From positions 1-64,000 of the forward strand of contig DXDM01000048.1 of NCBI GenBank assembly GCA_019115485.1: a DNA stretch of 64,000 bases, written 5' to 3'. The DNA is from Candidatus Barnesiella excrementavium. GTDB lineage: Bacteria > Bacteroidota > Bacteroidia > Bacteroidales > Barnesiellaceae. The translations under genes were made by a program, and so were the position numbers. The notes below the pieces were generated by a model. The model ran no database searches. It saw only the letters and a list, made by a program, of their open reading frames with translations, and was not told the origin of the DNA. This document shows positions 1 to 64,000 of this stretch, one piece after another (positions within the stretch are counted from its first letter, which is position 1; each line of letters opens with the position of its first letter).

Positions 1-38
1 TACCTTTGTTCTCGGGTTAAATGCGCTTTCTTTTTCAT
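1..38 (-). CDS. Probable IS30-family transposase, N-terminal fragment cut by window edge
   Basis: Only the first 12 codons and part of a thirteenth are inside the window. Read leftwards from the ATG at 38-36 they give MKKKAHLTREQR, and the next codon begins TA, so Tyr is possible. An N-terminal L-T-x-E-Q-R-Y motif is typical of IS30-type transposases, where it opens the first helix-turn-helix region. A Bacteroidetes -7 box (TACTTTTG, 47-54 on the minus strand) sits just upstream, which would leave almost no leader. Identification rests on about a dozen residues, so it is a family-level inference. It could also be another small DNA-binding protein. Confidence 0.45.
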   Translation of the reverse strand, partial: MKKKAHLTREQR

Positions 39-46
39 TTGCAACA

Positions 47-54
47 CAAAAGTA
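47..54 (-). promoter_or_regulatory. Candidate -7 box (TACTTTTG) for the leftward transposase-like gene
   Basis: The minus strand reads TACTTTTG, matching the Bacteroidetes TAnnTTTG -7 element, 8 bases before the ATG at 38-36. No clear TTG sits 19-21 bases upstream. That position is covered by the palindrome at 69-98. Confidence 0.35.
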
Positions 55-68
55 CGTTGTTTGACCTG

Positions 69-98
69 ACAATCGGTTGGAATATTCCAACCGATTGT
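69..98. repeat. Perfect 30-bp palindrome
   Basis: The 15-base arm ACAATCGGTTGGAAT is followed directly by its exact reverse complement. Neither strand carries a good T-run after it, so it is a poor intrinsic terminator. It covers the -33 region of the putative leftward transposase promoter, so it may be an operator or part of the element end. It lies 54 bp downstream of the lipoprotein gene ending at 152, so a role in ending that transcript is also possible. Confidence 0.6.
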
Positions 99-151
99 GC
101 TTTTGAGTTGCATTTTCTAGTTTAATTCACAAAAAGTTCATTTTTAAGGGC

Positions 152-1291
152 TTACAATCGGGATTGTATGGCGCTCTCTATCTCGCTCGCTTTCTCGATG
201 CGTTTCACGATTCCGTCGTTCTTGTCGACAACAAAGCAGACGGGTAAGCTCTTCACGTTGTACATGGCGGCATAGCTCGAATAGACGGTCTGCGGGTCAC
301 GCACACAAACCCACGGCAGGTTGTCGGCCGCCACCTTCCAGGCCTGCTCTTCGGTATCGAGCGATACCTGATAGATTTCCAGACCCCGGCTCTTGTAGCG
401 CTTGTAAAGTTCGGCCAGCTTCATGTTGTAGGCCGGAGAATATTCGGTTTGATAGGCTGTGAAGCAGAGGAGCACCACCTTGTTGCGGTCCAGCTGCTCG
501 GCCAAAGTCTGCTTGCGCCCCAGCTGGTCATACAACTCCACGTCGATATACGAGGTAGTTTCGGGTTCGACATTCGGACTCTTCTGTTGAGGAGCCCGGC
601 TGGCTGCCATCGCCGCCAGAGTCATCTCTCTCAACTGCTTGGTACGGGGCGACTCGGGATACCGCATATCAAATCCCGTAGCCACGGCAGCGATGAGCTT
701 GCGGTCGTCGGCACTATACGGGTCGAATATCTTGTCGCCGTTGATTTCTTGAAAGACAATATAGTACGAAGCAGCCGAAGCGGGATTTTCAAGTACCAGA
801 TTGAGCATCTTCTCCTTATACTCGGCCAATGCCCGAATGGCTTGCTGACGCAAGGAGTCCACCTGGTTGCTTTTCGACTCCATGGCGTGCGAGAGTTCGT
901 TGATGCGGTTTTTCAGTTTTCCACTCTCGTCGGTTACAATGCGCATCTTGGTGCACTCGTCCGACCCGGTTAGTTCATATCCGTCAGCAAAATCGGTTGC
1001 CCGGGCGGCAAAGGTCAAAGTCTCGGTCGAATCGATGGCAAAGTGAACCAATGCCCCGTTCAACCGCAACTGATAAAACTCGGGATACTGCGGAGCCTCA
1101 CGGGTGAATTTGAAAGAACCCTCCTTATCCAGCGCCACCGATTCGAGCACCTCGGGCTGCCCCGAGGCCAGCGATTCGAGATAAAGAATCTGCCCGTCGG
1201 CACCGTCCACATGGCCCTCGATGGTAAACTCCCGTTTGCTGCACGAGGTCACCGCCAGAGCTATCGCACATAAAAATATCCATCTTTTCAT
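152..1291 (-). CDS. DUF4369/thioredoxin-like lipoprotein without redox CxxC
   Basis: This is a 379-residue secreted lipoprotein. I chose the ATG at 1291 because it gives a clean lipoprotein signal peptide with lipobox V-T-S-C (Cys17); the longer reading frame upstream has no signal. An N-terminal beta-rich DUF4369-like domain (about 20-115) is followed by a helical linker and a C-terminal AhpC/TSA-TlpA type thioredoxin fold (about 245-379, with the L-P-V-C-F-V-V-D strand containing the cis-Pro region). In the usual TlpA position of W-C-x-x-C the sequence reads FTAYQTEYSP, so the redox cysteines are absent. Bacteroidales encode many such proteins; the function is unknown and a non-redox role is likely. 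It is divergent from pnp and has no operon partner in the window. Confidence 0.8.
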   Translation of the reverse strand: MKRWIFLCAIALAVTSCSKREFTIEGHVDGADGQILYLESLASGQPEVLESVALDKEGSFKFTREAPQYPEFYQLRLNGALVHFAIDSTETLTFAARATDFADGYELTGSDECTKMRIVTDESGKLKNRINELSHAMESKSNQVDSLRQQAIRALAEYKEKMLNLVLENPASAASYYIVFQEINGDKIFDPYSADDRKLIAAVATGFDMRYPESPRTKQLREMTLAAMAASRAPQQKSPNVEPETTSYIDVELYDQLGRKQTLAEQLDRNKVVLLCFTAYQTEYSPAYNMKLAELYKRYKSRGLEIYQVSLDTEEQAWKVAADNLPWVCVRDPQTVYSSYAAMYNVKSLPVCFVVDKNDGIVKRIEKASEIESAIQSRL

Positions 1292-1342
1292 GGTTACATC
1301 ATTTAATTTCGTTGTCCTCCCGTCCATCGGGAAAACCAGTGA

Positions 1343-1350
1343 CAAAGATA
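1343..1350 (-). promoter_or_regulatory. Candidate -7 box (TATCTTTG) for the DUF4369 lipoprotein
   Basis: The minus strand reads TATCTTTG, an exact TAnnTTTG match, about 50 bases before the ATG at 1291. No convincing TTG/TTTG is seen 19-21 bases upstream. Confidence 0.45.
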
Positions 1351-1445
1351 TGTTTTTTTTCACACATTTCCATATATAATTCCTCCGACGCCCATGAGCA
1401 AAATGAAAGGACAAAAGCGTCCCAAAACAACAAAAGCACACCCCC

Positions 1446-1471
1446 AACCGGTTTAAGACCGGTTATTTTTT
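1446..1471 (+). terminator. Orphan terminator-like hairpin upstream of pnp
   Basis: AACCGGT, a 5-base loop and ACCGGTT are followed by ATTTTTTT on the plus strand. The shape is that of an intrinsic terminator. No plus-strand gene precedes it: the gene to the left runs the other way. It could end a short unannotated transcript or act as an attenuator if pnp has a more distal promoter. Confidence 0.5.
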
Positions 1472-1514
1472 TCATTTTTATTTCATAATCATAGTTTTGC
1501 ATTCAAACTTTCAT

Positions 1515-1522
1515 TATCTTTG
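1515..1522 (+). promoter_or_regulatory. Candidate -7 box (TATCTTTG) for pnp
   Basis: TATCTTTG fits the TAnnTTTG element and lies 40 bases before the pnp ATG. A second match, TAGTTTTG, is at 1492-1499. TTTG at 1496-1499 is only 15 bases from the proximal box, so the -33 element is not settled. Confidence 0.45.
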
Positions 1523-1562
1523 CGTGATTTTGAGATGAAAAAAATAAAGAAAAATCGATTTT

Positions 1563-3749
1563 ATGATTAAACAAGTAATTAAGAAGACCATCGATTTGGG
1601 TGATGGAAGGACCATCACCATCGAAACCGGCAAGCTCGCCAAGCAAGCCGATGGGGCCGTAGAAGTACGCATGGGCAACACCATGCTGTTGGCCACGGTA
1701 TGTTCGGCACAAGAAGCCGGTGAAGGCGTGGATTTCATGCCCTTGCAAGTAGAATACAAAGAGCGTTATTCAGCTTTCGGCCGTTTCCCTGGAGGTTTTA
1801 CCAAACGTGAAGGCCGAGCTTCAGACTACGAGATACTCACCGCCCGTCTGGTGGACCGCGTATTGCGTCCCTTGTTCCCCGACAACTATCACGCCGACAC
1901 GTTCGTGAACATCATGTTGTTCTCGACCGACGGTGTCGACATGCCCGATGCCCTGGCCGGTTTGGCTGCTTCGGCCGCTCTCGCCGTATCGGATATTCCC
2001 TTCAACGGACCTATTTCGGAAGTACGTGTAGCCCGCATCGACGGCAAATTCAGAATCAACCCCACGTTCAGCGAACTCGAAAGAGCCGACATGGACCTGA
2101 TGGTAGGTGCCACCTATGAGAACATCATGATGGTGGAAGGCGAAATGGACGAAGTTTCGGAGGCCGACCTGCTCGAAGCCCTCAAAGCCGCCCACGAAGC
2201 CATCAAGGTTCACTGCCTCGTACAGAAAGAGCTGGCCGAAGCCGTAGGCTCGACCGTGAAACGCGAATATTGCCACGAGACCAACGACGAGGAGCTGCGC
2301 AAAGACGTATGGGCCAAGTGCTACGACAAGGCTTATGCCATTGCCCGCTCGGGTAACGCCGACAAGCACGCCCGCCAAAACGCTTTCGACGCTATCGTCG
2401 ACGACTATCTGGCCGGTCTGAGCGAAGAGGAACTCGCCGAAAAAGAGCCTCTCGTAAAACGTTACTACCACGATGTAGAGAAAGAGGCCGTGCGTCGCTG
2501 CATTCTCGACGAAGGTATCCGTCTCGACGGTCGTACCACCACACAGATTCGCCCCATCTGGTGCGAAGTCGACTACCTGCCGGGTCCTCACGGATCGGCC
2601 GTATTCACCCGTGGTGAGACGCAGGCTCTGGCCACCGTTACGCTGGGTACCAAACTCGACGAGAAGATTCTCGACGACGTGCTCAACCAAGGTCGCGACC
2701 GCTTCCTGCTGCACTACAACTTCCCCCCCTTCTCGACCGGCGAAGCCAAGGCACAGCGTGGCGTAGGCCGTCGTGAAATCGGTCACGGCAACCTGGCCAA
2801 CCGCGCCCTCAAACGTATGATTCCGAAGGATTATCCCTATGTAATCCGTGTCGTATCGGATATTCTCGAATCGAACGGTTCGTCGTCGATGGCTACCGTT
2901 TGCGCCGGAACCCTCGCCCTGATGGACGCCGGTGTTCAAATCAAGAAACCGGTATCGGGTATAGCCATGGGATTGATTACCGATAAAGACAATGTGAAAT
3001 ATGCCATTCTCTCCGATATCCTGGGTGACGAGGACCACCTCGGCGATATGGACTTCAAGGTAACCGGTACCCGCGACGGTATCACGGCTACCCAGATGGA
3101 TATCAAGTGCGACGGTCTCTCCTACGAGATTCTCGAAAGAGCCCTGAACCAGGCCCGCGAAGGTCGTATGCACATTCTCAACATCATCACCAGCACGATT
3201 GCCGAGCCGCGTGCCGACCTCAAACCGCATGCTCCTCGCATCGAAACGATGATTATCCCCAAAGACATGATCGGTGCCGTTATCGGCCCGGGCGGGAAAA
3301 TTATCCAAAGCATACAGGAGGCCAGCGGTGCCATCGTTACCATCGACGAAATCAACAACGAGGGTCACATCGAAATCTCGGCTGCCAACCTCGACTCGAT
3401 TCAGGAGGCCAAACGCCGCATCAAGGCCATCACGGCTCAACCCGAAGAGGGCGAAATCTATACCGGTGTAGTCAAATCGATTCTGCCCTTCGGTGCATTC
3501 GTAGAGATTCTCCCCGGCAAAGACGGTCTGCTCCACATCTCTGAAATCAGCTGGGACCGTCTCGAATCGATGGAAACCTCGGGTATCCACGAAGGCGACG
3601 AAGTCACGGTGAAACTCATCGAAATCGACAAGAAGACCGACAAATACCGTCTGTCGATGAAAGCCCTGTTGCCCCGTCCCGAAAGAGCCCCGCGCAACGA
3701 CCGTCACCACGGCGAGAACCGCAACGGCAACAAAAACAACCAACAATAA
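1563..3749 (+). CDS. pnp: Polyribonucleotide nucleotidyltransferase (PNPase)
   Basis: The 728-residue protein is full length for PNPase, which degrades RNA 3'-to-5' by phosphorolysis and is a core RNA-decay enzyme acting as a trimer. The order is RNase PH domain 1 (about 5-230), an all-helical linker, RNase PH domain 2 (about 325-555), a KH domain with the G-P-G-G-K loop near 575, and an S1 domain (about 628-700, G-A-F-V-E-I). The second PH domain carries the conserved GRREIGHG stretch and the acidic D-M-D-F-K-V-T-G-T region. The C-terminus is a short tail rich in Arg, Asn and His (from about 705), probably disordered. It is monocistronic, ended by a strong hairpin 36 bases after the stop. 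Confidence 0.97.
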
Positions 3750-3784
3750 GCAAGCGCAACAAGGCCTCTGGCCTGTCGCCATAC

Positions 3785-3820
3785 GAGCCGCATATCTGCC
3801 CGATATGCGGCTCTTTCTTT
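3785..3820 (+). terminator. Rho-independent terminator of pnp
   Basis: A perfect 12-bp stem (GAGCCGCATATC with its complement), a 5-base loop and a following TTCTTT lie just after the pnp stop. The rest of the gap to rpoN (3821-3980) shows no gene. It contains a weaker CCCCGT...ACGGGG inverted repeat and a -7-like TACCTTCG at 3952-3959. Confidence 0.85.
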
Positions 3821-3980
3821 ATCGACCCGCCGCCGTGGAATACAAACCCAACCGCCAACAACGGTAGAACCCCCTCCCCGTGCCTATTTCAAACATATAT
3901 TGTACGGGGTTAAAAATTCTCATTTTTTTACTTATTTAGCGTAAAAATCGTTACCTTCGTTTGCAAATGATTCTCGTCCT

Positions 3981-5450
3981 ATGGCAGCACTGAAACAGCA
4001 GCTACAACAGAAGCTGCAACAAAAGCTCTCACCCCAGCAGATACAACTCATTCGGCTCCTCGAACTCACCGAAGTAGAGTTTGAAGAGCGCGTGCAGCAG
4101 GAGCTGGTCGACAACCCCGCTCTGGAAGAGGGGCGGGAAGAAAGTCTCGACAGCCTGAACGACTTCAACCCCAACGCCGACGAAGACGGAAACCCCACCG
4201 AATCGGCCGAGGAACTCTCGCTGGGCGACTACCGCACCGAGGACGATATCCCCGACTACCGACTCGAAGCCGACAACTTCTCAAAGGACGACAAAAAAGA
4301 CGACATACCCTTTGTCTCGGCCTCGTCGTTCCACGACTACCTCGAAAGCCAGCTGGGCGAACTGTCGCTCGACGACACCTCCTACCAGATAGCCCAGTAC
4401 ATCATCGGCAACATCGACGACAACGGCTACCTGCAACGCCCCATACAGGCCATCACCGACGACCTCATCTTTCAGGTGGGGCTCGATGTACCGGTGAGTC
4501 AGGTCGAGGATATTCTGCAAATGATTCAAGAGTTCGAGCCCGCCGGCGTGGGGGCTTCGAACCTGCGCGAATGCCTGCTGCTGCAACTCGAACGTCACGA
4601 GGGGACACCCGCCAACCTGCTGGCCTACAAGATTGTCGACCAGATGTTCGACGAATTTTCCAAAAAACACTACGACAAAATCATGCGCCAGTGCAACGTG
4701 AGCGAAGAGGAGCTGAAACAGGCCATTCGGGAAATCACCCAGCTCAACCCCAAGCCGGGCAGCGCCTGGAACAACAGCTACTCGGGCAACACCGAGCACC
4801 ACATCATACCCGACTTCTACGTCGAGGCCCAGGACGGCGAGCTCTCCATCAGCCTCAACAACAGCAACGTGCCCGAGCTGCACGTGAGCCGCGACTATCA
4901 GGACATGCTCGAAGACTACTCCTCGAACAAGCAGAACCAGACGCGCGACAAGCGCGACGCACTGCTGTTCGTCAAGCAGAAACTCGATGCCGCCCAGTGG
5001 TTTGTCAACGCCGTGAAGCAGCGGCAGGAGACGCTGCTCAAAACCATCACCGTGATTGTCGAGCTGCAAAAGGAGTTTTTCCTCACTGGCGACGAACGCA
5101 CGCTCAAACCCATGATTCTGAAAGATGTGGCCGAGCGCACCGGATATGACATCTCGACCATCTCGCGTGCCAGCAACAGCAAGTACGTGCAAACAAATTT
5201 CGGTATCTATCCGTTAAAATATTTCTTCTCCGAGTCGATGCAGAACGATGCCGGCGAGGAGGTTTCGACCCGCGAAATCAAACGGCTGCTGCAAGAGTTG
5301 GTCGAGCATGAAGACAAGCACAAACCGCTCTCCGACGACAAGCTGTGCGAACTGCTGCAACAGAAAGGATATCCCATCGCGCGACGCACCATCGCCAAGT
5401 ATCGGGAACAACTCTCCATTCCTGTGGCCCGGTTGAGAAAAGAGATATGA
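3981..5450 (+). CDS. rpoN: RNA polymerase sigma-54 factor
   Basis: The 489-residue protein has all sigma-54 parts. Region I is Gln-rich and binds activators (1-50, with QLQQKLQQKLSPQQIQLIRL). An acidic region II covers about 50-110. The core-binding region follows, then the DNA-binding region ending in the RpoN box ARRTIAKYRE (467-476). It directs transcription from -24/-12 promoters and needs an AAA+ enhancer-binding protein, none of which is encoded in this window. The stop overlaps the next start (ATGA), so it heads an operon with a membrane protein, purE and ispG. Confidence 0.96.
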   Translation: MAALKQQLQQKLQQKLSPQQIQLIRLLELTEVEFEERVQQELVDNPALEEGREESLDSLNDFNPNADEDGNPTESAEELSLGDYRTEDDIPDYRLEADNFSKDDKKDDIPFVSASSFHDYLESQLGELSLDDTSYQIAQYIIGNIDDNGYLQRPIQAITDDLIFQVGLDVPVSQVEDILQMIQEFEPAGVGASNLRECLLLQLERHEGTPANLLAYKIVDQMFDEFSKKHYDKIMRQCNVSEEELKQAIREITQLNPKPGSAWNNSYSGNTEHHIIPDFYVEAQDGELSISLNNSNVPELHVSRDYQDMLEDYSSNKQNQTRDKRDALLFVKQKLDAAQWFVNAVKQRQETLLKTITVIVELQKEFFLTGDERTLKPMILKDVAERTGYDISTISRASNSKYVQTNFGIYPLKYFFSESMQNDAGEEVSTREIKRLLQELVEHEDKHKPLSDDKLCELLQQKGYPIARRTIAKYREQLSIPVARLRKEI

Positions 5451-6088
5451 ACCCATTAAACCCACGAAAGAAAATGAAAAAACTGGCTACCCTGCTGTCG
5501 ACCCTGTTTCACCCCCTGCTCATGCCCACCTACGGTATAGCCATCGCGCTCTACACCTCGTACATGCGCATCTTCGGCGACAGGCTGCTGGGCATCATCG
5601 TCACAGGCGTGCTGCTCACCACCTGCGTGTTGCCGTCGCTGGGCATCTATATCCTTTACAAAACGGGACACATCAGCGATGTCAGGCTGCACAACCGCAC
5701 CGAGCGCACGGTACCCTACATCATCAACTTTGTCTGCTACGTGGCTTGCTACCTCTACCTCTATCGGTTCGGGATACCCAGCTGGATACTCTCGGTAGTG
5801 GCCGGAGCCATCGTCTCGCTCATCATCGCCCTCTTCATCAACCGCTACTGGAAGATAAGCGCCCACATGATGGCTGCCGGTTCGATGGTCACGCTGGTCT
5901 TTCTCATGAGTTTCTACGGACTCATGCTCAAACCCTATATCCTCCCGCTGCAAATCATCATGCTGCTGCTGGCCGGAGCCATAGGATCGTCGCGTATCCT
6001 GCTCAACCGCCACACGCTGGGGCAGGTGGGAGCCGGATTCGGCCTGGGTGTGCTCTGTTGCGCGTCGATGTTCTATATCTTTGTCTAA
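5447..6088 (+). CDS. Conserved polytopic membrane protein of the rpoN-purE cluster
   Basis: The 213-residue protein has about six hydrophobic helices and no enzyme motif I recognise. I chose the ATG at 5447, whose ATGA overlaps the rpoN stop. A second ATG at 5474 (MKKLATLLSTLFHP) is equally plausible and would remove nine residues. The His/Pro-rich start (FHPLLMPTYG) and the R-L-H-N-R-T-E-R-T-V-P segment after the second helix are strong local features. PAP2-like phosphatases have superficially similar topology, but their catalytic signature is absent. The gene sits between rpoN and purE, a gene order I associate with Bacteroides relatives. Function unknown. Confidence 0.8.
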   Translation: MNPLNPRKKMKKLATLLSTLFHPLLMPTYGIAIALYTSYMRIFGDRLLGIIVTGVLLTTCVLPSLGIYILYKTGHISDVRLHNRTERTVPYIINFVCYVACYLYLYRFGIPSWILSVVAGAIVSLIIALFINRYWKISAHMMAAGSMVTLVFLMSFYGLMLKPYILPLQIIMLLLAGAIGSSRILLNRHTLGQVGAGFGLGVLCCASMFYIFV

Positions 6089-6109
6089 CCAATCATAATA
6101 TATACCATC

Positions 6110-6616
6110 ATGAAACCTGTCGTAAGTATCATCATGGGGAGCACCTCCGACCTCCCCGTCATGGAAAAGGCCGCCAAGCTGCTCGACGAGTGCGAAATCC
6201 CCTTCGAGATGCTGGCCCTCTCGGCCCACCGCACACCGGCCCAGGTCGAGGAGTTTGCCAAAGGCGCCAAAGCGCGCGGCATTCAAGTAATCATCGCGGC
6301 TGCCGGCATGGCGGCTCACCTGCCCGGCGTCATCGCCTCGATGACACCCCTGCCGGTTATCGGTGTGCCCATCAAATCGGGCATGGAGGGTCTCGACGCC
6401 CTGCTGGCCATCGTGCAGATGCCCCCGGGAATCCCCGTAGCCACCGTAGGTATCAACGCCTCGCTCAACGCCGCTATCCTGGCCACCCAGATGCTGGCCC
6501 TGGGCGATGCCGCCATTGCCGAAAAGGTGGAGAAATACAAGGCCGGACTGACACAAAAGATTGTCGCTGCCAACGAAGCGCTGGCCGAGGTCAAATACAA
6601 GTTCAAAACCAACTGA
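6110..6616 (+). CDS. purE: 5-(carboxyamino)imidazole ribonucleotide mutase (PurE, class I)
   Basis: The 168-residue enzyme converts N5-CAIR to CAIR in de novo purine synthesis, working with PurK. The signature residues are present: the N-terminal I-I-M-G-S-T-S-D phosphate loop (7-14), SAHRTP with catalytic His40 (38-43), and AAGMAAHLPG (64-73). The spacing and HRTP pattern are those of class I (bacterial) PurE rather than the class II enzyme that uses AIR and CO2. It lies 21 bases after the membrane protein gene and 27 bases before ispG, so it is probably co-transcribed from rpoN. Confidence 0.95.
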   Translation: MKPVVSIIMGSTSDLPVMEKAAKLLDECEIPFEMLALSAHRTPAQVEEFAKGAKARGIQVIIAAAGMAAHLPGVIASMTPLPVIGVPIKSGMEGLDALLAIVQMPPGIPVATVGINASLNAAILATQMLALGDAAIAEKVEKYKAGLTQKIVAANEALAEVKYKFKTN

Positions 6617-6643
6617 TTCCTATTCACACCGTTCTCTTTTATC

Positions 6644-8455
6644 ATGGATTATTACAACTATCATCGCCGGAAAAGCAGCGTCGTACACATAGGCGACACA
6701 CCCCTCGGCGGGGAATATCCCATACGCATACAGTCGATGACCAACACCTCTACCCTCGATACCCCGGGCAGCGTGGAGCAGTGTATCCGTATCATCGAGG
6801 CAGGAGCCGACTATGTGCGGCTCACCGCCCAAGGTGTGCGCGAAGCCGAGAACCTGGCCGAAATCAAGAAGGGGCTGCTCGCCCGGGGATACCATACCCC
6901 CTTGATTGCCGACATTCACTTCAACCCCAAGGCGGCCGACGCCGCGGCCTGCACCGTCGAGAAGGTTCGTATCAATCCCGGTAACTTTGTCGACAGTGCC
7001 CGCACCTTCAAGCAAATCGACTACACCGACGAGGAGTATGCCGCCGAACTGCAACGCCTCAGGGAGCGCTTTGTCGCTTTCCTCGACATCTGCAAGGCGC
7101 ACCACACGGCCATTCGGCTGGGGGTGAACCACGGCTCTCTCTCCGACCGCATCATGAGCCGTTACGGCGACACGCCGGCCGGCATGGTAGAGTCGTGCAT
7201 GGAGTTCCTGCGCATCTGCCGCGACGAACATTTCGACGATGTGGTCATCTCCATCAAGGCCTCCAACACGGTGGTCATGGTACAGACCGTACGGCTGCTC
7301 ATCAAAACGATGGAGGCCGAGGGCATGTGCTACCCGCTGCACCTGGGGGTAACCGAGGCCGGCGACGGCGAGGACGGACGAATCAAATCGGCCGTGGGCA
7401 TAGGCACCCTGCTGGCCGACGGTATTGGCGACACCATCAGAGTCTCGCTGAGCGAGGCGCCCGAGGCCGAGGTACCGGTGGCCCGCAAACTGGTCGACTA
7501 CATCACGGCCCGGGCCGGACACACCCCGGTCGTGTCTCCCGACCTCTCGCTCGAACAGTTGGCCGACCGACCCAAAGCCGCTTGCGGCGGCATAGGTGCC
7601 GGCGAACAACCGGTTGTCATCGCCGAAGGGACTCCCGGGTCGGGCACAAAGGCCGACTTCTACTACACGCACGACCGGGCAGCCGACGATGCCACCCGGG
7701 TGATTGTCGACTATCCCCACTATCACGGCCAAGACAACACCTTCCCGCTCTTCGGGGCGGCCGACGAGCAGGCCCTGAAATCCTGTCGGGCTCCCCTGCG
7801 GTTCCTGCAAGCCGATACCACCGAGATTTCCGACTCGCTGCTCTCCCTGCTGACCGGGGAGAAGGGTGTCGTGCTGATTCTCTCGTCGCAACACCCCAAC
7901 CCCGTGGGTGACCTGCGGGCTGCCCTGGCCCGACTCACGGCGGCTGGTTGCCCGTGTCCCGTAATCCTGCAAAGGTGCTACCGCGAGAACGACCCCGAGG
8001 AGTTGCAGGTGAAGGCCGGAGCCGATTTCGGTCCTTTCCTGCTCGACAGCCTCATCGACGGGGTATTCCTCGGCAACGACGGAGATATCGCCTCACAGCG
8101 CCTCGTAGAGTACATGTTCACCATTTTACAGGCGGCCCGCAAGCGATTCAGCAAGACCGAATACATCTCCTGCCCCAGTTGCGGACGGACGATGTTCGAC
8201 CTGCAAACGACCATCGCCCGGGTCAAGGCGGCCACCTCGCACCTCACCGGCCTCAAAATAGGCGTCATGGGTTGTATCGTGAACGGTCCCGGCGAAATGG
8301 CCGATGCCGACTACGGCTACGTGGGTGCCGGACGCAACCGGGTGAGTCTCTACAAAGGCAAGTGCTGCATCGAAAAGAACATACCCGAGGAGCAGGCTAT
8401 CGAGAAGCTCATCGCCCTCATCAAGGCCAACGGCGACTGGTGCGACCCGGCTTGA
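6644..8455 (+). CDS. ispG: 4-hydroxy-3-methylbut-2-enyl diphosphate synthase, long form
   Basis: The 603-residue IspG/GcpE reduces MEcPP to HMBPP in the MEP isoprenoid pathway. The N-terminal TIM barrel (about 1-270; S-M-T-N-T, then ADIHFNP) is followed by an insert of about 200 residues and the C-terminal [4Fe-4S] domain. Cluster ligands are visible as Cys510 and Cys513 (C-P-S-C) and Cys544, followed by the conserved Glu551 (CIVNGPGE). Typical proteobacterial IspG is about 370 residues; the long form with the insert is known from Bacteroidetes, Chlamydiae and plastids. It closes the rpoN-purE cluster, 17 bases before the MATE gene. Confidence 0.95.
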   Translation: MDYYNYHRRKSSVVHIGDTPLGGEYPIRIQSMTNTSTLDTPGSVEQCIRIIEAGADYVRLTAQGVREAENLAEIKKGLLARGYHTPLIADIHFNPKAADAAACTVEKVRINPGNFVDSARTFKQIDYTDEEYAAELQRLRERFVAFLDICKAHHTAIRLGVNHGSLSDRIMSRYGDTPAGMVESCMEFLRICRDEHFDDVVISIKASNTVVMVQTVRLLIKTMEAEGMCYPLHLGVTEAGDGEDGRIKSAVGIGTLLADGIGDTIRVSLSEAPEAEVPVARKLVDYITARAGHTPVVSPDLSLEQLADRPKAACGGIGAGEQPVVIAEGTPGSGTKADFYYTHDRAADDATRVIVDYPHYHGQDNTFPLFGAADEQALKSCRAPLRFLQADTTEISDSLLSLLTGEKGVVLILSSQHPNPVGDLRAALARLTAAGCPCPVILQRCYRENDPEELQVKAGADFGPFLLDSLIDGVFLGNDGDIASQRLVEYMFTILQAARKRFSKTEYISCPSCGRTMFDLQTTIARVKAATSHLTGLKIGVMGCIVNGPGEMADADYGYVGAGRNRVSLYKGKCCIEKNIPEEQAIEKLIALIKANGDWCDPA

Positions 8456-8472
8456 AATCACAGGCATAACCG

Positions 8473-9843
8473 ATGAACCGCAAGAACGACATTCGGGCCG
8501 AACTGGCTACGCTCCCCGTAGGGAAACTGCTTTGGCGATACTCGGTACCGGCCATCGTGGGGACGATGGTCATGTCGCTCTACAACGTAATCGACCGCAT
8601 CTTTATCGGGCAGGGTGTAGGCCCCGATGCCATATCGGGGCTGGCCCTCACCTTCCCCATCATGTCGATTTCGGGGGCTATCGGCATGCTGGTAGGTCAA
8701 GGTGCGGCAGCCCGCATCTCGATTGTGCTGGGACAGGACGACAAGGAGAAGGCCGAGAAGATTCTGGCCAACAGTCTCATTCTCTCCATCACCTTTGCCC
8801 TCTGCTACCTCTCGCTCTTCGTCATCTTCATGGACGACATTCTGCGCAGCTTCGGCGGCAGCGACCGCACCATACCCTATGCCCGCGAGTTCCTGCTCTA
8901 CATCATGCCCGGCATGCTCTTCACCAACCTCTGTTACAGTTTCAACAACATGATGCGAGCCTCGGGCTATCCCGGCAAGGCCATGTACACGATGCTCATC
9001 GGAGCCTTCTCCAACCTCATTCTCGCCCCTATCTTCATCTTCGGTCTGAAACTGGGCATCAAGGGCGCGGCCATTGCGACCGACATCGCCATGACCATCT
9101 CGGCGGTTTTCGTGATGGCACATTTCTGCAACGCCCGCAGTAACGTGCGGTTTCACCGACGCTATTTCAAACTCGAATGGGCCATTCTCATCAACATCGT
9201 CTCCATCGGGTTATCGCCTTTCCTGGTCAATATCGCCAGCAGCGTAATCAACGCCATCATCAACACCTCGCTCTACCGCTACGGCGGCGATGAAGCCATC
9301 GGAGCCTTCGGCATCTTCAACAGCTACGCCACGCTGGTGGTAATGCTCATCGTGGGGCTGTGCCAGGGCATGCAACCCGTCGTGGGCTACAACTACGGGG
9401 CCGGCAACTACAACCGCATGACGCGGGCCTTCAAGATTACCTGCGCCGTGGCTACCCTCTGCGCTACAATAGGTTGGATAGGCTCGACTTTCTTCCCCTA
9501 CTACATCATACGGGCCTTCACCACCGACGAGCACCTGATCGAGGTGGCCATACACGGTATGCGCATCGCCATGGGAGTATTCCCCATCGTGGGGCTGCAA
9601 ATCGTCACCACCAACCTGTTCCAGTCGCTGGGCATGGCCTCAAAAGCCATCTTCATGAGCCTCACGCGTCAGGTCATCTTCCTCATTCCGCTCCTGCTCA
9701 TTCTGCCCCACCTGTTTGCCTTGGACGGCGTATGGGGAGCCATGCCGGTGGCCGACACGATTGCCACCCTCGTCACCCTGCTGATGTTGTGGTACACGCG
9801 CAAAAAGATGATGCGCAACCATTCGGCAAACACACCCGCCTAA
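8473..9843 (+). CDS. MATE family multidrug/Na+ antiporter
   Basis: The 456-residue inner-membrane protein has about twelve hydrophobic helices in two homologous six-helix halves. The N-half motif G-K-L-L-W-R-Y-S-V-P-A-I and the mid-protein G-x-x-Q-G-M-Q-P-V-V-G-Y-N-Y-G-A motif (about 295-315) are characteristic of MATE exporters, which extrude cationic or amphiphilic compounds using Na+ or H+ gradients. Substrate cannot be inferred. It follows ispG by 17 bases and is likely the last gene of that transcription unit. Confidence 0.92.
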   Translation: MNRKNDIRAELATLPVGKLLWRYSVPAIVGTMVMSLYNVIDRIFIGQGVGPDAISGLALTFPIMSISGAIGMLVGQGAAARISIVLGQDDKEKAEKILANSLILSITFALCYLSLFVIFMDDILRSFGGSDRTIPYAREFLLYIMPGMLFTNLCYSFNNMMRASGYPGKAMYTMLIGAFSNLILAPIFIFGLKLGIKGAAIATDIAMTISAVFVMAHFCNARSNVRFHRRYFKLEWAILINIVSIGLSPFLVNIASSVINAIINTSLYRYGGDEAIGAFGIFNSYATLVVMLIVGLCQGMQPVVGYNYGAGNYNRMTRAFKITCAVATLCATIGWIGSTFFPYYIIRAFTTDEHLIEVAIHGMRIAMGVFPIVGLQIVTTNLFQSLGMASKAIFMSLTRQVIFLIPLLLILPHLFALDGVWGAMPVADTIATLVTLLMLWYTRKKMMRNHSANTPA

Positions 9844-9916
9844 ATTCAGACTGCACGGTTGTCTTGTACCGGCTTCCGGCCAGGAGCGACGCGTTGTCTC
9901 AAACCCTAAAAACAAG

Positions 9917-9971
9917 CGAGGGCAACACCCGCGCCTTGTGGCATCAGGGGTCACCCTCGTCTTTATTTATC
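9917..9971 (+). terminator. Possible terminator after the MATE gene
   Basis: CGAGGG pairs with CCCTCG, with an inner ACCC/GGGT pairing, followed by TCTTTATTTAT. The loop is long, so this is moderate evidence. A second hairpin (TCCCGCG/CGCGGGA, 9973-9994) lies between it and the convergent lrp stop without a T-run. Confidence 0.45.
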
Positions 9972-10006
9972 CTCCCGCGAGTCGGCCCGCGGGAAATCTA
10001 TGGCCT

Positions 10007-10468
10007 TTACTCTTTCATGACCGGAATTTCACGGTTCATGCTCTGCTCGAGCGAGATGAGCGTCTCGGTCGAAACCACACCCTTAATGTGCTGAATCTTG
10101 TCGTTCAGCAACTCCATCAGGTGCTCGTTGTCACGGGCATAGAGCTTGCACAGCATCGTATAGGGACCGGTCGTGAAGTGGCACTCTACCACCTCGGGAA
10201 TCTTTTCGAGCTCGGGAACGACATCGCGATACATCGAACCCTTCTCCAATTTCACCCCGATATAGGTGCACGTTCTGAAACCTAACGATTTGGGATTTAC
10301 ATGATACCCCGAGCCGGTAATCACATGCATGTCAATCATGCGTTGAATACGTTGGTGAATAGCTGCACGTGAAACACCGCACTCGGCGGCTACGTCTTTC
10401 GACGGAATGCGGGCATTGCGCATTATAATCTCGAGAATCTGACGATCTAAGTTATCTATCTTTTCCAT
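10007..10468 (-). CDS. Lrp/AsnC family transcriptional regulator
   Basis: The 153-residue protein has the standard Lrp layout. An N-terminal winged helix-turn-helix (about 5-55, I-P-S-K-D-V-A-A-E-C-G-V-S-R-A-A-I-H-Q-R) precedes a C-terminal RAM/ligand-binding beta-alpha-beta domain (about 70-145, G-P-Y-T-M-L-C-K-L-Y). Such proteins form dimers and octamers and respond to amino acids or related metabolites. It stands alone, convergent with the MATE gene and divergent from the tetR operon, whose promoter is about 230 bases away, so its target is not obvious from context. Confidence 0.92.
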   Translation of the reverse strand: MEKIDNLDRQILEIIMRNARIPSKDVAAECGVSRAAIHQRIQRMIDMHVITGSGYHVNPKSLGFRTCTYIGVKLEKGSMYRDVVPELEKIPEVVECHFTTGPYTMLCKLYARDNEHLMELLNDKIQHIKGVVSTETLISLEQSMNREIPVMKE

Positions 10469-10498
10469 AAAAATTTATTTACATAAATCATTTTGCGA

Positions 10499-10528
10499 CA
10501 AAAATATCATTTCTTTTTGAATATACAA
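10499..10528 (-). promoter_or_regulatory. Promoter of the lrp-type gene (TTG-N19-TATTTTTG)
   Basis: On the minus strand TTG (10528-10526) is followed after 19 bases by TATTTTTG (10506-10499), a full match to the Bacteroidetes -33/-7 arrangement, about 30 bases before the ATG. The rest of the gap between the two regulators (10529-10700) shows no gene that I would support. Confidence 0.65.
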
Positions 10529-10700
10529 CTATGTTTTAGCTATTTTTTTGGCAAAAAGATAGCAGGTCAACCACAAAGAGGAATATTTCAGGCTATCCTT
10601 GCGGCACTTTTCTACCCCAAAACCGCTCAAACAGGCCACTCAGAAGCACAACGACACAATCGCCCCACCCCTTCCGAGAATGTTAAAAACCGATTTTCTA

Positions 10701-10731
10701 TTGGTGTTCTTGCCATAAATAGTTATACTTG
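10701..10731 (+). promoter_or_regulatory. Promoter of the TetR efflux operon (TTG-N20-TATACTTG)
   Basis: TTG at 10701-10703 and TATACTTG at 10724-10731 are separated by exactly 20 bases, matching the Bacteroidetes vegetative consensus except for C at the first T of TTTG. It lies 35 bases before the tetR ATG and is immediately followed by an inverted repeat. Confidence 0.7.
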
Positions 10732-10735
10732 TGAA

Positions 10736-10751
10736 TTAACAGAGCTGTTAA
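10736..10751 (+). promoter_or_regulatory. Probable TetR operator (TTAACAG-AG-CTGTTAA)
   Basis: Two exact 7-bp arms are separated by 2 bp and start 5 bp after the -7 box, so they cover the expected transcription start. Size, symmetry and position suit a TetR-family dimer repressing its own operon, the next gene downstream. Autoregulation is inferred from position. Confidence 0.65.
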
Positions 10752-10765
10752 ATTAGTAAGGTGCT

Positions 10766-11419
10766 ATGAATCAGTCGAAAGTAGGGAACAAGCGAAGACA
10801 TACCGAGGGTGCTGTCATGGTCGCCGCCGAGGAGTTGTTTCTCGAAAAGGGATACTCGTTGGCTACCACGACCGAAATTGCCCGACGGGCCGGAGTGACT
10901 CACGCCATGCTGCACTACTATTTCCAGACCAAGGAGCAGATTTTCTTCAAGGTACTGGACAAGAACCTGCATGAGCTGTTTGCCTCGATACGGGTAGCCA
11001 TGTCGACCGAGGCCGTTTCGTTTTGGGATAATCTGAAAGGCGGTGTAACCCGCCTGCTCGATTATTTCGACCAGCACCGCCAGTTGGTGGCATTCCTGTA
11101 CGACGTAGCCCGGCACAATCCCGAACTGCTTGCCCGCTATCGCGAAAGCACCATAGACCTGATTGCCGGACTTGCCGGACATCACAAGGTTCTGCTCGAC
11201 CAGGAGGTACGGGCGGGCCGGTGCAACCCCATCACCTTCGAGCAACTCTTTCTGGACATCGTCACAACGAGCTGCTCGACCTACCTGTTTTTGCCGGTCG
11301 TCGAACCCATAGCGGGCATGACTGGTCCCGAAACGGATCAAGCGCTGCAACGTCGGCGCGAAGAGGTCATCGCCCTGCTCTACCACCGACTTTACGGGCA
11401 GTGTACCCCCAATCGATAA
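10766..11419 (+). CDS. TetR/AcrR family repressor of the downstream efflux operon
   Basis: The 217-residue protein has an N-terminal TetR helix-turn-helix (about 30-60: the segment T-T-T-E-I-A-R-R-A-G-V-T-H-A-M-L-H-Y-Y-F is the canonical recognition region) and a variable C-terminal ligand-binding domain. It is the first gene of a seven-gene unit encoding a complete efflux pump, with a near-perfect operator at 10736-10751 between promoter and start codon. The likely role is drug- or metabolite-responsive repression of the pump and of itself. Confidence 0.93.
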   Translation: MNQSKVGNKRRHTEGAVMVAAEELFLEKGYSLATTTEIARRAGVTHAMLHYYFQTKEQIFFKVLDKNLHELFASIRVAMSTEAVSFWDNLKGGVTRLLDYFDQHRQLVAFLYDVARHNPELLARYRESTIDLIAGLAGHHKVLLDQEVRAGRCNPITFEQLFLDIVTTSCSTYLFLPVVEPIAGMTGPETDQALQRRREEVIALLYHRLYGQCTPNR

Positions 11420-11494
11420 ACCATACCGGGACTCACACCCCGGACTCGATAGAATATCAGACACAAGAAACTTAAAGAAGGGAGAGAGATACCG

Positions 11495-12745
11495 ATGAAA
11501 AGATGGGTTTTTCTTATGCTATGGGCCAGTCTGGCCGGGTCGGTCGCCGCACAGGTAACGCTGAGCGAATGTGTAGAGAAGGCCCGCAACAACTACCCGC
11601 AAATTCAGGAACTCGGGCTGATTCGCGAAGCCGAGAAATACGACCTGTCGACAGCCAGCCAAAGCTGGCTGCCGCAACTTACCATCAGCGGCAAGGCCCA
11701 ATACCAGTCGAAGGTGGTCGAAATGCCCTTCGAGATACCCGAATTCAAGTTCAACCTGCCCCACGACCAGTATTCACTGGTGGGCGAGGTGAGCCAAACC
11801 ATCTGGGACGGCGGCTCAACGGCCAGCAAAAAACGGCTGGTGAGTGCCGATGCCAAGATACAGAGCAAACAGTTGGAGGTCTCGCTCTACGGTCTGCGGC
11901 AGAAGGTCGAGAACATTTTCCTGGGTATCCTGCTCATCGACAAGCAGATTACCCAGAACGAGATTGCCGTCAAGAGCCTCTACCGCAACCGCGAATCGGT
12001 ACTGGCGGGCATCGAGCACGGCGTGTCGTACCAGTCGAATCTGAGTATCGTCGACGTGAATATCCTCAACTACAAGCAGACCATCTCGTCGCTGCATGCC
12101 GACCGCCAGGCCTATGTCGACATCCTGGGCCGCCTCACCGGCGAGGACCTGTCGCAAGCCCGGTTTGTCGAGCCGCCTGTCGACCTGCCTATCGACACCG
12201 CTACCCTCGCCCGTCCTGAACTGCAACTCTACAAGGCTCAGTTGGAACAGACTCAGATACAGCGCCGTGACCTGCAATCCAACCTCTATCCCAAGCTCAA
12301 CCTCTCGTTGCAGGGTGGTATAGGTCGCCCGGGACTGAATATCCTGAAAAACGAGTTTGAACCCTACTACATCGTGGGGGTGAAGCTGCAATGGAACCTG
12401 GGAGCCCTCTACTCGCGTAAGAACGACATTCGCAAAATCGCCGTACAGAAGGAGCGCATCGAGCGGCAGCAGGAGGCCTTCGTGCTCAACACGATGCTCG
12501 ATGTGACCGACCAGCTGAACGAGGTACACAAGGCCGAACAGGTGCTTGCTCAGGACCGCGAGATTATCCGGCTGCGCGAGGATATACGCCAGGCGGGCGA
12601 AGAGCAATACAAGCAGGGGGTAATCATGCTCACCGACCTGATGGACATGATCGACGAGGAGTTCAACGCCCGGGTGGCCCAGTCGCTCCACCAGGTGCAA
12701 CTGGTCATGGCTATCTGCGAACTGAGAAATACATTGGGACAATAA
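11495..12745 (+). CDS. TolC-family outer membrane efflux protein
   Basis: The 416-residue protein has a signal peptide (about 1-20, ending V-A-A-Q) and long amphipathic helices with the repeated alternation expected of TolC-type alpha-barrel proteins: two outer-membrane-efflux repeats, about 22-205 and 225-415. It should form the trimeric outer-membrane duct of the pump encoded downstream. A GAGAGAG stretch lies about a dozen bases before the ATG. The gap from tetR is 75 bp with no terminator, consistent with co-transcription. Confidence 0.92.
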   Translation: MKRWVFLMLWASLAGSVAAQVTLSECVEKARNNYPQIQELGLIREAEKYDLSTASQSWLPQLTISGKAQYQSKVVEMPFEIPEFKFNLPHDQYSLVGEVSQTIWDGGSTASKKRLVSADAKIQSKQLEVSLYGLRQKVENIFLGILLIDKQITQNEIAVKSLYRNRESVLAGIEHGVSYQSNLSIVDVNILNYKQTISSLHADRQAYVDILGRLTGEDLSQARFVEPPVDLPIDTATLARPELQLYKAQLEQTQIQRRDLQSNLYPKLNLSLQGGIGRPGLNILKNEFEPYYIVGVKLQWNLGALYSRKNDIRKIAVQKERIERQQEAFVLNTMLDVTDQLNEVHKAEQVLAQDREIIRLREDIRQAGEEQYKQGVIMLTDLMDMIDEEFNARVAQSLHQVQLVMAICELRNTLGQ

Positions 12746-12775
12746 TCAACCGACCAACCATAAAATCAAAAGGCA

Positions 12776-13678
12776 ATGAAAAAGCAGATTTTCTATGTAG
12801 CGACAGCGGCTACACTGCTGACTCTCGGCAGCTGTACCGACCGCTCGCGCGAATTTGACGCCTGCGGACAGATAGAGGCTACCGAGGTACTCGTCTCGGC
12901 CGAAGCCAACGGGCGCATCATCGCTCTGCAACTGACCGAGGGCGACAAACTCACCGCCGGCGAGGTGGTGGGCGTCATCGACTCGGTACAGACCTATTTG
13001 CAGAAGGAGGAGCTGGTGCGCAAGCGGAGTAACACACAGACCAAATGGGTGGACATCGACCGGCAGCTGGCCTCGCAATACGCCCAGCTGAACAAGCTGA
13101 AATCGGATCACGAGCGCTACCAGGCTCTCGAAGCCAAGGATGCCGCCACCCGAAAGCAGGTGGACGACCTGGTGTCGCAGATTGCCGTGACCGAACGGGA
13201 GATTGCCGCCCAGCGACAGAACTACGAACGCAATAACGCTGGTATCCGCGAAGAGCTCGCCCTCTACGACGTGCAAATCGCCGAGAAAGACGACCAGCTG
13301 AGCAAATGCCGCATCGTCGCCCCCATCGACGGCACGGTGCTGACCAAGTTTGCCGAAGCGGGCGAACTGGTCACCTCGGGCAAATCGCTCTTCATGCTGG
13401 CCGACATGAATCAGGTCTATGTGCGGGCCTACCTCACTACCGCCCAACTGGCCGAGGTGAAACTGGGCGACACCGTGCAGGTGACCATCGAGGACGGTAC
13501 CGACAAGCCCCGCACATATGAAGGACGACTGGTGTGGATTGCCGACGAGGCCGAGTTTACCCCGAAGAATATCCAGACCAAGGACGAACGGGCCGACTTG
13601 GTCTACGCTGCCAAAATCGCCCTTGACAACGACGGATACCTCAAACTGGGCATGTATGCCTATGTGCGGTTTCAATAA
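12776..13678 (+). CDS. HlyD/YbhG-like periplasmic adaptor lipoprotein
   Basis: The 300-residue membrane-fusion protein has a lipoprotein signal (lipobox L-G-S-C, Cys20), so it is probably anchored to the inner membrane by lipid. A split biotinyl-lipoyl domain (about 30-60 and 175-215: G-Q-I-E-A-T-E-V, then I-V-A-P-I-D-G-T-V-L) flanks a coiled-coil hairpin (about 70-170), followed by a beta-barrel domain. It bridges the ABC components to the TolC-like duct. It resembles E. coli YbhG in size and neighbours. Confidence 0.92.
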   Translation: MKKQIFYVATAATLLTLGSCTDRSREFDACGQIEATEVLVSAEANGRIIALQLTEGDKLTAGEVVGVIDSVQTYLQKEELVRKRSNTQTKWVDIDRQLASQYAQLNKLKSDHERYQALEAKDAATRKQVDDLVSQIAVTEREIAAQRQNYERNNAGIREELALYDVQIAEKDDQLSKCRIVAPIDGTVLTKFAEAGELVTSGKSLFMLADMNQVYVRAYLTTAQLAEVKLGDTVQVTIEDGTDKPRTYEGRLVWIADEAEFTPKNIQTKDERADLVYAAKIALDNDGYLKLGMYAYVRFQ

Positions 13679-13690
13679 AGCATCACAACC

Positions 13691-14614
13691 ATGGGAGCCA
13701 TCGAAGTAACAACAGTCAGCAAACGCTACGGTACCTGCCAGGCCCTGGACCGCATCTCGCTCGACATACAGCGGGGCGAGATTTACGGCCTCATCGGTCC
13801 CGACGGAGCCGGCAAGACCACGCTGTTCCGCATTCTGGTGACGCTGCTCCTGCCCGACAGCGGCAGTGCCCGCGTCGAAGGTCTCGACGTGGTGAACGAT
13901 TTCATGGCTATCAGGCAACACATCGGCTACATGCCGGGACGTTTCTCGCTCTACCAAGACCTGACGGTAGCCGAGAACCTCGACTTTTTCGCCACGATGT
14001 TCGGCACCACCGTAGCCGAGAACTACGGAAACATCGAAGAAATCTATGCTCAAATCGAGCCTTTTCGCGATCGGCGTGCCGGGAAGCTCTCGGGGGGCAT
14101 GAAACAGAAGCTGGCCCTGTGCTGCGCCCTGGTGCACCACCCCTCGGTACTTTTTCTCGACGAACCCACCACGGGCGTCGATGCCGTGAGCCGCAAGGAT
14201 TTCTGGAACATGCTCTACCGCATTCGGGAGTCGGGGGTAACCATACTGGTGTCGACCCCCTACATGGACGAGGCCTCGCTCTGCGACCGCATCTCGCTCC
14301 TGCAAAAGGGGCGAATTATCGAGACGGGTACCCCTGCCGCCATCGTGGCCCAGTATCCCCACCGGCTGTTCGGAGTGTCGGGCAAACCGGCCTACCCGCT
14401 GTTGAAATTCCTGCGGCGCACACCCGGCCTGCTGCGGTGCTTCTCGTTCGGTTCGGAGCACCACGTAGCCGTAGCGCCGGGGACGATACAGCCGGCCGAG
14501 TTGACAACCCAACTCCAAGCCGCCGGATTTCACGACGTGGTGGTGCGGGAAATCGAGCCGAACATCGAAGACTGTTTCATGGAACTGGCAAAAGAAGAAA
14601 GGCAAGAATCATGA
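13691..14614 (+). CDS. ABC exporter ATPase with degenerate Q-loop and switch His
   Basis: The 307-residue nucleotide-binding subunit has Walker A G-P-D-G-A-G-K-T-T (36-44), a canonical signature L-S-G-G-M-K-Q (133-139) and Walker B F-L-D-E-P (155-159). The Q-loop position is Gly83 (M-P-G-R-F, where M-P-Q is usual) and the switch histidine position is Pro190 (S-T-P-Y-M-D-E). So its own ATP site should be weak while its signature serves the partner. It corresponds to the first half of the fused E. coli protein YbhF. The C-terminal part (about 235-307) is an accessory domain. It overlaps the next gene by ATGA. Confidence 0.93.
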   Translation: MGAIEVTTVSKRYGTCQALDRISLDIQRGEIYGLIGPDGAGKTTLFRILVTLLLPDSGSARVEGLDVVNDFMAIRQHIGYMPGRFSLYQDLTVAENLDFFATMFGTTVAENYGNIEEIYAQIEPFRDRRAGKLSGGMKQKLALCCALVHHPSVLFLDEPTTGVDAVSRKDFWNMLYRIRESGVTILVSTPYMDEASLCDRISLLQKGRIIETGTPAAIVAQYPHRLFGVSGKPAYPLLKFLRRTPGLLRCFSFGSEHHVAVAPGTIQPAELTTQLQAAGFHDVVVREIEPNIEDCFMELAKEERQES

Positions 14615-15354
14615 ACCCAAACACCGATATCATCGTGGTCGACGAACTGACCAAAAAATTCGGCGACTTTACGGCGGTCGACCACATCAGTTTCAGGGTG
14701 CACCGGGGCGAAATCTTCGGATTCCTCGGAGCCAACGGGGCCGGTAAGACCACCGCCATGAAGATTCTGTGCGGATTGAGCCGTCCCTCCTCGGGCGGCG
14801 GGACGGTCAACGGGTATGACCTGAACCGCGACCAGGAGAAAATCAAGCGCCACATCGGGTACATGAGCCAGAAATTCTCGCTCTATGCCGACTTGAAAGT
14901 GTGGGAGAATATCCGCCTGTTCGGGGGTATCTACGGGCTGAGCGGCAAGCGCATTCGGGAGAAGAGCGACGCCATGCTGCACTACCTGAACATGACCGAC
15001 CTGAGAGACGAACTGGTGGGCGATCTACCCCTGGGCTGGAAACAGAAGCTGGCATTCAGCATCGCCCTCATTCACGACCCGGCCATCGTCTTTCTCGACG
15101 AGCCCACCGGGGGTGTCGACCCCGAAACCCGGCGACTCTTCTGGGACCTGATTTGCGAGGCGGCCGAGGGAGGCACAACGATATTTGTCACCACGCACTA
15201 CATGGACGAGGCCGAGTATTGCGACCGGGTATCGATCATGGTCGACGGAGTCATTGCCGACCTCGACACGCCTGCCGCACTCAAACAGCGCTACGGAGCG
15301 ACCGACATGGACGCGGTATTCCGCCAACTGGCCTATCGCGCCCAAAGAGAATAA
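14611..15354 (+). CDS. ABC exporter ATPase with non-canonical signature LPLGW
   Basis: The 247-residue nucleotide-binding subunit starts at the ATG overlapping the previous stop. It has Walker A G-A-N-G-A-G-K-T-T (40-48), Q-loop Gln87, Walker B F-L-D-E-P (161-165) and switch His196, all intact. The ABC signature reads L-P-L-G-W-K-Q (139-145) instead of LSGGQ. It is the complement of the preceding subunit: paired head to tail, one composite site is fully canonical and the other doubly degenerate. This matches the second half of YbhF-type fused ATPases. Confidence 0.94.
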   Translation: MNPNTDIIVVDELTKKFGDFTAVDHISFRVHRGEIFGFLGANGAGKTTAMKILCGLSRPSSGGGTVNGYDLNRDQEKIKRHIGYMSQKFSLYADLKVWENIRLFGGIYGLSGKRIREKSDAMLHYLNMTDLRDELVGDLPLGWKQKLAFSIALIHDPAIVFLDEPTGGVDPETRRLFWDLICEAAEGGTTIFVTTHYMDEAEYCDRVSIMVDGVIADLDTPAALKQRYGATDMDAVFRQLAYRAQRE

Positions 15355-15368
15355 GGAGGAGACAGCGA

Positions 15369-16472
15369 ATGAAAACATTTTTTTCCTTCATCAAGAAAGA
15401 GTTCCGACACATATTCCGGGACAGGCGCACCATACTCATCGTTCTGGTGATGCCCGTCGTGCAGATTATCCTGTTCGGATTCGCCGTCAGCACCGAGGTG
15501 CACAACGCCCGGGTCGACATCGTGGGCGACGGAAACGACCCCGCAGTGCGGCAAATCGTGGAGCGCATCGACCAGAATCCCTACCTGAACGTCGAGGCCG
15601 TCTACGAATCGGTAGCCAAGGTACCGGAGCGGTTCCGCCGGGGAGAGGCAGACGTGGCGGTCTGCTTCGAACGCAACTTCGACGAGCGGCTGCACCACTA
15701 CGGCAAGGCCTCGGTGCGTCTGCTGGGCGACGGCTCCGACCCCAATACCGCCCAAATGATTGTCAACTACGTGAACGGGGTATTGAGCGACGTGCAAGGC
15801 GAACTCGGTGCACAGAGCGACTCGCCACAGGGCGCCTTCCCCCACGTGCAATACATGTACAACCCGGCCGTACGGTCGTCCTACAACTTCGTGCCCGGGG
15901 TGATGGGGCTCATTCTCATGCTGGTCTGCTCGATGATGACCGCCATCTCGATTGTGCGCGAAAAAGAGAGCGGAACCATGGAGCTGCTGCTCGTCTCGCC
16001 TATCCGTCCCATCGGCGTGATCATCAGCAAGGCCATACCCTATCTGGCCCTGTCGCTGGTCAACCTGGTGACAATCCTGCTGCTGGCCCGCTTCGTCCTG
16101 GGGGTACCTCTGCGGGGCAGTCTGCTGCTCCTGTCGGTCGTCTCGGTACTCTTCATTCTGGCCTCGCTGGGTATCGGGCTGCTTATCTCGGTCATCTCGT
16201 CCACCCAAAAAACCGCCCTGCTCATCTCGGGCATGGGGCTCACAATGCCCACGATGATTTTCTCGGGTATCATCTTCCCCTGCGAGAGCATGCCGGTCGT
16301 GCTGCAATACGTGTCGGACATTATCCCGGCCAAATGGTACATCATCATGGTCAAGAAGGTGATGATCGAGGGGGTAGGCTTCGGCTATATCTATCAGGAA
16401 TTTACGATTCTGCTGCTGATGACGCTGTTCCTGCTGGCCGTCAGCGTGCGGTTGTTCAAACGGAGATTATAA
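15369..16472 (+). CDS. ABC-2 type permease subunit (YbhS/YbhR-like) 1
   Basis: The 367-residue membrane subunit starts at the ATG at 15369, preceded by AGGAGG-type bases (about 15355-15362). One N-terminal helix (about 20-40) is followed by a large periplasmic domain (about 45-180) and five C-terminal helices, the layout of ABC2_membrane_3 permeases. The N-terminus carries the E-F-R-H-I-F-R-D-R-R-T segment typical of the YbhS/YbhR group. It forms a heterodimeric channel with the next gene product. Confidence 0.92.
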   Translation: MKTFFSFIKKEFRHIFRDRRTILIVLVMPVVQIILFGFAVSTEVHNARVDIVGDGNDPAVRQIVERIDQNPYLNVEAVYESVAKVPERFRRGEADVAVCFERNFDERLHHYGKASVRLLGDGSDPNTAQMIVNYVNGVLSDVQGELGAQSDSPQGAFPHVQYMYNPAVRSSYNFVPGVMGLILMLVCSMMTAISIVREKESGTMELLLVSPIRPIGVIISKAIPYLALSLVNLVTILLLARFVLGVPLRGSLLLLSVVSVLFILASLGIGLLISVISSTQKTALLISGMGLTMPTMIFSGIIFPCESMPVVLQYVSDIIPAKWYIIMVKKVMIEGVGFGYIYQEFTILLLMTLFLLAVSVRLFKRRL

Positions 16473-16487
16473 AGGGAGGGAGTGCTT

Positions 16488-17594
16488 ATGGTCATGCTTT
16501 ATTTGTTGGAGAAAGAGTTCAAGCAGTTTTTCAGAGATTCCGGTCTGCCCAAGATGGCTATCGCCTTCCCGGTGCTGATGATGCTGGTATTCCCGTTTGC
16601 CGTGAGCATGGAGATACGCAACATCAACCTGGTGGTGGTCGACAACAACCGGACGGTCGCCTCGTCGAACCTGATCGAGACCTGCACCGCCTCGGGATAT
16701 TTCGACCTGGTGGGGGTGAGCGACGACCCTGACTGGGCCATGCGACAGATGGACCGGAACAAGGCCGACGCCATCTTGACCATCGAGTCGGACTTCGACC
16801 GCTCACTCGAACGGGGCGAACCTCTGCCTGTGGCCATCAAGGTCAATACCATCAACGGCACGAAAGGGAGTATCGGATCCGGATACCTCACCTCGTGTGT
16901 CCAGCGCTTCTACGCCGAACATGCACCAGCCCGACAAAGTGCGACGACAGGCGCCCAACTCGACGTGTCGCCGAAATACTATTTCAACACCTATCTCGAC
17001 TACAAGATGTTCATGGTACCGGCGCTCATCGTCATCGCCATCACGATGCTCACAGGATTCTTCCCGGCGCTCAACATCGTCAGCGAAAAGGAACGGGGGA
17101 CCATCGAACAGATTAACGTAACGCCTGTGAACCGGGGTGTCTTTATCCTCTGCAAACTCATTCCCTACTGGCTGGTAGCCTTCTTCGTACTCACGGCCTG
17201 CCTCCTCATTGCCCGGTGGGTGTTCGACTACTCCTGTGCCGGATCGATCGGGTTGATGTATTTCTTCACCGCCGGCAACATTCTGGTCACGGCCGGTATG
17301 GGGCTGCTCATCTCCAATTACAGCGACAATGCACAGCAGGCCATGTTTGTCACCTGGTTTTTCATGATGGTGTTCATGCTCGTGAGCGGCATCTTCACCC
17401 CCATTGCCTCGATGCCCGGCTGGGCCCAGGCCATCACCTATCTGAACCCCATGCGCTACTATGCCGACGCCATGCGCGGCATCTACATCAAGGGCAGCAC
17501 TCTGGCCGATGTGTGGACCGATGCCGCCGGTCTGCTGACTATCGGCACCGTAATGGTGTCGTGGGCTATCCTGAGCTACAAGAAAACTACCTGA
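16488..17594 (+). CDS. ABC-2 type permease subunit (YbhS/YbhR-like) 2
   Basis: The 368-residue membrane subunit is paralogous to the previous one (N-terminal L-E-K-E-F-K-Q-F-F-R-D, one helix, periplasmic domain, five helices). I prefer the ATG at 16488, eight bases after GGGAGGG. An in-frame GTG lies two codons upstream and another ATG two codons downstream. It is the last gene of the efflux operon; no plus-oriented T-run terminator is obvious after it, though the hairpin at 17641-17673 may act on both strands. Confidence 0.92.
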   Translation: MVMLYLLEKEFKQFFRDSGLPKMAIAFPVLMMLVFPFAVSMEIRNINLVVVDNNRTVASSNLIETCTASGYFDLVGVSDDPDWAMRQMDRNKADAILTIESDFDRSLERGEPLPVAIKVNTINGTKGSIGSGYLTSCVQRFYAEHAPARQSATTGAQLDVSPKYYFNTYLDYKMFMVPALIVIAITMLTGFFPALNIVSEKERGTIEQINVTPVNRGVFILCKLIPYWLVAFFVLTACLLIARWVFDYSCAGSIGLMYFFTAGNILVTAGMGLLISNYSDNAQQAMFVTWFFMMVFMLVSGIFTPIASMPGWAQAITYLNPMRYYADAMRGIYIKGSTLADVWTDAAGLLTIGTVMVSWAILSYKKTT

Positions 17595-17633
17595 ACAATG
17601 AACATTGAGAGGGGACGTACACCCCCGGGGTGT

Positions 17634-17673
17634 ATAAAAAGAGAGAGCCTGACCTTAATGGTCGGGCTCTCTC
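17634..17673 (-). terminator. Terminator of the FKBP pair (possibly bidirectional)
   Basis: A 14-bp stem (17641-17654 with 17660-17673, one G-U) and 5-base loop lie between convergent units. The T-run (TTTTTAT after the stem) is on the minus strand, so it primarily ends the FKBP transcript. The hairpin may also slow the efflux operon transcript coming the other way. Confidence 0.8.
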
Positions 17674-17762
17674 TGCTCTGAAATATATATATATTTTTTT
17701 ATCTTCAACTTTCGGAGAGGAATCGCATCACGATAGTCTATCCTCCGAATACCGGTAAAGAT

Positions 17763-18635
17763 TTATTTCAAGATATCCAAAACCTCTACTTCGAATACAA
17801 GCGCCGAGTTGGTAGGAATCTTGTCGCCACCGCCGCGTACACCGTAACCCAGTTCGGCCGGAATGTAAAGGATATATTTGCCACCTTTCTGCATCAGTTG
17901 CAAACCTTCGCTGAAACCTTTTACCACACCGGCGGGCGAGAATATTGCACTGGCATTGGCATCGAACTGTGTTCCGTCGATCAACGTACCTTTGTACGAA
18001 ACCTTGGCGCGTTGGTTGGCTTGAACCTTTTCGCCCTGACCCTCTTTAACAACCTTGTAGAGCAGGCCCGATTCGGTCTTTATGACACCCTCTTCCTTGG
18101 CTTTCTCGGCCAGGAAGGCTTCACCCTTGGCAAGGTTTTCCTTAGCCTCGGGAGTCTCGGCCAGACGAGCCAGTTCCTCTTTCTCCTTAGCCTCGGCAGC
18201 AGCTCTGAAAATAGCGTCGAGAACCGAATTGGCATCCATGGCCGAAATCATGAGAGTCGTATCGCCATTAAAGGCTTGCTTGTAGGCTTGAACAAATGTA
18301 GGAACGTCGATAGAGAGGCCGGTACCTTTTTCGATGTTGCTCAACATCTCTTTGATATAGATACCCTGGCTCAAACCCATTTCATAGGAACGTTGGGTAG
18401 AATCGGTTTTCAAAGCAGCGGCCAGACCTTTCATGAATTCGTTCGGGTCAATACCTTTCAGTTGCTCATACATACCCGATTTCAAGGCTTCGCCAAAACG
18501 GGCACCATTGGAAACGCCCAGTGCATAGCTGGCGCTATCGGTTGCATTTTCCAGTTTAGTAGCGGCTTTGTTTCCGCAAGACGACATTACCGTAAGACCG
18601 GCAAGTGCCACACAAAATAAAATACTTTTTTTCAT
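17763..18635 (-). CDS. FKBP-type peptidyl-prolyl isomerase lipoprotein
   Basis: The 290-residue protein has a lipoprotein signal (lipobox M-S-S-C, Cys20). An N-terminal FKBP_N dimerisation domain (about 28-165; D-S-A-S-Y-A-L-G) is followed by a charged helix and a C-terminal FKBP domain (about 195-290; Y-K-G-T-L-I-D-G-T-Q-F-D and L-G-Y-G-V-R-G). This is the FkpA/Mip architecture, a chaperone-isomerase for envelope proteins. It lies 18 bases downstream of a second FKBP gene and is probably co-transcribed. Compared with that paralogue it is the exported copy. Confidence 0.94.
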   Translation of the reverse strand: MKKSILFCVALAGLTVMSSCGNKAATKLENATDSASYALGVSNGARFGEALKSGMYEQLKGIDPNEFMKGLAAALKTDSTQRSYEMGLSQGIYIKEMLSNIEKGTGLSIDVPTFVQAYKQAFNGDTTLMISAMDANSVLDAIFRAAAEAKEKEELARLAETPEAKENLAKGEAFLAEKAKEEGVIKTESGLLYKVVKEGQGEKVQANQRAKVSYKGTLIDGTQFDANASAIFSPAGVVKGFSEGLQLMQKGGKYILYIPAELGYGVRGGGDKIPTNSALVFEVEVLDILK

Positions 18636-18653
18636 TGTTTATGAGGTAATTGA

Positions 18654-19238
18654 TTACAATATTTTAATAAGTTCCACTTCAAACACGAGGGTAGCATTGG
18701 CAGGGATACTACCACCGGCACCCTGCTCGCCATAGGCCAAGTCGGAGGGTATGTAGAGTTTCCAACGGGAACCTTCGGGCATCAGCTGCAAGGCCTCTAC
18801 CCAGCCGGGAATTACCTGGTTGACCCCGAACACGGCGGGTGTACCCCGTTGAATGGAGCTGTCGAATACCTGTCCGTCAATCAAGGTGCCGTGATAGTGG
18901 CACTGTACCTTGTCGGTAGCCTTCGGTTTGCGACCTTTCCCCTCGGTGAGTACCTCGTATTGCAAACCGCTGGGCAGAACCACGACACCGGGACGCTTGG
19001 CGTTCTCGGCGAGGAATGCCTCACCGGCACGCTTGTTCTCCTCGGCAATCTCGTTTTGCAGATTGGTGAAATACTCGTTGATGATTTGTTTGGCTTCGTC
19101 GAAACTGATTTCGGGTTTCTCCTGCTTGTATACGGCCTCGACACCCTTGGCAAAATCCTCGACGTTCAACGATTTGATTCCCGAACCCAGGAAATTGTGC
19201 CCCATGCTGAGACCCAATGCATAACTCAATTTATCCAT
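18654..19238 (-). CDS. FKBP-type peptidyl-prolyl isomerase without export signal (FklB-like)
   Basis: The 194-residue protein begins directly with the FKBP_N domain (M-D-K-L-S-Y-A-L-G-L-S-M-G) and has no signal peptide, so it should be cytoplasmic. The catalytic FKBP domain (about 100-194) has H-Y-H-G-T-L-I-D-G-Q-V-F-D-S-S, I-P-G-W and L-A-Y-G. It is the first gene of a two-gene unit with the lipoprotein FKBP. The start is fixed by a short leader with a hairpin at 19262-19285. Confidence 0.93.
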   Translation of the reverse strand: MDKLSYALGLSMGHNFLGSGIKSLNVEDFAKGVEAVYKQEKPEISFDEAKQIINEYFTNLQNEIAEENKRAGEAFLAENAKRPGVVVLPSGLQYEVLTEGKGRKPKATDKVQCHYHGTLIDGQVFDSSIQRGTPAVFGVNQVIPGWVEALQLMPEGSRWKLYIPSDLAYGEQGAGGSIPANATLVFEVELIKIL

Positions 19239-19261
19239 TTTCTATTCGATTGTACTGTTAG

Positions 19262-19285
19262 GCAAACATTGCATACAATATTTGC
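19262..19285 (-). promoter_or_regulatory. Hairpin in the leader of the FKBP pair
   Basis: On the minus strand GCAAATATTG, a 4-base loop (TATG) and CAATGTTTGC form a 10-bp stem with one G-U pair, 23 bases before the ATG. A -7-like TATCTTCG at 19297-19290 places it inside the predicted 5' leader. It could affect translation or mRNA stability, or be an operator. Confidence 0.45.
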
Positions 19286-19453
19286 GTGGCGAAGATAGGG
19301 TTTTTATACTTAATTCGATAAAATCTCCTTAAAAAAAAATATAATTACCGACTCAACCCGTACAGCGGGGAGCGTATTTTCAACATATTTTATACAAATC
19401 GTTTGCGCCCGTCGCTATTTTATCCTACTTTTACTTTACCTTTTATTTCTGAC

Positions 19454-20497
19454 ATGCAAGAAAACCAACCTCGACTCATAACCCGGCGCAACAACATGGA
19501 TCTTGTGAGATACTATCTTGCATTATCGGTGCTCATTGCCCATTTTAATTACTTAACCGGGTTTGACATACCTTGGCCTACAAGCAGTTTTACCGGCGTA
19601 GGTGGATTCTTTGCACTCAGCGGATTTCTGGTATTTGGCAGCTTCCTAAAAAAACGAAGTGTAAAAATCTATTTGGAACGACGAGCCAGAAGGATTCTAC
19701 CTCCTTACTTTTTTATCGTACTACTCTGCGCCATAGGCTTGGTTGCCGTCTCCGACCTGTCTTTCTCTGATTACTTTCAATCGGAACAATGGCGAAAGTA
19801 CATGCTTGCCAATCTCTCCTTTTTGAATTTTATCGAACCCTGTTTGCCCGGAGTCTTCCCGGGAAATGTGATACAAGCCGTCAACGGCTCGCTGTGGACG
19901 ATGAAAATTGAATGGCTACTGTACTTGTCCGTACCGATAGTTTTTTGGATTTATACCCGTTTCAACTGGAATAAAACCTTTGTCTTTATCTTAATCTACC
20001 TGCTGTCGGTTGCCTATCGTTTAACTTTTCTATTTCTATTCCAGTCTACCGGACAGGAAATATACAACATCTTATCTCGACAGATTTTCGGACAATTAAT
20101 GTTTTTCTACTCAGGGGTACTTATCTATTTTTACTTCGACAAATTCATGAAATACCGATGGTATATATTTGTCATCGCAGTTCTACTTGGCAGTCTACGG
20201 GAATATATACCGTTCTATTCTTTCACGATAGGGCCAATAGTTGTAGCCTCCTTGGTGCTCTTTTTTTCCATGGTAGGTAAATGGGGGCATTTTCTCAGTA
20301 AAATAGACAACGTTTCATACGATATGTATCTTTTCCATTTCCCGGTCATTCAACTGGCCGTTTACTTAGGGATATGCCGCTATGGACCGTGGATTGCTTT
20401 TGCCGTCGTACTGGTTACGACACTTCTTCTCTCCATATTGTCATGGAGTTGCATCGGAAAAAGATTTATGTACAGACCTAAAATATCACAGCAATGA
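19454..20497 (+). CDS. Membrane O-acyltransferase (acyltransferase 3 family)
   Basis: The 347-residue polytopic protein has about ten hydrophobic helices. An early conserved His (L-S-V-L-I-A-H-F-N) and an R-R-A-R-R-I-L-P-P-Y-F motif after helix 2 are typical of the acyltransferase-3/OafA family, which O-acetylates surface polysaccharides or other glycans. I chose ATG 19454; the frame extends upstream only through a TTG at 19403. The gene is clearly AT-richer than its neighbours and its codon use differs, suggesting acquisition. Its stop overlaps the sirtuin start (ATGA). Substrate unknown. Confidence 0.85.
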   Translation: MQENQPRLITRRNNMDLVRYYLALSVLIAHFNYLTGFDIPWPTSSFTGVGGFFALSGFLVFGSFLKKRSVKIYLERRARRILPPYFFIVLLCAIGLVAVSDLSFSDYFQSEQWRKYMLANLSFLNFIEPCLPGVFPGNVIQAVNGSLWTMKIEWLLYLSVPIVFWIYTRFNWNKTFVFILIYLLSVAYRLTFLFLFQSTGQEIYNILSRQIFGQLMFFYSGVLIYFYFDKFMKYRWYIFVIAVLLGSLREYIPFYSFTIGPIVVASLVLFFSMVGKWGHFLSKIDNVSYDMYLFHFPVIQLAVYLGICRYGPWIAFAVVLVTTLLLSILSWSCIGKRFMYRPKISQQ

Positions 20498-21192
20498 AAA
20501 AGAGACTGGTTGTATTGACCGGAGCGGGTATGAGCGTAGAGAGCGGGCTCTCTACCTTCCGCGACAGCGGCGGCCTGTGGGACCGCTATCCCGTAGAAGA
20601 TGTGGCTACCCCCGAGGGGTGGGAACGAAATCCTGCCCTGGTTCAGGGATTTTACAACAAGCGACGCAAGGAGCTGCTCACCGTAGAGCCCAATGCGGGC
20701 CACAAGGGGCTGGCCTCGCTCGAAAAGGAGTATGACGTGACCATCATCACCCAGAATGTCGACAACCTGCACGAGCGGGCGGGCAGTTCACACGTAATCC
20801 ACCTGCATGGCGAGCTTACCAAGGTGCGCTCGGTGAAGGACGAAAGCCGGGTCTACGAGCTTACTCCCGACCAGTATGAGCTGGCTCCCGATGCCACCGA
20901 CCCGTATGGCGACCGGCTGCGCCCCCACATCGTGTGGTTCGGCGAGGCTGTCCCCATGATTGAACCGGCGATTGAGATTACCGAGCAGGCCGATATCTTT
21001 GTCGTAATAGGCACCTCGCTCAACGTCTACCCGGCGGCCGGACTGTTGCGCTACGTGCGTCCGCAGGTGCCCATCTACCTCATCGACCCCAAAGAGGTGC
21101 GGGTACCGATAAACCGGTCCGTCCATGTCATTCAGAAAGGAGCCTCGGAGGGGGTAGCCGAACTTATCGAACTGCTGCACCGCAACGCCTGA
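20494..21192 (+). CDS. Class III-type sirtuin deacylase lacking zinc cysteines
   Basis: The 232-residue SIR2-family NAD+-dependent lysine deacylase has G-A-G-M-S-V-E-S-G (10-18), T-Q-N-V-D-N-L-H (86-93) and catalytic His105 in H-L-H-G-E. Tyr54 and Arg57 (F-Y-N-K-R-R) match the Y-x-x-R pair that lets SIRT5/CobB-type enzymes remove succinyl or malonyl groups. The protein contains no cysteine at all, so the usual four-Cys zinc site of the small domain is missing. The preceding acyltransferase gene overlaps by 4 bases, though its base composition is different. Confidence 0.9.
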   Translation: MKKRLVVLTGAGMSVESGLSTFRDSGGLWDRYPVEDVATPEGWERNPALVQGFYNKRRKELLTVEPNAGHKGLASLEKEYDVTIITQNVDNLHERAGSSHVIHLHGELTKVRSVKDESRVYELTPDQYELAPDATDPYGDRLRPHIVWFGEAVPMIEPAIEITEQADIFVVIGTSLNVYPAAGLLRYVRPQVPIYLIDPKEVRVPINRSVHVIQKGASEGVAELIELLHRNA

Positions 21193-21213
21193 GCCCATCG
21201 GCTCTCTACCCAT

Positions 21214-21253
21214 AACGACAGCGCCCGGGAGGACTCTCCCGGGCGCTGTCGTT
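21214..21253. terminator. Bidirectional terminator hairpin, sirtuin/Na-Pi transporter
   Basis: An 18-bp perfect stem with a 4-base loop lies between the convergent sirtuin stop (21192) and the transporter stop (21272). T-runs are short on both strands, but stem strength and position support shared termination. Confidence 0.75.
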
Positions 21254-21271
21254 AATCCGTATCACAAACGG

Positions 21272-23101
21272 CTATTGGGCATGACGCTCTTGCTGTTGCT
21301 TGATGGCATCGACCACATTGACCACATAGTCGCCCAAGCGTTCGCACTCGGCTATCATATCCATGTAATAGATGCCAGCCTGGTATTCATAGTGCTTGTT
21401 GTTGATGTTCTCAATGTTCGACTTGCGCAACTGATTCCTGAAATTGTTGATTTCGCACTCCTTGTTGTACGAAATCATAATTTCGCTCATCGTGGGCTCG
21501 TTGCTCGACAAGAGCAGCACCATGTTGTTGAGCGCCTCGGCATTGAGCTTGAACATGGCATCGATATTACCGATAATCTCGTCGTTAAAGACAATGTGCG
21601 AATCCTGCTTCCGTTGCAACGTGCGGGCCAGGTTGTAGCAGCAGTCACCGATACTCTCGATTTCGGTTACGATGCTGAGCATGCTGTTCACCCGCATCTT
21701 GCCGTCGAAACTCAACCGGCCGCCCACGACCAGATTCAGGAAGCCGGCAATCTCCAACTCCATGCGGTCGCAAATCTGTTCATATTTCTCGATGCGGTTG
21801 TAGAGTTTCATATAGGCCTCGCTACCCTCCTTCTCGTGCAGCAAATCCTCCACCATGCCAAACATGCGTTGCACCCGCTCGGCATAGACGGCAATCTCCT
21901 GATGAGCCTGAGGAAGATTCAGTTCCGAGGCCGACAACATACCCCGCGAGATGAATTTCAGCTGGAATTCCTCCTCGCCCTTCTTGTCCTTCACCCGCAC
22001 CAACCGGGTGACAATCTTCTCGTAGAGACCCGTAAACCAAATCATAATCGTCACGTTGATGACGTTGAACACCGTGTGGAACATCGACAACCCGAACGAC
22101 ACCGAGAACTGCATCGCCTCGAAATGGGCCTTTTGCTGCTCGAAGTCTGGCGTATGGAGAGTTCCCCCGTTATTCAGGGCGTTGATGAGCGAAGGGTTTG
22201 TCTGCTCGTTGGCCGACACGAAAGCCATCAGATCGTTGGGGTTCCCCACGCCCAGCGAGGTACATATCCACACGATAAACCGGATAAAGGGGTAGTACAA
22301 TATCAAGGTCCATATCGAACCCAGCACGTTGAACAGCAGGTGCCCCATTGCGGCCCGCTTGGCCGACACATTGGCACTGATCGAGGCCAACAGCGGGGTT
22401 ATCGTGGTACCGATGTTACTGCCCAGAATCAGTGCTGCGGCAATGTCGAAGGTTATCCACCCCTTGCTGCACATGATGAGCGAGATGGCCAGCGTTGCAC
22501 TCGATGCCTGTACAATCATGGTCACGATGGCACCTACGGCGCAGAATATCAAGATGGAAAGGAATCCCATCTGGGTATAGGAGGTGAGAAACTCGAATAT
22601 CTCGGGATTGCTTTTCAGGTCGGGAACCGAATGATTGAGATAGTCGAGTCCCATGAAGAGGAAGGAGAAACCGATGAGAAACTCGCCCCACGACTTGCGG
22701 GTGCTGTTTCTCGAAAAAAGGAGCGGTGTACCCAAACCAATCAGCGGGAGGGCAAACAGGGTGATGTTGACCTTGAATCCGAAGATGGAGATAATCCAGG
22801 CCGTGACGGTAGTTCCCACATTGGCACCCATAATCACCGCCATCGACTGCCCCAGGGTCATCAGACCCGCGTTGACGAAGCTCACCACCATCACCGTCGA
22901 TGCCGACGAACTCTGTATCAGAGCCGTTACCAATATACCGGTAAACATTCCTGAAAACCGATTCTTTGTCATTACAGCCAGGATATTGCGCAGTCTGTCG
23001 CCTGCCACCTTCTGCAATCCTTCGCTCATGACCTTCATTCCATACAGGAACAAGCCCACCGACCCGATCAGGGTCAGGAAGTCCAGAAATGTGTACTCCA
23101 T
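21272..23101 (-). CDS. Na+/phosphate cotransporter with C-terminal PhoU-like domain
   Basis: The 609-residue protein has an N-terminal membrane part (about 1-370) with the two inverted Na/Pi repeats of the NptA/SLC34-like family (Q-S-S-S-A-S-T near 64-70 and Q-A-S-S-A-T near 200-205 are the paired QSSS-type motifs). The C-terminal helical PhoU-like domain (about 390-590) may sense phosphate or regulate transport. It moves phosphate inward with Na+. It is transcribed alone, divergent from the nucleoside kinase; the 180-bp gap between them (23102-23281) is AT-rich with no further gene. Confidence 0.92.
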   Translation of the reverse strand: MEYTFLDFLTLIGSVGLFLYGMKVMSEGLQKVAGDRLRNILAVMTKNRFSGMFTGILVTALIQSSSASTVMVVSFVNAGLMTLGQSMAVIMGANVGTTVTAWIISIFGFKVNITLFALPLIGLGTPLLFSRNSTRKSWGEFLIGFSFLFMGLDYLNHSVPDLKSNPEIFEFLTSYTQMGFLSILIFCAVGAIVTMIVQASSATLAISLIMCSKGWITFDIAAALILGSNIGTTITPLLASISANVSAKRAAMGHLLFNVLGSIWTLILYYPFIRFIVWICTSLGVGNPNDLMAFVSANEQTNPSLINALNNGGTLHTPDFEQQKAHFEAMQFSVSFGLSMFHTVFNVINVTIMIWFTGLYEKIVTRLVRVKDKKGEEEFQLKFISRGMLSASELNLPQAHQEIAVYAERVQRMFGMVEDLLHEKEGSEAYMKLYNRIEKYEQICDRMELEIAGFLNLVVGGRLSFDGKMRVNSMLSIVTEIESIGDCCYNLARTLQRKQDSHIVFNDEIIGNIDAMFKLNAEALNNMVLLLSSNEPTMSEIMISYNKECEINNFRNQLRKSNIENINNKHYEYQAGIYYMDMIAECERLGDYVVNVVDAIKQQQERHAQ

Positions 23102-23281
23102 AAAAGTTTCTTAAATAGTTGTTTTATTATCCTCTTTGTAGTATATTTAACACTCAATCTTGCATCTGGAAAAGCATTCCTTTGCAAATTTATACAAATA
23201 AAAAGACTTGCACAGAGATAAGATTGTTGTTTTATTTTTATTAACAATATGTAAAACCATCGTCCATATCCTGTAACCACA

Positions 23282-24955
23282 ATGGAAAGAGAAAAATTTG
23301 ACGTTTTTTGTGTCAACACGGGCAAGAGCCTGAGCATAGACGGCGGTGAAACTCTGCTCGAAATCTACGAAATGGCAAAACCCCGACTGGCTCATCGTCC
23401 CGTATGCGCCTATGTCAATAACAAGACCGAAGAGTTGCGGTACCGGGTATACGGTCCCAAAGATATCGAGTTTCTCGACATCACCCACCCCTCGGGCATG
23501 CGCACCTACGTACGCTCGCTCTGCTTTGTCATGTACAAGGCCATCAGCGACATCGTGCCGGGCACCCGGCTGCGCATCGAGCACTCCCTGTCGCACGGCT
23601 ACTACTGCCTGCTCGACAACCCCGAAGCGCTCAAACCCGAGGTAATCGCCCGAATCAAGGAGCGCATGGCACAAATCATCGCGGCCGATATCCCCTTCAA
23701 GAAAATCGAGTGCCACACGGCCGACGCCATCGAGACCTTCCGACAACAGGGCATGTTCGACAAGATAGAACTGCTGCAATCGACCCACCAGCTCTACACG
23801 CAATACCACACCCTCGACGGGCTGGCCGACTCGTATTACAGCTGGCTCACACCCTCGACGGGCTATTTGCAGGGATTCGACCTGATGAAGTACAACGGCG
23901 GGGTACTGCTGGTACCCCCTACCCCCAACGACCCCACGAAACCGGCACCCATCGAACCGCAGGAGAAGATGCTGAACGCCTTCAAGGAGTACCTCACCTT
24001 CAACCACATCATCGGGTTGAGCAACATCGGCGACCTCAACAACGCGGTCGAGAGCCGACGGGCAACCGACCTCATCAAGGTGGCCGAAGCGCTGCACGAG
24101 AAGAAAATCAGCAAGATTGCCGACGACATCACCCGTCGATACCACGAGGAGGGCACCCGCATCGTGCTCATCTCGGGGCCATCATCATCGGGCAAAACCA
24201 CCTTCTCGAAGCGGCTCTCGATTCAGCTCATGACCAACCTGCTCAAACCGGTGGCCATCTCGCTTGACAACTACTTTGTCAACCGCGAGGACACGCCGCG
24301 CGACGAGACGGGCGACTATGACTACGAGTCGCTCTATGCCCTCGACCTCGACCTCTTCAACCAGGACCTCAACCGGCTGTTGCAGGGCGAGACGGTGCCG
24401 ATGCCTACCTACAACTTCGAGACGGGCAGCCGCGAATACCGGGGTAACACCCTGAAACTCGACGAGGGGTCGGTGCTCATTCTCGAAGGAATACACGGGT
24501 TGAACCCCGAGCTGACGCCCCAAATCAAGCCGCATCAGAAATACCGCATCTACGTCTCGGCCCTCACCACCATCTCGATCGACGACCACAACTGGATACC
24601 GACAGCCGACAACCGACTGCTGCGCCGCATCATTCGCGACTACAAATACCGTGGTGCCTCGGCTCAAAGTACCATTGCCCGCTGGGGCAGCGTGCGGCGG
24701 GGCGAAGAGAAGTGGATATTCCCCTATCAGGAGAATGCCGACGCCATGTTCAACTCGTCGCTCCTCTTCGAACTGGCCGTGATGAAAGACTACGCACAGC
24801 CCATACTCAGCGCCGTGCCACACGACTGCCACGAGTATGCCGAGGCGCACCGTCTGCTTCGGTTTCTGGGCTATTTCCTCTCAATCAACCAGCGGGAAAT
24901 TCCGCCCACGTCGCTCCTGCGCGAGTTCTTGGGCGGCAGCAGCTTCAAATACTGA
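23282..24955 (+). CDS. Uridine kinase-like nucleoside kinase with ThrRS-type N-terminus
   Basis: The 557-residue protein has an N-terminal TGS-like segment (about 1-75) and a region resembling the second additional domain of threonyl-tRNA synthetase (about 80-240, with H-S-L-S-H-G-Y). These are fused to a P-loop kinase of the uridine kinase/phosphoribulokinase type (about 290-490). Walker A is G-P-S-S-S-G-K-T-T near 297-305. This fusion is common in Bacteroidetes and Firmicutes and annotated as nucleoside kinase; the substrate of the Bacteroidetes form is not certain. It is followed by a strong hairpin. Confidence 0.9.
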   Translation: MEREKFDVFCVNTGKSLSIDGGETLLEIYEMAKPRLAHRPVCAYVNNKTEELRYRVYGPKDIEFLDITHPSGMRTYVRSLCFVMYKAISDIVPGTRLRIEHSLSHGYYCLLDNPEALKPEVIARIKERMAQIIAADIPFKKIECHTADAIETFRQQGMFDKIELLQSTHQLYTQYHTLDGLADSYYSWLTPSTGYLQGFDLMKYNGGVLLVPPTPNDPTKPAPIEPQEKMLNAFKEYLTFNHIIGLSNIGDLNNAVESRRATDLIKVAEALHEKKISKIADDITRRYHEEGTRIVLISGPSSSGKTTFSKRLSIQLMTNLLKPVAISLDNYFVNREDTPRDETGDYDYESLYALDLDLFNQDLNRLLQGETVPMPTYNFETGSREYRGNTLKLDEGSVLILEGIHGLNPELTPQIKPHQKYRIYVSALTTISIDDHNWIPTADNRLLRRIIRDYKYRGASAQSTIARWGSVRRGEEKWIFPYQENADAMFNSSLLFELAVMKDYAQPILSAVPHDCHEYAEAHRLLRFLGYFLSINQREIPPTSLLREFLGGSSFKY

Positions 24956-24969
24956 TCCCCCTGAAAAGC

Positions 24970-25007
24970 CAGCGGGACTGCCCTCCTGACAGAGAGCAGT
25001 CCCGCTG
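24970..25007. terminator. Terminator hairpin after the nucleoside kinase
   Basis: CAGCGGGACTGC pairs with GCAGTCCCGCTG over a 14-base loop, followed by ATTATAT. It lies between convergent genes (stops at 24955 and 25038) and may serve both. Confidence 0.7.
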
Positions 25008-25037
25008 ATTATATCCGGTCGTCCCAAGCGGGGCGAA

Positions 25038-26012
25038 TTATTTTTCGCGTTCGATGGTATAGTCGAGAATAGCGATGAGCGCATCGACCGTCTCGGAAGC
25101 CGGAAAACCTTCGAGCAAGGCAACCGCCTCGTTGCGTATCCTCCTCATCATTTCATAGGCATACTCGATACCTCCTTCGCGTTTGGCATACTCGATGAGC
25201 GTGTGCACGCTCTCGGCCGACAAATGTTCTTCGGAGAGCAATGCCCGCATCTGTTCATTCTCAGCCCCCGTGCCATGCGTGATGGCATAGATGAGCGGCA
25301 GCGTGATTTTACCCTCCCGCAAATCATTGCCGGTGGGTTTGCCAATCACCTTGTCTTCGTAGTAGTCGAATATATCGTCCTTGATTTGGAAACAGAGTCC
25401 CAACTTTTCGCCAAACCGGCTCAACCGCTCCACATCGGCTTCGGGAGCCCCGGCGGCCAAAGCTCCCAGCTGCATGCACGCATAAAAGAGCGATGCCGTT
25501 TTGCGGCGAATCACCTCGAAATAGGCCTCCTCGTCGAGGCGGTGCGTGCGGGCGTTGGAGAGTTGGTCTATCTCGCCGCGGGCCAGTTCACGGCCCAAAG
25601 TTCCCAGACTGGAAACGATGTCCATCTGTCGGGTCCGCACCGAACAGTCGAGCGCACACGACACGAAATAGTCGCCAGTCAGGACGGCAATGCGGTTGTC
25701 GTACAAATGATTGATAGTGGGTAATCCCCGACGCTTCTGCGACTCGTCGACCACATCGTCGTGTATGAGGCTGGCATTATGCAGCAACTCCAACGAGGCG
25801 GCTGCATCGATTGCCGCCCGGGGTACCGGGCCGAACAACTTCGCGCACAGCAATACCAGAATAGGCCTTATCTGCTTGCCCTTGCTTTCGAGGTAGGTAT
25901 GTATCACCTCGTTCATCAAAGGACTGTTCGTGTGCAGGGTCTCGGTAAGGGTCTTATTCAGTAAGTCGAGCTCGTCGGTTATAGGTTGCCGTATGACCAA
26001 AAGTTTATCCAT
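25038..26012 (-). CDS. Long-chain polyprenyl diphosphate synthase
   Basis: The 324-residue trans-prenyltransferase (IspB type) has both aspartate-rich motifs: DDVVD (85-89, within L-I-H-D-D-V-V-D-E) and DDIFD (212-216). The residue five positions before the first motif is Ala80, small as expected for enzymes making long chains (C40-C50) rather than farnesyl or geranylgeranyl diphosphate. The probable product is the menaquinone side-chain precursor. It is monocistronic, divergent from polA. Confidence 0.92.
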   Translation of the reverse strand: MDKLLVIRQPITDELDLLNKTLTETLHTNSPLMNEVIHTYLESKGKQIRPILVLLCAKLFGPVPRAAIDAAASLELLHNASLIHDDVVDESQKRRGLPTINHLYDNRIAVLTGDYFVSCALDCSVRTRQMDIVSSLGTLGRELARGEIDQLSNARTHRLDEEAYFEVIRRKTASLFYACMQLGALAAGAPEADVERLSRFGEKLGLCFQIKDDIFDYYEDKVIGKPTGNDLREGKITLPLIYAITHGTGAENEQMRALLSEEHLSAESVHTLIEYAKREGGIEYAYEMMRRIRNEAVALLEGFPASETVDALIAILDYTIEREK

Positions 26013-26029
26013 ATCAATTTATTCTGCTG

Positions 26030-26037
26030 CAAAAATA
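26030..26037 (-). promoter_or_regulatory. Candidate -7 box (TATTTTTG) for polyprenyl synthase
   Basis: The minus strand reads TATTTTTG about 18 bases before the ATG at 26012. No clear TTG is found at the expected upstream spacing. Confidence 0.4.
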
Positions 26038-26129
26038 GTAATAAAACAAAAGAATCCGTATTTTTATCGTAATTTTACCGCATTGCAATGACGCTTTTTT
26101 AATTCTTATCTACAAACCGCATACCCGAC

Positions 26130-28922
26130 ATGCAAGAGAAACGACTTTTCCTGTTAGACGCCTACGCGCTTATTTATCGCTCCTACTACGCCTTCATCAA
26201 AAATCCCCGCATCAACTCCAAAGGAATAAACACATCAGCCGTCCTGGGGTTTGTCAATACCCTCGAAGAGTTGCTCAAAAAGGAGAACCCCTCGCACATT
26301 GCCGTGGGATTCGACCCGCAGGGACCTACCTTCCGACACGAGGCCTACGAGCAATACAAGGCCCAGCGCGAAGAGACGCCCGAGGTGATTCGTTACTCGG
26401 TCCCCATCATCAAGGAGATTATCGGAGCCTACAACATACCTATCATCGAAGTGCCCCGATTCGAGGCCGACGATGTGATAGGCACCCTGGCCAAACTGGC
26501 CGAGAAGGAGGGGTTCGACACCTACATGATGACCCCCGACAAGGACTACGGCCAACTGGTATCGCCACACATCTTCATGTACCGCCCCAAGTTCGGCGGC
26601 GATTTCGAGATACTGGGTCCCGAAGAGATTAAAGCCAAATACGGCATCGAGTCGCCCGAGCAAGTCATCGACATACTGGGACTGATGGGCGACAGCTCCG
26701 ACAACATACCGGGCTGCCCCGGCGTAGGCGAAAAGACAGCCGTGAAACTCATCGCCGACTTCGGTGGCATCGAGAATCTGCTGGCCCACACCGACCGCCT
26801 GAAAGGGGCGCTCAAAACCAAAATCGAGACCAACCGCGAGCAAATCGAGTTCTCCCGCTTCCTGGCCACGATTCGCACCGACGTGCCCCTTACCTTCGAC
26901 GAAGAGGCCCTGCGCCGCGAGCCGGTCAATGCCGAGAAGCTGCGCCCCATCTTCGAGGAGCTGGAATTCCGCAGCCTCACCGAACGGGTACTGGGCAACA
27001 AACCGGCTGCCGCAACGGCACCCAAACCGGCCACGCAGCCCTCGCTCTTCGACCAAGCCGTACAGCCGGAAATCACTGAATCTCAAACAGAACAACCAAC
27101 TGAATCGAAACTCACCGACATACACTCGGTCCCCCACACCTACCACCTGGTCGATACAACCGAGAAGATGTGGGACCTGGCCGCCCTGCTGGCCTGTGCC
27201 CCGGCCTTTGCCTTCGACTCCGAAACAACCGGCATCGACCCCATGAGCGTCGAGCTGGTGGGCCTCTCCTTTGCCCTCAAAGAGCACGAAGCCTACTACG
27301 TGCCCATACCCGACGACCAGCAGAAGGCCCGCGAAACGGTGCGCATCTTCAAATCGGCGCTCGAAAACCCGGCCTCGCTGAAAATCGGGCAGAACATCAA
27401 ATACGACTACATCGTGCTGCACAACTACGGGGTCGAGGTAAAGGGCAACCTCTTCGACACCATGGTGGCCCATTACCTGTTGCAGCCCGAACAGTACCAC
27501 AACATGGACTATCTGGCCAACGTCTACCTGGGCTACAAGCCAGTGGCCATCGAGGAACTCATCGGCCCCAAGGGCAAAAAACAGCTCTCCATGCGGCAAG
27601 TCCCCATCGAACAGATTTACCAATATGCCGCCGAAGATGCCGACGTGACCCTGCAACTGAAAAACCGCCTCGAAAAGGAGCTGGCCCGCGAAAAGATGGA
27701 GAAACTCTTCTACGAGATGGAGATGCCACTCACCCGGGTGCTCGCCGACATGGAGATTGCCGGGGTGAACGTCGATACGGCCGAATTGAAAAGCTCGTCC
27801 GACCTGCTCACCCGACGGTTGGGCGAACTGGAACAGGAGATTTACCAACTGGCCGGAACCACCTTCAACGTCAGTTCGGCCCGACAGGTAGGCGAAATTC
27901 TGTTCGACCGTCTCAAAATCGACGAGAAGGCCAAGAAGACCAAGACCGGGCAGTACTCCACCACCGAAGAGATTCTGGAAAAACTGCGCTCGCGCCACCC
28001 CATCGTGGGCAAGATTCTCGACCTGCGCGGCATACGCAAACTGCTCAGCACCTATATCAACGCCCTGCCCGAACTGATTAACCCCCGAACGGGCAAGATT
28101 CACACCTCGTTCAACCAGACGGTGACGGCTACCGGTCGACTCAGTTCGAGCAACCCCAACTTGCAGAACATTCCGATACGCGACAACGAGGGACGCGAAA
28201 TTCGCCGCGCCTTCGTGCCCGACCCGGGGTGCCTCTTCTTCTCGGCCGACTACTCTCAAATCGAGTTGCGCATCATGGCCCACCTGAGCGGCGACCGCCA
28301 CATGATCGAGGCCTTCCGCGAGGGGTCGGACATTCACGCCGCCACCGCAGCCAAGATTTACAAGGTGCCCATCGACGAGGTGACCTCCGACATGCGCCGG
28401 AAAGCCAAGACGGCCAACTTCGGCATCATCTACGGTATCTCGGTATTCGGTCTGGCCGAGCGGCTCAACATTCCCCGCAGCGAGGCCAAGGTGCTCATCG
28501 ACGGCTATTTCGAGAGCTACCCGCAAATCAAGGAGTACATGAACAAGAGTATCGAGGTGGCCCGCGAAAAGGGATACGTCGAGACCATCTGCGGCCGCAA
28601 GCGCATGCTCCCCGACATTCACTCGCACAACAGCGTCGTGCGCGGTTATGCCGAACGCAATGCCATCAACGCCCCTATCCAGGGCAGTGCGGCCGACATC
28701 ATCAAGATTGCCATGATTCGCATCGCCCGACGACTGGAAGAGGAGGGATTGAAGAGCCGCATGATTCTGCAAGTGCACGACGAACTCAACTTCAACGTGC
28801 CGGCCGACGAACTCGACCGGGTAAAAGAGATCGTGTGCCGGGAGATGGAAAACGCCTACCCGCTGCAAGTGCCGCTGGTAGCCGACTACGGTACCGGACA
28901 CAACTGGCTCGAAGCCCATTGA
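26130..28922 (+). CDS. polA: DNA polymerase I with 5'-3' nuclease and intact proofreading domain
   Basis: The 930-residue protein has an N-terminal 5'-3' flap nuclease (about 1-290, with Y-R-S-Y-Y-A-F near 14 and E-A-D-D-V-I-G). A 3'-5' exonuclease covers about 340-530, and a family A polymerase fills the rest. Unlike Taq-type enzymes the proofreading acidic residues are kept: F-D-S-E-T-T-G near 362, N-I-K-Y-D-Y, and Y-A-A-E-D-A-D. Polymerase motifs A (D-Y-S-Q-I-E-L-R near 706), B (R-R-K-A-K-T-A-N-F-G-I-I-Y-G) and C (Q-V-H-D-E-L near 882) are all present. It acts in Okazaki fragment processing and repair. It is followed 64 bases later by mfd. Confidence 0.97.
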   Translation: MQEKRLFLLDAYALIYRSYYAFIKNPRINSKGINTSAVLGFVNTLEELLKKENPSHIAVGFDPQGPTFRHEAYEQYKAQREETPEVIRYSVPIIKEIIGAYNIPIIEVPRFEADDVIGTLAKLAEKEGFDTYMMTPDKDYGQLVSPHIFMYRPKFGGDFEILGPEEIKAKYGIESPEQVIDILGLMGDSSDNIPGCPGVGEKTAVKLIADFGGIENLLAHTDRLKGALKTKIETNREQIEFSRFLATIRTDVPLTFDEEALRREPVNAEKLRPIFEELEFRSLTERVLGNKPAAATAPKPATQPSLFDQAVQPEITESQTEQPTESKLTDIHSVPHTYHLVDTTEKMWDLAALLACAPAFAFDSETTGIDPMSVELVGLSFALKEHEAYYVPIPDDQQKARETVRIFKSALENPASLKIGQNIKYDYIVLHNYGVEVKGNLFDTMVAHYLLQPEQYHNMDYLANVYLGYKPVAIEELIGPKGKKQLSMRQVPIEQIYQYAAEDADVTLQLKNRLEKELAREKMEKLFYEMEMPLTRVLADMEIAGVNVDTAELKSSSDLLTRRLGELEQEIYQLAGTTFNVSSARQVGEILFDRLKIDEKAKKTKTGQYSTTEEILEKLRSRHPIVGKILDLRGIRKLLSTYINALPELINPRTGKIHTSFNQTVTATGRLSSSNPNLQNIPIRDNEGREIRRAFVPDPGCLFFSADYSQIELRIMAHLSGDRHMIEAFREGSDIHAATAAKIYKVPIDEVTSDMRRKAKTANFGIIYGISVFGLAERLNIPRSEAKVLIDGYFESYPQIKEYMNKSIEVAREKGYVETICGRKRMLPDIHSHNSVVRGYAERNAINAPIQGSAADIIKIAMIRIARRLEEEGLKSRMILQVHDELNFNVPADELDRVKEIVCREMENAYPLQVPLVADYGTGHNWLEAH

Positions 28923-28968
28923 CCCCAAAAATCGGGGCCGACAGGCCTCACGGCGACGAATAATTGTG

Positions 28969-28976
28969 TAACTTTG
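28969..28976 (+). promoter_or_regulatory. Candidate -7 box (TAACTTTG) for mfd
   Basis: TAACTTTG matches TAnnTTTG and ends 10 bases before the ATG at 28987, or 25 before the alternative ATG at 29002. The very short leader for the first ATG favours the second if this promoter is used. Confidence 0.4.
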
Positions 28977-28986
28977 TGTCCCGGTT

Positions 28987-31900
28987 ATGACGATTACAAG
29001 CATGGACATTCAAAGTTTTTCGGCACTCTTCAACACGCCGACGCGACGTGATGCCTTTCTGTCGCTGGTCAAGGACTCCAAGAAAAAGAATATTTTCATA
29101 CAAGGGCTCGAAGGTTCGGCTCCGGCACTGCTCTTCTCCAACCTGTTGGAAAACAAGCACCCGCACCTCATCATTGCCAACGACCTCGACGAAGCGGGGT
29201 ACCTCTACAACGACCTGGTGCAGATTAACGGCAGTGACCGCATCTTGCTCTTCCCCTCGGGCTACAAGCGCGACATCAAGTACGGACAGCCCGACCCGCC
29301 CTCCGAAATATTGAGAACCGAGGTACTGAACCGGCTGAACCGGAAAGGCGACTCGCTGCTGGTAGTTACCTACCCCGAGGCGCTCGCCGAGAAGGTGGTA
29401 CCGGTCGACACCCTTACCGACCAGACGCTTCACATCGACAAGAAGACGAAATGCGATATCATGGCCCTAGCCGACAAGTTGAGAGAACTTGGATTCAACG
29501 AGGTCGACTACGTCTACGAACCGGGACAGTTTGCCGTGCGAGGCAGTATTCTCGACGTCTTCTCGTTTACCAACGAACTGCCCTACCGTATCGATTTCTT
29601 CGGCAAGGAGGTGGAGAGTATACGTACCTTCGAGGTCGAAACCCAGTTGTCGACCGAGCGGCTCGACGAGGTGTACATCGTCTCCAACATGTGCGGAAAA
29701 GAGACATCGGGCATCTCGATGCTCGATTTCATCGAAAAAAATGCGCTTCTCGTGTGTCATAACCTCTCGTGGACACTCGACCGGATAGAGGCCATTGCCT
29801 CGGAGTCGCTCTCGGAGCAGACCCTCATCGCCGAGGAGGGCGACCGCGATGCCATGAAGAAGGTTATCGACCCGGCAGAGTTCCGTCGGAAAGCCCTCTC
29901 GTTCCGCCGCATCGACTACGGCACATCGAGCGAAGCGGCCACCCCGGCCGTCATGCGGTTCGACTGCGCTCCGCAGGGTGTCTACCACAAGAATTTCGAC
30001 CTCGTCAGCCAGTCATTCGCCCAATTCATCGAGAAAAAGTACACCATCTACATACTTAGCGACAGCGAGAAACAGATTGAGCGCCTGCAAGCCATCTTCG
30101 AGGAGCGGGGCGAATCCATCACCTTTACCCCCGTGCTGAAAACCCTGCACGAGGGTTTCGTCGACAACGATTTGAAAATATGCTGTTTTACCGACCACCA
30201 GATTTTTGACCGCTTCCACAAATACACGCTGAAAAGCGACCATGCCCGGTCGGGCAAACTGGCCCTCTCGCTCAAAGAGCTCAACCAAATCGAGGTGGGC
30301 GACTACATCGTGCACGTCGACCACGGTATCGGCCGCTTCGGCGGACTGATTCGCACCGAAATCAACGGCAAGATGCAGGAGGTCATCAAGCTCACCTACC
30401 AGAACGACGACATCATCTTCGTGAGCATACACGCCCTGCACAAGCTGGCCAAGTATCGCGGCAAAGAGGGAGAGACACCCCGTGTCAACAAACTGGGCAG
30501 CGGCGCCTGGGAGCGCATGAAAGAGAAGACCAAGGGCAAAATGAAGGAGATTGCCCGCGACCTCATCAAGCTCTATGCCGCCCGCAAGCAGGAAAAAGGC
30601 TTTGCCTTCTCGCCCGACTCGTTCCTGCAACAGGAGCTCGAAGCCTCGTTCATCTATGAGGATACGCCCGACCAAATCAAGTCGACCGCCGAGGTCAAGG
30701 CCGACATGGAGCGCGAACGTCCCATGGACCGGCTCATCTGCGGCGATGTGGGATTCGGCAAGACCGAGATTGCCATACGGGCTGCCTTCAAGGCCACCTG
30801 CGACAACAAGCAGGTAGCCGTGCTGGTGCCCACCACCGTGCTGGCTTTCCAGCACTACCAAACCTTCAAGGAGCGGTTGAAAGAGTTTCCCGTGCGCATC
30901 GAGTACCTCAGCCGGGCCCGCAAGGCTTCGGAGGTGAAAAAGATACTCAAAGACCTGGCCGAACGTAAAATCGACATCATCATAGGCACGCACAGGCTCA
31001 TTGGCAAAGATGTGAAATTCAACGACCTGGGCCTGCTGATTATCGACGAGGAGCAGAAATTCGGTGTGGCAGTCAAGGAGAAACTGAAACAGATGAAGGT
31101 CAATGTCGACACCCTCACCATGTCGGCCACCCCGATTCCCCGCACGCTGCAATTCTCGCTGATGGGAGCCCGCGATCTCTCGGTCATCTCCACCCCGCCG
31201 GCCAACCGATATCCCATACAGACCGAGGTGCATGCCTTCAACGACGACATTATCAAGGAGGCCATCAACTTCGAGATGAGCCGTGGCGGACAGGTATTCT
31301 TTGTCAACAACCGCATTCCGCAACTCTACGAACTCGAAAACACCATACACCGACTGGTACCCGACGCCCGCGTGGTCATCGGCCATGGACAGATGCCGCC
31401 CGAAAAACTGGAACAGGCCATCATCGACTTTGTCAACTACGACTACGACGTGTTGCTGGCCACCACCATCATCGAGTCGGGTATCGACATGCCCAACACC
31501 AACACCATCATCATCAACGATGCCCAGAACTTCGGGTTGAGCGAACTGCACCAACTGCGCGGCCGGGTGGGCCGCAGCAACCGCAAGGCCTTCTGCTACC
31601 TGCTCACCCCGCCGCGTCACACCTTCTCGGTCGACGCCCGCCGGCGGTTGCAGGCCATCGAGAGCTTCTCGGAGCTGGGCAGCGGCATACACATCGCCAT
31701 GCAGGACCTCGACATACGAGGGGCCGGCAACCTGCTCGGCGCCGAACAGAGCGGTTTCATCGCCGATTTGGGCTATGAGACCTATCAGAAAATCCTGAAA
31801 GAGGCGGTCGACGAGTTGAAAAACGACGAGTTCAGCGACCTCTACTACGGGGCCGACTCCGACGCGAAACCCGAGGAGTTCGTCTCGGAGTGTACCATCG

Positions 31901-32346
31901 AGTCGGATCTCGAAATTCTATTCCCGGCCGACTACGTGCCGCAGGAGTCGGAACGCATCTCGCTCTACCAGGAGCTCGACAACATGGAACGGGAGAGCGA
32001 CATACGCCAGTTCTGCGAACGGCTCGAAGACCGCTTCGGACGTATTCCCCACGAGGCCATGGAGCTTATCCGGGTCGTGCGGCTACGGCGCCTCGCCAAG
32101 CAGCTGGGTATCGAAAAGGTGGGATTGAAACAGGGTCAGATGTATCTCTACTTCGTCTCCGACGAACATGTGGCCTACTACCAGTCGGCCGCCTTCGGAC
32201 GCATACTCGCCTACCTGCAAAAGTATCCCCGCCAGTGCAAACTGCGCGAGATAAACGGCCGCCGCTCGCTGGCCATCAAGGATATCACTTCGGTGGAATC
32301 GGCGGTTGCGGTGCTTGAGGAGGTGTTGCAGACGACGCCGGTTTAG
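28987..32346 (+). CDS. mfd: Transcription-repair coupling factor
   Basis: The 1119-residue protein removes RNA polymerase stalled at lesions and recruits UvrA. A UvrB-like N-terminal region (about 1-430) is followed by the RNA polymerase-interacting CarD-like domain (about 440-520, with G-D-Y-I-V-H-V-D-H-G-I-G-R-F). The RecG-like translocase has Walker A G-D-V-G-F-G-K-T-E near 585 and box II D-E-E-Q near 690, and a C-terminal TRCF domain (about 960-1060) ends the protein. An alternative start is the ATG at 29002. Its last 62 bases overlap the 3' end of the opposite mscS-type gene. Confidence 0.96.
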   Translation: MTITSMDIQSFSALFNTPTRRDAFLSLVKDSKKKNIFIQGLEGSAPALLFSNLLENKHPHLIIANDLDEAGYLYNDLVQINGSDRILLFPSGYKRDIKYGQPDPPSEILRTEVLNRLNRKGDSLLVVTYPEALAEKVVPVDTLTDQTLHIDKKTKCDIMALADKLRELGFNEVDYVYEPGQFAVRGSILDVFSFTNELPYRIDFFGKEVESIRTFEVETQLSTERLDEVYIVSNMCGKETSGISMLDFIEKNALLVCHNLSWTLDRIEAIASESLSEQTLIAEEGDRDAMKKVIDPAEFRRKALSFRRIDYGTSSEAATPAVMRFDCAPQGVYHKNFDLVSQSFAQFIEKKYTIYILSDSEKQIERLQAIFEERGESITFTPVLKTLHEGFVDNDLKICCFTDHQIFDRFHKYTLKSDHARSGKLALSLKELNQIEVGDYIVHVDHGIGRFGGLIRTEINGKMQEVIKLTYQNDDIIFVSIHALHKLAKYRGKEGETPRVNKLGSGAWERMKEKTKGKMKEIARDLIKLYAARKQEKGFAFSPDSFLQQELEASFIYEDTPDQIKSTAEVKADMERERPMDRLICGDVGFGKTEIAIRAAFKATCDNKQVAVLVPTTVLAFQHYQTFKERLKEFPVRIEYLSRARKASEVKKILKDLAERKIDIIIGTHRLIGKDVKFNDLGLLIIDEEQKFGVAVKEKLKQMKVNVDTLTMSATPIPRTLQFSLMGARDLSVISTPPANRYPIQTEVHAFNDDIIKEAINFEMSRGGQVFFVNNRIPQLYELENTIHRLVPDARVVIGHGQMPPEKLEQAIIDFVNYDYDVLLATTIIESGIDMPNTNTIIINDAQNFGLSELHQLRGRVGRSNRKAFCYLLTPPRHTFSVDARRRLQAIESFSELGSGIHIAMQDLDIRGAGNLLGAEQSGFIADLGYETYQKILKEAVDELKNDEFSDLYYGADSDAKPEEFVSECTIESDLEILFPADYVPQESERISLYQELDNMERESDIRQFCERLEDRFGRIPHEAMELIRVVRLRRLAKQLGIEKVGLKQGQMYLYFVSDEHVAYYQSAAFGRILAYLQKYPRQCKLREINGRRSLAIKDITSVESAVAVLEEVLQTTPV

Positions 32347-33688
32347 CGGCCGACGGCGCGGCCTGCCGCATCGTGCCGAAGGGAATGCCCCACAACTCGT
32401 CGGGGTGATGACCGGCGGTAAGCAGGGCAGCATTGATGTAGTCGCGGCTCGACGGGTTCTGGAAGGGGTAGAGGCCGAAGCGCGGCATGATGGCGGCGTA
32501 ATGCTCGAAGATTTCCGATTGAATCGACTCGTAGCTCACCCAGTCGGTATTGGTCGAGAAGCAGTAGAGCTGCAAGGGCAGCCCGTTGTCGTTCGGGTCG
32601 AGTGCCCGCACCATCAGAATCATCTGCCCGCCGATGAACTTGTGGTGTTGCAGATAGAGTGTCATGTAGGCCCGGAAGAGACCCAGATTTGTCTCGATGG
32701 TTCCGTTCACCAACCCCTCGCTGTTTTGGGTATTCTCCACGATGCTGCGTTGCTGTTGAGCCTCTTTTTTTTCGATGAAATCGCGTAAAATATCGATTTC
32801 CTTCATCTTTTCCAGAAACTCGGGCGTACAGAATTTCACCGTACTCAGGTCGATGGTAAACGAGCGCATGATACGTCGGCCACCCGCCTCGGTCATACCC
32901 CGCCAGTTCTGCACCTCGCCCGACACCAGCGAGTAGGGAGGCAAGGTCACAATCGTGTTGTCGAAATTCTGTACCTTCACCGTATCGAGCGACACATCGA
33001 TGACGATGCCGTTCACACTGCCACCCGGCACCACAATCCAGTCGCCGTTGCGAATCATGTCGTTTTGCGACAGCTGCACCCCCGCCACAAAACCCAGAAT
33101 ACTGTCTTTGAAGACCAGCATCAACACCGCGGCAAAGGCACCCAGACCGGTAATCAGAGCCATGGGCGAACGCTCGATGAGAATCGACACGGCCACGATG
33201 ACCCAGAAGCCGGCCAACAACCCTTTGATGATTTGAATCATGCCCTTCATGGGTCGGTTGCGCAGGGCCGTACGACTCGAATAGAACTTCCAGAAGACCG
33301 ACAACTGGGTGTTGATGGAAAAGACGATGACCCCCAGTATATAAATCCAGCACAGTTTCTCGATAAGTTTCAGAAAAGCCGGAGTCCCGTGAAAGGCAAA
33401 GGGGAGCAACGCCACAATGACCAGCGGCGGAATGATGTGGGTCAGGCGGGTAAAGATATGAGCCTCGACCAGCGACTTCAACAGATAGCTTCCCCGGTAC
33501 CGGGCCACACGGTGAATCACATAAATGACGACGGCCCGCAGTATGCGACCCACCACAATGGCAATCACAAAAACCAGCACCCCATACACGATGCGGTCCC
33601 ACACCGGCGAGGGCGAACCGGTGAGACGCAACAACAAATCCGACACCCACTCCATCAGCCGGTCGGCTATTTCATACGCTTTTTTCAT
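32285..33688 (-). CDS. MscS-family mechanosensitive channel
   Basis: The 467-residue membrane protein has about five N-terminal helices (with K-A-Y-E-I-A-D-R at the very start), then the pore-lining helix and MscS beta domain (about 180-270: L-G-A-F-A-A-V-L-M-L-V-F-K-D-S-I-L-G; G-D-W-I-V-V-P). A long C-terminal cytoplasmic vestibule follows. It is the YbdG/MscS-like group and should relieve osmotic pressure. The final 20 or so residues are rich in Pro and Ala, and this tail is encoded by the DNA overlapping the mfd 3' end, which may explain its low-complexity composition. Confidence 0.92.
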   Translation of the reverse strand: MKKAYEIADRLMEWVSDLLLRLTGSPSPVWDRIVYGVLVFVIAIVVGRILRAVVIYVIHRVARYRGSYLLKSLVEAHIFTRLTHIIPPLVIVALLPFAFHGTPAFLKLIEKLCWIYILGVIVFSINTQLSVFWKFYSSRTALRNRPMKGMIQIIKGLLAGFWVIVAVSILIERSPMALITGLGAFAAVLMLVFKDSILGFVAGVQLSQNDMIRNGDWIVVPGGSVNGIVIDVSLDTVKVQNFDNTIVTLPPYSLVSGEVQNWRGMTEAGGRRIMRSFTIDLSTVKFCTPEFLEKMKEIDILRDFIEKKEAQQQRSIVENTQNSEGLVNGTIETNLGLFRAYMTLYLQHHKFIGGQMILMVRALDPNDNGLPLQLYCFSTNTDWVSYESIQSEIFEHYAAIMPRFGLYPFQNPSSRDYINAALLTAGHHPDELWGIPFGTMRQAAPSAAKPASSATPPQAPQPPIPPK

Positions 33689-33893
33689 CGCTTCTCTTTT
33701 CCTCTAAAAACGTCCCGAAGGGGTCTTGGGTTCACCCCCGGCAGCATCTTCCACCCGTTTTTACCGCAACGGATTCTGCAACCCTGCCGGGAATAAACAA
33801 CCAACGTATGAAAAGATTAGTTATCTTTGCAGCGCCTGAATGGATAGGAGACTATCCGGTTTCGCCGAATAATCAATAAAACTATACGATATA

Positions 33894-34997
33894 ATGAGTT
33901 TACAATGTGGCATAGTCGGGCTGCCCAACGTGGGCAAATCGACGCTATTCAACTGTTTGTCCAACGCCAAAGCGCAATCGGCAAACTTCCCGTTCTGTAC
34001 CATCGAACCCAATGTGGGTGTCATCACCGTTCCCGATGAGCGGTTGAACAAACTGGCCGAGCTGGTTCACCCCCAACGAATCGTCCCCACGACGGTCGAG
34101 ATTGTCGACATTGCCGGACTGGTGAAAGGGGCCAGCAAAGGGGAAGGCCTGGGTAACAAATTCCTCGCCAACATACGGGAGACCGACGCCATTCTGCACG
34201 TGCTCCGTTGTTTCGACGACGACAACATCACCCACGTCGACGGGTCGGTCAATCCCGTGAGAGACAAGGAGATTATCGACTTTGAGCTGCAACTCAAAGA
34301 CTTGGAGACCATCGAGTCGCGCATCTCGAAAGTGCAGAAACAGGCCCAGACCGGCGGCGACAAGGCGGCCAAAATTGCCTACGAGGTGCTGAGCCGCTAC
34401 AAGGAGGCGCTCGAACAGGGCAAACCGGCACGTACCGTGACCTTCGAAACCAAAGACGAACAGAAGATTGCCCACGACCTCTTCCTGCTCACCAACAAAC
34501 CGGTGATGTATATCTGCAACGTCGACGACGCCAGCGCCGTGTCGGGCAACAAATATGTCGACATGGTACGCGAGGCGGTCAAGGAGGAGAACGCCCAGAT
34601 ACTGATTGTGGCTGCCAAGACCGAATCGGAGATTGCCGAGTTCGAGACTTACGAGGAGCGCCAGATGTTCCTCAACGAAATCGGACTCGAAGAGTCGGGT
34701 GTGTCGCGTCTGATTCGGGCCGCTTACAGCCTGCTCAACCTCGAAACCTATTTCACCGCCGGACCTCAGGAGGTACGCGCCTGGACCTACCTGAAAGGGA
34801 GCAAGGCTCCGCAATGCGCCGGTATTATCCACACCGACTTTGAAAAGGGCTTCATTCGGGCCGAAGTCATCAAATATGACGACTACATCACCCTCGGGTC
34901 GGAAAACGCCTGCAAGGAGGCCGGAAAAATGTATATCGAGGGTAAGGACTACGTGGTACAGGACGGCGACATCATGCACTTCCGCTTCAACGTATAA
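33894..34997 (+). CDS. ychF: YchF/OLA1-family ATP/GTP-binding translation-associated protein
   Basis: The 367-residue protein has an Obg-type P-loop G-L-P-N-V-G-K-S-T (9-17), followed by the switch region and D-I-A-G-L G3 motif. A coiled-coil insert (about 130-180) and a C-terminal TGS domain (about 283-366) complete it. The nucleotide-specificity motif is N-V-D rather than N-K-x-D (Y-I-C-N-V-D-D near 205), as in YchF, which prefers ATP. It is ribosome-associated and linked to stress responses. It is monocistronic, with a strong terminator 30 bases after the stop. Confidence 0.95.
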   Translation: MSLQCGIVGLPNVGKSTLFNCLSNAKAQSANFPFCTIEPNVGVITVPDERLNKLAELVHPQRIVPTTVEIVDIAGLVKGASKGEGLGNKFLANIRETDAILHVLRCFDDDNITHVDGSVNPVRDKEIIDFELQLKDLETIESRISKVQKQAQTGGDKAAKIAYEVLSRYKEALEQGKPARTVTFETKDEQKIAHDLFLLTNKPVMYICNVDDASAVSGNKYVDMVREAVKEENAQILIVAAKTESEIAEFETYEERQMFLNEIGLEESGVSRLIRAAYSLLNLETYFTAGPQEVRAWTYLKGSKAPQCAGIIHTDFEKGFIRAEVIKYDDYITLGSENACKEAGKMYIEGKDYVVQDGDIMHFRFNV

Positions 34998-35026
34998 GCG
35001 ATAAGAAGAGTATCACTCTTTACATA

Positions 35027-35070
35027 CGCAGAAGGGCGGCGAATTCATCGAGATTCGCCGCCCTTCTGCG
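35027..35070. terminator. Bidirectional terminator, ychF/S41 protease
   Basis: An 18-bp perfect stem (35027-35044 with 35053-35070) and 8-base loop between convergent stops at 34997 and 35103. TTATCGTTT follows on the plus strand. Confidence 0.8.
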
Positions 35071-35102
35071 TTATCGTTTAATCCCGAAACGGGAGAGGTC
35101 TG

Positions 35103-36779
35103 TTACTTTTTTACCGGAAGATTCAGAATCTTGGCATAGCGGGCCTCGTCGTTGAGGATACCGCAAGCCTCCTCCAAATCCTTGTCATTCTTAATCGACT
35201 CGATGATTTCACCCTTCTGGTAATAGTACCGTTTGACAATCTCAATCGAGAGCAGTTGCGCGATTTCATCGCGAAAAGTCTCCAAGTCGCGGTCCAAATC
35301 GTGGTTCAGCGAGGCTGCCAAAGCCTCGAACTGCTTTTGGGTATTTTCGTCGAAATAGCCCTCGAACTTGGCGACCTCCTTCAAATCGTCCAAAATACGT
35401 TCGCTCTGCTTGTCATACTTGAAGTTCTTCGACTTGACATAAGCCTTGAAATCGTTGTATACCGAGTCGGGCAACACGAAATCCTTGGCAGGAGCAATCG
35501 AGTCGTGCCGGGCGGCAAACCGGGTAGCGTAATCGAAGAAATAGAAATCTTTCATCAGGTAGTAACTGATATTGCCCCGGCGCTCTACCGTGGTCTCGAT
35601 ATCGGGCTTGATGCCACCCCCGTCGCGCACGATGCGGCCGTGGGCGGTCTTGAACTCGTGGGTGAGGCTGTCGGGGATACGGGCCACGCTGCCGTCGGGG
35701 TTACGATGCGAATAGTCGATGGCCTGTATGAGGCGTCCGCTGGGGATATAATAGCGGGCTATCGTCACTTTGAGCATGCCGTTGTAGGGCAACGGCCGGG
35801 TAGACTGTACCAACCCCTTGCCAAACGACCGCGAGCCTATGATCACGGCCCGGTCAAGGTCCTGCATGGCACCGGCCACAATCTCCGACGACGAGGCGGT
35901 ACCGCCGTCAATCAGGACAGCCAGCGGGATATGCTCGTCGACCGGTTCCTGGGTGGTCTTGTAGATTTTATCCATCTTCTTGTTCCGTCCCCGGGTCGAG
36001 AGTACCTCCTCGCCTTTGGGAACAAACAGATTGACCAGTTGCACGGCCTCTTCCAGAATACCGCCACCGTTACCCCGCAGATCGAGGACAAGCGAAGTAA
36101 TACCCTGTCGTTTCAACTCCTGCAAGGCTCGCTTTACCTCATCGGAGGCCGAATCGGTAAAACTGCTCAGGTAGATGTATCCCACGCTGTCACACACCAC
36201 TCCATAATAGGGCACGGCCGGTATCTGAATTTTTTTGCGGGTAAGGTCAAAGGAGAGCGTACCCTCGACACCCGGCCGCTCGACGGTTACCTTCAATCGG
36301 GTATTGGCAGGGCCTTTCAGCCGTTCGCTCACGGCCGAACTCTTCCACCCGGCCACCGAGTCGTTGTCAATCATGACAATCTTGTCGCCGGGACGCAAAC
36401 CGGCCAACTGGGCAGGCATGCCCTCGTAGGGTTCCGAGATGTAGACCGCCTTGTCGCGCTCCATAATCAGGGAGCCTATCCCGGCATATTCGCCGGTCGT
36501 GGAGACGAAAAAGTCGTCTTTCTCCTTCTCGGGGATATATTCGGTGTAGGGATCCAGACGGGCCAGCATCGCATTCACGCCGTCGTTGATAGCCTTCTCG
36601 GCATCGATGGTATCGACATAAAACAGGTTCAACTCCTTGAACAGCGAGTTGAATATATCGAGGTTACGCGAGATTTCAAAATCGCGCCGGTCGGACTTTC
36701 CGGCCTGTACCGCGCTCACGCTGACCACGCACAGAGCCAGCGCCAACACGATTCCCATGCTCAAACTTGTTTTTCTCAT
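35103..36779 (-). CDS. S41 (C-terminal processing) serine peptidase with PDZ domain
   Basis: The 558-residue envelope protease starts at the ATG at 36779, chosen because it yields an N-terminal signal/anchor helix (about 5-24). The domains are an N-terminal helical part, PDZ (about 85-170; G-I-G-S-L-I, G-L-R-P-G-D-K-I) and the S41 core. Catalytic residues are a Ser near 295 (G-G-T-A-S-S-S-E-I) and a Lys near 320 (R-S-F-G-K-G-L-V-Q). A C-terminal helical extension of about 150 residues follows. Tsp/CtpA-type enzymes trim or degrade periplasmic proteins. It lies 34 bases after the PfkB kinase and is probably co-transcribed. Confidence 0.93.
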   Translation of the reverse strand: MRKTSLSMGIVLALALCVVSVSAVQAGKSDRRDFEISRNLDIFNSLFKELNLFYVDTIDAEKAINDGVNAMLARLDPYTEYIPEKEKDDFFVSTTGEYAGIGSLIMERDKAVYISEPYEGMPAQLAGLRPGDKIVMIDNDSVAGWKSSAVSERLKGPANTRLKVTVERPGVEGTLSFDLTRKKIQIPAVPYYGVVCDSVGYIYLSSFTDSASDEVKRALQELKRQGITSLVLDLRGNGGGILEEAVQLVNLFVPKGEEVLSTRGRNKKMDKIYKTTQEPVDEHIPLAVLIDGGTASSSEIVAGAMQDLDRAVIIGSRSFGKGLVQSTRPLPYNGMLKVTIARYYIPSGRLIQAIDYSHRNPDGSVARIPDSLTHEFKTAHGRIVRDGGGIKPDIETTVERRGNISYYLMKDFYFFDYATRFAARHDSIAPAKDFVLPDSVYNDFKAYVKSKNFKYDKQSERILDDLKEVAKFEGYFDENTQKQFEALAASLNHDLDRDLETFRDEIAQLLSIEIVKRYYYQKGEIIESIKNDKDLEEACGILNDEARYAKILNLPVKK

Positions 36780-36813
36780 GTGTCTATTTTTTGTCTTAGC
36801 CTTACGAAGATAG

Positions 36814-37806
36814 TCAATGGCCGCGGTCTTCGGCAATCATCTCGGCCACTTTTAACTTTATTTCAGCCCATATTTCATCGCTCATCTTGGTCCCTATCAC
36901 TTTGATGACTCGACCGGCCAGCAACGACCCTATTTCACCACACACGCGCAGCGAGCAATGCTGCGAAAGGCCGTAGAGAAAGCCCGAGGCATAAAGATCG
37001 CCGGCTCCTGTCGAATCGATTCGCACTTCGGGGGTAGCCGGTACCTCGACAATCGTATCGCCACAACCGATGAACGACCCTTGCGCCCCGCATTTGACCA
37101 CGGCAATCCGGCAGTGACGGGCCAATGTCTCGACCGCCTTACGCGGCTCCTCGTCGGCATAAGCCATCGCCTCCTCTTCGTTGGCAAACAGAATATCGAC
37201 GTAGTTCTCTACCAGAGTGTGGATAATGGCGTAGTTCTCTTTCACGACATTGTAGCTGGCCATATCGAAGGAGACTTGCAACCCCATCTCCTTAGCCAGT
37301 TGCACAGCCCGCAAGATGAGCGCCTCGTCCTGTACCAGATAGCCTTCTATATGGAGCAGGTCATACCCGGCAAACATCTCGGGAACAAGCTCGTCGGCAC
37401 TCAACGTGGCCGCAGCTCCCAGAAAAGTACCGAAGGTACGTTCACCATCAGGGGTAATAAGGGTCATGGCACAACCCGAAGCCTGGTCGCACTCGATCAG
37501 CGAGGTTTTCACCCCGTTGCGCTCCATGTCGTCGCGGAAAAACTGTCCGTAGGCATCACGTCCTATCTTGCCGATAAAACCACCCTCGACCCCCATTCGG
37601 GTCACCCCCGAAACGGCATTGGCCGCCGAACCACCCGATGCCAGCGTGGTTTCCAGCTCCTCGAAAATTGCCATGATTTTCAAAAGTCGCTCTTCGTCAA
37701 TCAGTTGCATACCGCCCTTCAAAAGGCCCATAGCCTCGAAACACGAGTCGGAGTGCAACCGTGCCAGCACGTCGGTAAGTGCGTTTCCCAATCCTACTAT
37801 CCTCAT
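36814..37806 (-). CDS. PfkB-family carbohydrate/nucleoside kinase (adenosine kinase-like)
   Basis: The 330-residue protein starts at the ATG at 37806, which gives the expected M-R-I-V-G-L-G-N-A-L-T-D beginning. Ribokinase-fold motifs are the N-terminal G-G-S-A-A-N-A (about 58-64) and the catalytic D-S-T-G-A-G-D-L-Y-A-S-G-F (about 262-274), with the catalytic Asp in G-A-G-D. The motif pattern is closest to adenosine kinases and related sugar kinases, but the substrate cannot be set from sequence alone. It shares a short divergent promoter region with the tRNA genes. Confidence 0.9.
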   Translation of the reverse strand: MRIVGLGNALTDVLARLHSDSCFEAMGLLKGGMQLIDEERLLKIMAIFEELETTLASGGSAANAVSGVTRMGVEGGFIGKIGRDAYGQFFRDDMERNGVKTSLIECDQASGCAMTLITPDGERTFGTFLGAAATLSADELVPEMFAGYDLLHIEGYLVQDEALILRAVQLAKEMGLQVSFDMASYNVVKENYAIIHTLVENYVDILFANEEEAMAYADEEPRKAVETLARHCRIAVVKCGAQGSFIGCGDTIVEVPATPEVRIDSTGAGDLYASGFLYGLSQHCSLRVCGEIGSLLAGRVIKVIGTKMSDEIWAEIKLKVAEMIAEDRGH

Positions 37807-37823
37807 GGTGGAAATTTTTTTTG

Positions 37824-37831
37824 CAAATATA
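37824..37831 (-). promoter_or_regulatory. Candidate -7 box (TATATTTG) for the PfkB-S41 unit
   Basis: The minus strand reads TATATTTG, an exact TAnnTTTG match, 17 bases before the ATG at 37806. It lies back to back with the tRNA promoter. Confidence 0.45.
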
Positions 37832-37862
37832 TTGCATAATTGGAAATAACCCATTACTTTTG
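37832..37862 (+). promoter_or_regulatory. Promoter of the tRNA-Asn pair (TTG-N20-TACTTTTG)
   Basis: TTG (37832-37834) and TACTTTTG (37855-37862) are spaced by 20 bases, matching the Bacteroidetes consensus, about 26 bases before the first tRNA. Confidence 0.65.
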
Positions 37863-37888
37863 CATCGCATTTTTAAGAGATGCTATCT

Positions 37889-37965
37889 TCTTCAGTAGCT
37901 CAGTCGGTTAGAGCATCTGACTGTTAATCAGAGGGTCGTTGGTTCAAGTCCAACCTGAAGAGCCA
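37889..37965 (+). tRNA. tRNA-Asn (GTT), copy 1, CCA encoded
   Basis: The cloverleaf has acceptor arms TCTTCAG/CTGAAGA, anticodon loop CTGTTAA with anticodon GTT at 37923-37925, T-arm GTTGG-TTCAAGT-CCAAC, and discriminator G at 37962. CCA is encoded at 37963-37965. It is followed after 20 bases by an identical copy. Confidence 0.97.
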
Positions 37966-37985
37966 AACATTTTGATACTTTTTAT

Positions 37986-38059
37986 TCTTCAGTAGCTCAG
38001 TCGGTTAGAGCATCTGACTGTTAATCAGAGGGTCGTTGGTTCAAGTCCAACCTGAAGAG
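37986..38059 (+). tRNA. tRNA-Asn (GTT), copy 2, CCA not encoded
   Basis: The 74 bases are identical to copy 1 from acceptor stem to discriminator G (38059), but the next bases are CTT, so CCA must be added by nucleotidyltransferase. It is ended by a terminator starting 8 bases later. Confidence 0.97.
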
Positions 38060-38066
38060 CTTCGAG

Positions 38067-38095
38067 GAGTTCGTTCACAAGACGAACTCTTTTTA
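38067..38095 (+). terminator. Terminator of the tRNA-Asn pair
   Basis: GAGTTCGT, a 7-base loop and ACGAACTC are followed by TTTTTATT; a textbook intrinsic terminator. Confidence 0.88.
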
Positions 38096-38157
38096 TTCTC
38101 CCTAAATTCATCTGATTATGGACGATTCAAACCCGCGAACGTGCAGTAGTATTCACA

Positions 38158-38215
38158 TCTCCCTCGGGAGCAAGTAAGGTTTGAAAGTCAAATTTTGCGG
38201 GCTCCGACAGGGATA
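38158..38215 (+). promoter_or_regulatory. Structured leader upstream of corA
   Basis: Nested complementary segments are seen: TCCCT (38160-38164) with AGGGA (38209-38213), GGAGC (38167-38171) with GCTCC (38201-38205), and a small TTTGA-AAG-TCAAA hairpin (38180-38192). They end about 25 bases before the corA ATG. It does not match any riboswitch I know, including the M-box. The rest of the gap from the tRNA terminator (38096-38157) shows nothing clear. Confidence 0.4.
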
Positions 38216-38238
38216 CAAAAAAAGAAAGGAGCAACGCA

Positions 38239-39165
38239 ATGAGAAAATATCTCTTTTGTGAAGCAGGTTTCGTAGAGAAACCTCACTGGATTCCCAACTG
38301 CTGGGTAAACGTAGAGTGCCCGACCCAAGACGATTTCGATTTCCTGGAAAAAGATTTGAAGGTCCCGGCTGCATTCCTGCACGACATTGCCGATACCGAC
38401 GAACGTCCGCGTATCGACACCGAAGGCAACTGGCTGCTGACCATCTTGCGTATTCCCGTCGTCGAGAGAAACAGCAGCATCTCCTACACCACCGTGCCTA
38501 TCGGCATCATCACCAACAACGAAATCATCGTGTCGGTGTGCTACCGCTCGACCGACATGATTCCCGACTTCATCGAACACACCCGGCGCAAGGAGATTGT
38601 AGTTCCCAACAAATACGAGTTTATCCTACGGCTCATCTACTCCTCGGCCGTGTGGTACCTCAAATACCTGAAACAGATTTACAACGAGGTGAGTTCGGCC
38701 GAAAAGGAGCTACAACGGAGCATTCGCAACGAAGACCTGCTGCGACTGATGAACCTGCAAAAATGCCTCGTCTACTTCAACACCTCGATTCGGGGCAACG
38801 AGATGATGATCAGCAAACTGCCCAAGATATTCCACGAGAAGGACTACCAGAATCCCGAACTGCTCGACGACGTGATGATCGAGCTGCGGCAGGCCCACAA
38901 CATGGTGAACATTTACAGCGACATTCTCACCGGGACGATGGACGCCTTTGCCTCCATCATCTCCAACAACGTAAACACCATTATGAAACGTATGACCAGC
39001 CTCTCAATCGTACTGATGGTGCCCACGCTCATCGCCAGCTTCTACGGCATGAACGTCGACATTCACATCGAGCAGATTCCACATGCCTTCTCGCTGATTG
39101 TCTTCTTCTCGATTCTGCTGTCGGCCCTGGCCTTCATCATATTCCGAAAAATCAAGTGGTTCTAA
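38239..39165 (+). CDS. CorA-family Mg2+/divalent cation channel
   Basis: The 308-residue protein has an N-terminal cytoplasmic alpha/beta domain, a long stalk helix (about 150-255) and two C-terminal transmembrane helices. The Y-G-M-N motif at the end of the first helix (near 269) is the CorA selectivity filter. A lysine at the C-terminus (F-R-K-I-K-W-F) fits the basic ring. It forms pentameric channels for Mg2+, possibly Co2+ or Ni2+. An AAAGGAG stretch lies a few bases before the ATG. A structured leader precedes it. Confidence 0.93.
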   Translation: MRKYLFCEAGFVEKPHWIPNCWVNVECPTQDDFDFLEKDLKVPAAFLHDIADTDERPRIDTEGNWLLTILRIPVVERNSSISYTTVPIGIITNNEIIVSVCYRSTDMIPDFIEHTRRKEIVVPNKYEFILRLIYSSAVWYLKYLKQIYNEVSSAEKELQRSIRNEDLLRLMNLQKCLVYFNTSIRGNEMMISKLPKIFHEKDYQNPELLDDVMIELRQAHNMVNIYSDILTGTMDAFASIISNNVNTIMKRMTSLSIVLMVPTLIASFYGMNVDIHIEQIPHAFSLIVFFSILLSALAFIIFRKIKWF

Positions 39166-39273
39166 GGTAAAGGCGCACTGTCGCCGACAGGGAGCGAAAC
39201 GGGCAGTCCGGTTTCGCCTCCCTCCCGACCGCTCATTCCGCCCGAATTTCCATACCTGTTATCCCCTTCGCCG

Positions 39274-40107
39274 ATGAAAACCCAAACGCTCTACATCTCC
39301 GACCTGGACGGGACCTTACTCAACAGCAACTCCGTCGTTTCGCCCCATTCCATCGAAAAAATCAATGCTCTTCTTCACAAGGGCATGCACTTCACGGTAG
39401 CCACGGCACGCACCCCGGCCACCGTTATTCCGCTCTTGCAGTCGCTCGACCTCGACATGCCGGCCATACTCATGAACGGGGCCGTACTCTACGACATACG
39501 TCGCAGGCGTTATATCCGCACCAACGGGTTTACCGACGACTCGGCCCTGCGGTATATCGACCGGCTCGAAAAACGCCATCTGGTTCCCTTTGTCTACCGC
39601 ATCGACAACAACAAACTGCACGTCTTCCACAAGACGCTGGCCAACGAGATGCAGCGTACCTTCAAGAGCCAACGCGAAAACACGCCCTATAAGGATTTTA
39701 TCCTCACGACCGATTACCGGGAAGAGCTGCTCGACCGACCACCCCTCTTTATCCTGGTCATCGACCTGTTCGACCGGCTCGAAACGGCTGCGGCCGAGAT
39801 AACCCGCACCGGCAAATGCAGCCTGTTCTGTTACCGCGACATTGTCGACCCCCGCTACGGCAACCTCGAAATCTACCCGCAGGGGGTCTCCAAGGCAGCC
39901 ACCGCACAACAGATCATCGACTTGCTCAACCCCTGGGAGGTGGTGGCTTTCGGCGACAACCTCAACGACCTGCCCCTCTTCAGCATCGCCGACCGGCGAT
40001 ATGCTCCAGCCAATGCGATGGACGAAGTGAAGCAACAGGCTACGGCTATCATTCCCGACAACGACCACGACGGGGTAGCCCGGTTTCTCGACCAGGATTA
40101 TCGCTAA
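39274..40107 (+). CDS. Cof-type HAD phosphatase
   Basis: The 277-residue haloacid dehalogenase-superfamily hydrolase of the Cof/YbiV group has motif I S-D-L-D-G-T-L-L-N (9-17, nucleophile Asp), a type IIB cap domain (about 85-195), a conserved Lys in the G-V-S-K region (motif III), and motif IV F-G-D-N-L-N-D (about 225-231). It probably dephosphorylates sugar phosphates or flavin-type metabolites; substrate range in this family is broad. It is on its own, 108 bases after corA. Confidence 0.9.
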   Translation: MKTQTLYISDLDGTLLNSNSVVSPHSIEKINALLHKGMHFTVATARTPATVIPLLQSLDLDMPAILMNGAVLYDIRRRRYIRTNGFTDDSALRYIDRLEKRHLVPFVYRIDNNKLHVFHKTLANEMQRTFKSQRENTPYKDFILTTDYREELLDRPPLFILVIDLFDRLETAAAEITRTGKCSLFCYRDIVDPRYGNLEIYPQGVSKAATAQQIIDLLNPWEVVAFGDNLNDLPLFSIADRRYAPANAMDEVKQQATAIIPDNDHDGVARFLDQDYR

Positions 40108-40157
40108 TCTTCCGGCTAAAATACAAATAAAATATAGATATATTACAGATAAAAATT

Positions 40158-40186
40158 TAGCCGTAAACAGCTCTTGCTCACGGCTA
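40158..40186. terminator. Weak terminator-like hairpin between HAD phosphatase and EamA genes
   Basis: TAGCCGT pairs with ACGGCTA over a 15-base loop, followed by TAATATCTTTC, between convergent genes. The stem is short, so support is moderate. Confidence 0.4.
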
Positions 40187-40205
40187 TAATATCTTTCACG
40201 GACGG

Positions 40206-41192
40206 TTATTCCCGATTCGTACGCCCGGGAGCCTCATCACCCGCAGCGGCATTCCCCTCGCGGGCGGCTTTGAGGGCCATCTCGGCTTCGAGTTGCGCCC
40301 TCGACTTACTGGTCGTCACCACATAGACACCCAGGAATACCAGCAGAATGGCAAAGCCCTTCATCAAGTCGAAGCTATCCATTCCCCACCAAACGGCCAG
40401 CAGCGAAGCGACGATAGGCTGGATATAGTTGTACATGCTCACTACCGTGGGGCGCAACCGTTTCTGACCGACCGAGACCAGCATATACGACAGGAAGGTG
40501 GCACCGAATATCACGAAGAAGAGGTCGAGGTAAACCGTGGCATCGAGCGAAGCAAACGGAATGCTCATGATGCCCGAGCTACCGAAAGGCAGGCAGCAGA
40601 CCGTTGCGAACAGGAACATCCACTTCATGAGCGTTACCGGTTTGTAGCGGTTAATCAGGTCCTTGAAAGCCACATAGTAGATGGCGAAACTTACCTCGGC
40701 CACCAGGCAGAACAGATCGCCCATGACCCGGCCGCCCGACAATCCGCCCGACATGCCTTCGGCCCCGTTCAGAATCAGCATCAATGCCCCCGATAGACCC
40801 ATAAAGACACCAATCACCTTCTTGCCCGTCATCGGCTCCTTCTGGATAAAGGCGGCCAATATCATGGTAATGATGGGCGTGAGCGAGGCGACCACCGACG
40901 CATCGATAGGGGTCGTGTAGGAGAGCCCCACCACAAAAAATCCCTGGTTGAGCGTGATGCCGAACAGGGAAGCTGCAAACAGTAAAAGCAAATCGCGCCG
41001 GGTTACCTTCTCACGAGGCATAAACAGGGAGGCAATCCAGAAGAAGGTCGCCGCCCCTATCATACGCATGTTGGTTAACGAAAAAGCCGATATAACACCT
41101 GTAAAAAAGATTGATTTAGAAATAGGCGACATGATTCCCCACAGGAAATTCGCCGTAAACATGGCCGAGTGGCCCTTCAACTTCTCTTTCAT
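40206..41192 (-). CDS. EamA/DMT-superfamily transporter
   Basis: The 328-residue inner-membrane protein has ten hydrophobic helices in two EamA repeats (about 10-140 and 165-300). The second repeat contains P-T-V-V-S-M-Y-N-Y-I-Q-P-I-V-A-S, a common EamA signature. A hydrophilic C-terminal tail of about 30 residues follows. Members export or import amino acids, nucleotide sugars or other small metabolites; the substrate here is unknown. It is monocistronic and divergent from the secreted esterase. Confidence 0.9.
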   Translation of the reverse strand: MKEKLKGHSAMFTANFLWGIMSPISKSIFFTGVISAFSLTNMRMIGAATFFWIASLFMPREKVTRRDLLLLFAASLFGITLNQGFFVVGLSYTTPIDASVVASLTPIITMILAAFIQKEPMTGKKVIGVFMGLSGALMLILNGAEGMSGGLSGGRVMGDLFCLVAEVSFAIYYVAFKDLINRYKPVTLMKWMFLFATVCCLPFGSSGIMSIPFASLDATVYLDLFFVIFGATFLSYMLVSVGQKRLRPTVVSMYNYIQPIVASLLAVWWGMDSFDLMKGFAILLVFLGVYVVTTSKSRAQLEAEMALKAAREGNAAAGDEAPGRTNRE

Positions 41193-41210
41193 TTCCCATT
41201 AATTTGGGCG

Positions 41211-41218
41211 CAAAATTA
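41211..41218 (-). promoter_or_regulatory. Candidate -7 box (TAATTTTG) for the EamA transporter
   Basis: The minus strand reads TAATTTTG 18 bases before the ATG at 41192. The -33 element is not clear. Confidence 0.4.
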
Positions 41219-41294
41219 CAAATTGTTTCGTCAGGAAATTCGTTTCACCCCACATATTTTTCGTCGAAATCCGCAGACTTTGAGAGAATCCGTT

Positions 41295-41302
41295 TATCTT
41301 TG
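41295..41302 (+). promoter_or_regulatory. Candidate -7 box (TATCTTTG) for the secreted esterase
   Basis: TATCTTTG is an exact TAnnTTTG match, about 80 bases before the ATG at 41384. No TTG is found at the standard spacing. Confidence 0.45.
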
Positions 41303-41383
41303 TCGAAAGCGAATCCCGGCAAGGGAAACACAGCGGTATACCCCGACGGGAGCATATTCATCACACTTAAAAAAACAACTGCC

Positions 41384-42241
41384 ATGAAAATCTGTCGATT
41401 TGCCTCGCTGCTGCTTATTTCGTGCGCGCTTGGGGCACCAATCCAGGCTCAGAACGACCAACCGCTCGACATCGCCTTGTGGGAAAACGGTCCGGCCGAG
41501 AAGAACAACGACACCGGGCAGGCCTACGACGAGAGCCGTCACATCTATCAACCTTCGATACGGGTCTTCCTCCCCGAGGAGCAACGCACCGGTCGCGCCG
41601 TCATCTTGTGCCCCGGAGGCGGATATACTCGGTTGGCCTACGACCACGAGGGGTATGCCTATGCCGACTATTTCAAGCATCAGGGCATCGCACTCATCGT
41701 CTTGAAATACCGCATGCCGCACGGTAACCACCGGGTACCCCTGTCGGACGTGTGCGAAGCCATGCGCGTGGTCAAGACTCATGCCGACGAATGGGGCATC
41801 AATTCCGACGACATCGGCATCATGGGCTTCTCGGCAGGCGGTCATCTGGCCTCGACCTTTGCCACCCACTACCCCACCGAACTGAAACCAGCCTTCCAGA
41901 TACTCTTCTACCCCGTTATCTCGATGGATTCGACCATCACCCACCAGGGCTCTCGCGAGAACCTCATCGGCAAAGAGCCCGACAGTCGACTGGTCGACTA
42001 CTACTCCAACGAGAAGCAGGTGAACGACGAGACACCCCGGGCTTTCATCGCCCTGTCGGACAATGACTACGCAGTACCCGTCGAGAACAGTATGCGCTAC
42101 TACATGGCGCTGCACCAACACCGGGTACCGGCCTCGCTGCACATCTACCCCACCGGCGGACACGGCTGGGGCTACACCGAATCGTTCCGCTTCAAACAGG
42201 CCGTTCACGCCGAGCTGGCCGACTGGCTGCGGTCGTTCTGA
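41384..42241 (+). CDS. Secreted alpha/beta hydrolase, acetylxylan esterase-like
   Basis: The 285-residue protein is taken from the ATG at 41384, which gives a signal peptide (about 1-22, ending I-Q-A-Q). The alpha/beta-hydrolase core has the oxyanion segment C-P-G-G-G-Y (about 70-75) and nucleophile elbow G-F-S-A-G-G-H (about 146-152). A late His in T-G-G-H-G-W-G (about 260) completes the triad with an upstream Asp. The family (BD-FAE/Aes-like) deacetylates or de-esterifies plant and mucin glycans. It stands alone, upstream of a long hairpin shared with the GH89 operon. Confidence 0.88.
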   Translation: MKICRFASLLLISCALGAPIQAQNDQPLDIALWENGPAEKNNDTGQAYDESRHIYQPSIRVFLPEEQRTGRAVILCPGGGYTRLAYDHEGYAYADYFKHQGIALIVLKYRMPHGNHRVPLSDVCEAMRVVKTHADEWGINSDDIGIMGFSAGGHLASTFATHYPTELKPAFQILFYPVISMDSTITHQGSRENLIGKEPDSRLVDYYSNEKQVNDETPRAFIALSDNDYAVPVENSMRYYMALHQHRVPASLHIYPTGGHGWGYTESFRFKQAVHAELADWLRSF

Positions 42242-42291
42242 GCAACGGGGCAAATCCTTTCCCCAAACACGCTGTAAAGAGGAAAAACCAT

Positions 42292-42309
42292 TGCCGGTAC
42301 ACACCGGCA
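42292..42309. repeat. Short hairpin in the esterase/GH89 gap
   Basis: TGCCGGT, ACAC, ACCGGCA: a perfect 7-bp stem 12 bases before the larger terminator hairpin. It may add to termination. Confidence 0.5.
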
Positions 42310-42320
42310 CGATACCGAAA

Positions 42321-42358
42321 AAAGAGGCGATGGCTGCTACCGCAGTCACCGCCTCTTT
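42321..42358. terminator. Bidirectional terminator, esterase/GH89 operon
   Basis: A 9-bp outer stem (AAAGAGGCG with CGCCTCTTT) continues into an inner stem of about 7 bp with one G-U. On the minus strand the stem is followed by a run of six T; on the plus strand by CCCTTTTCT. It lies between the convergent stops at 42241 and 42378. Confidence 0.85.
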
Positions 42359-42377
42359 CCCTTTTCTACAATCTATC

Positions 42378-44552
42378 TTAACGCCCTATTTTCTTCTCGT
42401 ATTTTTTCAACAGTTCCCGTGAAGTATCGAGCAACGTACCGTTGCGCTCGATTACCACGGGCTCCGTGCTCTCTATCCATGCCTGTTCAAAGGCAGAGAG
42501 TTTTTGATTCAACGCCTGGCTGTCGAGTTCGGCACCCTGCTCGGCCGCAGTGATTACCGCATCGAAATAGATTTCCCAGCGACCGGCATAGTACGATTTC
42601 ACCAATCCGGCCCATGTACGGCTGGCATAGTCGTTCAGATTGCCGCCCCAGGTGGTAATGAGGTTGCGGGCATTCTTCTCGTAATAATCTTTCAAGGCAT
42701 CGGTCGTACCCATATTGCGGGCCTCATCGATCCACGTATCGAGCGAGGCATGGCTGTGGAATGCGTTCAGGGCCTCCAAATCGGCCAGAATCTCGCGCAT
42801 CTCGGCAGCCTTGGCCTGCAAGGCCGGGACATTCCGCTCGCCGTACAAGCGGTCAAACTCCTGCTTTACCGTCAGAAAATAGTTACCCAAGAGCTGCCGC
42901 CCCACCATCACGAGGTCAATATTGTAGGCATCTCGCTGGCAGGCAGGCACATCGAGCAAGAGTTTCCAGACCTGCAACAAGGTAGCATTGTCATATTCGT
43001 TACCGGTACGCTTGTCGTGGTTGTTGCCCAGTTGCGGACGGAACCCCGGCAAAATGCCCAACGTGCGGGGTACCTGTACGAAAATATCGTCGTACAAGAG
43101 GTGCCAGGCTTTACGTGCCGGATCCGAGACAGCCCCCACGTGACGGTCGGCCAACCGGTCAATCCACTCCTGCTCGTCCCCCGCTATGTTCCAAGCCTTC
43201 TCAAAGGTATACTCATAGGGGAACTGGTCGATGTCCAGCCCTTCCAACGTAGAGCCTATTCCCACCAGATTGTCACCCCCGCTCTTCAAAGCCTCGTCGA
43301 GACGACGGCCACTCTCCCCCACATTACCGGTAAGAGTCGTGTTCCCGCCAAAATTGCCCAGATAGCACCAGATATAGGGCTGCCCGTGAAACTTGTCGGT
43401 ACTCTTCCACAACTCCACGTTCTCGCAATGGTAGTCGAGCAGCATCATCTTGTCTTGCGGTACCCCGGTCAGCAACGCCTTGATGCGCGGAGCCGTCCAC
43501 AAATCGCGGTCGTGATAGAACATCCAGGTCATTTGCAACCATACGGCCTCGGGGTCGGCAGCGGTCAGCGTCTTGTACATGTCGGCCGATACCTGTGCCA
43601 GATACTCCGGGTCCCAACTGGGCGGATCCACCTCATTAAAAGGGTCCACGCCATAGATGTGGTCGGTCCCGAACAGCTTTTCCTGCTCTTGCAGGAAACT
43701 TTTCTGAATCTCGGCAAACAACGGCTCCTCGGGATTCAGGAAGTGGCAACGGTAGGTATCGGAAAATCCAGCCCACTTGCCCAGATACTGGATATTGGCC
43801 TCGGGATAGATGCGCTTCAACGCAGTCGGCACATGACCGGCAAAGGCCGGCAACACGGGAGTCATGTTCAACTCGCGCTCCCGGGCCAGAATCTTCTGCT
43901 GCAACTCGGTCTGCGACTCCAACCACTCCATGGGCAGAGGTCCGTTCCACCCGTCGATATTGGCCATGCGATGCCAAGGCAGATAGGTAGGGCCCGTAAA
44001 ATAGGAGCGTATCTCCTCATCGGTCAACCCCATCTTGCTCCACACCTTGTACCATACCGACTCCTGCCCGGTGATGGCCAAGGGCATGTTCACACCGTTC
44101 AAGGCCATCCAGTCGATCATGCGCTCCCAGTCGCGCCATTGCCAGAAAGGCATGGAATAGCCGTAGGTGCAATAGTTCAGGAAGAAACGGGTATTGACCT
44201 TGGCCTCTACGGTGACCGGCTTGTCGACAGCAGGCAGAACCTGCGGCATCTCGACCGGAATATCGGCATACCACGACACAGTCGTGAGGCAATAGTATTT
44301 CAAGTAGTAGTTAAGTCCGGCTGCCATCGAGTTGGCATTATTTCCGCGGACAACGATTTTCCCGTCCCGACTTTCGAGCGTATAATAATCCCCGGCCTTG
44401 GCCGAAGCCTTCTCAAACACGAATCCATCGGCATAATCGGGAATCAAGCGACGGGTAAGCCGTTCGGCCGCCTTCACATCGCTATCTTGCGAAAAGCAGA
44501 AGGCCGTTCCCAAAAACCAAAAGGACAACGCAATAATAAACAGTTTCTTCAT
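42378..44552 (-). CDS. GH89 alpha-N-acetylglucosaminidase, copy 1
   Basis: The 724-residue exported enzyme starts at the ATG at 44552, which gives a signal peptide (ending A-F-C-F-S-Q). The NAGLU layout is an N-terminal small domain, the (beta/alpha)8 catalytic domain (about 100-450) and a helical C-terminal domain. Candidate catalytic Glu residues are near 303 (F-N-E-V-D-P-P) and near 433 (S-T-L-E-G), matching the two Glu of human NAGLU. It would release terminal alpha-linked GlcNAc, as found on gastric mucin or heparan-type chains. It is the last gene of a five-gene operon that also holds a second GH89. Confidence 0.93.
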   Translation of the reverse strand: MKKLFIIALSFWFLGTAFCFSQDSDVKAAERLTRRLIPDYADGFVFEKASAKAGDYYTLESRDGKIVVRGNNANSMAAGLNYYLKYYCLTTVSWYADIPVEMPQVLPAVDKPVTVEAKVNTRFFLNYCTYGYSMPFWQWRDWERMIDWMALNGVNMPLAITGQESVWYKVWSKMGLTDEEIRSYFTGPTYLPWHRMANIDGWNGPLPMEWLESQTELQQKILARERELNMTPVLPAFAGHVPTALKRIYPEANIQYLGKWAGFSDTYRCHFLNPEEPLFAEIQKSFLQEQEKLFGTDHIYGVDPFNEVDPPSWDPEYLAQVSADMYKTLTAADPEAVWLQMTWMFYHDRDLWTAPRIKALLTGVPQDKMMLLDYHCENVELWKSTDKFHGQPYIWCYLGNFGGNTTLTGNVGESGRRLDEALKSGGDNLVGIGSTLEGLDIDQFPYEYTFEKAWNIAGDEQEWIDRLADRHVGAVSDPARKAWHLLYDDIFVQVPRTLGILPGFRPQLGNNHDKRTGNEYDNATLLQVWKLLLDVPACQRDAYNIDLVMVGRQLLGNYFLTVKQEFDRLYGERNVPALQAKAAEMREILADLEALNAFHSHASLDTWIDEARNMGTTDALKDYYEKNARNLITTWGGNLNDYASRTWAGLVKSYYAGRWEIYFDAVITAAEQGAELDSQALNQKLSAFEQAWIESTEPVVIERNGTLLDTSRELLKKYEKKIGR

Positions 44553-44562
44553 CTTCTTATTC

Positions 44563-45657
44563 TTACAATTTGATATAGATATGCTTTTTATACAAGAACC
44601 AGGCGACAAGCCAGTTGAGCAGGAGGAATACCAGCGCATAGGCCAGACTCCCGCCGTAATTCCCGAAGAGGGGTTGCCACAGGCTGTCGAACGAGAGCGT
44701 GGTCCAATGCCACTTGCGGAACGTCTCCCCGACGATTTCGCTGAATATGTAGATGGACAAGGGATTCACCCCCACCACGACAAAGGGAAGCGTCCACCGG
44801 CTCTTTTTCAGCTCATCGATAAAATAGACGAGCGTGGCCAAGATGAGCGAGGTAGCCCCGCAAGTCACCAACACGAAGCTCGACGTCCACAACCGCTTGT
44901 TCAACGGCGCGCCATAGCTCCACAGATACCCGAGTATGAGCATCACCGTGCCCCAAACGGCCAATTTCACAATCTGCGTGCGAATCTCCTTTTCCTTGAC
45001 GATAATGCGGCCGCACAGGAAACCAATCATCACCTGAGCCACCGCGGGGATTGTGCTCAACACCCCTTCGGGGTCGACAAACTGAGCGCCGCCCAAATAC
45101 ATGTGCGACGGGCCCAGCACAGCAAAATCGACAATCGACACCACATTCTCGGCACACTTTTCAAAGCCGTTGCCAAAGAGTTGAAGCAAATAGTACCCCA
45201 CCAGCAACACGGCGATTATCGCCGGGAAGAACCGATGCCGCACCGTGACCGACAGAAGCGCAACAACGCCGTAGCAGATACCCAACCGCTGCAAGACGCC
45301 CATGATGCGCAGATTCTCGAGCGTATTGCATTCACCCGTCGCAATCCAGGCCAAGACCCATTTGAGGGCTATGCCCGACAGGATTATCAGGAAAGTGCGC
45401 CGCAGAATGCGTCCGATCGAGACCCGCCAGTCAAACCCGCTCTTATTGAGCGACAGATAAATCGATACCCCCATGATGAACAGGAAGGCAGGAAAAACGA
45501 GGTCGGCAGGCGTAAAACCGTCCCACCGGGCATGTTTCAACGGGGCGTAGGCATACCCGCAAGCCCCAGCATTGTTGACGAGAATCATGCCATAAATGGT
45601 AATCCCCCGCAACACATCGAGCGAAACCAGTCTTTTCGTAGTTTTTTTCAACGACAT
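44563..45657 (-). CDS. HGSNAT-like membrane acetyltransferase (DUF5009/DUF1624 type)
   Basis: The 364-residue polytopic membrane protein has about ten helices. I chose the ATG at 45657, which overlaps the upstream stop by 10 bases and starts R-L-V-S-L-D-V-L-R-G. Residues 41-56 carry the K-H-x-x-W-x-G-x-T-x-A-D-L-V-F-P motif, including His42, corresponding to the active-site histidine region of human heparan-alpha-glucosaminide N-acetyltransferase. The human enzyme passes acetyl from cytosolic acetyl-CoA across the membrane to terminal glucosamine. It sits directly upstream of a GH89 gene, the enzyme acting next in the lysosomal pathway. Substrate in this organism is inferred. Confidence 0.85.
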   Translation of the reverse strand: MSLKKTTKRLVSLDVLRGITIYGMILVNNAGACGYAYAPLKHARWDGFTPADLVFPAFLFIMGVSIYLSLNKSGFDWRVSIGRILRRTFLIILSGIALKWVLAWIATGECNTLENLRIMGVLQRLGICYGVVALLSVTVRHRFFPAIIAVLLVGYYLLQLFGNGFEKCAENVVSIVDFAVLGPSHMYLGGAQFVDPEGVLSTIPAVAQVMIGFLCGRIIVKEKEIRTQIVKLAVWGTVMLILGYLWSYGAPLNKRLWTSSFVLVTCGATSLILATLVYFIDELKKSRWTLPFVVVGVNPLSIYIFSEIVGETFRKWHWTTLSFDSLWQPLFGNYGGSLAYALVFLLLNWLVAWFLYKKHIYIKL

Positions 45658-46901
45658 ATCCAATACATTAACGTGGAACACAAGGTTAATACAGCCCCGA
45701 TGAGGCTTTCATAAGGAATCAGTTTCAACCGCTCCTTGAAGGAGAGCTCGCACACCCCACCCGTGGCGTGGAAGAAAGAGCCGTGGGGCAGATGGTCGAG
45801 CACGGTAGAGCCGGCATTGACCATGGCCGCACCCCATACCGACGAAACGCCTACCGCCAGAATCATGTCGGCAAAAGAGGCCGACGCCAGCGTGGCTCCC
45901 GCCGTCGTGGAGGCCGTAGCGGCCGACATCAAGATACCCGAAACGGGAGCTATCAACTCTTTCCCGACACTGATGTGGTCGAGCAGCACCAATATGTGGT
46001 CTTTGAGGGTAGAATCCTGAATGACTCCGGCAATCGTCCCCGTACCGATGAGCAGCACGGCGATTACCGACATCTTCTGCAACCCGAATTCGATACTGGG
46101 CAGGGCGTTTTTCCATTGCTTCATGCAGAGGAGTCCGCATAGACCGCCCACCGGTAAAGCAATCAACGGGTCGACAGTAATCCCGCACAACGGTCGCAAG
46201 GCCAGCAGGAGAATGGTCACAACGGGGGCGACCAAACTGCTCCACAACGGGGGTAACGTCCGGTCATCGGCCACGGTCTCGCAGTCGGAATGGACCCGAC
46301 GTTCGGGTACCGGGAAGAAGCGGGCTATGACAAAGACGGTAAAGAGCAACCCGATGAGGGCCGGGACGACATTGGCAAACATGACCGATGACAAATCGGC
46401 CCCGAAATTCTCGGCCGCGATAATCGTGTTGGGGTTGGGCGAGATGATATTGCCGCACTTTCCGCCCCCAATCATCACCAGCAGCAACTGCGGCGTAGGG
46501 ACTCCCAGCCGGCGACCTATCGAGAGGGCTACCGGGGCTACCGTAATGACCGCCACATCGATAAACACCCCTACCGCACACAAGAGCATCGTGGCGAAGG
46601 CCAGAGCCAGATAGACGCGCTTCTCGCCCCAGAACCGAATGATGGCATTCGAGATGGTCATGGCGGCACCGGTCTTGATCAACACCCCCGACAGCACACC
46701 GGCTGTCAAGATGCGCAACACGGCCGAAGAGACTCCTTTCACCCCCTCAGTCATCGAGGCTACCACCTCTTCCAACGAGAGGCCTCCGGCCAAGCCGCCG
46801 ATCAAAGCGCCCAGAATGAGGCTATATGCAGGCGATACCTTTTTGATAATCAATCCTATCGCCACCAACAGACCCAACAATGCACCTATCGTACTATCCA
46901 T
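45648..46901 (-). CDS. GntP-family organic acid permease
   Basis: The 417-residue inner-membrane protein of the gluconate:H+ symporter (GntP) family has about twelve helices. Motifs include the G-G-G-K-C-G-N-I-I-S-P-N-P-N-T segment (about 145-160) and a repeated A-S-T-T-A-G-A-T region in the C-half. Family substrates include gluconate, fructuronate, idonate, serine and glycerate. It overlaps the glycerate kinase gene by 8 bases, so D-glycerate is a reasonable guess for its cargo. Confidence 0.88.
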   Translation of the reverse strand: MDSTIGALLGLLVAIGLIIKKVSPAYSLILGALIGGLAGGLSLEEVVASMTEGVKGVSSAVLRILTAGVLSGVLIKTGAAMTISNAIIRFWGEKRVYLALAFATMLLCAVGVFIDVAVITVAPVALSIGRRLGVPTPQLLLVMIGGGKCGNIISPNPNTIIAAENFGADLSSVMFANVVPALIGLLFTVFVIARFFPVPERRVHSDCETVADDRTLPPLWSSLVAPVVTILLLALRPLCGITVDPLIALPVGGLCGLLCMKQWKNALPSIEFGLQKMSVIAVLLIGTGTIAGVIQDSTLKDHILVLLDHISVGKELIAPVSGILMSAATASTTAGATLASASFADMILAVGVSSVWGAAMVNAGSTVLDHLPHGSFFHATGGVCELSFKERLKLIPYESLIGAVLTLCSTLMYWICR

Positions 46902-48039
46902 GGTTCACGATTTGAAGGGTCCGCATTATCTGTGAAACGACCTGCCGGATATTCTGCAAGGCAAACGCACGGTCCATCGCCTGCTGCAACGAGACCGGCG
47001 CCTGCTGTATGGAAAAGACACCGGCAAAGCCCATCTGATTCAACACCTCGCAATCCTCTACGCAACCGCCCAGAGCGATGACCGGGACCTGCTCGCGCTG
47101 TGCATGGCGCAGAACACCGCCCAGAGCTTTCCCCATACCCGTCTGCCGGTCCAGTTTACCTTCGCCGGTCAGAATCAAGTCGGCACCCCGTATAATCTCG
47201 TCGAAGCGGAGCATCTCCAACACAATGTCGATGCCCGAGTGCAACTCGGCCCGAAGGAAAGGCAGTATGCCTCCGCCCAATCCACCGGCAGCCCCGGCTC
47301 CCGGAATGGTCGAAATATCGATGTGCTTCAACGACTCTATCACGCGGGCATAATGGACCATGCCCTTCTCCAACAAGTCCACCTCGTTGGGCGAAGCTCC
47401 CTTTTGGGGGGCATAAATCGCAGCCGCACCGCAAGGCCCGTAGAAGGGATTGTTCACATCGCAGGCAATCGTAAAGGTAGTCTCGCGCAAGGCTTCGTTG
47501 GCCCCACGTTCGTCGATGCGGGCTATGCGTTCCAAGTTCTTTCCCGCCGGGAAGAGCTCCTCGCCCTGGTCGTCGAGAAACCGATAGCCCAGTGCGGCCA
47601 ACAGTCCCGTACCCGCATCGTTGGTGGCGCTGCCGCCAATCCCCATGACGATGCGACGGCACCCGCGGCTCAACGCATCGGCAATCATCTCGCCGGTACC
47701 CCAGGTGGTCGTGAGCAGGGGATTTCGCCTTTCGGGCGGTACCAGCGGCAACCCACTGGCCGCCGCCATCTCCATCACGGCGGTCGTACCGTCGGCCGTG
47801 ATGCCATAGGTAGCCTCTATCGGGCACATGAGCGGGTCGTGAACCCAGCACGACACCCGCTCGACGGGCAGGCTGGCACAAATCGCCTCGGCCGTACCTT
47901 CACCGCCATCGGCCACCGGTACCGTCACCACCTCGCACCCGGCCAGGCAATCGATAATTCCTTGTCGGGCAGCGGTGGCTATCTCTTGCGAACTTGCGCA
48001 ACCCTTGAATGAATCAAATGCTAAAATTATCCTTTTCAT
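46894..48039 (-). CDS. Glycerate kinase (GlxK/GarK type)
   Basis: The 381-residue protein starts at the ATG at 48039 (M-K-R-I-I-L-A-F-D-S-F-K-G). The glycerate kinase type 1 fold is recognisable from the N-terminal D-S-F-K-G, the P-V-A-D-G-G-E-G-T segment (about 47-55), G-I-G-G-S-A-T-N-D-A-G-T-G (about 128-140) and L-T-G-E-G-K-L-D near 290. It phosphorylates D-glycerate, usually to 2-phosphoglycerate, feeding glycolysis. It lies between the two GH89 genes with an overlapping GntP permease, suggesting that glycerate is imported or released by this pathway. Confidence 0.92.
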   Translation of the reverse strand: MKRIILAFDSFKGCASSQEIATAARQGIIDCLAGCEVVTVPVADGGEGTAEAICASLPVERVSCWVHDPLMCPIEATYGITADGTTAVMEMAAASGLPLVPPERRNPLLTTTWGTGEMIADALSRGCRRIVMGIGGSATNDAGTGLLAALGYRFLDDQGEELFPAGKNLERIARIDERGANEALRETTFTIACDVNNPFYGPCGAAAIYAPQKGASPNEVDLLEKGMVHYARVIESLKHIDISTIPGAGAAGGLGGGILPFLRAELHSGIDIVLEMLRFDEIIRGADLILTGEGKLDRQTGMGKALGGVLRHAQREQVPVIALGGCVEDCEVLNQMGFAGVFSIQQAPVSLQQAMDRAFALQNIRQVVSQIMRTLQIVNHG

Positions 48040-48076
48040 GGTCTCTTTCTTCTTTCCTCCAAATGTAGCGAAAATA

Positions 48077-50245
48077 TTACTCCTCTTTACACCGGACCAC
48101 CCATTCGATGGCGCTCTGCAACGGGTCGTCAAAAGCGGTAGAGGTATTGTGCCACGGAGTCTTTATCCAGTTCTCCTCCCAGCGATCCAGGTCGGCCCGC
48201 TGTTCCGAGAAATACAATTTCATGCGGGGAATATAGTAATCCTTTATCAGTCCGCTCCAAAAACGGGCGGCATAATCTTCCTGAAATCCGCCCCAGGTGG
48301 TAATGAGCCGCTTGGCGTTGGCCTCATAGGCGTCTTTCTCCCGGTCGGTCTCACCCCATTCGCGAGCCCGGTCGACCCACTCGTCCAGTCGGTACAGCGG
48401 GTGCGAGGCCAGCAGTTTGTCGACAGCCAAAAGAATCTCGACCGAGCGGTTCAACTGCTGCGTAGCCTCCACCTGGTTTCCCAACGAGTCGGCATGCAAC
48501 GCCTGCCGGTAATGGTTGTCGGCCTTGACGGCCAGATAGTAGGAGGCATATTCGAGGGCATCGTTTACATAGAGCGGCGATGATTTCAAGCTGTCGGCAC
48601 ACGACAGGAACTGCTCCACCCCTTGCAGGAAGGTCTCGTTCATATCGTGCCTGCTCACCCGACGGGTATCGGGTACAACCGTCTGCCAGGTAAACCGGGG
48701 ATAGGAGTAGAGCGAACTGTAAACCGACGCTCTGAACCGATGCCAGGCACTGTCCATGGCGGCCGGACAACTCCCGTAACGAGCCCGGCAATAATCGGGC
48801 AACCAGGTATCCAGATTGATCGAATCGGCAGTCCAGCCCATATCGGCGAGCAGTTCATAGACCACCTCGTTGTTTTCAAGACCCTCGGGAGCCGACCCGA
48901 ATCCAATCAGGTTCCCGGCTTTCCCGCTGTGCAGGGCTTCGGCCGACGAGGTAGCATACATCTGCAAATCGCCGGTCATCGGGGTCTTTCCCCCGAAGTT
49001 GGGTACATAGCTGAAAATCCACTTCTTCCCGTAAAAGCCGTCGTGATTCTTCCACGTCTGCTCGGTACCCCAAACCCACTTGGGATAATCGTTCCCCAGG
49101 TCGACGATAATCATCTTGTCGTCGGGGACCCGGCTCAGCAGAGCCTGCAAGCTGGGACGGTCCCAAAAGTCGTGCTGATACCCGAAGGTCCAGCCCTGTG
49201 TCACCCACACGGCATCGGGGTTACCGGCCGCAATCGAGCGATATATCGATTCGCCGTACTGGGCCAACAGCCGGTGCTTCCCGGCTTCGTCACCCTCGGC
49301 GACAGGCAATCTCATCTCGTTGAAACTATCCGACAGATAGTAGGTGTTCTTGCCGAACTCCTTTTCCCACTCCTCGACAAACATCTTTCCTATCTCGTTG
49401 AAATAAGGCGTATCGGGAGGCAATACATAGGCATTGTATTTTTCATCAAATCCACCCCACTCCAAGTGCTTGAAGCCAATCTCGGGGTGTTTCTCGGCAA
49501 AAGCCATCGGGACAAACCCGGCAAACGCGGGAGCCACGGGCTCCATGCCCAACTCGCGCATGCGTTTCAATATCTTGTGTTGCAGTTTTATCTGGGCCTC
49601 CTGCCACCCCTCCGACAGCGGTCCGTCCCAGCTGTTGAGGTTACCCATGCGATGCCAGGGCAGATGGGCCGGTCCGGTGAAAAAGGCTCGTATCTCCTCT
49701 TCCTTCAACCCCATCTTCAACCACACGCGCTCGGCTATCGCCTCGCTGGCCACGGTAGCCAACGGCATGTTCACGCCCCGCAGCGCCATCCAGTCGATTT
49801 CCTTCTCCCAGCGGTCCCAATCCCAATAGGGTGCGGTGTATCCAAACGTACACACGTTCAGGAAATAACGAAACTGATAGGGGGTGGTCTGTCGCTTCAA
49901 GGCATAGTCGGGCCATACGGCCGGCAAGGTCATGTGCTCCCCACTCCACGTCTTCATCGACTGGCAAGCCTCACGCAGGTAGGTGTGGAAGGCATAACAG
50001 AGGGCAACCGTGCTGCTGCCTCTCAGGGTGAGGACTCCTTGCCGAGCCTCGATCTCAAAAGTCTCTTTTCCGTTTTCGGGGGCGATAACCTCCAACTTTA
50101 TCTCTGAGGCCCGCTCACCGATTTGTCGCTCGAGCAGCTCAAAAGCGGGCTGTATCACCGCATTCGATTGGCCCGACGAGCTACACCCGCACAGGCATAA
50201 AATCAGGGAAAGAAGGTAAAAACAAGGAGATGTGAAGCTTTTCAT
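48077..50245 (-). CDS. GH89 alpha-N-acetylglucosaminidase, copy 2
   Basis: The 722-residue exported enzyme begins M-K-S-F-T-S-P-C-F-Y; a lipoprotein-like signal ends at C-L-C-G-C (Cys near 18-21), so it may be lipid-anchored. The catalytic Glu candidates are near 309 (D-S-F-N-E-M) and near 451. The second lies in G-S-A-P-E-G-L-E-N-N-E-V-V-Y, close to the corresponding segment of human NAGLU as I recall it and closer than in copy 1. It is the first gene of the operon with glycerate kinase, GntP permease, HGSNAT-like protein and GH89 copy 1; divergence of the two GH89 suggests different linkages. Confidence 0.93.
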   Translation of the reverse strand: MKSFTSPCFYLLSLILCLCGCSSSGQSNAVIQPAFELLERQIGERASEIKLEVIAPENGKETFEIEARQGVLTLRGSSTVALCYAFHTYLREACQSMKTWSGEHMTLPAVWPDYALKRQTTPYQFRYFLNVCTFGYTAPYWDWDRWEKEIDWMALRGVNMPLATVASEAIAERVWLKMGLKEEEIRAFFTGPAHLPWHRMGNLNSWDGPLSEGWQEAQIKLQHKILKRMRELGMEPVAPAFAGFVPMAFAEKHPEIGFKHLEWGGFDEKYNAYVLPPDTPYFNEIGKMFVEEWEKEFGKNTYYLSDSFNEMRLPVAEGDEAGKHRLLAQYGESIYRSIAAGNPDAVWVTQGWTFGYQHDFWDRPSLQALLSRVPDDKMIIVDLGNDYPKWVWGTEQTWKNHDGFYGKKWIFSYVPNFGGKTPMTGDLQMYATSSAEALHSGKAGNLIGFGSAPEGLENNEVVYELLADMGWTADSINLDTWLPDYCRARYGSCPAAMDSAWHRFRASVYSSLYSYPRFTWQTVVPDTRRVSRHDMNETFLQGVEQFLSCADSLKSSPLYVNDALEYASYYLAVKADNHYRQALHADSLGNQVEATQQLNRSVEILLAVDKLLASHPLYRLDEWVDRAREWGETDREKDAYEANAKRLITTWGGFQEDYAARFWSGLIKDYYIPRMKLYFSEQRADLDRWEENWIKTPWHNTSTAFDDPLQSAIEWVVRCKEE

Positions 50246-50286
50246 GGAATGACTATTTTTTGAAATTAAACGAACGGGAAAGTCAC

Positions 50287-50346
50287 AAAAAAATCGTGTT
50301 GCGAATCGCTTACGCCTCGTGAGCAGATAAGCAACTCACAACACGA
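50287..50346 (-). terminator. Strong terminator of the sigma-SusCD-EEP operon
   Basis: On the minus strand TCGTGTTG pairs with CAACACGA (50294-50301 with 50339-50346) and an inner TAAGC/GCTTA stem adds to it, followed by TTTTTTT at 50293-50287. It lies 41 bases after the stop at 50388. The remaining 40 bases to the GH89 start show no sure promoter. Confidence 0.8.
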
Positions 50347-50387
50347 CAATTCATGAATTTACCACAAAAAACAACCTATTTTTCTAA

Positions 50388-51971
50388 TTATCTAACAATC
50401 AGTTTTTGGGTCAAGTGATCTACGACAATCAGGTAGATGCCTTGGGCTACGGGCAATTCGAGGGCTGCACCGTCGGCGATAACCCCTTCGTAAACCAGAC
50501 TACCGGTCAGGTTGTAAACCCGGGCTTCGGCCTCACCGTCCAAACCGGCGGCATAGACTACCCGACCGTCGTTCCAGATGCGGAGTTCATTGCCAACCAC
50601 GGCACTCTCGATACCGCTTACCTCGGCGTCATATTCAACGGCACCTACTGCGGGAGCCTCGGGACGCGGATTGCCCAGCTGGTCGGTCGTGGGGATTTCA
50701 ACCCCTTCGTAACTCTTCAAACCTTTGCCGATAACGACACTGTTCTCGGCAATCATGGCTACGTGCAAGTCGCCCATCAAGGTGGCTGTCATGTGCGAAT
50801 ATTCGGGATCGTTCTCGTCCCACGGATTCTGTTCGGTAGCAGCAAAAACGGCATCGTTCGAAAAATCGATCAGTGCATTGTCGTCGGCTGCATCGAGAAC
50901 CTGATAGAATTTATCGTTGGCAGCGGCAAAATAGTTGTTTTTGCAAACCGGGAATACCGTTTGAGGTTGTGCCTTATCGTTGGCCTTGTCGCCTTCGAGG
51001 TAGAAAGCCTTCACGTCGTTCAACGGGTTTGTATCCCAGGGATCGTAGTAGTTCTCGGCAAAGAGGTTGTTGATGAATACGGGTTTCATCGGTTCGGCCG
51101 TAGCATTAGCCCATACGTTGATGGCACCGCCGTCGTCGCTGTTGGTGATGTTGTTAAGGTTACCTACGAAAGTACAGTTGACAATGGCCGGTTCAAATGC
51201 GCCCGAAGGTTCGGCCGTCTGCATGTAAATAGCACCACCCCGGTTGCCGCACGTATTGTTGGCAAAGGTAGAGTTGGCAATATACACGCTGGGAACCACA
51301 CCCTTTGTGAGGACGTTCACACCAACGGCACCACCCGATACGGCTTCGTTGTACTCGAACGTACAGTTGGTAATGCGCAACGCAGGTACAACCGTCGACT
51401 CGGCGGTATAGAAGCAGAGGGCGCCGCCTCCGTAAGTACCCATACCCTTGTTGTTGTAGAACCAGCATTGGTCGAAGGTGGCGTTACAGTTGTTGATACG
51501 GGCTACACCACCGTTGTTTCCCTTCTCGTTCTTGGGGTCGCGATTATCGCGGAAGACGCATTTCGTAGCCGAGAAGGAGCAGTCGCCCGACATCTTGATG
51601 GCAATGGCGCTGAACCCTTTGACCACGAGATTTTCCATCGATACAATCGAGCCTCCCGACAGGTTCAGGAAGTAGTTGGAACTACCCACGATAGTCACGG
51701 GTTTGCCGTTTTTCTTGTTGAGACCGTCGATTTTGACATTCTTCTTGTTCAAATCGATTCCCTTGCAATCTTCCGTATTGTATTCCAGCGTTTCGCCATC
51801 GAAATTAAACTCGACCGTCGTTTCCGTTTCGCCGGAAATGGCCGACATAACTTGCAGCAGAGAACCCTCTGTGGCTGCATTCATTTCGGCAGTAGTTACC
51901 TGTACGGTCTCTGCCAACAGTGTGCCTGAGCAAAGTGCCAATAGGCACAACAATGATGTACTCTTTTTCAT
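50388..51971 (-). CDS. Secreted right-handed beta-helix protein with C-terminal sorting-like domain
   Basis: The 527-residue protein has a signal peptide (about 1-20). The middle region (about 60-420) shows repeated short strands with N-G-G-V-A-R-I-N-N-C, G-G-G-A-L-C-F and R-G-G-A-I-Y-M turns, typical of parallel beta-helix (pectate lyase/choice-of-anchor) proteins. Its last 75 residues look like a type A C-terminal sorting domain (R-V-Y-N-L-T-G-S-L-V-Y-E-G and G-I-Y-L-I-V-V). No catalytic residues of a known lyase family can be assigned. It is the last gene of the SusCD operon, probably a surface glycan-binding or -cleaving protein. Confidence 0.8.
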   Translation of the reverse strand: MKKSTSLLCLLALCSGTLLAETVQVTTAEMNAATEGSLLQVMSAISGETETTVEFNFDGETLEYNTEDCKGIDLNKKNVKIDGLNKKNGKPVTIVGSSNYFLNLSGGSIVSMENLVVKGFSAIAIKMSGDCSFSATKCVFRDNRDPKNEKGNNGGVARINNCNATFDQCWFYNNKGMGTYGGGALCFYTAESTVVPALRITNCTFEYNEAVSGGAVGVNVLTKGVVPSVYIANSTFANNTCGNRGGAIYMQTAEPSGAFEPAIVNCTFVGNLNNITNSDDGGAINVWANATAEPMKPVFINNLFAENYYDPWDTNPLNDVKAFYLEGDKANDKAQPQTVFPVCKNNYFAAANDKFYQVLDAADDNALIDFSNDAVFAATEQNPWDENDPEYSHMTATLMGDLHVAMIAENSVVIGKGLKSYEGVEIPTTDQLGNPRPEAPAVGAVEYDAEVSGIESAVVGNELRIWNDGRVVYAAGLDGEAEARVYNLTGSLVYEGVIADGAALELPVAQGIYLIVVDHLTQKLIVR

Positions 51972-51983
51972 AATTTTAAAAAT

Positions 51984-53009
51984 TTAATGGTTAAGAATGT
52001 ATTTGAAAGTGCTATTTTGATAGCCGTTTTTCACTTGTACGAGATAGAGCCCGTTGCGGCACGAGGCCGGGAAACAGACCTCGTCGCCGTTGTCGACCCG
52101 TTGCGAGCCGACCAGCGTGCCGTCCAACGCGTAGAGATCGACTGTCGACTCGGCTTGAAGAGAGGTCAGTGAGAATCCTCCGGAGGTTCTTATCAGCTGC
52201 ATCTCGCGGGTTGCGGTCGCATGGTCTACCCCACTCCCCTCCACCGGATCGATTACCACATAGACCGGCAGGTGGTCCGACACGTCGGAGAGGGTAAGCC
52301 CGTCGACCGAGGTGACTACCCCCGTCTCGGCCACCTCATACTCCTGTCCCGTTTCGCTGCAATAGGAGATAATCATGTCGATGCACGACGTAGGTCCGTC
52401 GGCCGGGAAGGTATAGGCCGAGGTGTTGTTCAGTATCGAGAAGCCGTTGTTCTTGAAGGTGACCATGGCCCGATAGGTGGGCTGGGCATTGAAATCGCCG
52501 GCGATGAAGACTGTCTTGTCGCTCTTCCGGGCAAAATTGATAGCCCAGGCCGTCGCGGTATCCCGGTCGTCGGCATTGAGCGAATAGTGGGTACTGATGA
52601 AATAGAAATCCTCAAACTCGGCAATAAGGAACCCGCGGGCCTCCTTGTCTTTCGAGGTATCCGACGGGTCGAACGACTGGGTCTGCACCGACAGGGGTTC
52701 GGTCTTCGACAGCAGCCCTACCCCATAGTAGGAACCGACCAGCGCAAAGAACGACGAGTGCATGCCGGTAGCCTCGGCCAGTTCGCTCAGATAGTCGTGC
52801 TTGGTGCCTATGAAAGTGCGATTATCCACCTCCTGCAAAGCCACGATATCGGGCGTTTGGGCATTGATGACGGCAGCGATATCTTCCAACCGCGAAGAGG
52901 TCATACCGTGTCCCTTGATGTTGTAGGTGAGCAACTTCACCGGTTCGGCCGCAACCAGGCTTCCTACCACGGCCACCCACAAAACGATTATGGTAAATAC
53001 TCTTTTCAT
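51984..53009 (-). CDS. Secreted EEP-family phosphodiesterase/phosphatase 1 with sorting-like tail
   Basis: The 341-residue protein starts at the ATG at 53009 (signal peptide to A-A-E). The endonuclease/exonuclease/phosphatase fold has all active-site motifs: L-T-Y-N-I-K-G (metal Asn), L-Q-E-V-D (metal Glu), S-T-H-Y-S (His), G-D-F-N-A (Asp, Asn) and S-D-H-L-P (terminal Asp-His). The family includes DNase I, sphingomyelinases and inositol phosphatases. The last 65 residues resemble a C-terminal sorting domain (L-Y-A-L-D-G-T-L-V-G and N-G-L-Y-L-V-Q-V). It is one of three EEP genes in this operon. Confidence 0.88.
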   Translation of the reverse strand: MKRVFTIIVLWVAVVGSLVAAEPVKLLTYNIKGHGMTSSRLEDIAAVINAQTPDIVALQEVDNRTFIGTKHDYLSELAEATGMHSSFFALVGSYYGVGLLSKTEPLSVQTQSFDPSDTSKDKEARGFLIAEFEDFYFISTHYSLNADDRDTATAWAINFARKSDKTVFIAGDFNAQPTYRAMVTFKNNGFSILNNTSAYTFPADGPTSCIDMIISYCSETGQEYEVAETGVVTSVDGLTLSDVSDHLPVYVVIDPVEGSGVDHATATREMQLIRTSGGFSLTSLQAESTVDLYALDGTLVGSQRVDNGDEVCFPASCRNGLYLVQVKNGYQNSTFKYILNH

Positions 53010-53043
53010 GAATCTTATCTTTTGGTTATTCTTGTCATTCGGT

Positions 53044-55053
53044 TTATTCGGCCGCCTGTACCTCGGGCGGAACCTCGCCCACACGCCCGAAGGGGAACAT
53101 GGAAATCCTCAACGTGGTGCGGCCATACGGTTCGAGCCGGAGCAGCTGCGGAGTAGCGTTGTTCAAGGCAAATATCATGATGCCTCTGGCCGGCAGACCC
53201 GGTGTGACAGGGGCAAAAATCTCGCTTCCCGACGAGTGGGCTATCTTGCGGTATTCAAGTTGCCAACCAGCCAACTCGTAACCCGGAAAGACCACGGTAA
53301 GCGGCGACGGCGACAGGGTCCAGGGATTCTCGTCCACACCGATGTTCCGCTCGATGAGCTTATATCCTTGGTCCTGCTCGTCGGCAACGCCCAGGGCAAA
53401 GTTCCATTTCGAGACCGGAGTCATCGTGTAGCCCTTGTAGCTGAACGATTGTATGGCGGGGGTGAGCACATCGGTCTGTACCGTATGGCTCTCGACCGGA
53501 AGCGCCATCAACAGCGGTCCGCACGTGACCACCATGGCTTCATGGTCCCACCGCTGCAACCGCACCTGCTTGGGGAAGAGCAACTCGATACGGTCGCCCG
53601 TCTTCCAGAGTCGGTGAATATCGAAATATCCGTCATGCGCGGCACGCGTAATCTTTTGGTTGTTGACATACACCTCGGCCCGATCGCACCAGCCGGGGAT
53701 TCGCAAGTGGAGCGACAGCTCGGCCTCTCCCTCGACCACCGAGAGGAGAACCTTGTCACCAAACGGATAGGCCGACTCTTCACGCACGGTTATCGACCCC
53801 TCGCGCGAGGTCAGCGTGGCTTCGCCCGGACCATAGAGCATCTTGTAATACTCGCCCTCGCCGTGCATCCACTGCGCCCCGGCGTAGATGGGCAACAGGC
53901 GGTTCAGATTGCCCGTGCAGCACGACGGCCGATGCACCTGCCGATAGGCAAAACGGCTGTTGTCATAGGCTCCCGTGTGGTTGGAATACTCGGTACACAC
54001 CACTTGATTGGGAGCCGAGTAGTATTGATGGGCATCGAAATTCTTGGTGATACCGCCCAGACCGGCGTTGAACAGGGCACACTCGATACGGTCGGCAAAC
54101 TGCGTGTCGCCGGTGGCCCGCAACATGTAGGAGCAGGTCCACATGTAATCGACCACGTTGCACATCTCGTGTACGCTCCGGGCCGTCCGCCCCGAGAGCC
54201 CCTCTTCCCCGCTGGCCACCCCGTCGGGGAGCATGTGATAGCGGTCGAGCTTGGCAAAGGCCGCCCGGGCCAAATCGAGGTATCTGCGGTCGCCGGTGAG
54301 GTCGTAGAAGAGAACCGGCAGTTTGAGGAACTCGTGGAAGGTCACGGCGTGAATCTCGGTGCGCTCATCGGCGGCAAACCGTTCCATCGCCTGCCTCAAC
54401 GTATACTCGCCGAAGCAAGGCTCGTCGAGCATCGAGAGCGCCTTTGTCTTGAAGAAGGCATCGCCGGTCTCCCGATAGAGCCAGTCGAGCACCTCGATGT
54501 TGCAGAGGCTGCGGGCCGTATATCGCACCGTATCGTTGCGGAAGTGGCGGTCGAGCGCCTCGACGACCGCCCGGTTGCGTGTCACCTCATACTCGGCCAT
54601 CATCGCTCTGAAAAAGACCGCCTGTACCCAGCGGCTCATCTCCTTCGACACGATGCGAGGCCCCAGCAACCCGTCGTCGCCAGCCCGGTCGATGGTACCG
54701 TAAACGGCCCGGCGGGCCTTGTCGAGCAAGGGGGCCGAGTCGAGCAGATAGCCCAGACGTATCATGCCGTCGTAATAATAGGCCGTCTGTTCATAAGGGA
54801 CCCAGAACTCCTCGGTGACTCCGTTTTTCACCCGCAGGAAGGGCTGTGCCCCCCACCCCCCTTGTGTAAAGGGGAAGGCGGTCTTGTCGAGAATCCCGGT
54901 AACGTTCCGCTCCTGAGCCTGCATCAGGTCGGCCAGCCAACCTTGCGGAGTGAGGCGATCGAGAGGTTCGGTCGACAGCATTCGGCCAGCTTCCGCCGAC
55001 AGGGGCAGCAGGGAGATGATGAAACACCATATGGCTAATCGGGTTGTTCTCAT
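53044..55053 (-). CDS. GH127-type glycoside hydrolase (beta-L-arabinofuranosidase-like, DUF1680)
   Basis: The 669-residue secreted protein has a signal peptide (about 1-24) when started at the ATG at 55053. The (alpha/alpha)6 barrel has the GH127 zinc/nucleophile pattern: H-E-M-C (E-x-C ligand pair) in the N-terminal half and R-P-S-C-C-T-G-N near 385-392, where the adjacent cysteines match the ligand and nucleophile of characterised beta-L-arabinofuranosidases. The C-terminal part is beta-rich. GH127 acts on beta-L-arabinofuranose and related sugars. It is the only clear glycosidase in this operon. Confidence 0.88.
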   Translation of the reverse strand: MRTTRLAIWCFIISLLPLSAEAGRMLSTEPLDRLTPQGWLADLMQAQERNVTGILDKTAFPFTQGGWGAQPFLRVKNGVTEEFWVPYEQTAYYYDGMIRLGYLLDSAPLLDKARRAVYGTIDRAGDDGLLGPRIVSKEMSRWVQAVFFRAMMAEYEVTRNRAVVEALDRHFRNDTVRYTARSLCNIEVLDWLYRETGDAFFKTKALSMLDEPCFGEYTLRQAMERFAADERTEIHAVTFHEFLKLPVLFYDLTGDRRYLDLARAAFAKLDRYHMLPDGVASGEEGLSGRTARSVHEMCNVVDYMWTCSYMLRATGDTQFADRIECALFNAGLGGITKNFDAHQYYSAPNQVVCTEYSNHTGAYDNSRFAYRQVHRPSCCTGNLNRLLPIYAGAQWMHGEGEYYKMLYGPGEATLTSREGSITVREESAYPFGDKVLLSVVEGEAELSLHLRIPGWCDRAEVYVNNQKITRAAHDGYFDIHRLWKTGDRIELLFPKQVRLQRWDHEAMVVTCGPLLMALPVESHTVQTDVLTPAIQSFSYKGYTMTPVSKWNFALGVADEQDQGYKLIERNIGVDENPWTLSPSPLTVVFPGYELAGWQLEYRKIAHSSGSEIFAPVTPGLPARGIMIFALNNATPQLLRLEPYGRTTLRISMFPFGRVGEVPPEVQAAE

Positions 55054-55087
55054 ATACGCTTTTCCAACGGATAACAAGGAGTTGTTT

Positions 55088-55867
55088 TTATTTCACGAAA
55101 ATCAAGTCGGAGACGATGGGCAGGTGGTCGGACAGCTGCGAATGCACGGTTTGTGTCTTGACAAGCGTCCACCCCTTCATGGGCCGGGCAAAGAGATAGT
55201 CGATTTTGATAATGGGATTCCAGGCCGGGAAGGTAAAGTCGTTGTTCGTAGCCGGGAACCAGCTCTTCGACATGATATTGACAATGGCGTTGGAGTAGTG
55301 ACGGGCATTGAAATCACCGCCGATAATCACCGGATAGGGGGCATTTTCAAAGCGGTCGCAGATGAATTGGGCCTGCATGTTGCGCAGGCTCTCGCTGTTC
55401 ACCTCCAAATGGGTAGTCACGAAGGTAAGGGTATCGTCGCCCATCTCAATCAGAGCTTCGAGCAAGGCCCGTTGTTCCTTTTTCTCGGGATTGGGCAGCA
55501 GCACCTTTTCGGTCTTGATGTAGGGATATTTCGACAGCATGCCTATACCGTAGTATCCGCCACCATACTCGATGGTCTTGCCATAGAGACCGAACATACC
55601 GGTGCGGTAGGCCAGTTCGCCGATGAAATCTTTTCCTTTCTGATGCGGAGCCCGCTTGCGGTCGGTGTGGACATCGACCTCTTCCAGAGCCACGAAATCG
55701 GGCTTGAACGATTTGATGTGATAGGCGAGATCTTCGAGCGACGACAGTTCGCCGAAGCGCAGATTATAGGTCATTACTCTCACCCGCAGGGTGTCTTGCT
55801 GAGCCGAAACAACCCCGCAAGAGAGGGCTATGAAAAGCAGAATTACTAATTTACGAAATGTGTTCAT
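55088..55867 (-). CDS. Secreted EEP-family phosphodiesterase/phosphatase 2
   Basis: The 259-residue protein has an N-terminal signal peptide (about 1-23, V-V-S-A-Q-Q). The EEP motifs are complete: M-T-Y-N-L-R, L-E-E-V-D, T-T-H-L-E-V-N, G-G-D-F-N-A-R, S-D-H-L-P-I. It has no extra C-terminal domain. It lies 34 bases upstream of the GH127 gene and 13 bases downstream of EEP 3. Substrate cannot be read off, but export together with SusC/SusD points to an extracellular phosphodiester or phosphomonoester. Confidence 0.88.
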   Translation of the reverse strand: MNTFRKLVILLFIALSCGVVSAQQDTLRVRVMTYNLRFGELSSLEDLAYHIKSFKPDFVALEEVDVHTDRKRAPHQKGKDFIGELAYRTGMFGLYGKTIEYGGGYYGIGMLSKYPYIKTEKVLLPNPEKKEQRALLEALIEMGDDTLTFVTTHLEVNSESLRNMQAQFICDRFENAPYPVIIGGDFNARHYSNAIVNIMSKSWFPATNNDFTFPAWNPIIKIDYLFARPMKGWTLVKTQTVHSQLSDHLPIVSDLIFVK

Positions 55868-55880
55868 ACGATAATTGTGA

Positions 55881-56735
55881 TTAGGGTTTTATTTCCAAAA
55901 CCGAGATAATGGGCAGGTGATCCGAAGCATTCACACCGGTAATGACCGTGTGAGAAACGACCCGAAACCTGTCGTTGGGATAATAGGTGATATAGTCCAA
56001 CTCCCGATTGGGATTGTTCGACGGAATGGTAAATTTCGTCGGGTCGGTGTTCGTGCGGGTAAACCCGGCAGCATCGAGAATGGCAATCGTCGAGTTGGAA
56101 GGTGTAGCGTTGAAGTCACCGCCCAGGACAACGGGCCGCTTGATCGGCTCGAAGATATTTTCGAGAGCATAAGTGATTTGCAAGTCGCGTTCGCTCTGTA
56201 CCGTAGAGAGGTGAGTCACGGCAAATGTAATGTCGGTACCGCCGATGTTGATGATGGCCGTGCCCACGGCGTTGTCGCTGGTCATGACCTGCCCCTCGAT
56301 TTCATCGGGAAAAAGGTAGGTCTTGGTCTCCTTAAAAGGTTTCTTCGAGAGCATGGCCAGGCCATATTCGCCGCTGCGATAATCCATAATCCGGAAGAAA
56401 TGGTAATAGGGATACTTGGCCCGTGCGGCTATCTCCTTGGCCTGGTCTACCCCCAGGCTGCGGGTCGTGCAGCTGTCGATCTCTTGAAGCAGAACGACGT
56501 CGGGCATCTTCGACTTGATGACATTGGCTATGCCGTCGACATCGGGAACGGTCTCTTCGCCGCTCACCCCATAATAAGGAGCGCAATGCCGGGTGTTATA
56601 CGACATCACCGTCACCCGCTCGTTACCCACCGTTACACCGGTCCCCCCGGGAACAGCGGGTTCGCCGCTGTTCTCCTTGGAGCAACTCGGTAACAGGAGT
56701 AGTAAATAAAACAATATGAATAAACTACGATACAT
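55881..56735 (-). CDS. EEP-family lipoprotein phosphodiesterase/phosphatase 3
   Basis: The 284-residue protein, started at the ATG at 56735, has a lipoprotein signal (L-P-S-C, Cys18) followed by acidic and Ser-rich residues, and so may be a surface lipoprotein. All EEP active-site motifs are present (M-S-Y-N-T-R, L-Q-E-I-D, V-T-H-L-S, G-G-D-F-N-A-T, S-D-H-L-P-I). It is the first enzyme gene after SusD (26 bases). Its sequence differs clearly from the two other EEP proteins, so this is not recent tandem duplication. Confidence 0.88.
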   Translation of the reverse strand: MYRSLFILFYLLLLLPSCSKENSGEPAVPGGTGVTVGNERVTVMSYNTRHCAPYYGVSGEETVPDVDGIANVIKSKMPDVVLLQEIDSCTTRSLGVDQAKEIAARAKYPYYHFFRIMDYRSGEYGLAMLSKKPFKETKTYLFPDEIEGQVMTSDNAVGTAIINIGGTDITFAVTHLSTVQSERDLQITYALENIFEPIKRPVVLGGDFNATPSNSTIAILDAAGFTRTNTDPTKFTIPSNNPNRELDYITYYPNDRFRVVSHTVITGVNASDHLPIISVLEIKP

Positions 56736-56761
56736 TATGTGAGTGTGTGAATAGTCGGTTA

Positions 56762-58489
56762 TTATTCGGGCCAACCGGGATTCTGTCCCAGCAACGGGTT
56801 CTTGATGCGCTCGGCATAAGGTACCGGCCACAGGTAGTGCACGGCCGGGTCGAAATAGCGGGGACCACCCTCGGCACGCGATTTCTCGTAGATAATGTCG
56901 CCGAACTCATCGACACCGGTATCGGGATAGGGATTGGCACCCAAGTCGTTGATGCAAACCCGTTCGCTCGGACCCGTGATAGCCCGGCCGAAGCGCAATT
57001 CGCCTTCACGCCAGCGCATCACGTCGGCATACCGCATACCATCGAGCACCATCTCGATGCGACGCTCACGCTTGATTTCGGTCCAGAGGTCGAGGTTCCA
57101 GGCCTTCAACTCGTCCAGATTCATGCGGTGCATGCCCACCCGGTCTCTCAACTTGTTGATCGTATAGTTGATCTGGTCTTGCGTGAGGGTTCCGTTCAGC
57201 TGGTACATGGCCTCGGCATAGATGAGCAATACCTCGGGATAGCGCAACACATTGAGGTTGTTGTGCGACAGGTTGTAGTTACCGGCAATCTGCATGTCGT
57301 TGTACTTCTTGAAGTAGAATCCGGTGCGGGCATTGGCCCCGTTGTTACCGGCCTGCAAGGGAAGAAAGCGAGGCAAGTTGAATATCTTGTTGGGTTTCTT
57401 GGTCTCGGCATCACCGTCATCACCACCAGGCCACTCGTCGCCGGGGCAATAGAGCGTCATATACATGCGGGGATCGCGGTTCTTGAAATAGTCGGCATAA
57501 TGTTCCTCGGGGAAGGTGTACAGGTCGGAGGTAACGATATCGGTACGCTTGTAATATTCCAGACCCGCCTTGGCCGGTTTGCCATCGGTGCACAAATAGG
57601 CATCGACCAGCGATTTGGCGGGATTGAGGCGGATATAGTCGACCGGGCAGCAGGATTCGTTGGAAACGTTGTGGGTGCGCACGTCGGGTACATAGACACT
57701 GTAAATCATCGACTCGGTATTATCGGGGTTGATTTCGGTATCACCCTCGGGCTGATATACCATGCCGTAGTCGTACAGCTTGTAAGGGCTGTTGTCGATA
57801 ATCTCTTTGGAGAGCGATGCAGCCAACTCGTAGCGTCCGTTTTGCAGGGCAATACGAGCCTGCATGGCCAAGGCCCCCCAGCGGTCGATACGACCTACAT
57901 TCTCGCCCAGCTGGCGTTCACGCGGCAGTTTCGATGCCGCCCATGTCAAGTCGTACATCAGATGGTCTATCACCACATCGCGGTTGTCGCGGGGTACATA
58001 GGCCTCCTCGGCGGTGATAACGTGGTCGATCCAGGGCACATCGCCCCAAAAGGTGGTCAACAGGAAATAGAGATAGGATCTGATTACCTTGACCTCGGCG
58101 GCATAGACATCTTTGACATCTTGATCGATTTCGGCGCGGTTGTAGTTATCGAGAAAGTTATTGCATACGAAGATATATCCATAGGCCTGTTCCCAATAGG
58201 TGGTAAAGGGGAAGCCGTCGGTATAGGCGTGCTTGCCGCCCGATACCTTGCTCAATCCGCTCGTGATGTTACCCCACATGCAGGTCTCGGCACAACACTC
58301 GCTCCAGTTGATGATAAAGTCTTTGTAAAACGCTTCGTAGCAGGGATACAACGCGGCCCGCAGCTGTTCCTCGTTTTTCCAATAGGTCTCATTGGTGATC
58401 GAATCCTGTGGATAGCGATCCAAAAAGTCGGAGCAGGAAGTCGACAACAACACGACTACTGCCAGTATATATTTATATATCTTTTTCAT
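56762..58489 (-). CDS. SusD/RagB-family substrate-binding surface lipoprotein
   Basis: The 575-residue lipoprotein (lipobox S-T-S-C, Cys19) starts C-S-D-F-L-D-R-Y-P with the typical SusD beginning. TPR-like helical repeats and the Y-A-E-A-M motif (about 445-450) followed by I-N-K-L-R-D-R-V-G match the RagB/SusD family. It caps the SusC barrel and binds the glycan before import. The SusC gene precedes it by 13 bases. Confidence 0.95.
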   Translation of the reverse strand: MKKIYKYILAVVVLLSTSCSDFLDRYPQDSITNETYWKNEEQLRAALYPCYEAFYKDFIINWSECCAETCMWGNITSGLSKVSGGKHAYTDGFPFTTYWEQAYGYIFVCNNFLDNYNRAEIDQDVKDVYAAEVKVIRSYLYFLLTTFWGDVPWIDHVITAEEAYVPRDNRDVVIDHLMYDLTWAASKLPRERQLGENVGRIDRWGALAMQARIALQNGRYELAASLSKEIIDNSPYKLYDYGMVYQPEGDTEINPDNTESMIYSVYVPDVRTHNVSNESCCPVDYIRLNPAKSLVDAYLCTDGKPAKAGLEYYKRTDIVTSDLYTFPEEHYADYFKNRDPRMYMTLYCPGDEWPGGDDGDAETKKPNKIFNLPRFLPLQAGNNGANARTGFYFKKYNDMQIAGNYNLSHNNLNVLRYPEVLLIYAEAMYQLNGTLTQDQINYTINKLRDRVGMHRMNLDELKAWNLDLWTEIKRERRIEMVLDGMRYADVMRWREGELRFGRAITGPSERVCINDLGANPYPDTGVDEFGDIIYEKSRAEGGPRYFDPAVHYLWPVPYAERIKNPLLGQNPGWPE

Positions 58490-58502
58490 AATATTTTTAT
58501 TT

Positions 58503-61500
58503 TTAGAATGTTGCGGTTAATCCAAATATAACGGTCTTGACCTGGGGATAGGCATCGCCCGAACTGGTTCTCAACTCGGGATCGTAGGCCCCGAAATAGT
58601 TGGAGAAGGTGAGCAGATTATCGGCCGAAACATATACTCTCACGTGTTCAAGCTTACACGGATTCAGCCACTTCTTGGGCAGGCTGTAACCCAACTGAAC
58701 GTTTTTCAGACGCAGATACGATGCATCTTCCAACCAGTAGTCGCTGAAAAGCAGGTTGTGTGTCTGCGATTGGTACATACGCGGATATGTAGCGTCGGGA
58801 TTGGAGGGAGTCCAACGGTCCAGATGTTCTACCTTGGGCACCGAGTAATCGTTGATGAAGCAGTGACGAGCCTCGTCCGAGAGGTAACCGTTCCCCTGAC
58901 CGATACCTTGCAGGTAGAAACTGAAATCGAATCCTTTCCACTCGACCGAACCTTTCAGCGAGAAGGCGTAGTGCGGATCTTTGTCACCAAATACCACCTT
59001 GTCGTTGTCGTCGATCACACCGTCGGGCACACCGTCGGGACCGCTGATGTCGCGATACTTGATATCACCGGGTTGGGTGATGGCTTCGGCAGCCTTGGGT
59101 ATGGCAAATTTGGGATTGATATAGCGGCCGTCGCTGTCGACACCGCCAAAGTCATCGATTTGAGCCAGACCGTCGGTGAGGTAGCCGTAGTAGGCATCGA
59201 TAGGATCGCCCTCGCGACGGATATAATTACCCAACGAAGGTTCGCTGGCTCCCAGGTCGATAATCTTGTTCCGCGAGTCGGAGAGGTTGAAGGCTACGCT
59301 ATACTTCACCTGGTCGATGCGGTCGCGCCATTGAATCCACCATTCCCAACCTTTATTTTCGATTTCGCCCATGTTCTCGAACGGCAGGTTGGCCGAACCC
59401 GAGATACCTACCAGCGTAGGATAGATGGGCTGAACCAGAGCGTCGATATTGTTCTTCTTGTACCAGTCGAACGTGGTCGACAGGCGGTTGTCGAAGAACG
59501 AGAGGTCGATACCCACATTCAACATGCGAATGGTTTCCCACTTGATATTCTTGTTACCCAACTTGGTCTGTTGGAAACCCACGTTGTTCGTTCCACCGAT
59601 AGGATAGGTTTTGTCGACCCGCTCGATAGGAGTCAGGTAGGGATAGTAGTTGCTGCTGATATTCTGGTTACCCAGCTCACCCCACGAAGCACGAATCTTA
59701 CCGCCGGTAAGTACCGATTGAGCCCACTCGAAGAAATTCTCCCGGGCAAAGTTCCAACCGGCCGAGAAGGAGGGGAAGTAACCCCAACGGTTTTCCTTGG
59801 CAAAACGCGAGGTTCCGTCGATACGGAGGTTGGCCTCGAACAGATATTTGTTGTCGTAGGCGTAGTTGACACGACCGAAATAGGAGCGCAAAGCCCACGA
59901 TTGTTTGGTACCGCCGTTGGTGATGTCCTCAGTACCGGCATCAAGCACGTAGATACCGTCGAGCAGAATATTCTTGCGGCTTGCCGTGAGCGTGCTGCGA
60001 TTTTCCCACTCCTGCGAGAAACCCAGCAAAGCCGATACCTCGTGCTTCTGAGCAAAGGTCTGGTTGTATTTCAAGGTAGCCTGTGCCGTTTGAGTCAAGT
60101 AGTTGTACTGACTTTGCGACACGTAGTTTCTCAAATTCTCGTTACCGCTGCTGGGAGTACCGTCCTGATAGTACTGATACATGGCCGGGTTATATTCGTT
60201 GGTCTCCCGCGAGTAGTAGTTAGCGGCATATTGACCGGTCAGGTGCAACTGGTCGATGATGCGGATATCGGCCCCCACGATACCGTTGAAGGTACGGGTC
60301 TGACGCTCCTCGGTACCCGAGTTGTAGGCCACATCGACCGGGTTGCGTACCATACCGAACGAATACCACTCGGTGTCGCTCCACGTACCGTCGGGATTCT
60401 CCTGCTGCCATTTGACCGGCAACAGCGGCGAGATGCGTTGTGCCAGACGGAACACACCCGACGTGCCACTATATCCGGCTTCGCTGCGGAAGAAGTCGAC
60501 GTAGCTCATGTTACCCGTAATCTTGATGCGGTCGAACACCTCGGTATTGACCGACATACGGGCGTTGTGACGGTGAGAGTTGAAGGCATCGCCTACCACG
60601 AGACCCTCCTGGTTCAAATAGCCATACGAAATGAAGTAACCGCTCTTGGCCGTTCCGCCCCGGATACTCAGATTGTGATTGGTCTGGAAGGCACTCTTCT
60701 TGTACACTTCGTCAATCCAGTCGGTATTGGAGTAGTCGTTGGGATAACGACCCGAATCGTATTTCTCAAAAGCCGTCTGGTCATAGGGAGCCGAGAACCC
60801 GGCAGCCACCATGGCCTCGTTCGACAGCGTCATGTAGTCGCGACCGTTGACCAACCGGGGCAGACGAGTCGGACTCTGCCAACCGGCATATCCCGAGTAG
60901 GTGAGTTTGGCCTTTTCGTTTACACCGCTCTTGGTCGTTACCAAGATGACACCGTTGGCGGCCCGGGCACCGTAAATAGCGGCCGAAGCGGCATCTTTCA
61001 GCACCGAGATGCTCTCGATATCGCCCGGATTGAGCAGGTCAAGGTCACCCCCGGCCACACCGTCGATAAGGATAAGCGGCGAGGTTTCACTGTTGATGGT
61101 ACTCACACCGCGAATCACGATAGAGGTGGCGGCTCCCGGCTGTCCCGAAGCGTGGGTCACCGATACGCCCGGCAACTCGCCCTGCAAGGCGGCTGCGGCA
61201 CTGGTTACCGGACGGCTTTCGAGTTCGTCGCCCTTGATCATCGACACGGCACCGGTCACGTTGATTTTCTTCTGTACACCATAACCCACGACGACCACAT
61301 CGTTGAGCGAGACCGAACTTTCGGCCATGTCCACATTGACAGTCCCCGCCTTCTGTACGGTTTTCTTTTCGTCCTTATATCCTACATAAGAGAATTTCAG
61401 GGTGCTGCCCTCGGGCACATTGATAGTATACTTCCCTTCAACATCGGTCGAGGTTCCTTTCGACAACCCCTCGATAACGACCGAGGCGCCGATAATCGGC

Positions 61501-61916
61501 TCGCCGGTCAGGCGATCGACCACGATACCGTTGACCGACAAGCTCTTGTCGCTTTTACCGGTCGTACTCTTTCCGGCACTACCCTGTTGTTTGTCACGAT
61601 TGTAGAGGAGGACACTATTGTCCAAGAAGCGAAAACCGATGTTGGTTCCTTCAAAAAGTTGAGTCAGCGCCGCTTGCAGAGTTACATCGTTGACCTTCAA
61701 GGATACCGGTTTGTCGGGATTGACAAATTCCTTGCTATATGCCACATTTACAGACGCTTGTTTTTTGATTTGCTCCATCGCCTGTTCTAACGTAACATGC
61801 TGTATGTTCAACGTTACTTTCTGTTGCTGAGCGAATGCAACCCACGGAAAAGCAAGACAAAGCCCTCCCACCATACACCACTTGCGGATGTATGGAAAAA
61901 TGTATTTTTCCAGCAT
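58503..61916 (-). CDS. SusC/RagA-family TonB-dependent transporter with STN domain
   Basis: The 1137-residue outer-membrane receptor has a signal peptide (about 1-30), a secretin/TonB N-terminal (STN) signalling domain (about 32-105), and a carboxypeptidase-regulatory-like beta-sandwich (about 128-210; G-I-V-V-D, Y-V-G-Y). The TonB-box/plug (V-V-V-G-Y-G-V-Q near 215) is followed by a 22-strand barrel. The STN domain lets transport signal to a FecR anti-sigma, and exactly such a gene is encoded 37 bases upstream. With SusD it forms the import complex. Confidence 0.96.
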   Translation of the reverse strand: MLEKYIFPYIRKWCMVGGLCLAFPWVAFAQQQKVTLNIQHVTLEQAMEQIKKQASVNVAYSKEFVNPDKPVSLKVNDVTLQAALTQLFEGTNIGFRFLDNSVLLYNRDKQQGSAGKSTTGKSDKSLSVNGIVVDRLTGEPIIGASVVIEGLSKGTSTDVEGKYTINVPEGSTLKFSYVGYKDEKKTVQKAGTVNVDMAESSVSLNDVVVVGYGVQKKINVTGAVSMIKGDELESRPVTSAAAALQGELPGVSVTHASGQPGAATSIVIRGVSTINSETSPLILIDGVAGGDLDLLNPGDIESISVLKDAASAAIYGARAANGVILVTTKSGVNEKAKLTYSGYAGWQSPTRLPRLVNGRDYMTLSNEAMVAAGFSAPYDQTAFEKYDSGRYPNDYSNTDWIDEVYKKSAFQTNHNLSIRGGTAKSGYFISYGYLNQEGLVVGDAFNSHRHNARMSVNTEVFDRIKITGNMSYVDFFRSEAGYSGTSGVFRLAQRISPLLPVKWQQENPDGTWSDTEWYSFGMVRNPVDVAYNSGTEERQTRTFNGIVGADIRIIDQLHLTGQYAANYYSRETNEYNPAMYQYYQDGTPSSGNENLRNYVSQSQYNYLTQTAQATLKYNQTFAQKHEVSALLGFSQEWENRSTLTASRKNILLDGIYVLDAGTEDITNGGTKQSWALRSYFGRVNYAYDNKYLFEANLRIDGTSRFAKENRWGYFPSFSAGWNFARENFFEWAQSVLTGGKIRASWGELGNQNISSNYYPYLTPIERVDKTYPIGGTNNVGFQQTKLGNKNIKWETIRMLNVGIDLSFFDNRLSTTFDWYKKNNIDALVQPIYPTLVGISGSANLPFENMGEIENKGWEWWIQWRDRIDQVKYSVAFNLSDSRNKIIDLGASEPSLGNYIRREGDPIDAYYGYLTDGLAQIDDFGGVDSDGRYINPKFAIPKAAEAITQPGDIKYRDISGPDGVPDGVIDDNDKVVFGDKDPHYAFSLKGSVEWKGFDFSFYLQGIGQGNGYLSDEARHCFINDYSVPKVEHLDRWTPSNPDATYPRMYQSQTHNLLFSDYWLEDASYLRLKNVQLGYSLPKKWLNPCKLEHVRVYVSADNLLTFSNYFGAYDPELRTSSGDAYPQVKTVIFGLTATF

Positions 61917-61953
61917 AAATTGTGAGTGTTTATTATATTATTAGACTACAAAG

Positions 61954-62895
61954 TTATTTCTCTCTCACTGCATAAACATTCTCCGATATTTCATTAATTT
62001 TTATGGGGGTAATGGCGGACATCATTTCGAGGATACCTGACAGGTTGTTGAGCTTGCAGGTAAAATTATAGGTGAAGGTATTTATCTGCTTGCCCCGCAC
62101 ATCGAAGGTGACATCGAATTGTCGCGACAGCGTGGTCAAGACCTCGTTCAAAGAGGCATTTCTAAATACCAGTTTATTATCTTTCCAGTCCGAAGCCTCC
62201 TGGTAATACTCGTTTCGCATCACCTTACAGACTTTGCTTCCTTTCTCGTAGACTGCTGTCTGGCCGGGTTCCATCTGATACGGCCCCATCTTCTCGGCAT
62301 AGGGATAACTAATCACGATACCGCCCTCGTTGAGCGTCGTGGTCACCACCGAGTCGGTGGGATAGACCGAGACGTTGAACTGGGTTCCCGTCACCCGGAT
62401 ATTCATCTCGTCGGCCTGCACCATGAAGGGTTTCGACGCGTCTTTCTTCACCTCGAAATAGGCTTCGCCCACCAAGGTCACCTCGCGTTTGTCACGGGCA
62501 AACTTTTCGGGATAGACCAACTTTGAGTCGGCATTCAGCCACACTCTCGTACCATCTTCGAGCAGAACGACCAGCCGTTCACCCCGCAAAGCACAAATTT
62601 CCTTGTACTCGGGCTTGGAAAAATCAAAACTTTGGTAAGCCAAATACCCCACATTCATCAGGACCAAAGCAATGGCGCAAGCCCACTTGCAGATAGTTCC
62701 TATGTTGCGTCGTTCGCTCCGCCGAATACCCTCCGACAAATTTTCATAGACTCCGAACTTGTCGAAATCGGGTACTTCACGACCTCCCATCGGCAAGGAT
62801 TCGGCATTCATCAGCCGCTCTATATCCTTGTCAATGTGATCCGAGACATAATTCAATATCTCGCTATCGGTTTGATGTCGTTTCCCAAGACGCAT
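61954..62895 (-). CDS. FecR-family anti-sigma factor
   Basis: The 313-residue inner-membrane protein has a short cytoplasmic N-terminus (1-65), one transmembrane helix (about 66-86), a periplasmic FecR domain (about 105-205; V-W-L-N-A-D-S-K-L, Y-F-E-V-K) and a C-terminal domain (about 235-313) related to SusC STN contacts. It should hold the ECF sigma factor until loaded SusC signals through the STN domain. It lies between the sigma gene (86 bases upstream) and SusC (37 bases downstream). Confidence 0.93.
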   Translation of the reverse strand: MRLGKRHQTDSEILNYVSDHIDKDIERLMNAESLPMGGREVPDFDKFGVYENLSEGIRRSERRNIGTICKWACAIALVLMNVGYLAYQSFDFSKPEYKEICALRGERLVVLLEDGTRVWLNADSKLVYPEKFARDKREVTLVGEAYFEVKKDASKPFMVQADEMNIRVTGTQFNVSVYPTDSVVTTTLNEGGIVISYPYAEKMGPYQMEPGQTAVYEKGSKVCKVMRNEYYQEASDWKDNKLVFRNASLNEVLTTLSRQFDVTFDVRGKQINTFTYNFTCKLNNLSGILEMMSAITPIKINEISENVYAVREK

Positions 62896-62981
62896 AATTC
62901 ATAGGCTTTCATTAGTAATACACACCGAAAGCGGAAAAGTATTATAGAAAAAATGGATTTTTTTGATTATTTTTCTTCATC

Positions 62982-63533
62982 TCACAATAACAATGAGATA
63001 GCACATTGACGAATGAGTTCTTTGATCTGTTTCAGCGACTGGCTGTATTGGAACTTGACGGTATTGACCGATAAGTGCAACTTGTCGGCAATCTCCTGAT
63101 TGGAATACTGACCCGAAATTTTCAACGAGAAGATTTTCCGACGCTGGGGCGACAGTTGGTCGATAGCCCGACGAATCATGTCCAGCTGCTCCCGGTCGAT
63201 TTCGTCATCGACCTGATCATCGTCGATTCGCTCCAACAACTCCAAGCAATCGTCCAGCACAAAGATGTTGTTTCTGGAATCGCGCAAGATATTCAAGATG
63301 TCGTTTTTCAATACCGTAAACAGAAAGTGATTCAACGGCCGCCGCTCGTCGAGATCCTCGCGCTTCGTCCAAATCTTCATAAAAAGATTCTGCACGGCAT
63401 CTTCGGCCAACTCTTTATTACACAAATATTTGAATGCAAGCCGATAGGCCTGATCCGAATAAGTGTTATAAAGAATGGTAAAAGCCAATTGGTTGCCCTG
63501 TTTTAACTGTATCGTTAAAGCGACCTCGTCCAT
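62982..63533 (-). CDS. ECF RNA polymerase sigma-70 factor
   Basis: The 183-residue protein has sigma region 2 (about 15-85: A-Y-R-L-A-F-K-Y-L-C-N-K-E-L-A-E-D-A-V-Q-N) and region 4 with helix-turn-helix (about 125-175: S-N-Q-E-I-A-D-K-L-H-L-S-V-N-T-V-K-F). No region 1 or 3, as in ECF sigmas. It controls the downstream SusCD operon under FecR. The upstream region (63534-63652) shows no clear -7 box of its own. Confidence 0.95.
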   Translation of the reverse strand: MDEVALTIQLKQGNQLAFTILYNTYSDQAYRLAFKYLCNKELAEDAVQNLFMKIWTKREDLDERRPLNHFLFTVLKNDILNILRDSRNNIFVLDDCLELLERIDDDQVDDEIDREQLDMIRRAIDQLSPQRRKIFSLKISGQYSNQEIADKLHLSVNTVKFQYSQSLKQIKELIRQCAISLLL

Positions 63534-63652
63534 TTTTATCGATTAAAAAATCCTAGCACGCTGCAATATTCAAAAAAAATAATGAATCCACAAAAAAAAT
63601 TTGATGAATTTAGAGTTACATATTGGGAGTGAAGCCTCCTTCAAAAGGGCAT

Positions 63653-63691
63653 AAAAAAAAGCTAAACAACCGACAAGCAGTTATTTAGCTT
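63653..63691 (-). terminator. Leftward terminator with no gene upstream of it
   Basis: On the minus strand AAGCTAAA...TTTAGCTT (8 bp, extended by AAC/GTT) is followed by eight T. It would stop transcription coming from the right, where no minus-strand gene is visible within the window. It may be the 3' end of a former neighbour displaced by the element starting at the right edge. Confidence 0.7.
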
Positions 63692-63694
63692 CAA

Positions 63695-63711
63695 GTACCC
63701 AGACCCGGTAC
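63695..63711. repeat. GTACC-N7-GGTAC inverted repeat, possible attachment-site core
   Basis: A 5-bp perfect inverted repeat with a 7-base centre, between the orphan terminator and the integrase-like gene. Arms around a 7-bp centre are the shape of a tyrosine-recombinase crossover site; this is only a shape argument. Confidence 0.3.
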
Positions 63712-63822
63712 AAGGCATAGAAATTATAGAAAAATAAAAGAATTTATCTTACTTATTATCAATTATTTGCATCTTTCTTATTTTCTCTATTTTTGCCATA
63801 TTTTGCCCATTTTTCGTCATTA

Positions 63823-63843
63823 AGTACACTTTTAGTACACTTT
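63823..63843. repeat. Two AGTACACTTT direct repeats
   Basis: Copies at 63823-63832 and 63834-63843 are 11 bases apart, one helical turn, and touch the -33 element of the promoter at 63841. They may be integrase arm-type or regulator binding sites. Confidence 0.55.
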
Positions 63844-63870
63844 GAAATTCCATTTTCTTTTGTACCTTTG
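63841..63870 (+). promoter_or_regulatory. Promoter of the right-edge gene (TTTG-N18-TACCTTTG)
   Basis: TTTG (63841-63844) and TACCTTTG (63863-63870) are separated by 18 bases, close to the Bacteroidetes consensus, and precede the ATG at 63954 by about 80 bases. Confidence 0.6.
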
Positions 63871-63953
63871 CAATATCGGAAAACAAAAGAAAATCAATTA
63901 TTTAGCGTAACCACCCGGTTATGGTACCTAAATCGGGATAAAACCTCTAAACA

Positions 63954-64000
63954 ATGGCAAAGTTAGAAAATAAAACGAAAGAAAACCCTAAATTGGAGCA
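63954..64000 (+). CDS. Probable site-specific tyrosine integrase, first 15 codons only
   Basis: The visible start is MAKLENKTKENPKLE, cut by the window. The K-E-N-P-K-L-E-Q type beginning is one I associate with Bacteroidales integrases that carry an Arm DNA-binding domain, but 15 residues are not decisive. The preceding tandem repeats, hairpin and displaced terminator are consistent with the border of an integrated element. Confidence 0.4.
   Translation, partial: MAKLENKTKENPKLE

Follow-up and report, generated by a model that had tools for sequence, protein, structure and literature searches.

A Barnesiella polysaccharide utilization locus with two GH89 enzymes and glycerate genes, possibly for a glycerate-containing bacterial surface polymer

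We analyzed a window of 64,000 nucleotides from Candidatus Barnesiella excrementavium (contig DXDM01000048.1, positions 1 to 64,000), in which a 14-gene polysaccharide utilization locus (PUL) occupies positions 42378-63533. The domain scan placed a SusC/SusD pair next to glycan enzymes. An earlier note on this DNA had described five genes at 42378-50245, and all five were found there on the minus strand, with their families supported by Pfam. These genes form the end of the PUL; the extent given for the cluster was too short and missed SusC/SusD, sigma/FecR, and three EEP enzymes, up to 63533. The genes of the PUL are, in order:

62982..63533, minus strand, ECF sigma factor (Sigma70_r2/r4; found in 7/9 Barnesiella genomes)
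61954..62895, minus strand, FecR anti-sigma factor (FecR, FecR_C)
58503..61916, minus strand, SusC-like TonB-dependent outer membrane transporter (Plug, CarbopepD_reg_2, STN)
56762..58489, minus strand, SusD-like glycan-binding protein (SusD_RagB)
55881..56831, minus strand, EEP3, predicted phosphodiesterase/phosphatase (PF03372, 84.7 bits)
55088..55867, minus strand, EEP2, predicted phosphodiesterase/phosphatase, probably exported (PF03372, 73 bits)
53044..55077, minus strand, GH127-like protein, dispensable (PF20736, PF07944)
51984..53084, minus strand, EEP1, predicted phosphodiesterase/phosphatase (PF03372, 72.6 bits)
50388..51971, minus strand, beta-helix protein (Beta_helix, 22.5 bits, under the cut-off of 25.9)
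48077..50245, minus strand, GH89b, probable lipoprotein and predicted alpha-N-acetylglucosaminidase (PF05089, 428 bits; lipobox LCGC)
46894..48132, minus strand, glycerate kinase (PF02595, 466 bits; TIGR00045, 463 bits)
45648..46901, minus strand, GntP-family permease, proposed glycerate importer (PF02447, 95 bits)
44563..45681, minus strand, HGSNAT/NagX-like membrane protein (PF07786, 38.5 bits, cut-off 22)
42378..44639, minus strand, GH89a, probably exported, predicted alpha-N-acetylglucosaminidase (PF05089, 475 bits)

The gene run was conserved in 7 of 9 Barnesiella genomes, counting the window's own and dropping matches that spanned 40 residues or fewer, and the arrangement of the five genes is therefore not due to chance. 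Conservation of the neighborhood in relatives, on which the earlier note had staked its reading, thus held. The GH127-like gene was variable: none was found in genomes G002 and G005, and only fragments were found in G006. The open reading frame of the glycerate kinase opens at TTG, and a downstream ATG is the likelier start; the protein matches both the PF02595 and the TIGR00045 family models and fits a 2- or 3-kinase. An Rfam search returned two tRNA genes only.

Both GH89 enzymes have all three NAGLU Pfam domains (N, barrel, and C) above cut-off, and cross-matches in the genus comparison put them at ∼35% identity to each other. Alignment to human NAGLU (PDB 4xwh) showed that two glutamates in the FNE and PEG/LEG motifs are conserved in both (Glu336 and Glu466 in GH89a; Glu310 and Glu454 in GH89b), and those of GH89b also align to 2vc9. 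We take these glutamates to be the catalytic pair of the NAGLU family.

The HGSNAT-like protein matched the human protein in PDB 8vkj (E 5e-29), and its segment KHARWDGFTPADLVFP aligns with human KHASWNGLTVADLVFP in that structure, in agreement with the HGSNAT-type motif previously read from the sequence. The NagX model NF046061 covered residues 16-371 of 372 with 182 bits; because this lies below the equivalog cut-off of 480, we did not file the protein as NagX itself. Its His50 was invariant (14/14 rows), and Asn36 was kept in 12 of the 13 rows that cover its position (the exception being L114), so the protein has the acetyl-transfer His and nearby Asn looked for in HGSNAT and NagX. We propose that it N-acetylates terminal alpha-GlcN in the periplasm. 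For this part of the scheme, a sugar transporter or an O-acyltransferase, rather than an N-acetyltransferase, is an unlikely reading: the subthreshold NagX score is in its favor, as is the distant relationship of NagX to TfMurT, a putative MurNAc transporter (PMC9007349). NagX, from the same paper, is a precedent for periplasmic GlcN acetylation. The conserved His and Asn argue against the transporter or O-acyltransferase reading, as does the intermixing of DUF5009 proteins with the HGSNAT clade (PMC12423673). Of the 21 PF07786 matches across the genus, 14 fall outside the PUL.

EEP1, EEP2, and EEP3 all scored above the PF03372 cut-off. EEP1 has a weak T9SS sorting tail (TIGR04183, 21 bits versus a cut-off of 23), and the N terminus of EEP3 resembles a lipoprotein signal by eye, with no flag from the motif script. 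In EEP2, residues N35, E63, H153, D185, N187, D247, and H248, which we take to be metal-binding or catalytic, were invariant in 18/18 aligned rows. Its AlphaFold model has a pLDDT of 93; a structure search of the PDB returned only the general EEP fold, the nearest folds including nucleases, nocturnin, and neutral sphingomyelinase, and a sequence search of the PDB gave no match at E 0.01. With the PGAP2IP nuclease-like model, EEP2 scored above the cut-off of 27 (32.3 bits) and EEP3 below it (23.9). We propose that the EEP enzymes cleave a sugar-6-P-6-sugar diester.

For comparison across relatives, we gathered 80 relatives of GH89b, consisting of 50 loci of the GH89b clade, drawn by identity, and 30 others. 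The clade was recovered with an SH-aLRT of 100 in a tree that left out L110 and trimmed L084 and L085 to their last 760 residues. Neighbors were found with the window proteins (E 1e-5, up to 10 kb on each side). With loci cut by contig ends kept in the denominators, glycerate kinase was found near 35/50 clade loci and 0/30 others (a count that misses the MOFRL kinase of L087, just as GntP is missed in both L087 and L113), EEP near 42/50 and 1/30, and a GH89a-type partner near 43/50 and 1/30 (3/30 if any second GH89 counts, in a survey that dropped matches spanning 60 residues or fewer). On the tree, the glycerate-kinase label changed 9 times, compared with 27.0 in shuffles. Some clade-locus GntP genes have diverged so far that a search with the window GntP misses them. 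In L087, a MOFRL/DUF4147 kinase adjoins GntP in place of the PF02595 kinase; we take it to belong to a glycerate kinase class unrelated to PF02595. No glycerate kinase of either class was found near 14 of the 50 clade loci; four of these loci run into a contig edge, and three of the remaining 10 genomes (L089, L115, and L120) have neither kinase family anywhere. Gene orders differ between clade loci, and the link between GH89b and glycerate survives this rearrangement. By tying glycerate kinase to the GH89b clade, these results strongly support an earlier guess that the substrate is an alpha-GlcNAc glycan containing glycerate. The prediction that GH89b releases glycerate is well supported by genomics.

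The HGSNAT-like gene lies near only 11 of the 50 clade loci, and none was found in the locus of B. pyogenes, which is similar in other respects. The HGSNAT-like protein is an accessory part, whereas glycerate kinase, EEP, and the GH89a-type partner are the constant parts. In an even sample of the order (295 genomes), an HGSNAT-like gene was found within 10 kb of GH89 in at least 4 of the 32 genomes that have GH89 and belong to other genera, with 0.28 expected under random placement; glycerate kinase was that close in only 1 of the 32 (B. pyogenes; 0.13 expected). The NAGLU/HGSNAT theme of the earlier note thus holds as a pairing above chance and is not supported as the core of the locus, and its logic of acetylating and then cutting is plausible in a peripheral role. 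Its first analogy, in which HGSNAT and NAGLU would attack a glycosaminoglycan as in heparan breakdown, is barely credible despite the family names and their pairing: we set it aside because the PUL proteins scanned for domains included no polysaccharide lyase, GH88, or sulfatase, and the HGSNAT-like gene is absent near 39 of the 50 clade loci. To our knowledge, heparan contains neither glycerate nor a phosphodiester.

Another substrate, a GPI anchor or plant glycosyl inositol phosphoceramide, would have HGSNAT acetylating alpha-GlcN on inositol or glucuronate, GH89 cutting, and EEP acting as a phospholipase. The PGAP2IP scores and the sphingomyelinase in the EEP2 fold search fit it, as do other GH89 loci, which pair HGSNAT with GH92 and GH28. 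We nevertheless set it aside as very improbable, because no inositol, mannosidase, or glucuronidase domain was found among the scanned PUL proteins; it also leaves unexplained the glycerate permease and kinase, which are among the constant parts. If the substrate were a small solute such as alpha-GlcNAc-glycerate, with the EEPs doing something else, no genes beyond glycerate kinase, GntP, and GH89b would be needed. This too is improbable, and the plain solute was set aside, because most clade loci also have SusC/SusD, sigma/FecR, EEPs, and a GH89a-type partner with GH89b; moreover, an EEP2 counterpart is naturally fused to GH89b in two Bacteroides pyogenes strains. Individual loci have further genes that favor the polymer reading given below: an alkaline phosphatase in that of B. 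nordii and, in L103, a NagB-like protein together with ROK kinases. An alpha-GlcNAc-decorated polyglycerol phosphate was also set aside on structural grounds, since it would yield glycerol phosphate and give no account of the glycerate kinase.

Papers on Clostridioides (C.) difficile describe the repeat of its PS-III lipoteichoic acid (LTA) as [->6)-alpha-GlcNAc-(1->3)-[->P-6]-alpha-GlcNAc-(1->2)-D-GroA] (PMC5270738, PMC6972965), with a 6-P-6 bridge, glyceric acid on residue M, and ∼15% of the outer residue L present as GlcN (PMC10642750). Two alpha-GlcNAc cuts, a phosphodiester, and glycerate match this repeat, and we therefore propose that the locus serves to eat such a polymer; the un-acetylated form of the outer GlcNAc would be what an HGSNAT-like enzyme repairs. 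We give an even chance to the reading that this PUL targets a bacterial surface polymer with phosphodiester links and glycerate, most likely the C. difficile PS-III-type LTA of gut clostridia. The analysis establishes gene content, conservation, co-inheritance, conserved active-site residues, and folds, and from these we infer the identity of the polymer, each reaction, the order of the steps, and which GH89 cuts which bond. SusC/SusD and the outer EEP enzymes would capture the polymer and break its 6-P-6 phosphodiesters, and the repeat unit would pass into the periplasm and then lose its phosphate. Where the outer residue is glucosamine (∼15%), the HGSNAT-like protein would move acetyl onto it from cytoplasmic acetyl-CoA. 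GH89a would take off the outer alpha-(1-3) GlcNAc, and GH89b would split the remaining alpha-GlcNAc-(1-2)-glycerate. D-glycerate would be taken in by GntP and converted by glycerate kinase to phosphoglycerate for glycolysis.

Several observations stand against a PUL for clostridial LTA. The EEP enzymes are diverse, with the nearest folds named above; the scheme leaves GH127 and the beta-helix protein without a role, and no gene for the beta-glucosyl-glycerol anchor was identified in the locus. The clade loci without a nearby glycerate kinase, the minority with HGSNAT, and the single genome of 32 with a kinase near GH89 point the same way. The module is carried by gut Bacteroidota (human, bird, and ruminant, as labeled in their records) and also by Rufibacter, Pontibacter, Gramella, and Pedobacter, which we take not to be gut genera; the polymer must therefore occur beyond gut clostridia. 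This distribution favors the same logic applied, in place of clostridial LTA, to some other glycan that bears phosphate, alpha-GlcNAc, and glycerate, whether O-antigen, capsule, or wall polymer; some E. coli O-antigens carry an alditol (ribitol, glycerol, or glyceric acid, for example) through a phosphodiester (PMC9912281). Such a substrate is possible but doubtful, as PS-III LTA was the sole polymer met in a narrow open-access literature search that combines two alpha-GlcNAc, a 6-P-6 phosphodiester, glycerate, and partial GlcN. In its widest form, the LTA proposal is of a widespread Bacteroidota system that eats glycerate-containing LTA of clostridia-type Gram-positives. GH89 would have a new specificity in it, and some gut species would add a trans-membrane re-acetylation that undoes the de-N-acetylation of the prey polymer; we hold this tentatively, at slightly under even chances.

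Like other Bacteroidota PULs, the locus sets its enzymes in a single co-oriented run with SusC, SusD, sigma, and FecR, but its proposed substrate, a glycerate-phosphate bacterial polymer, differs; no published locus for such a polymer was found among the literature matches listed. The catalytic domain and His are shared with NagX (PF07786; PMC9007349), whereas here the gene adjoins GH89 and glycerate genes and the proposed acceptor is a glycoside rather than free glucosamine. Both families of the human lysosomal NAGLU/HGSNAT pair are present with their active-site residues conserved; heparan is the substrate of the human pair, whereas the present locus has phosphoesterases and genes for glycerate catabolism and can do without the acetyltransferase. 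With C. difficile PS-III LTA as the proposed substrate, the fit extends to two alpha-GlcNAc linkages, the phosphodiester, D-glycerate, and partial GlcN; the true target may instead be a related polymer from other bacteria. If the proposal is true, gut commensals have a dedicated pathway for eating clostridial surface polymer, that of C. difficile included, and the walls of some gut bacteria serve others as food. The C. difficile LTA has been studied as a vaccine antigen, and synthetic repeat units have been made (PMC6972965); the PUL would put enzymes for analyzing this type of polymer on offer.

Hydrolysis of alpha-GlcNAc-glycerate would, if true, be a new GH89 specificity, and would explain why glycerate kinase and EEP genes recur in these loci. 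The structure model of GH89b has a mean pLDDT of 82.3, with values below 50 at the N terminus and at 131-139, 192-204, 353-356, 530-532, and 652-658. In an alignment that left out L110 (two GH89s in one open frame) and L084 and L085 (EEP fusions), residues such as H198, K323, T349, Y515, D526, and R528 were each present in 34/34 glycerate-linked rows. Such residues were also mostly shared (86-100%) by the 14 clade rows that lack a linked glycerate kinase, and they therefore mark the clade and not the kinase. Among them, R528 and K323 are only candidates for residues that hold the glycerate carboxylate.

The earlier note described a five-gene NAGLU (GH89), HGSNAT-like, and glycerate cluster at 42378-50245, and ORFs and Pfam domains placed all five genes there, on the minus strand. 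A domain scan of the window showed that these genes form the distal end of a longer same-strand run reaching an ECF sigma factor gene at 63533. This run (42378-63533) is composed like a polysaccharide utilization locus (PUL) of Bacteroidota, with its own sigma/anti-sigma pair. Its genes, including three EEP-family phosphoesterases (EEP1 to EEP3) and two GH89 proteins (GH89a and GH89b), are as follows:

62982-63533, minus, ECF sigma
61954-62895, minus, FecR
58503-61916, minus, SusC
56762-58489, minus, SusD
55881-56831, minus, EEP3
55088-55867, minus, EEP2
53044-55077, minus, GH127-like protein
51984-53084, minus, EEP1
50388-51971, minus, beta-helix protein
48077-50245, minus, GH89b
46894-48132, minus, glycerate kinase
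45648-46901, minus, GntP permease
44563-45681, minus, HGSNAT-like protein
42378-44639, minus, GH89a

Both GH89 proteins are predicted to be extracytoplasmic, probably, because a simple scan (not a signal-peptide program) found a lipobox in GH89b and a hydrophobic N-terminal stretch in GH89a. Elsewhere in the window, two tRNA-Asn genes lie in tandem (37889-38060).

Among nine genomes of the window's family, all from the genus Barnesiella, the PUL run occurred in the same order in seven, the window's included, but not in G003 or G007. Each of the seven has EEP1 to EEP3, GH89a, GH89b, glycerate kinase, GntP, and HGSNAT. GH127 was not found in two of these (G002 and G005) and was present only as pieces in a third (G006), and thus it is not needed. 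Other GH89 loci of the genus (L053, L054, and L055) belong to a second PUL, in which GH89 occurs with two EEPs and no glycerate kinase was found; the combination of GH89 and EEP therefore recurs for another substrate. L055 additionally contains a BD-FAE-type esterase match, a GDSL lipase-like protein, GH3, and GH20.

We searched a GH89b alignment against a set of 84,980 species genomes, confirmed 145 loci, kept the best 80, and surveyed homologues of the window proteins up to 10 kb from each. Fifty of the 80 loci (L078-L126 and L138) form a GH89b clade, drawn at ≥54% identity. A tree recovers this clade (50 rows: 49 loci plus the window, with L110 left out) with an SH-aLRT of 100, which needs some caution because the tree is a quick one with a very long branch elsewhere. 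Glycerate kinase of the PF02595 type was nearby in 35/50 clade loci versus 0/30 other loci, GntP in 33/50 versus 0/30, EEP in 42/50 versus 1/30, and a GH89a-type partner in 43/50 versus 1/30 (3/30 if any second GH89 is counted: L133, L139, and L152). EEP homologues are tied to the clade no less closely than glycerate kinase is. HGSNAT does not track it, being found near 11/50 loci inside and 5/30 outside. On the tree, the label for glycerate kinase (carried by 36 of 82 rows, counting in the window and the MOFRL kinase of L087) required 9 changes versus an average of 27.0 in shuffles, a clustering made easier by near-copies among the rows; after dropping four rows cut by contig ends, it required 6. 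In L110, GH89b and GH89a appear to share one open frame. A BD-FAE/AxeA1-type esterase (window 41204-42241, plus strand, facing the PUL) adjoins the PUL in seven Barnesiella genomes, was not found in the remaining clade loci, and may be a mere neighbor.

A shared neighborhood could reflect merely inherited gene order, but the varied order across the clade and the replacement of both glycerate parts in L087 argue that the link between GH89b and the glycerate genes is functional. Barnesiella and several Bacteroides have the order GH89b-GlyK-GntP-HGSNAT-GH89a (GlyK, glycerate kinase), and many Rikenellaceae and unplaced Bacteroidales have GH89b-GH89a-GlyK-GntP. In Rufibacter, the GlyK and GntP genes lie upstream (in L106, on the opposite strand), and in Pontibacter (L116) they lie downstream and on the opposite strand. 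In L087 (Paludibacteraceae), the GntP was missed by the window GntP search yet scored 307 bits to PF02447, and a MOFRL/DUF4147 protein, which we take to be of the other, unrelated glycerate kinase class, replaces the PF02595 type. A distant GntP likewise adjoins the glycerate kinase of L113. Against this link, no glycerate kinase of either class was found within 10 kb in 14/50 clade loci, four of which (L094, L102, L104, and L126) run into a contig edge. For the other ten, the genome has PF02595 elsewhere in three and MOFRL elsewhere in four, which is weak evidence because PF02595 is already present in 77/295 genomes of the order; neither was found genome-wide for L089, L115, and L120. Within that 295-genome sample, glycerate kinase lay within 10 kb of GH89 in only 1/32 GH89 genomes outside the genus (Bacteroides pyogenes; 0.13 expected); in a selection of the sampled loci, most GH89s match GH89a better than GH89b. 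In a B. nordii draft (L082:12275-13416), glycerate kinase, and perhaps GntP, is split across two frames through assembly error or decay.

In two B. pyogenes strains, EEP2 and GH89b form a single open frame of 952 residues (L084:9233-12091, and the same place in L085; the two are near-copies, and Pfam confirmed both domains in L084, the one scanned), which argues for both acting on one substrate. This locus comprises sigma, FecR, SusC, SusD, EEP3, the fusion, glycerate kinase, GntP, and GH89a; HGSNAT was not found nearby; the genome has an HGSNAT-like match on a different contig. The predicted EEP2 model (pLDDT 93) has an EEP fold, and its best PDB matches are functionally uncharacterized bacterial EEP proteins, nocturnin, TDP2, and neutral sphingomyelinase. 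Seven residues, presumably the metal and catalytic positions of the family, are invariant in 18/18 aligned EEP2s. Side genes elsewhere, namely alkaline phosphatase in B. nordii (L082) and ROK sugar kinases, a NagB-like/PIG-L protein, and calcineurin-type and type I phosphodiesterase domains in L103, would fit the same products (GlcNAc, phosphate, and glycerate). According to excerpts of PMC6499787, phosphodiesterases (PF00149 and PF01663) occur in loci without known carbohydrate enzymes, and GH89 is often duplicated in single-family PULs.

Across the catalytic region, the HGSNAT-like protein has matches to both PF07786 and the human structure. The acetyl-carrying His is conserved in 14/14 aligned relatives and the neighboring Asn in 12/13 rows with letters at that column (the exception is L114). 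Because the protein scored 182 bits with the NagX model, whose cut-off is 480, we do not call it NagX, for which fitness data led to a proposed role in acetylating glucosamine in the periplasm (PMC9007349, in part); DUF5009 proteins have been grouped with the HGSNAT clade, their function lacking experimental proof (PMC12423673, in part). The earlier note's acetylate-then-cut logic is reasonable, since GH89 and HGSNAT lie within 10 kb in at least 4/32 GH89 genomes outside the genus versus 0.28 expected under random placement, but it does not define the locus, given the HGSNAT counts in the clade and the 14/21 PF07786 matches in the genus that lie outside the PUL. Two of the four genomes outside the genus (L063 and L064) have GH92, GH28, and SusC/SusD alongside, with no glycerate kinase found at either locus; this PUL type is a candidate for another kind of alpha-GlcN glycan. 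One Rikenellaceae locus has a divergent HGSNAT-like gene (L114:14332-15444) that shares 30% identity with the gene in the window and gave no Pfam match at 0.001; it sits between GH89a and glycerate kinase and seems to have been recruited separately.

The constant gene set points to a polymer yielding GlcNAc (from two alpha linkages), phosphate, and glycerate. Those GH89b-clade loci that have glycerate kinase are likely to release glycerate from an alpha-GlcNAc glycoside that belongs to a phosphate-bearing glycan. The Clostridioides difficile lipoteichoic acid (LTA) PS-III has the repeat [->6)-alpha-D-GlcpNAc-(1->3)-[->P-6]-alpha-D-GlcpNAc-(1->2)-D-GroA] (excerpts of PMC5270738; same in PMC6972965). 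A later NMR study agrees in the sections available, with two alpha-(1-3)-linked GlcNAc residues, L and M, a 6-P-6 bridge, glyceric acid attached to M, and ∼15% of L as glucosamine (PMC10642750). Phosphodiester cleavage would leave L outermost, and an exo-acting GH89 would have to take it off first; by known NAGLU/HGSNAT logic, an un-acetylated amine on L would block GH89. This scheme accounts for neither GH127 nor the beta-helix protein nor the LTA anchor. Our narrow search of open-access papers met no second polymer with the full set. A search of the open-access literature found no paper on GH89 with DUF5009 or with glycerate kinase in a PUL, on HGSNAT with NAGLU in a Bacteroid operon, or on a Bacteroides PUL for lipoteichoic acid and glycerate; teichoic acid degradation was absent among the matches listed of a wider open-access search. 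PS-III antibodies cross-react with other clostridia (PMC5270738, in part), which makes commensal clostridia plausible prey. Genomics and published chemistry together leave the full proposal, that the locus uses a PS-III-type LTA, evenly balanced. Some genera that carry the module are from soil or the sea, so either the polymer must extend beyond gut clostridia or the loci use related polymers.
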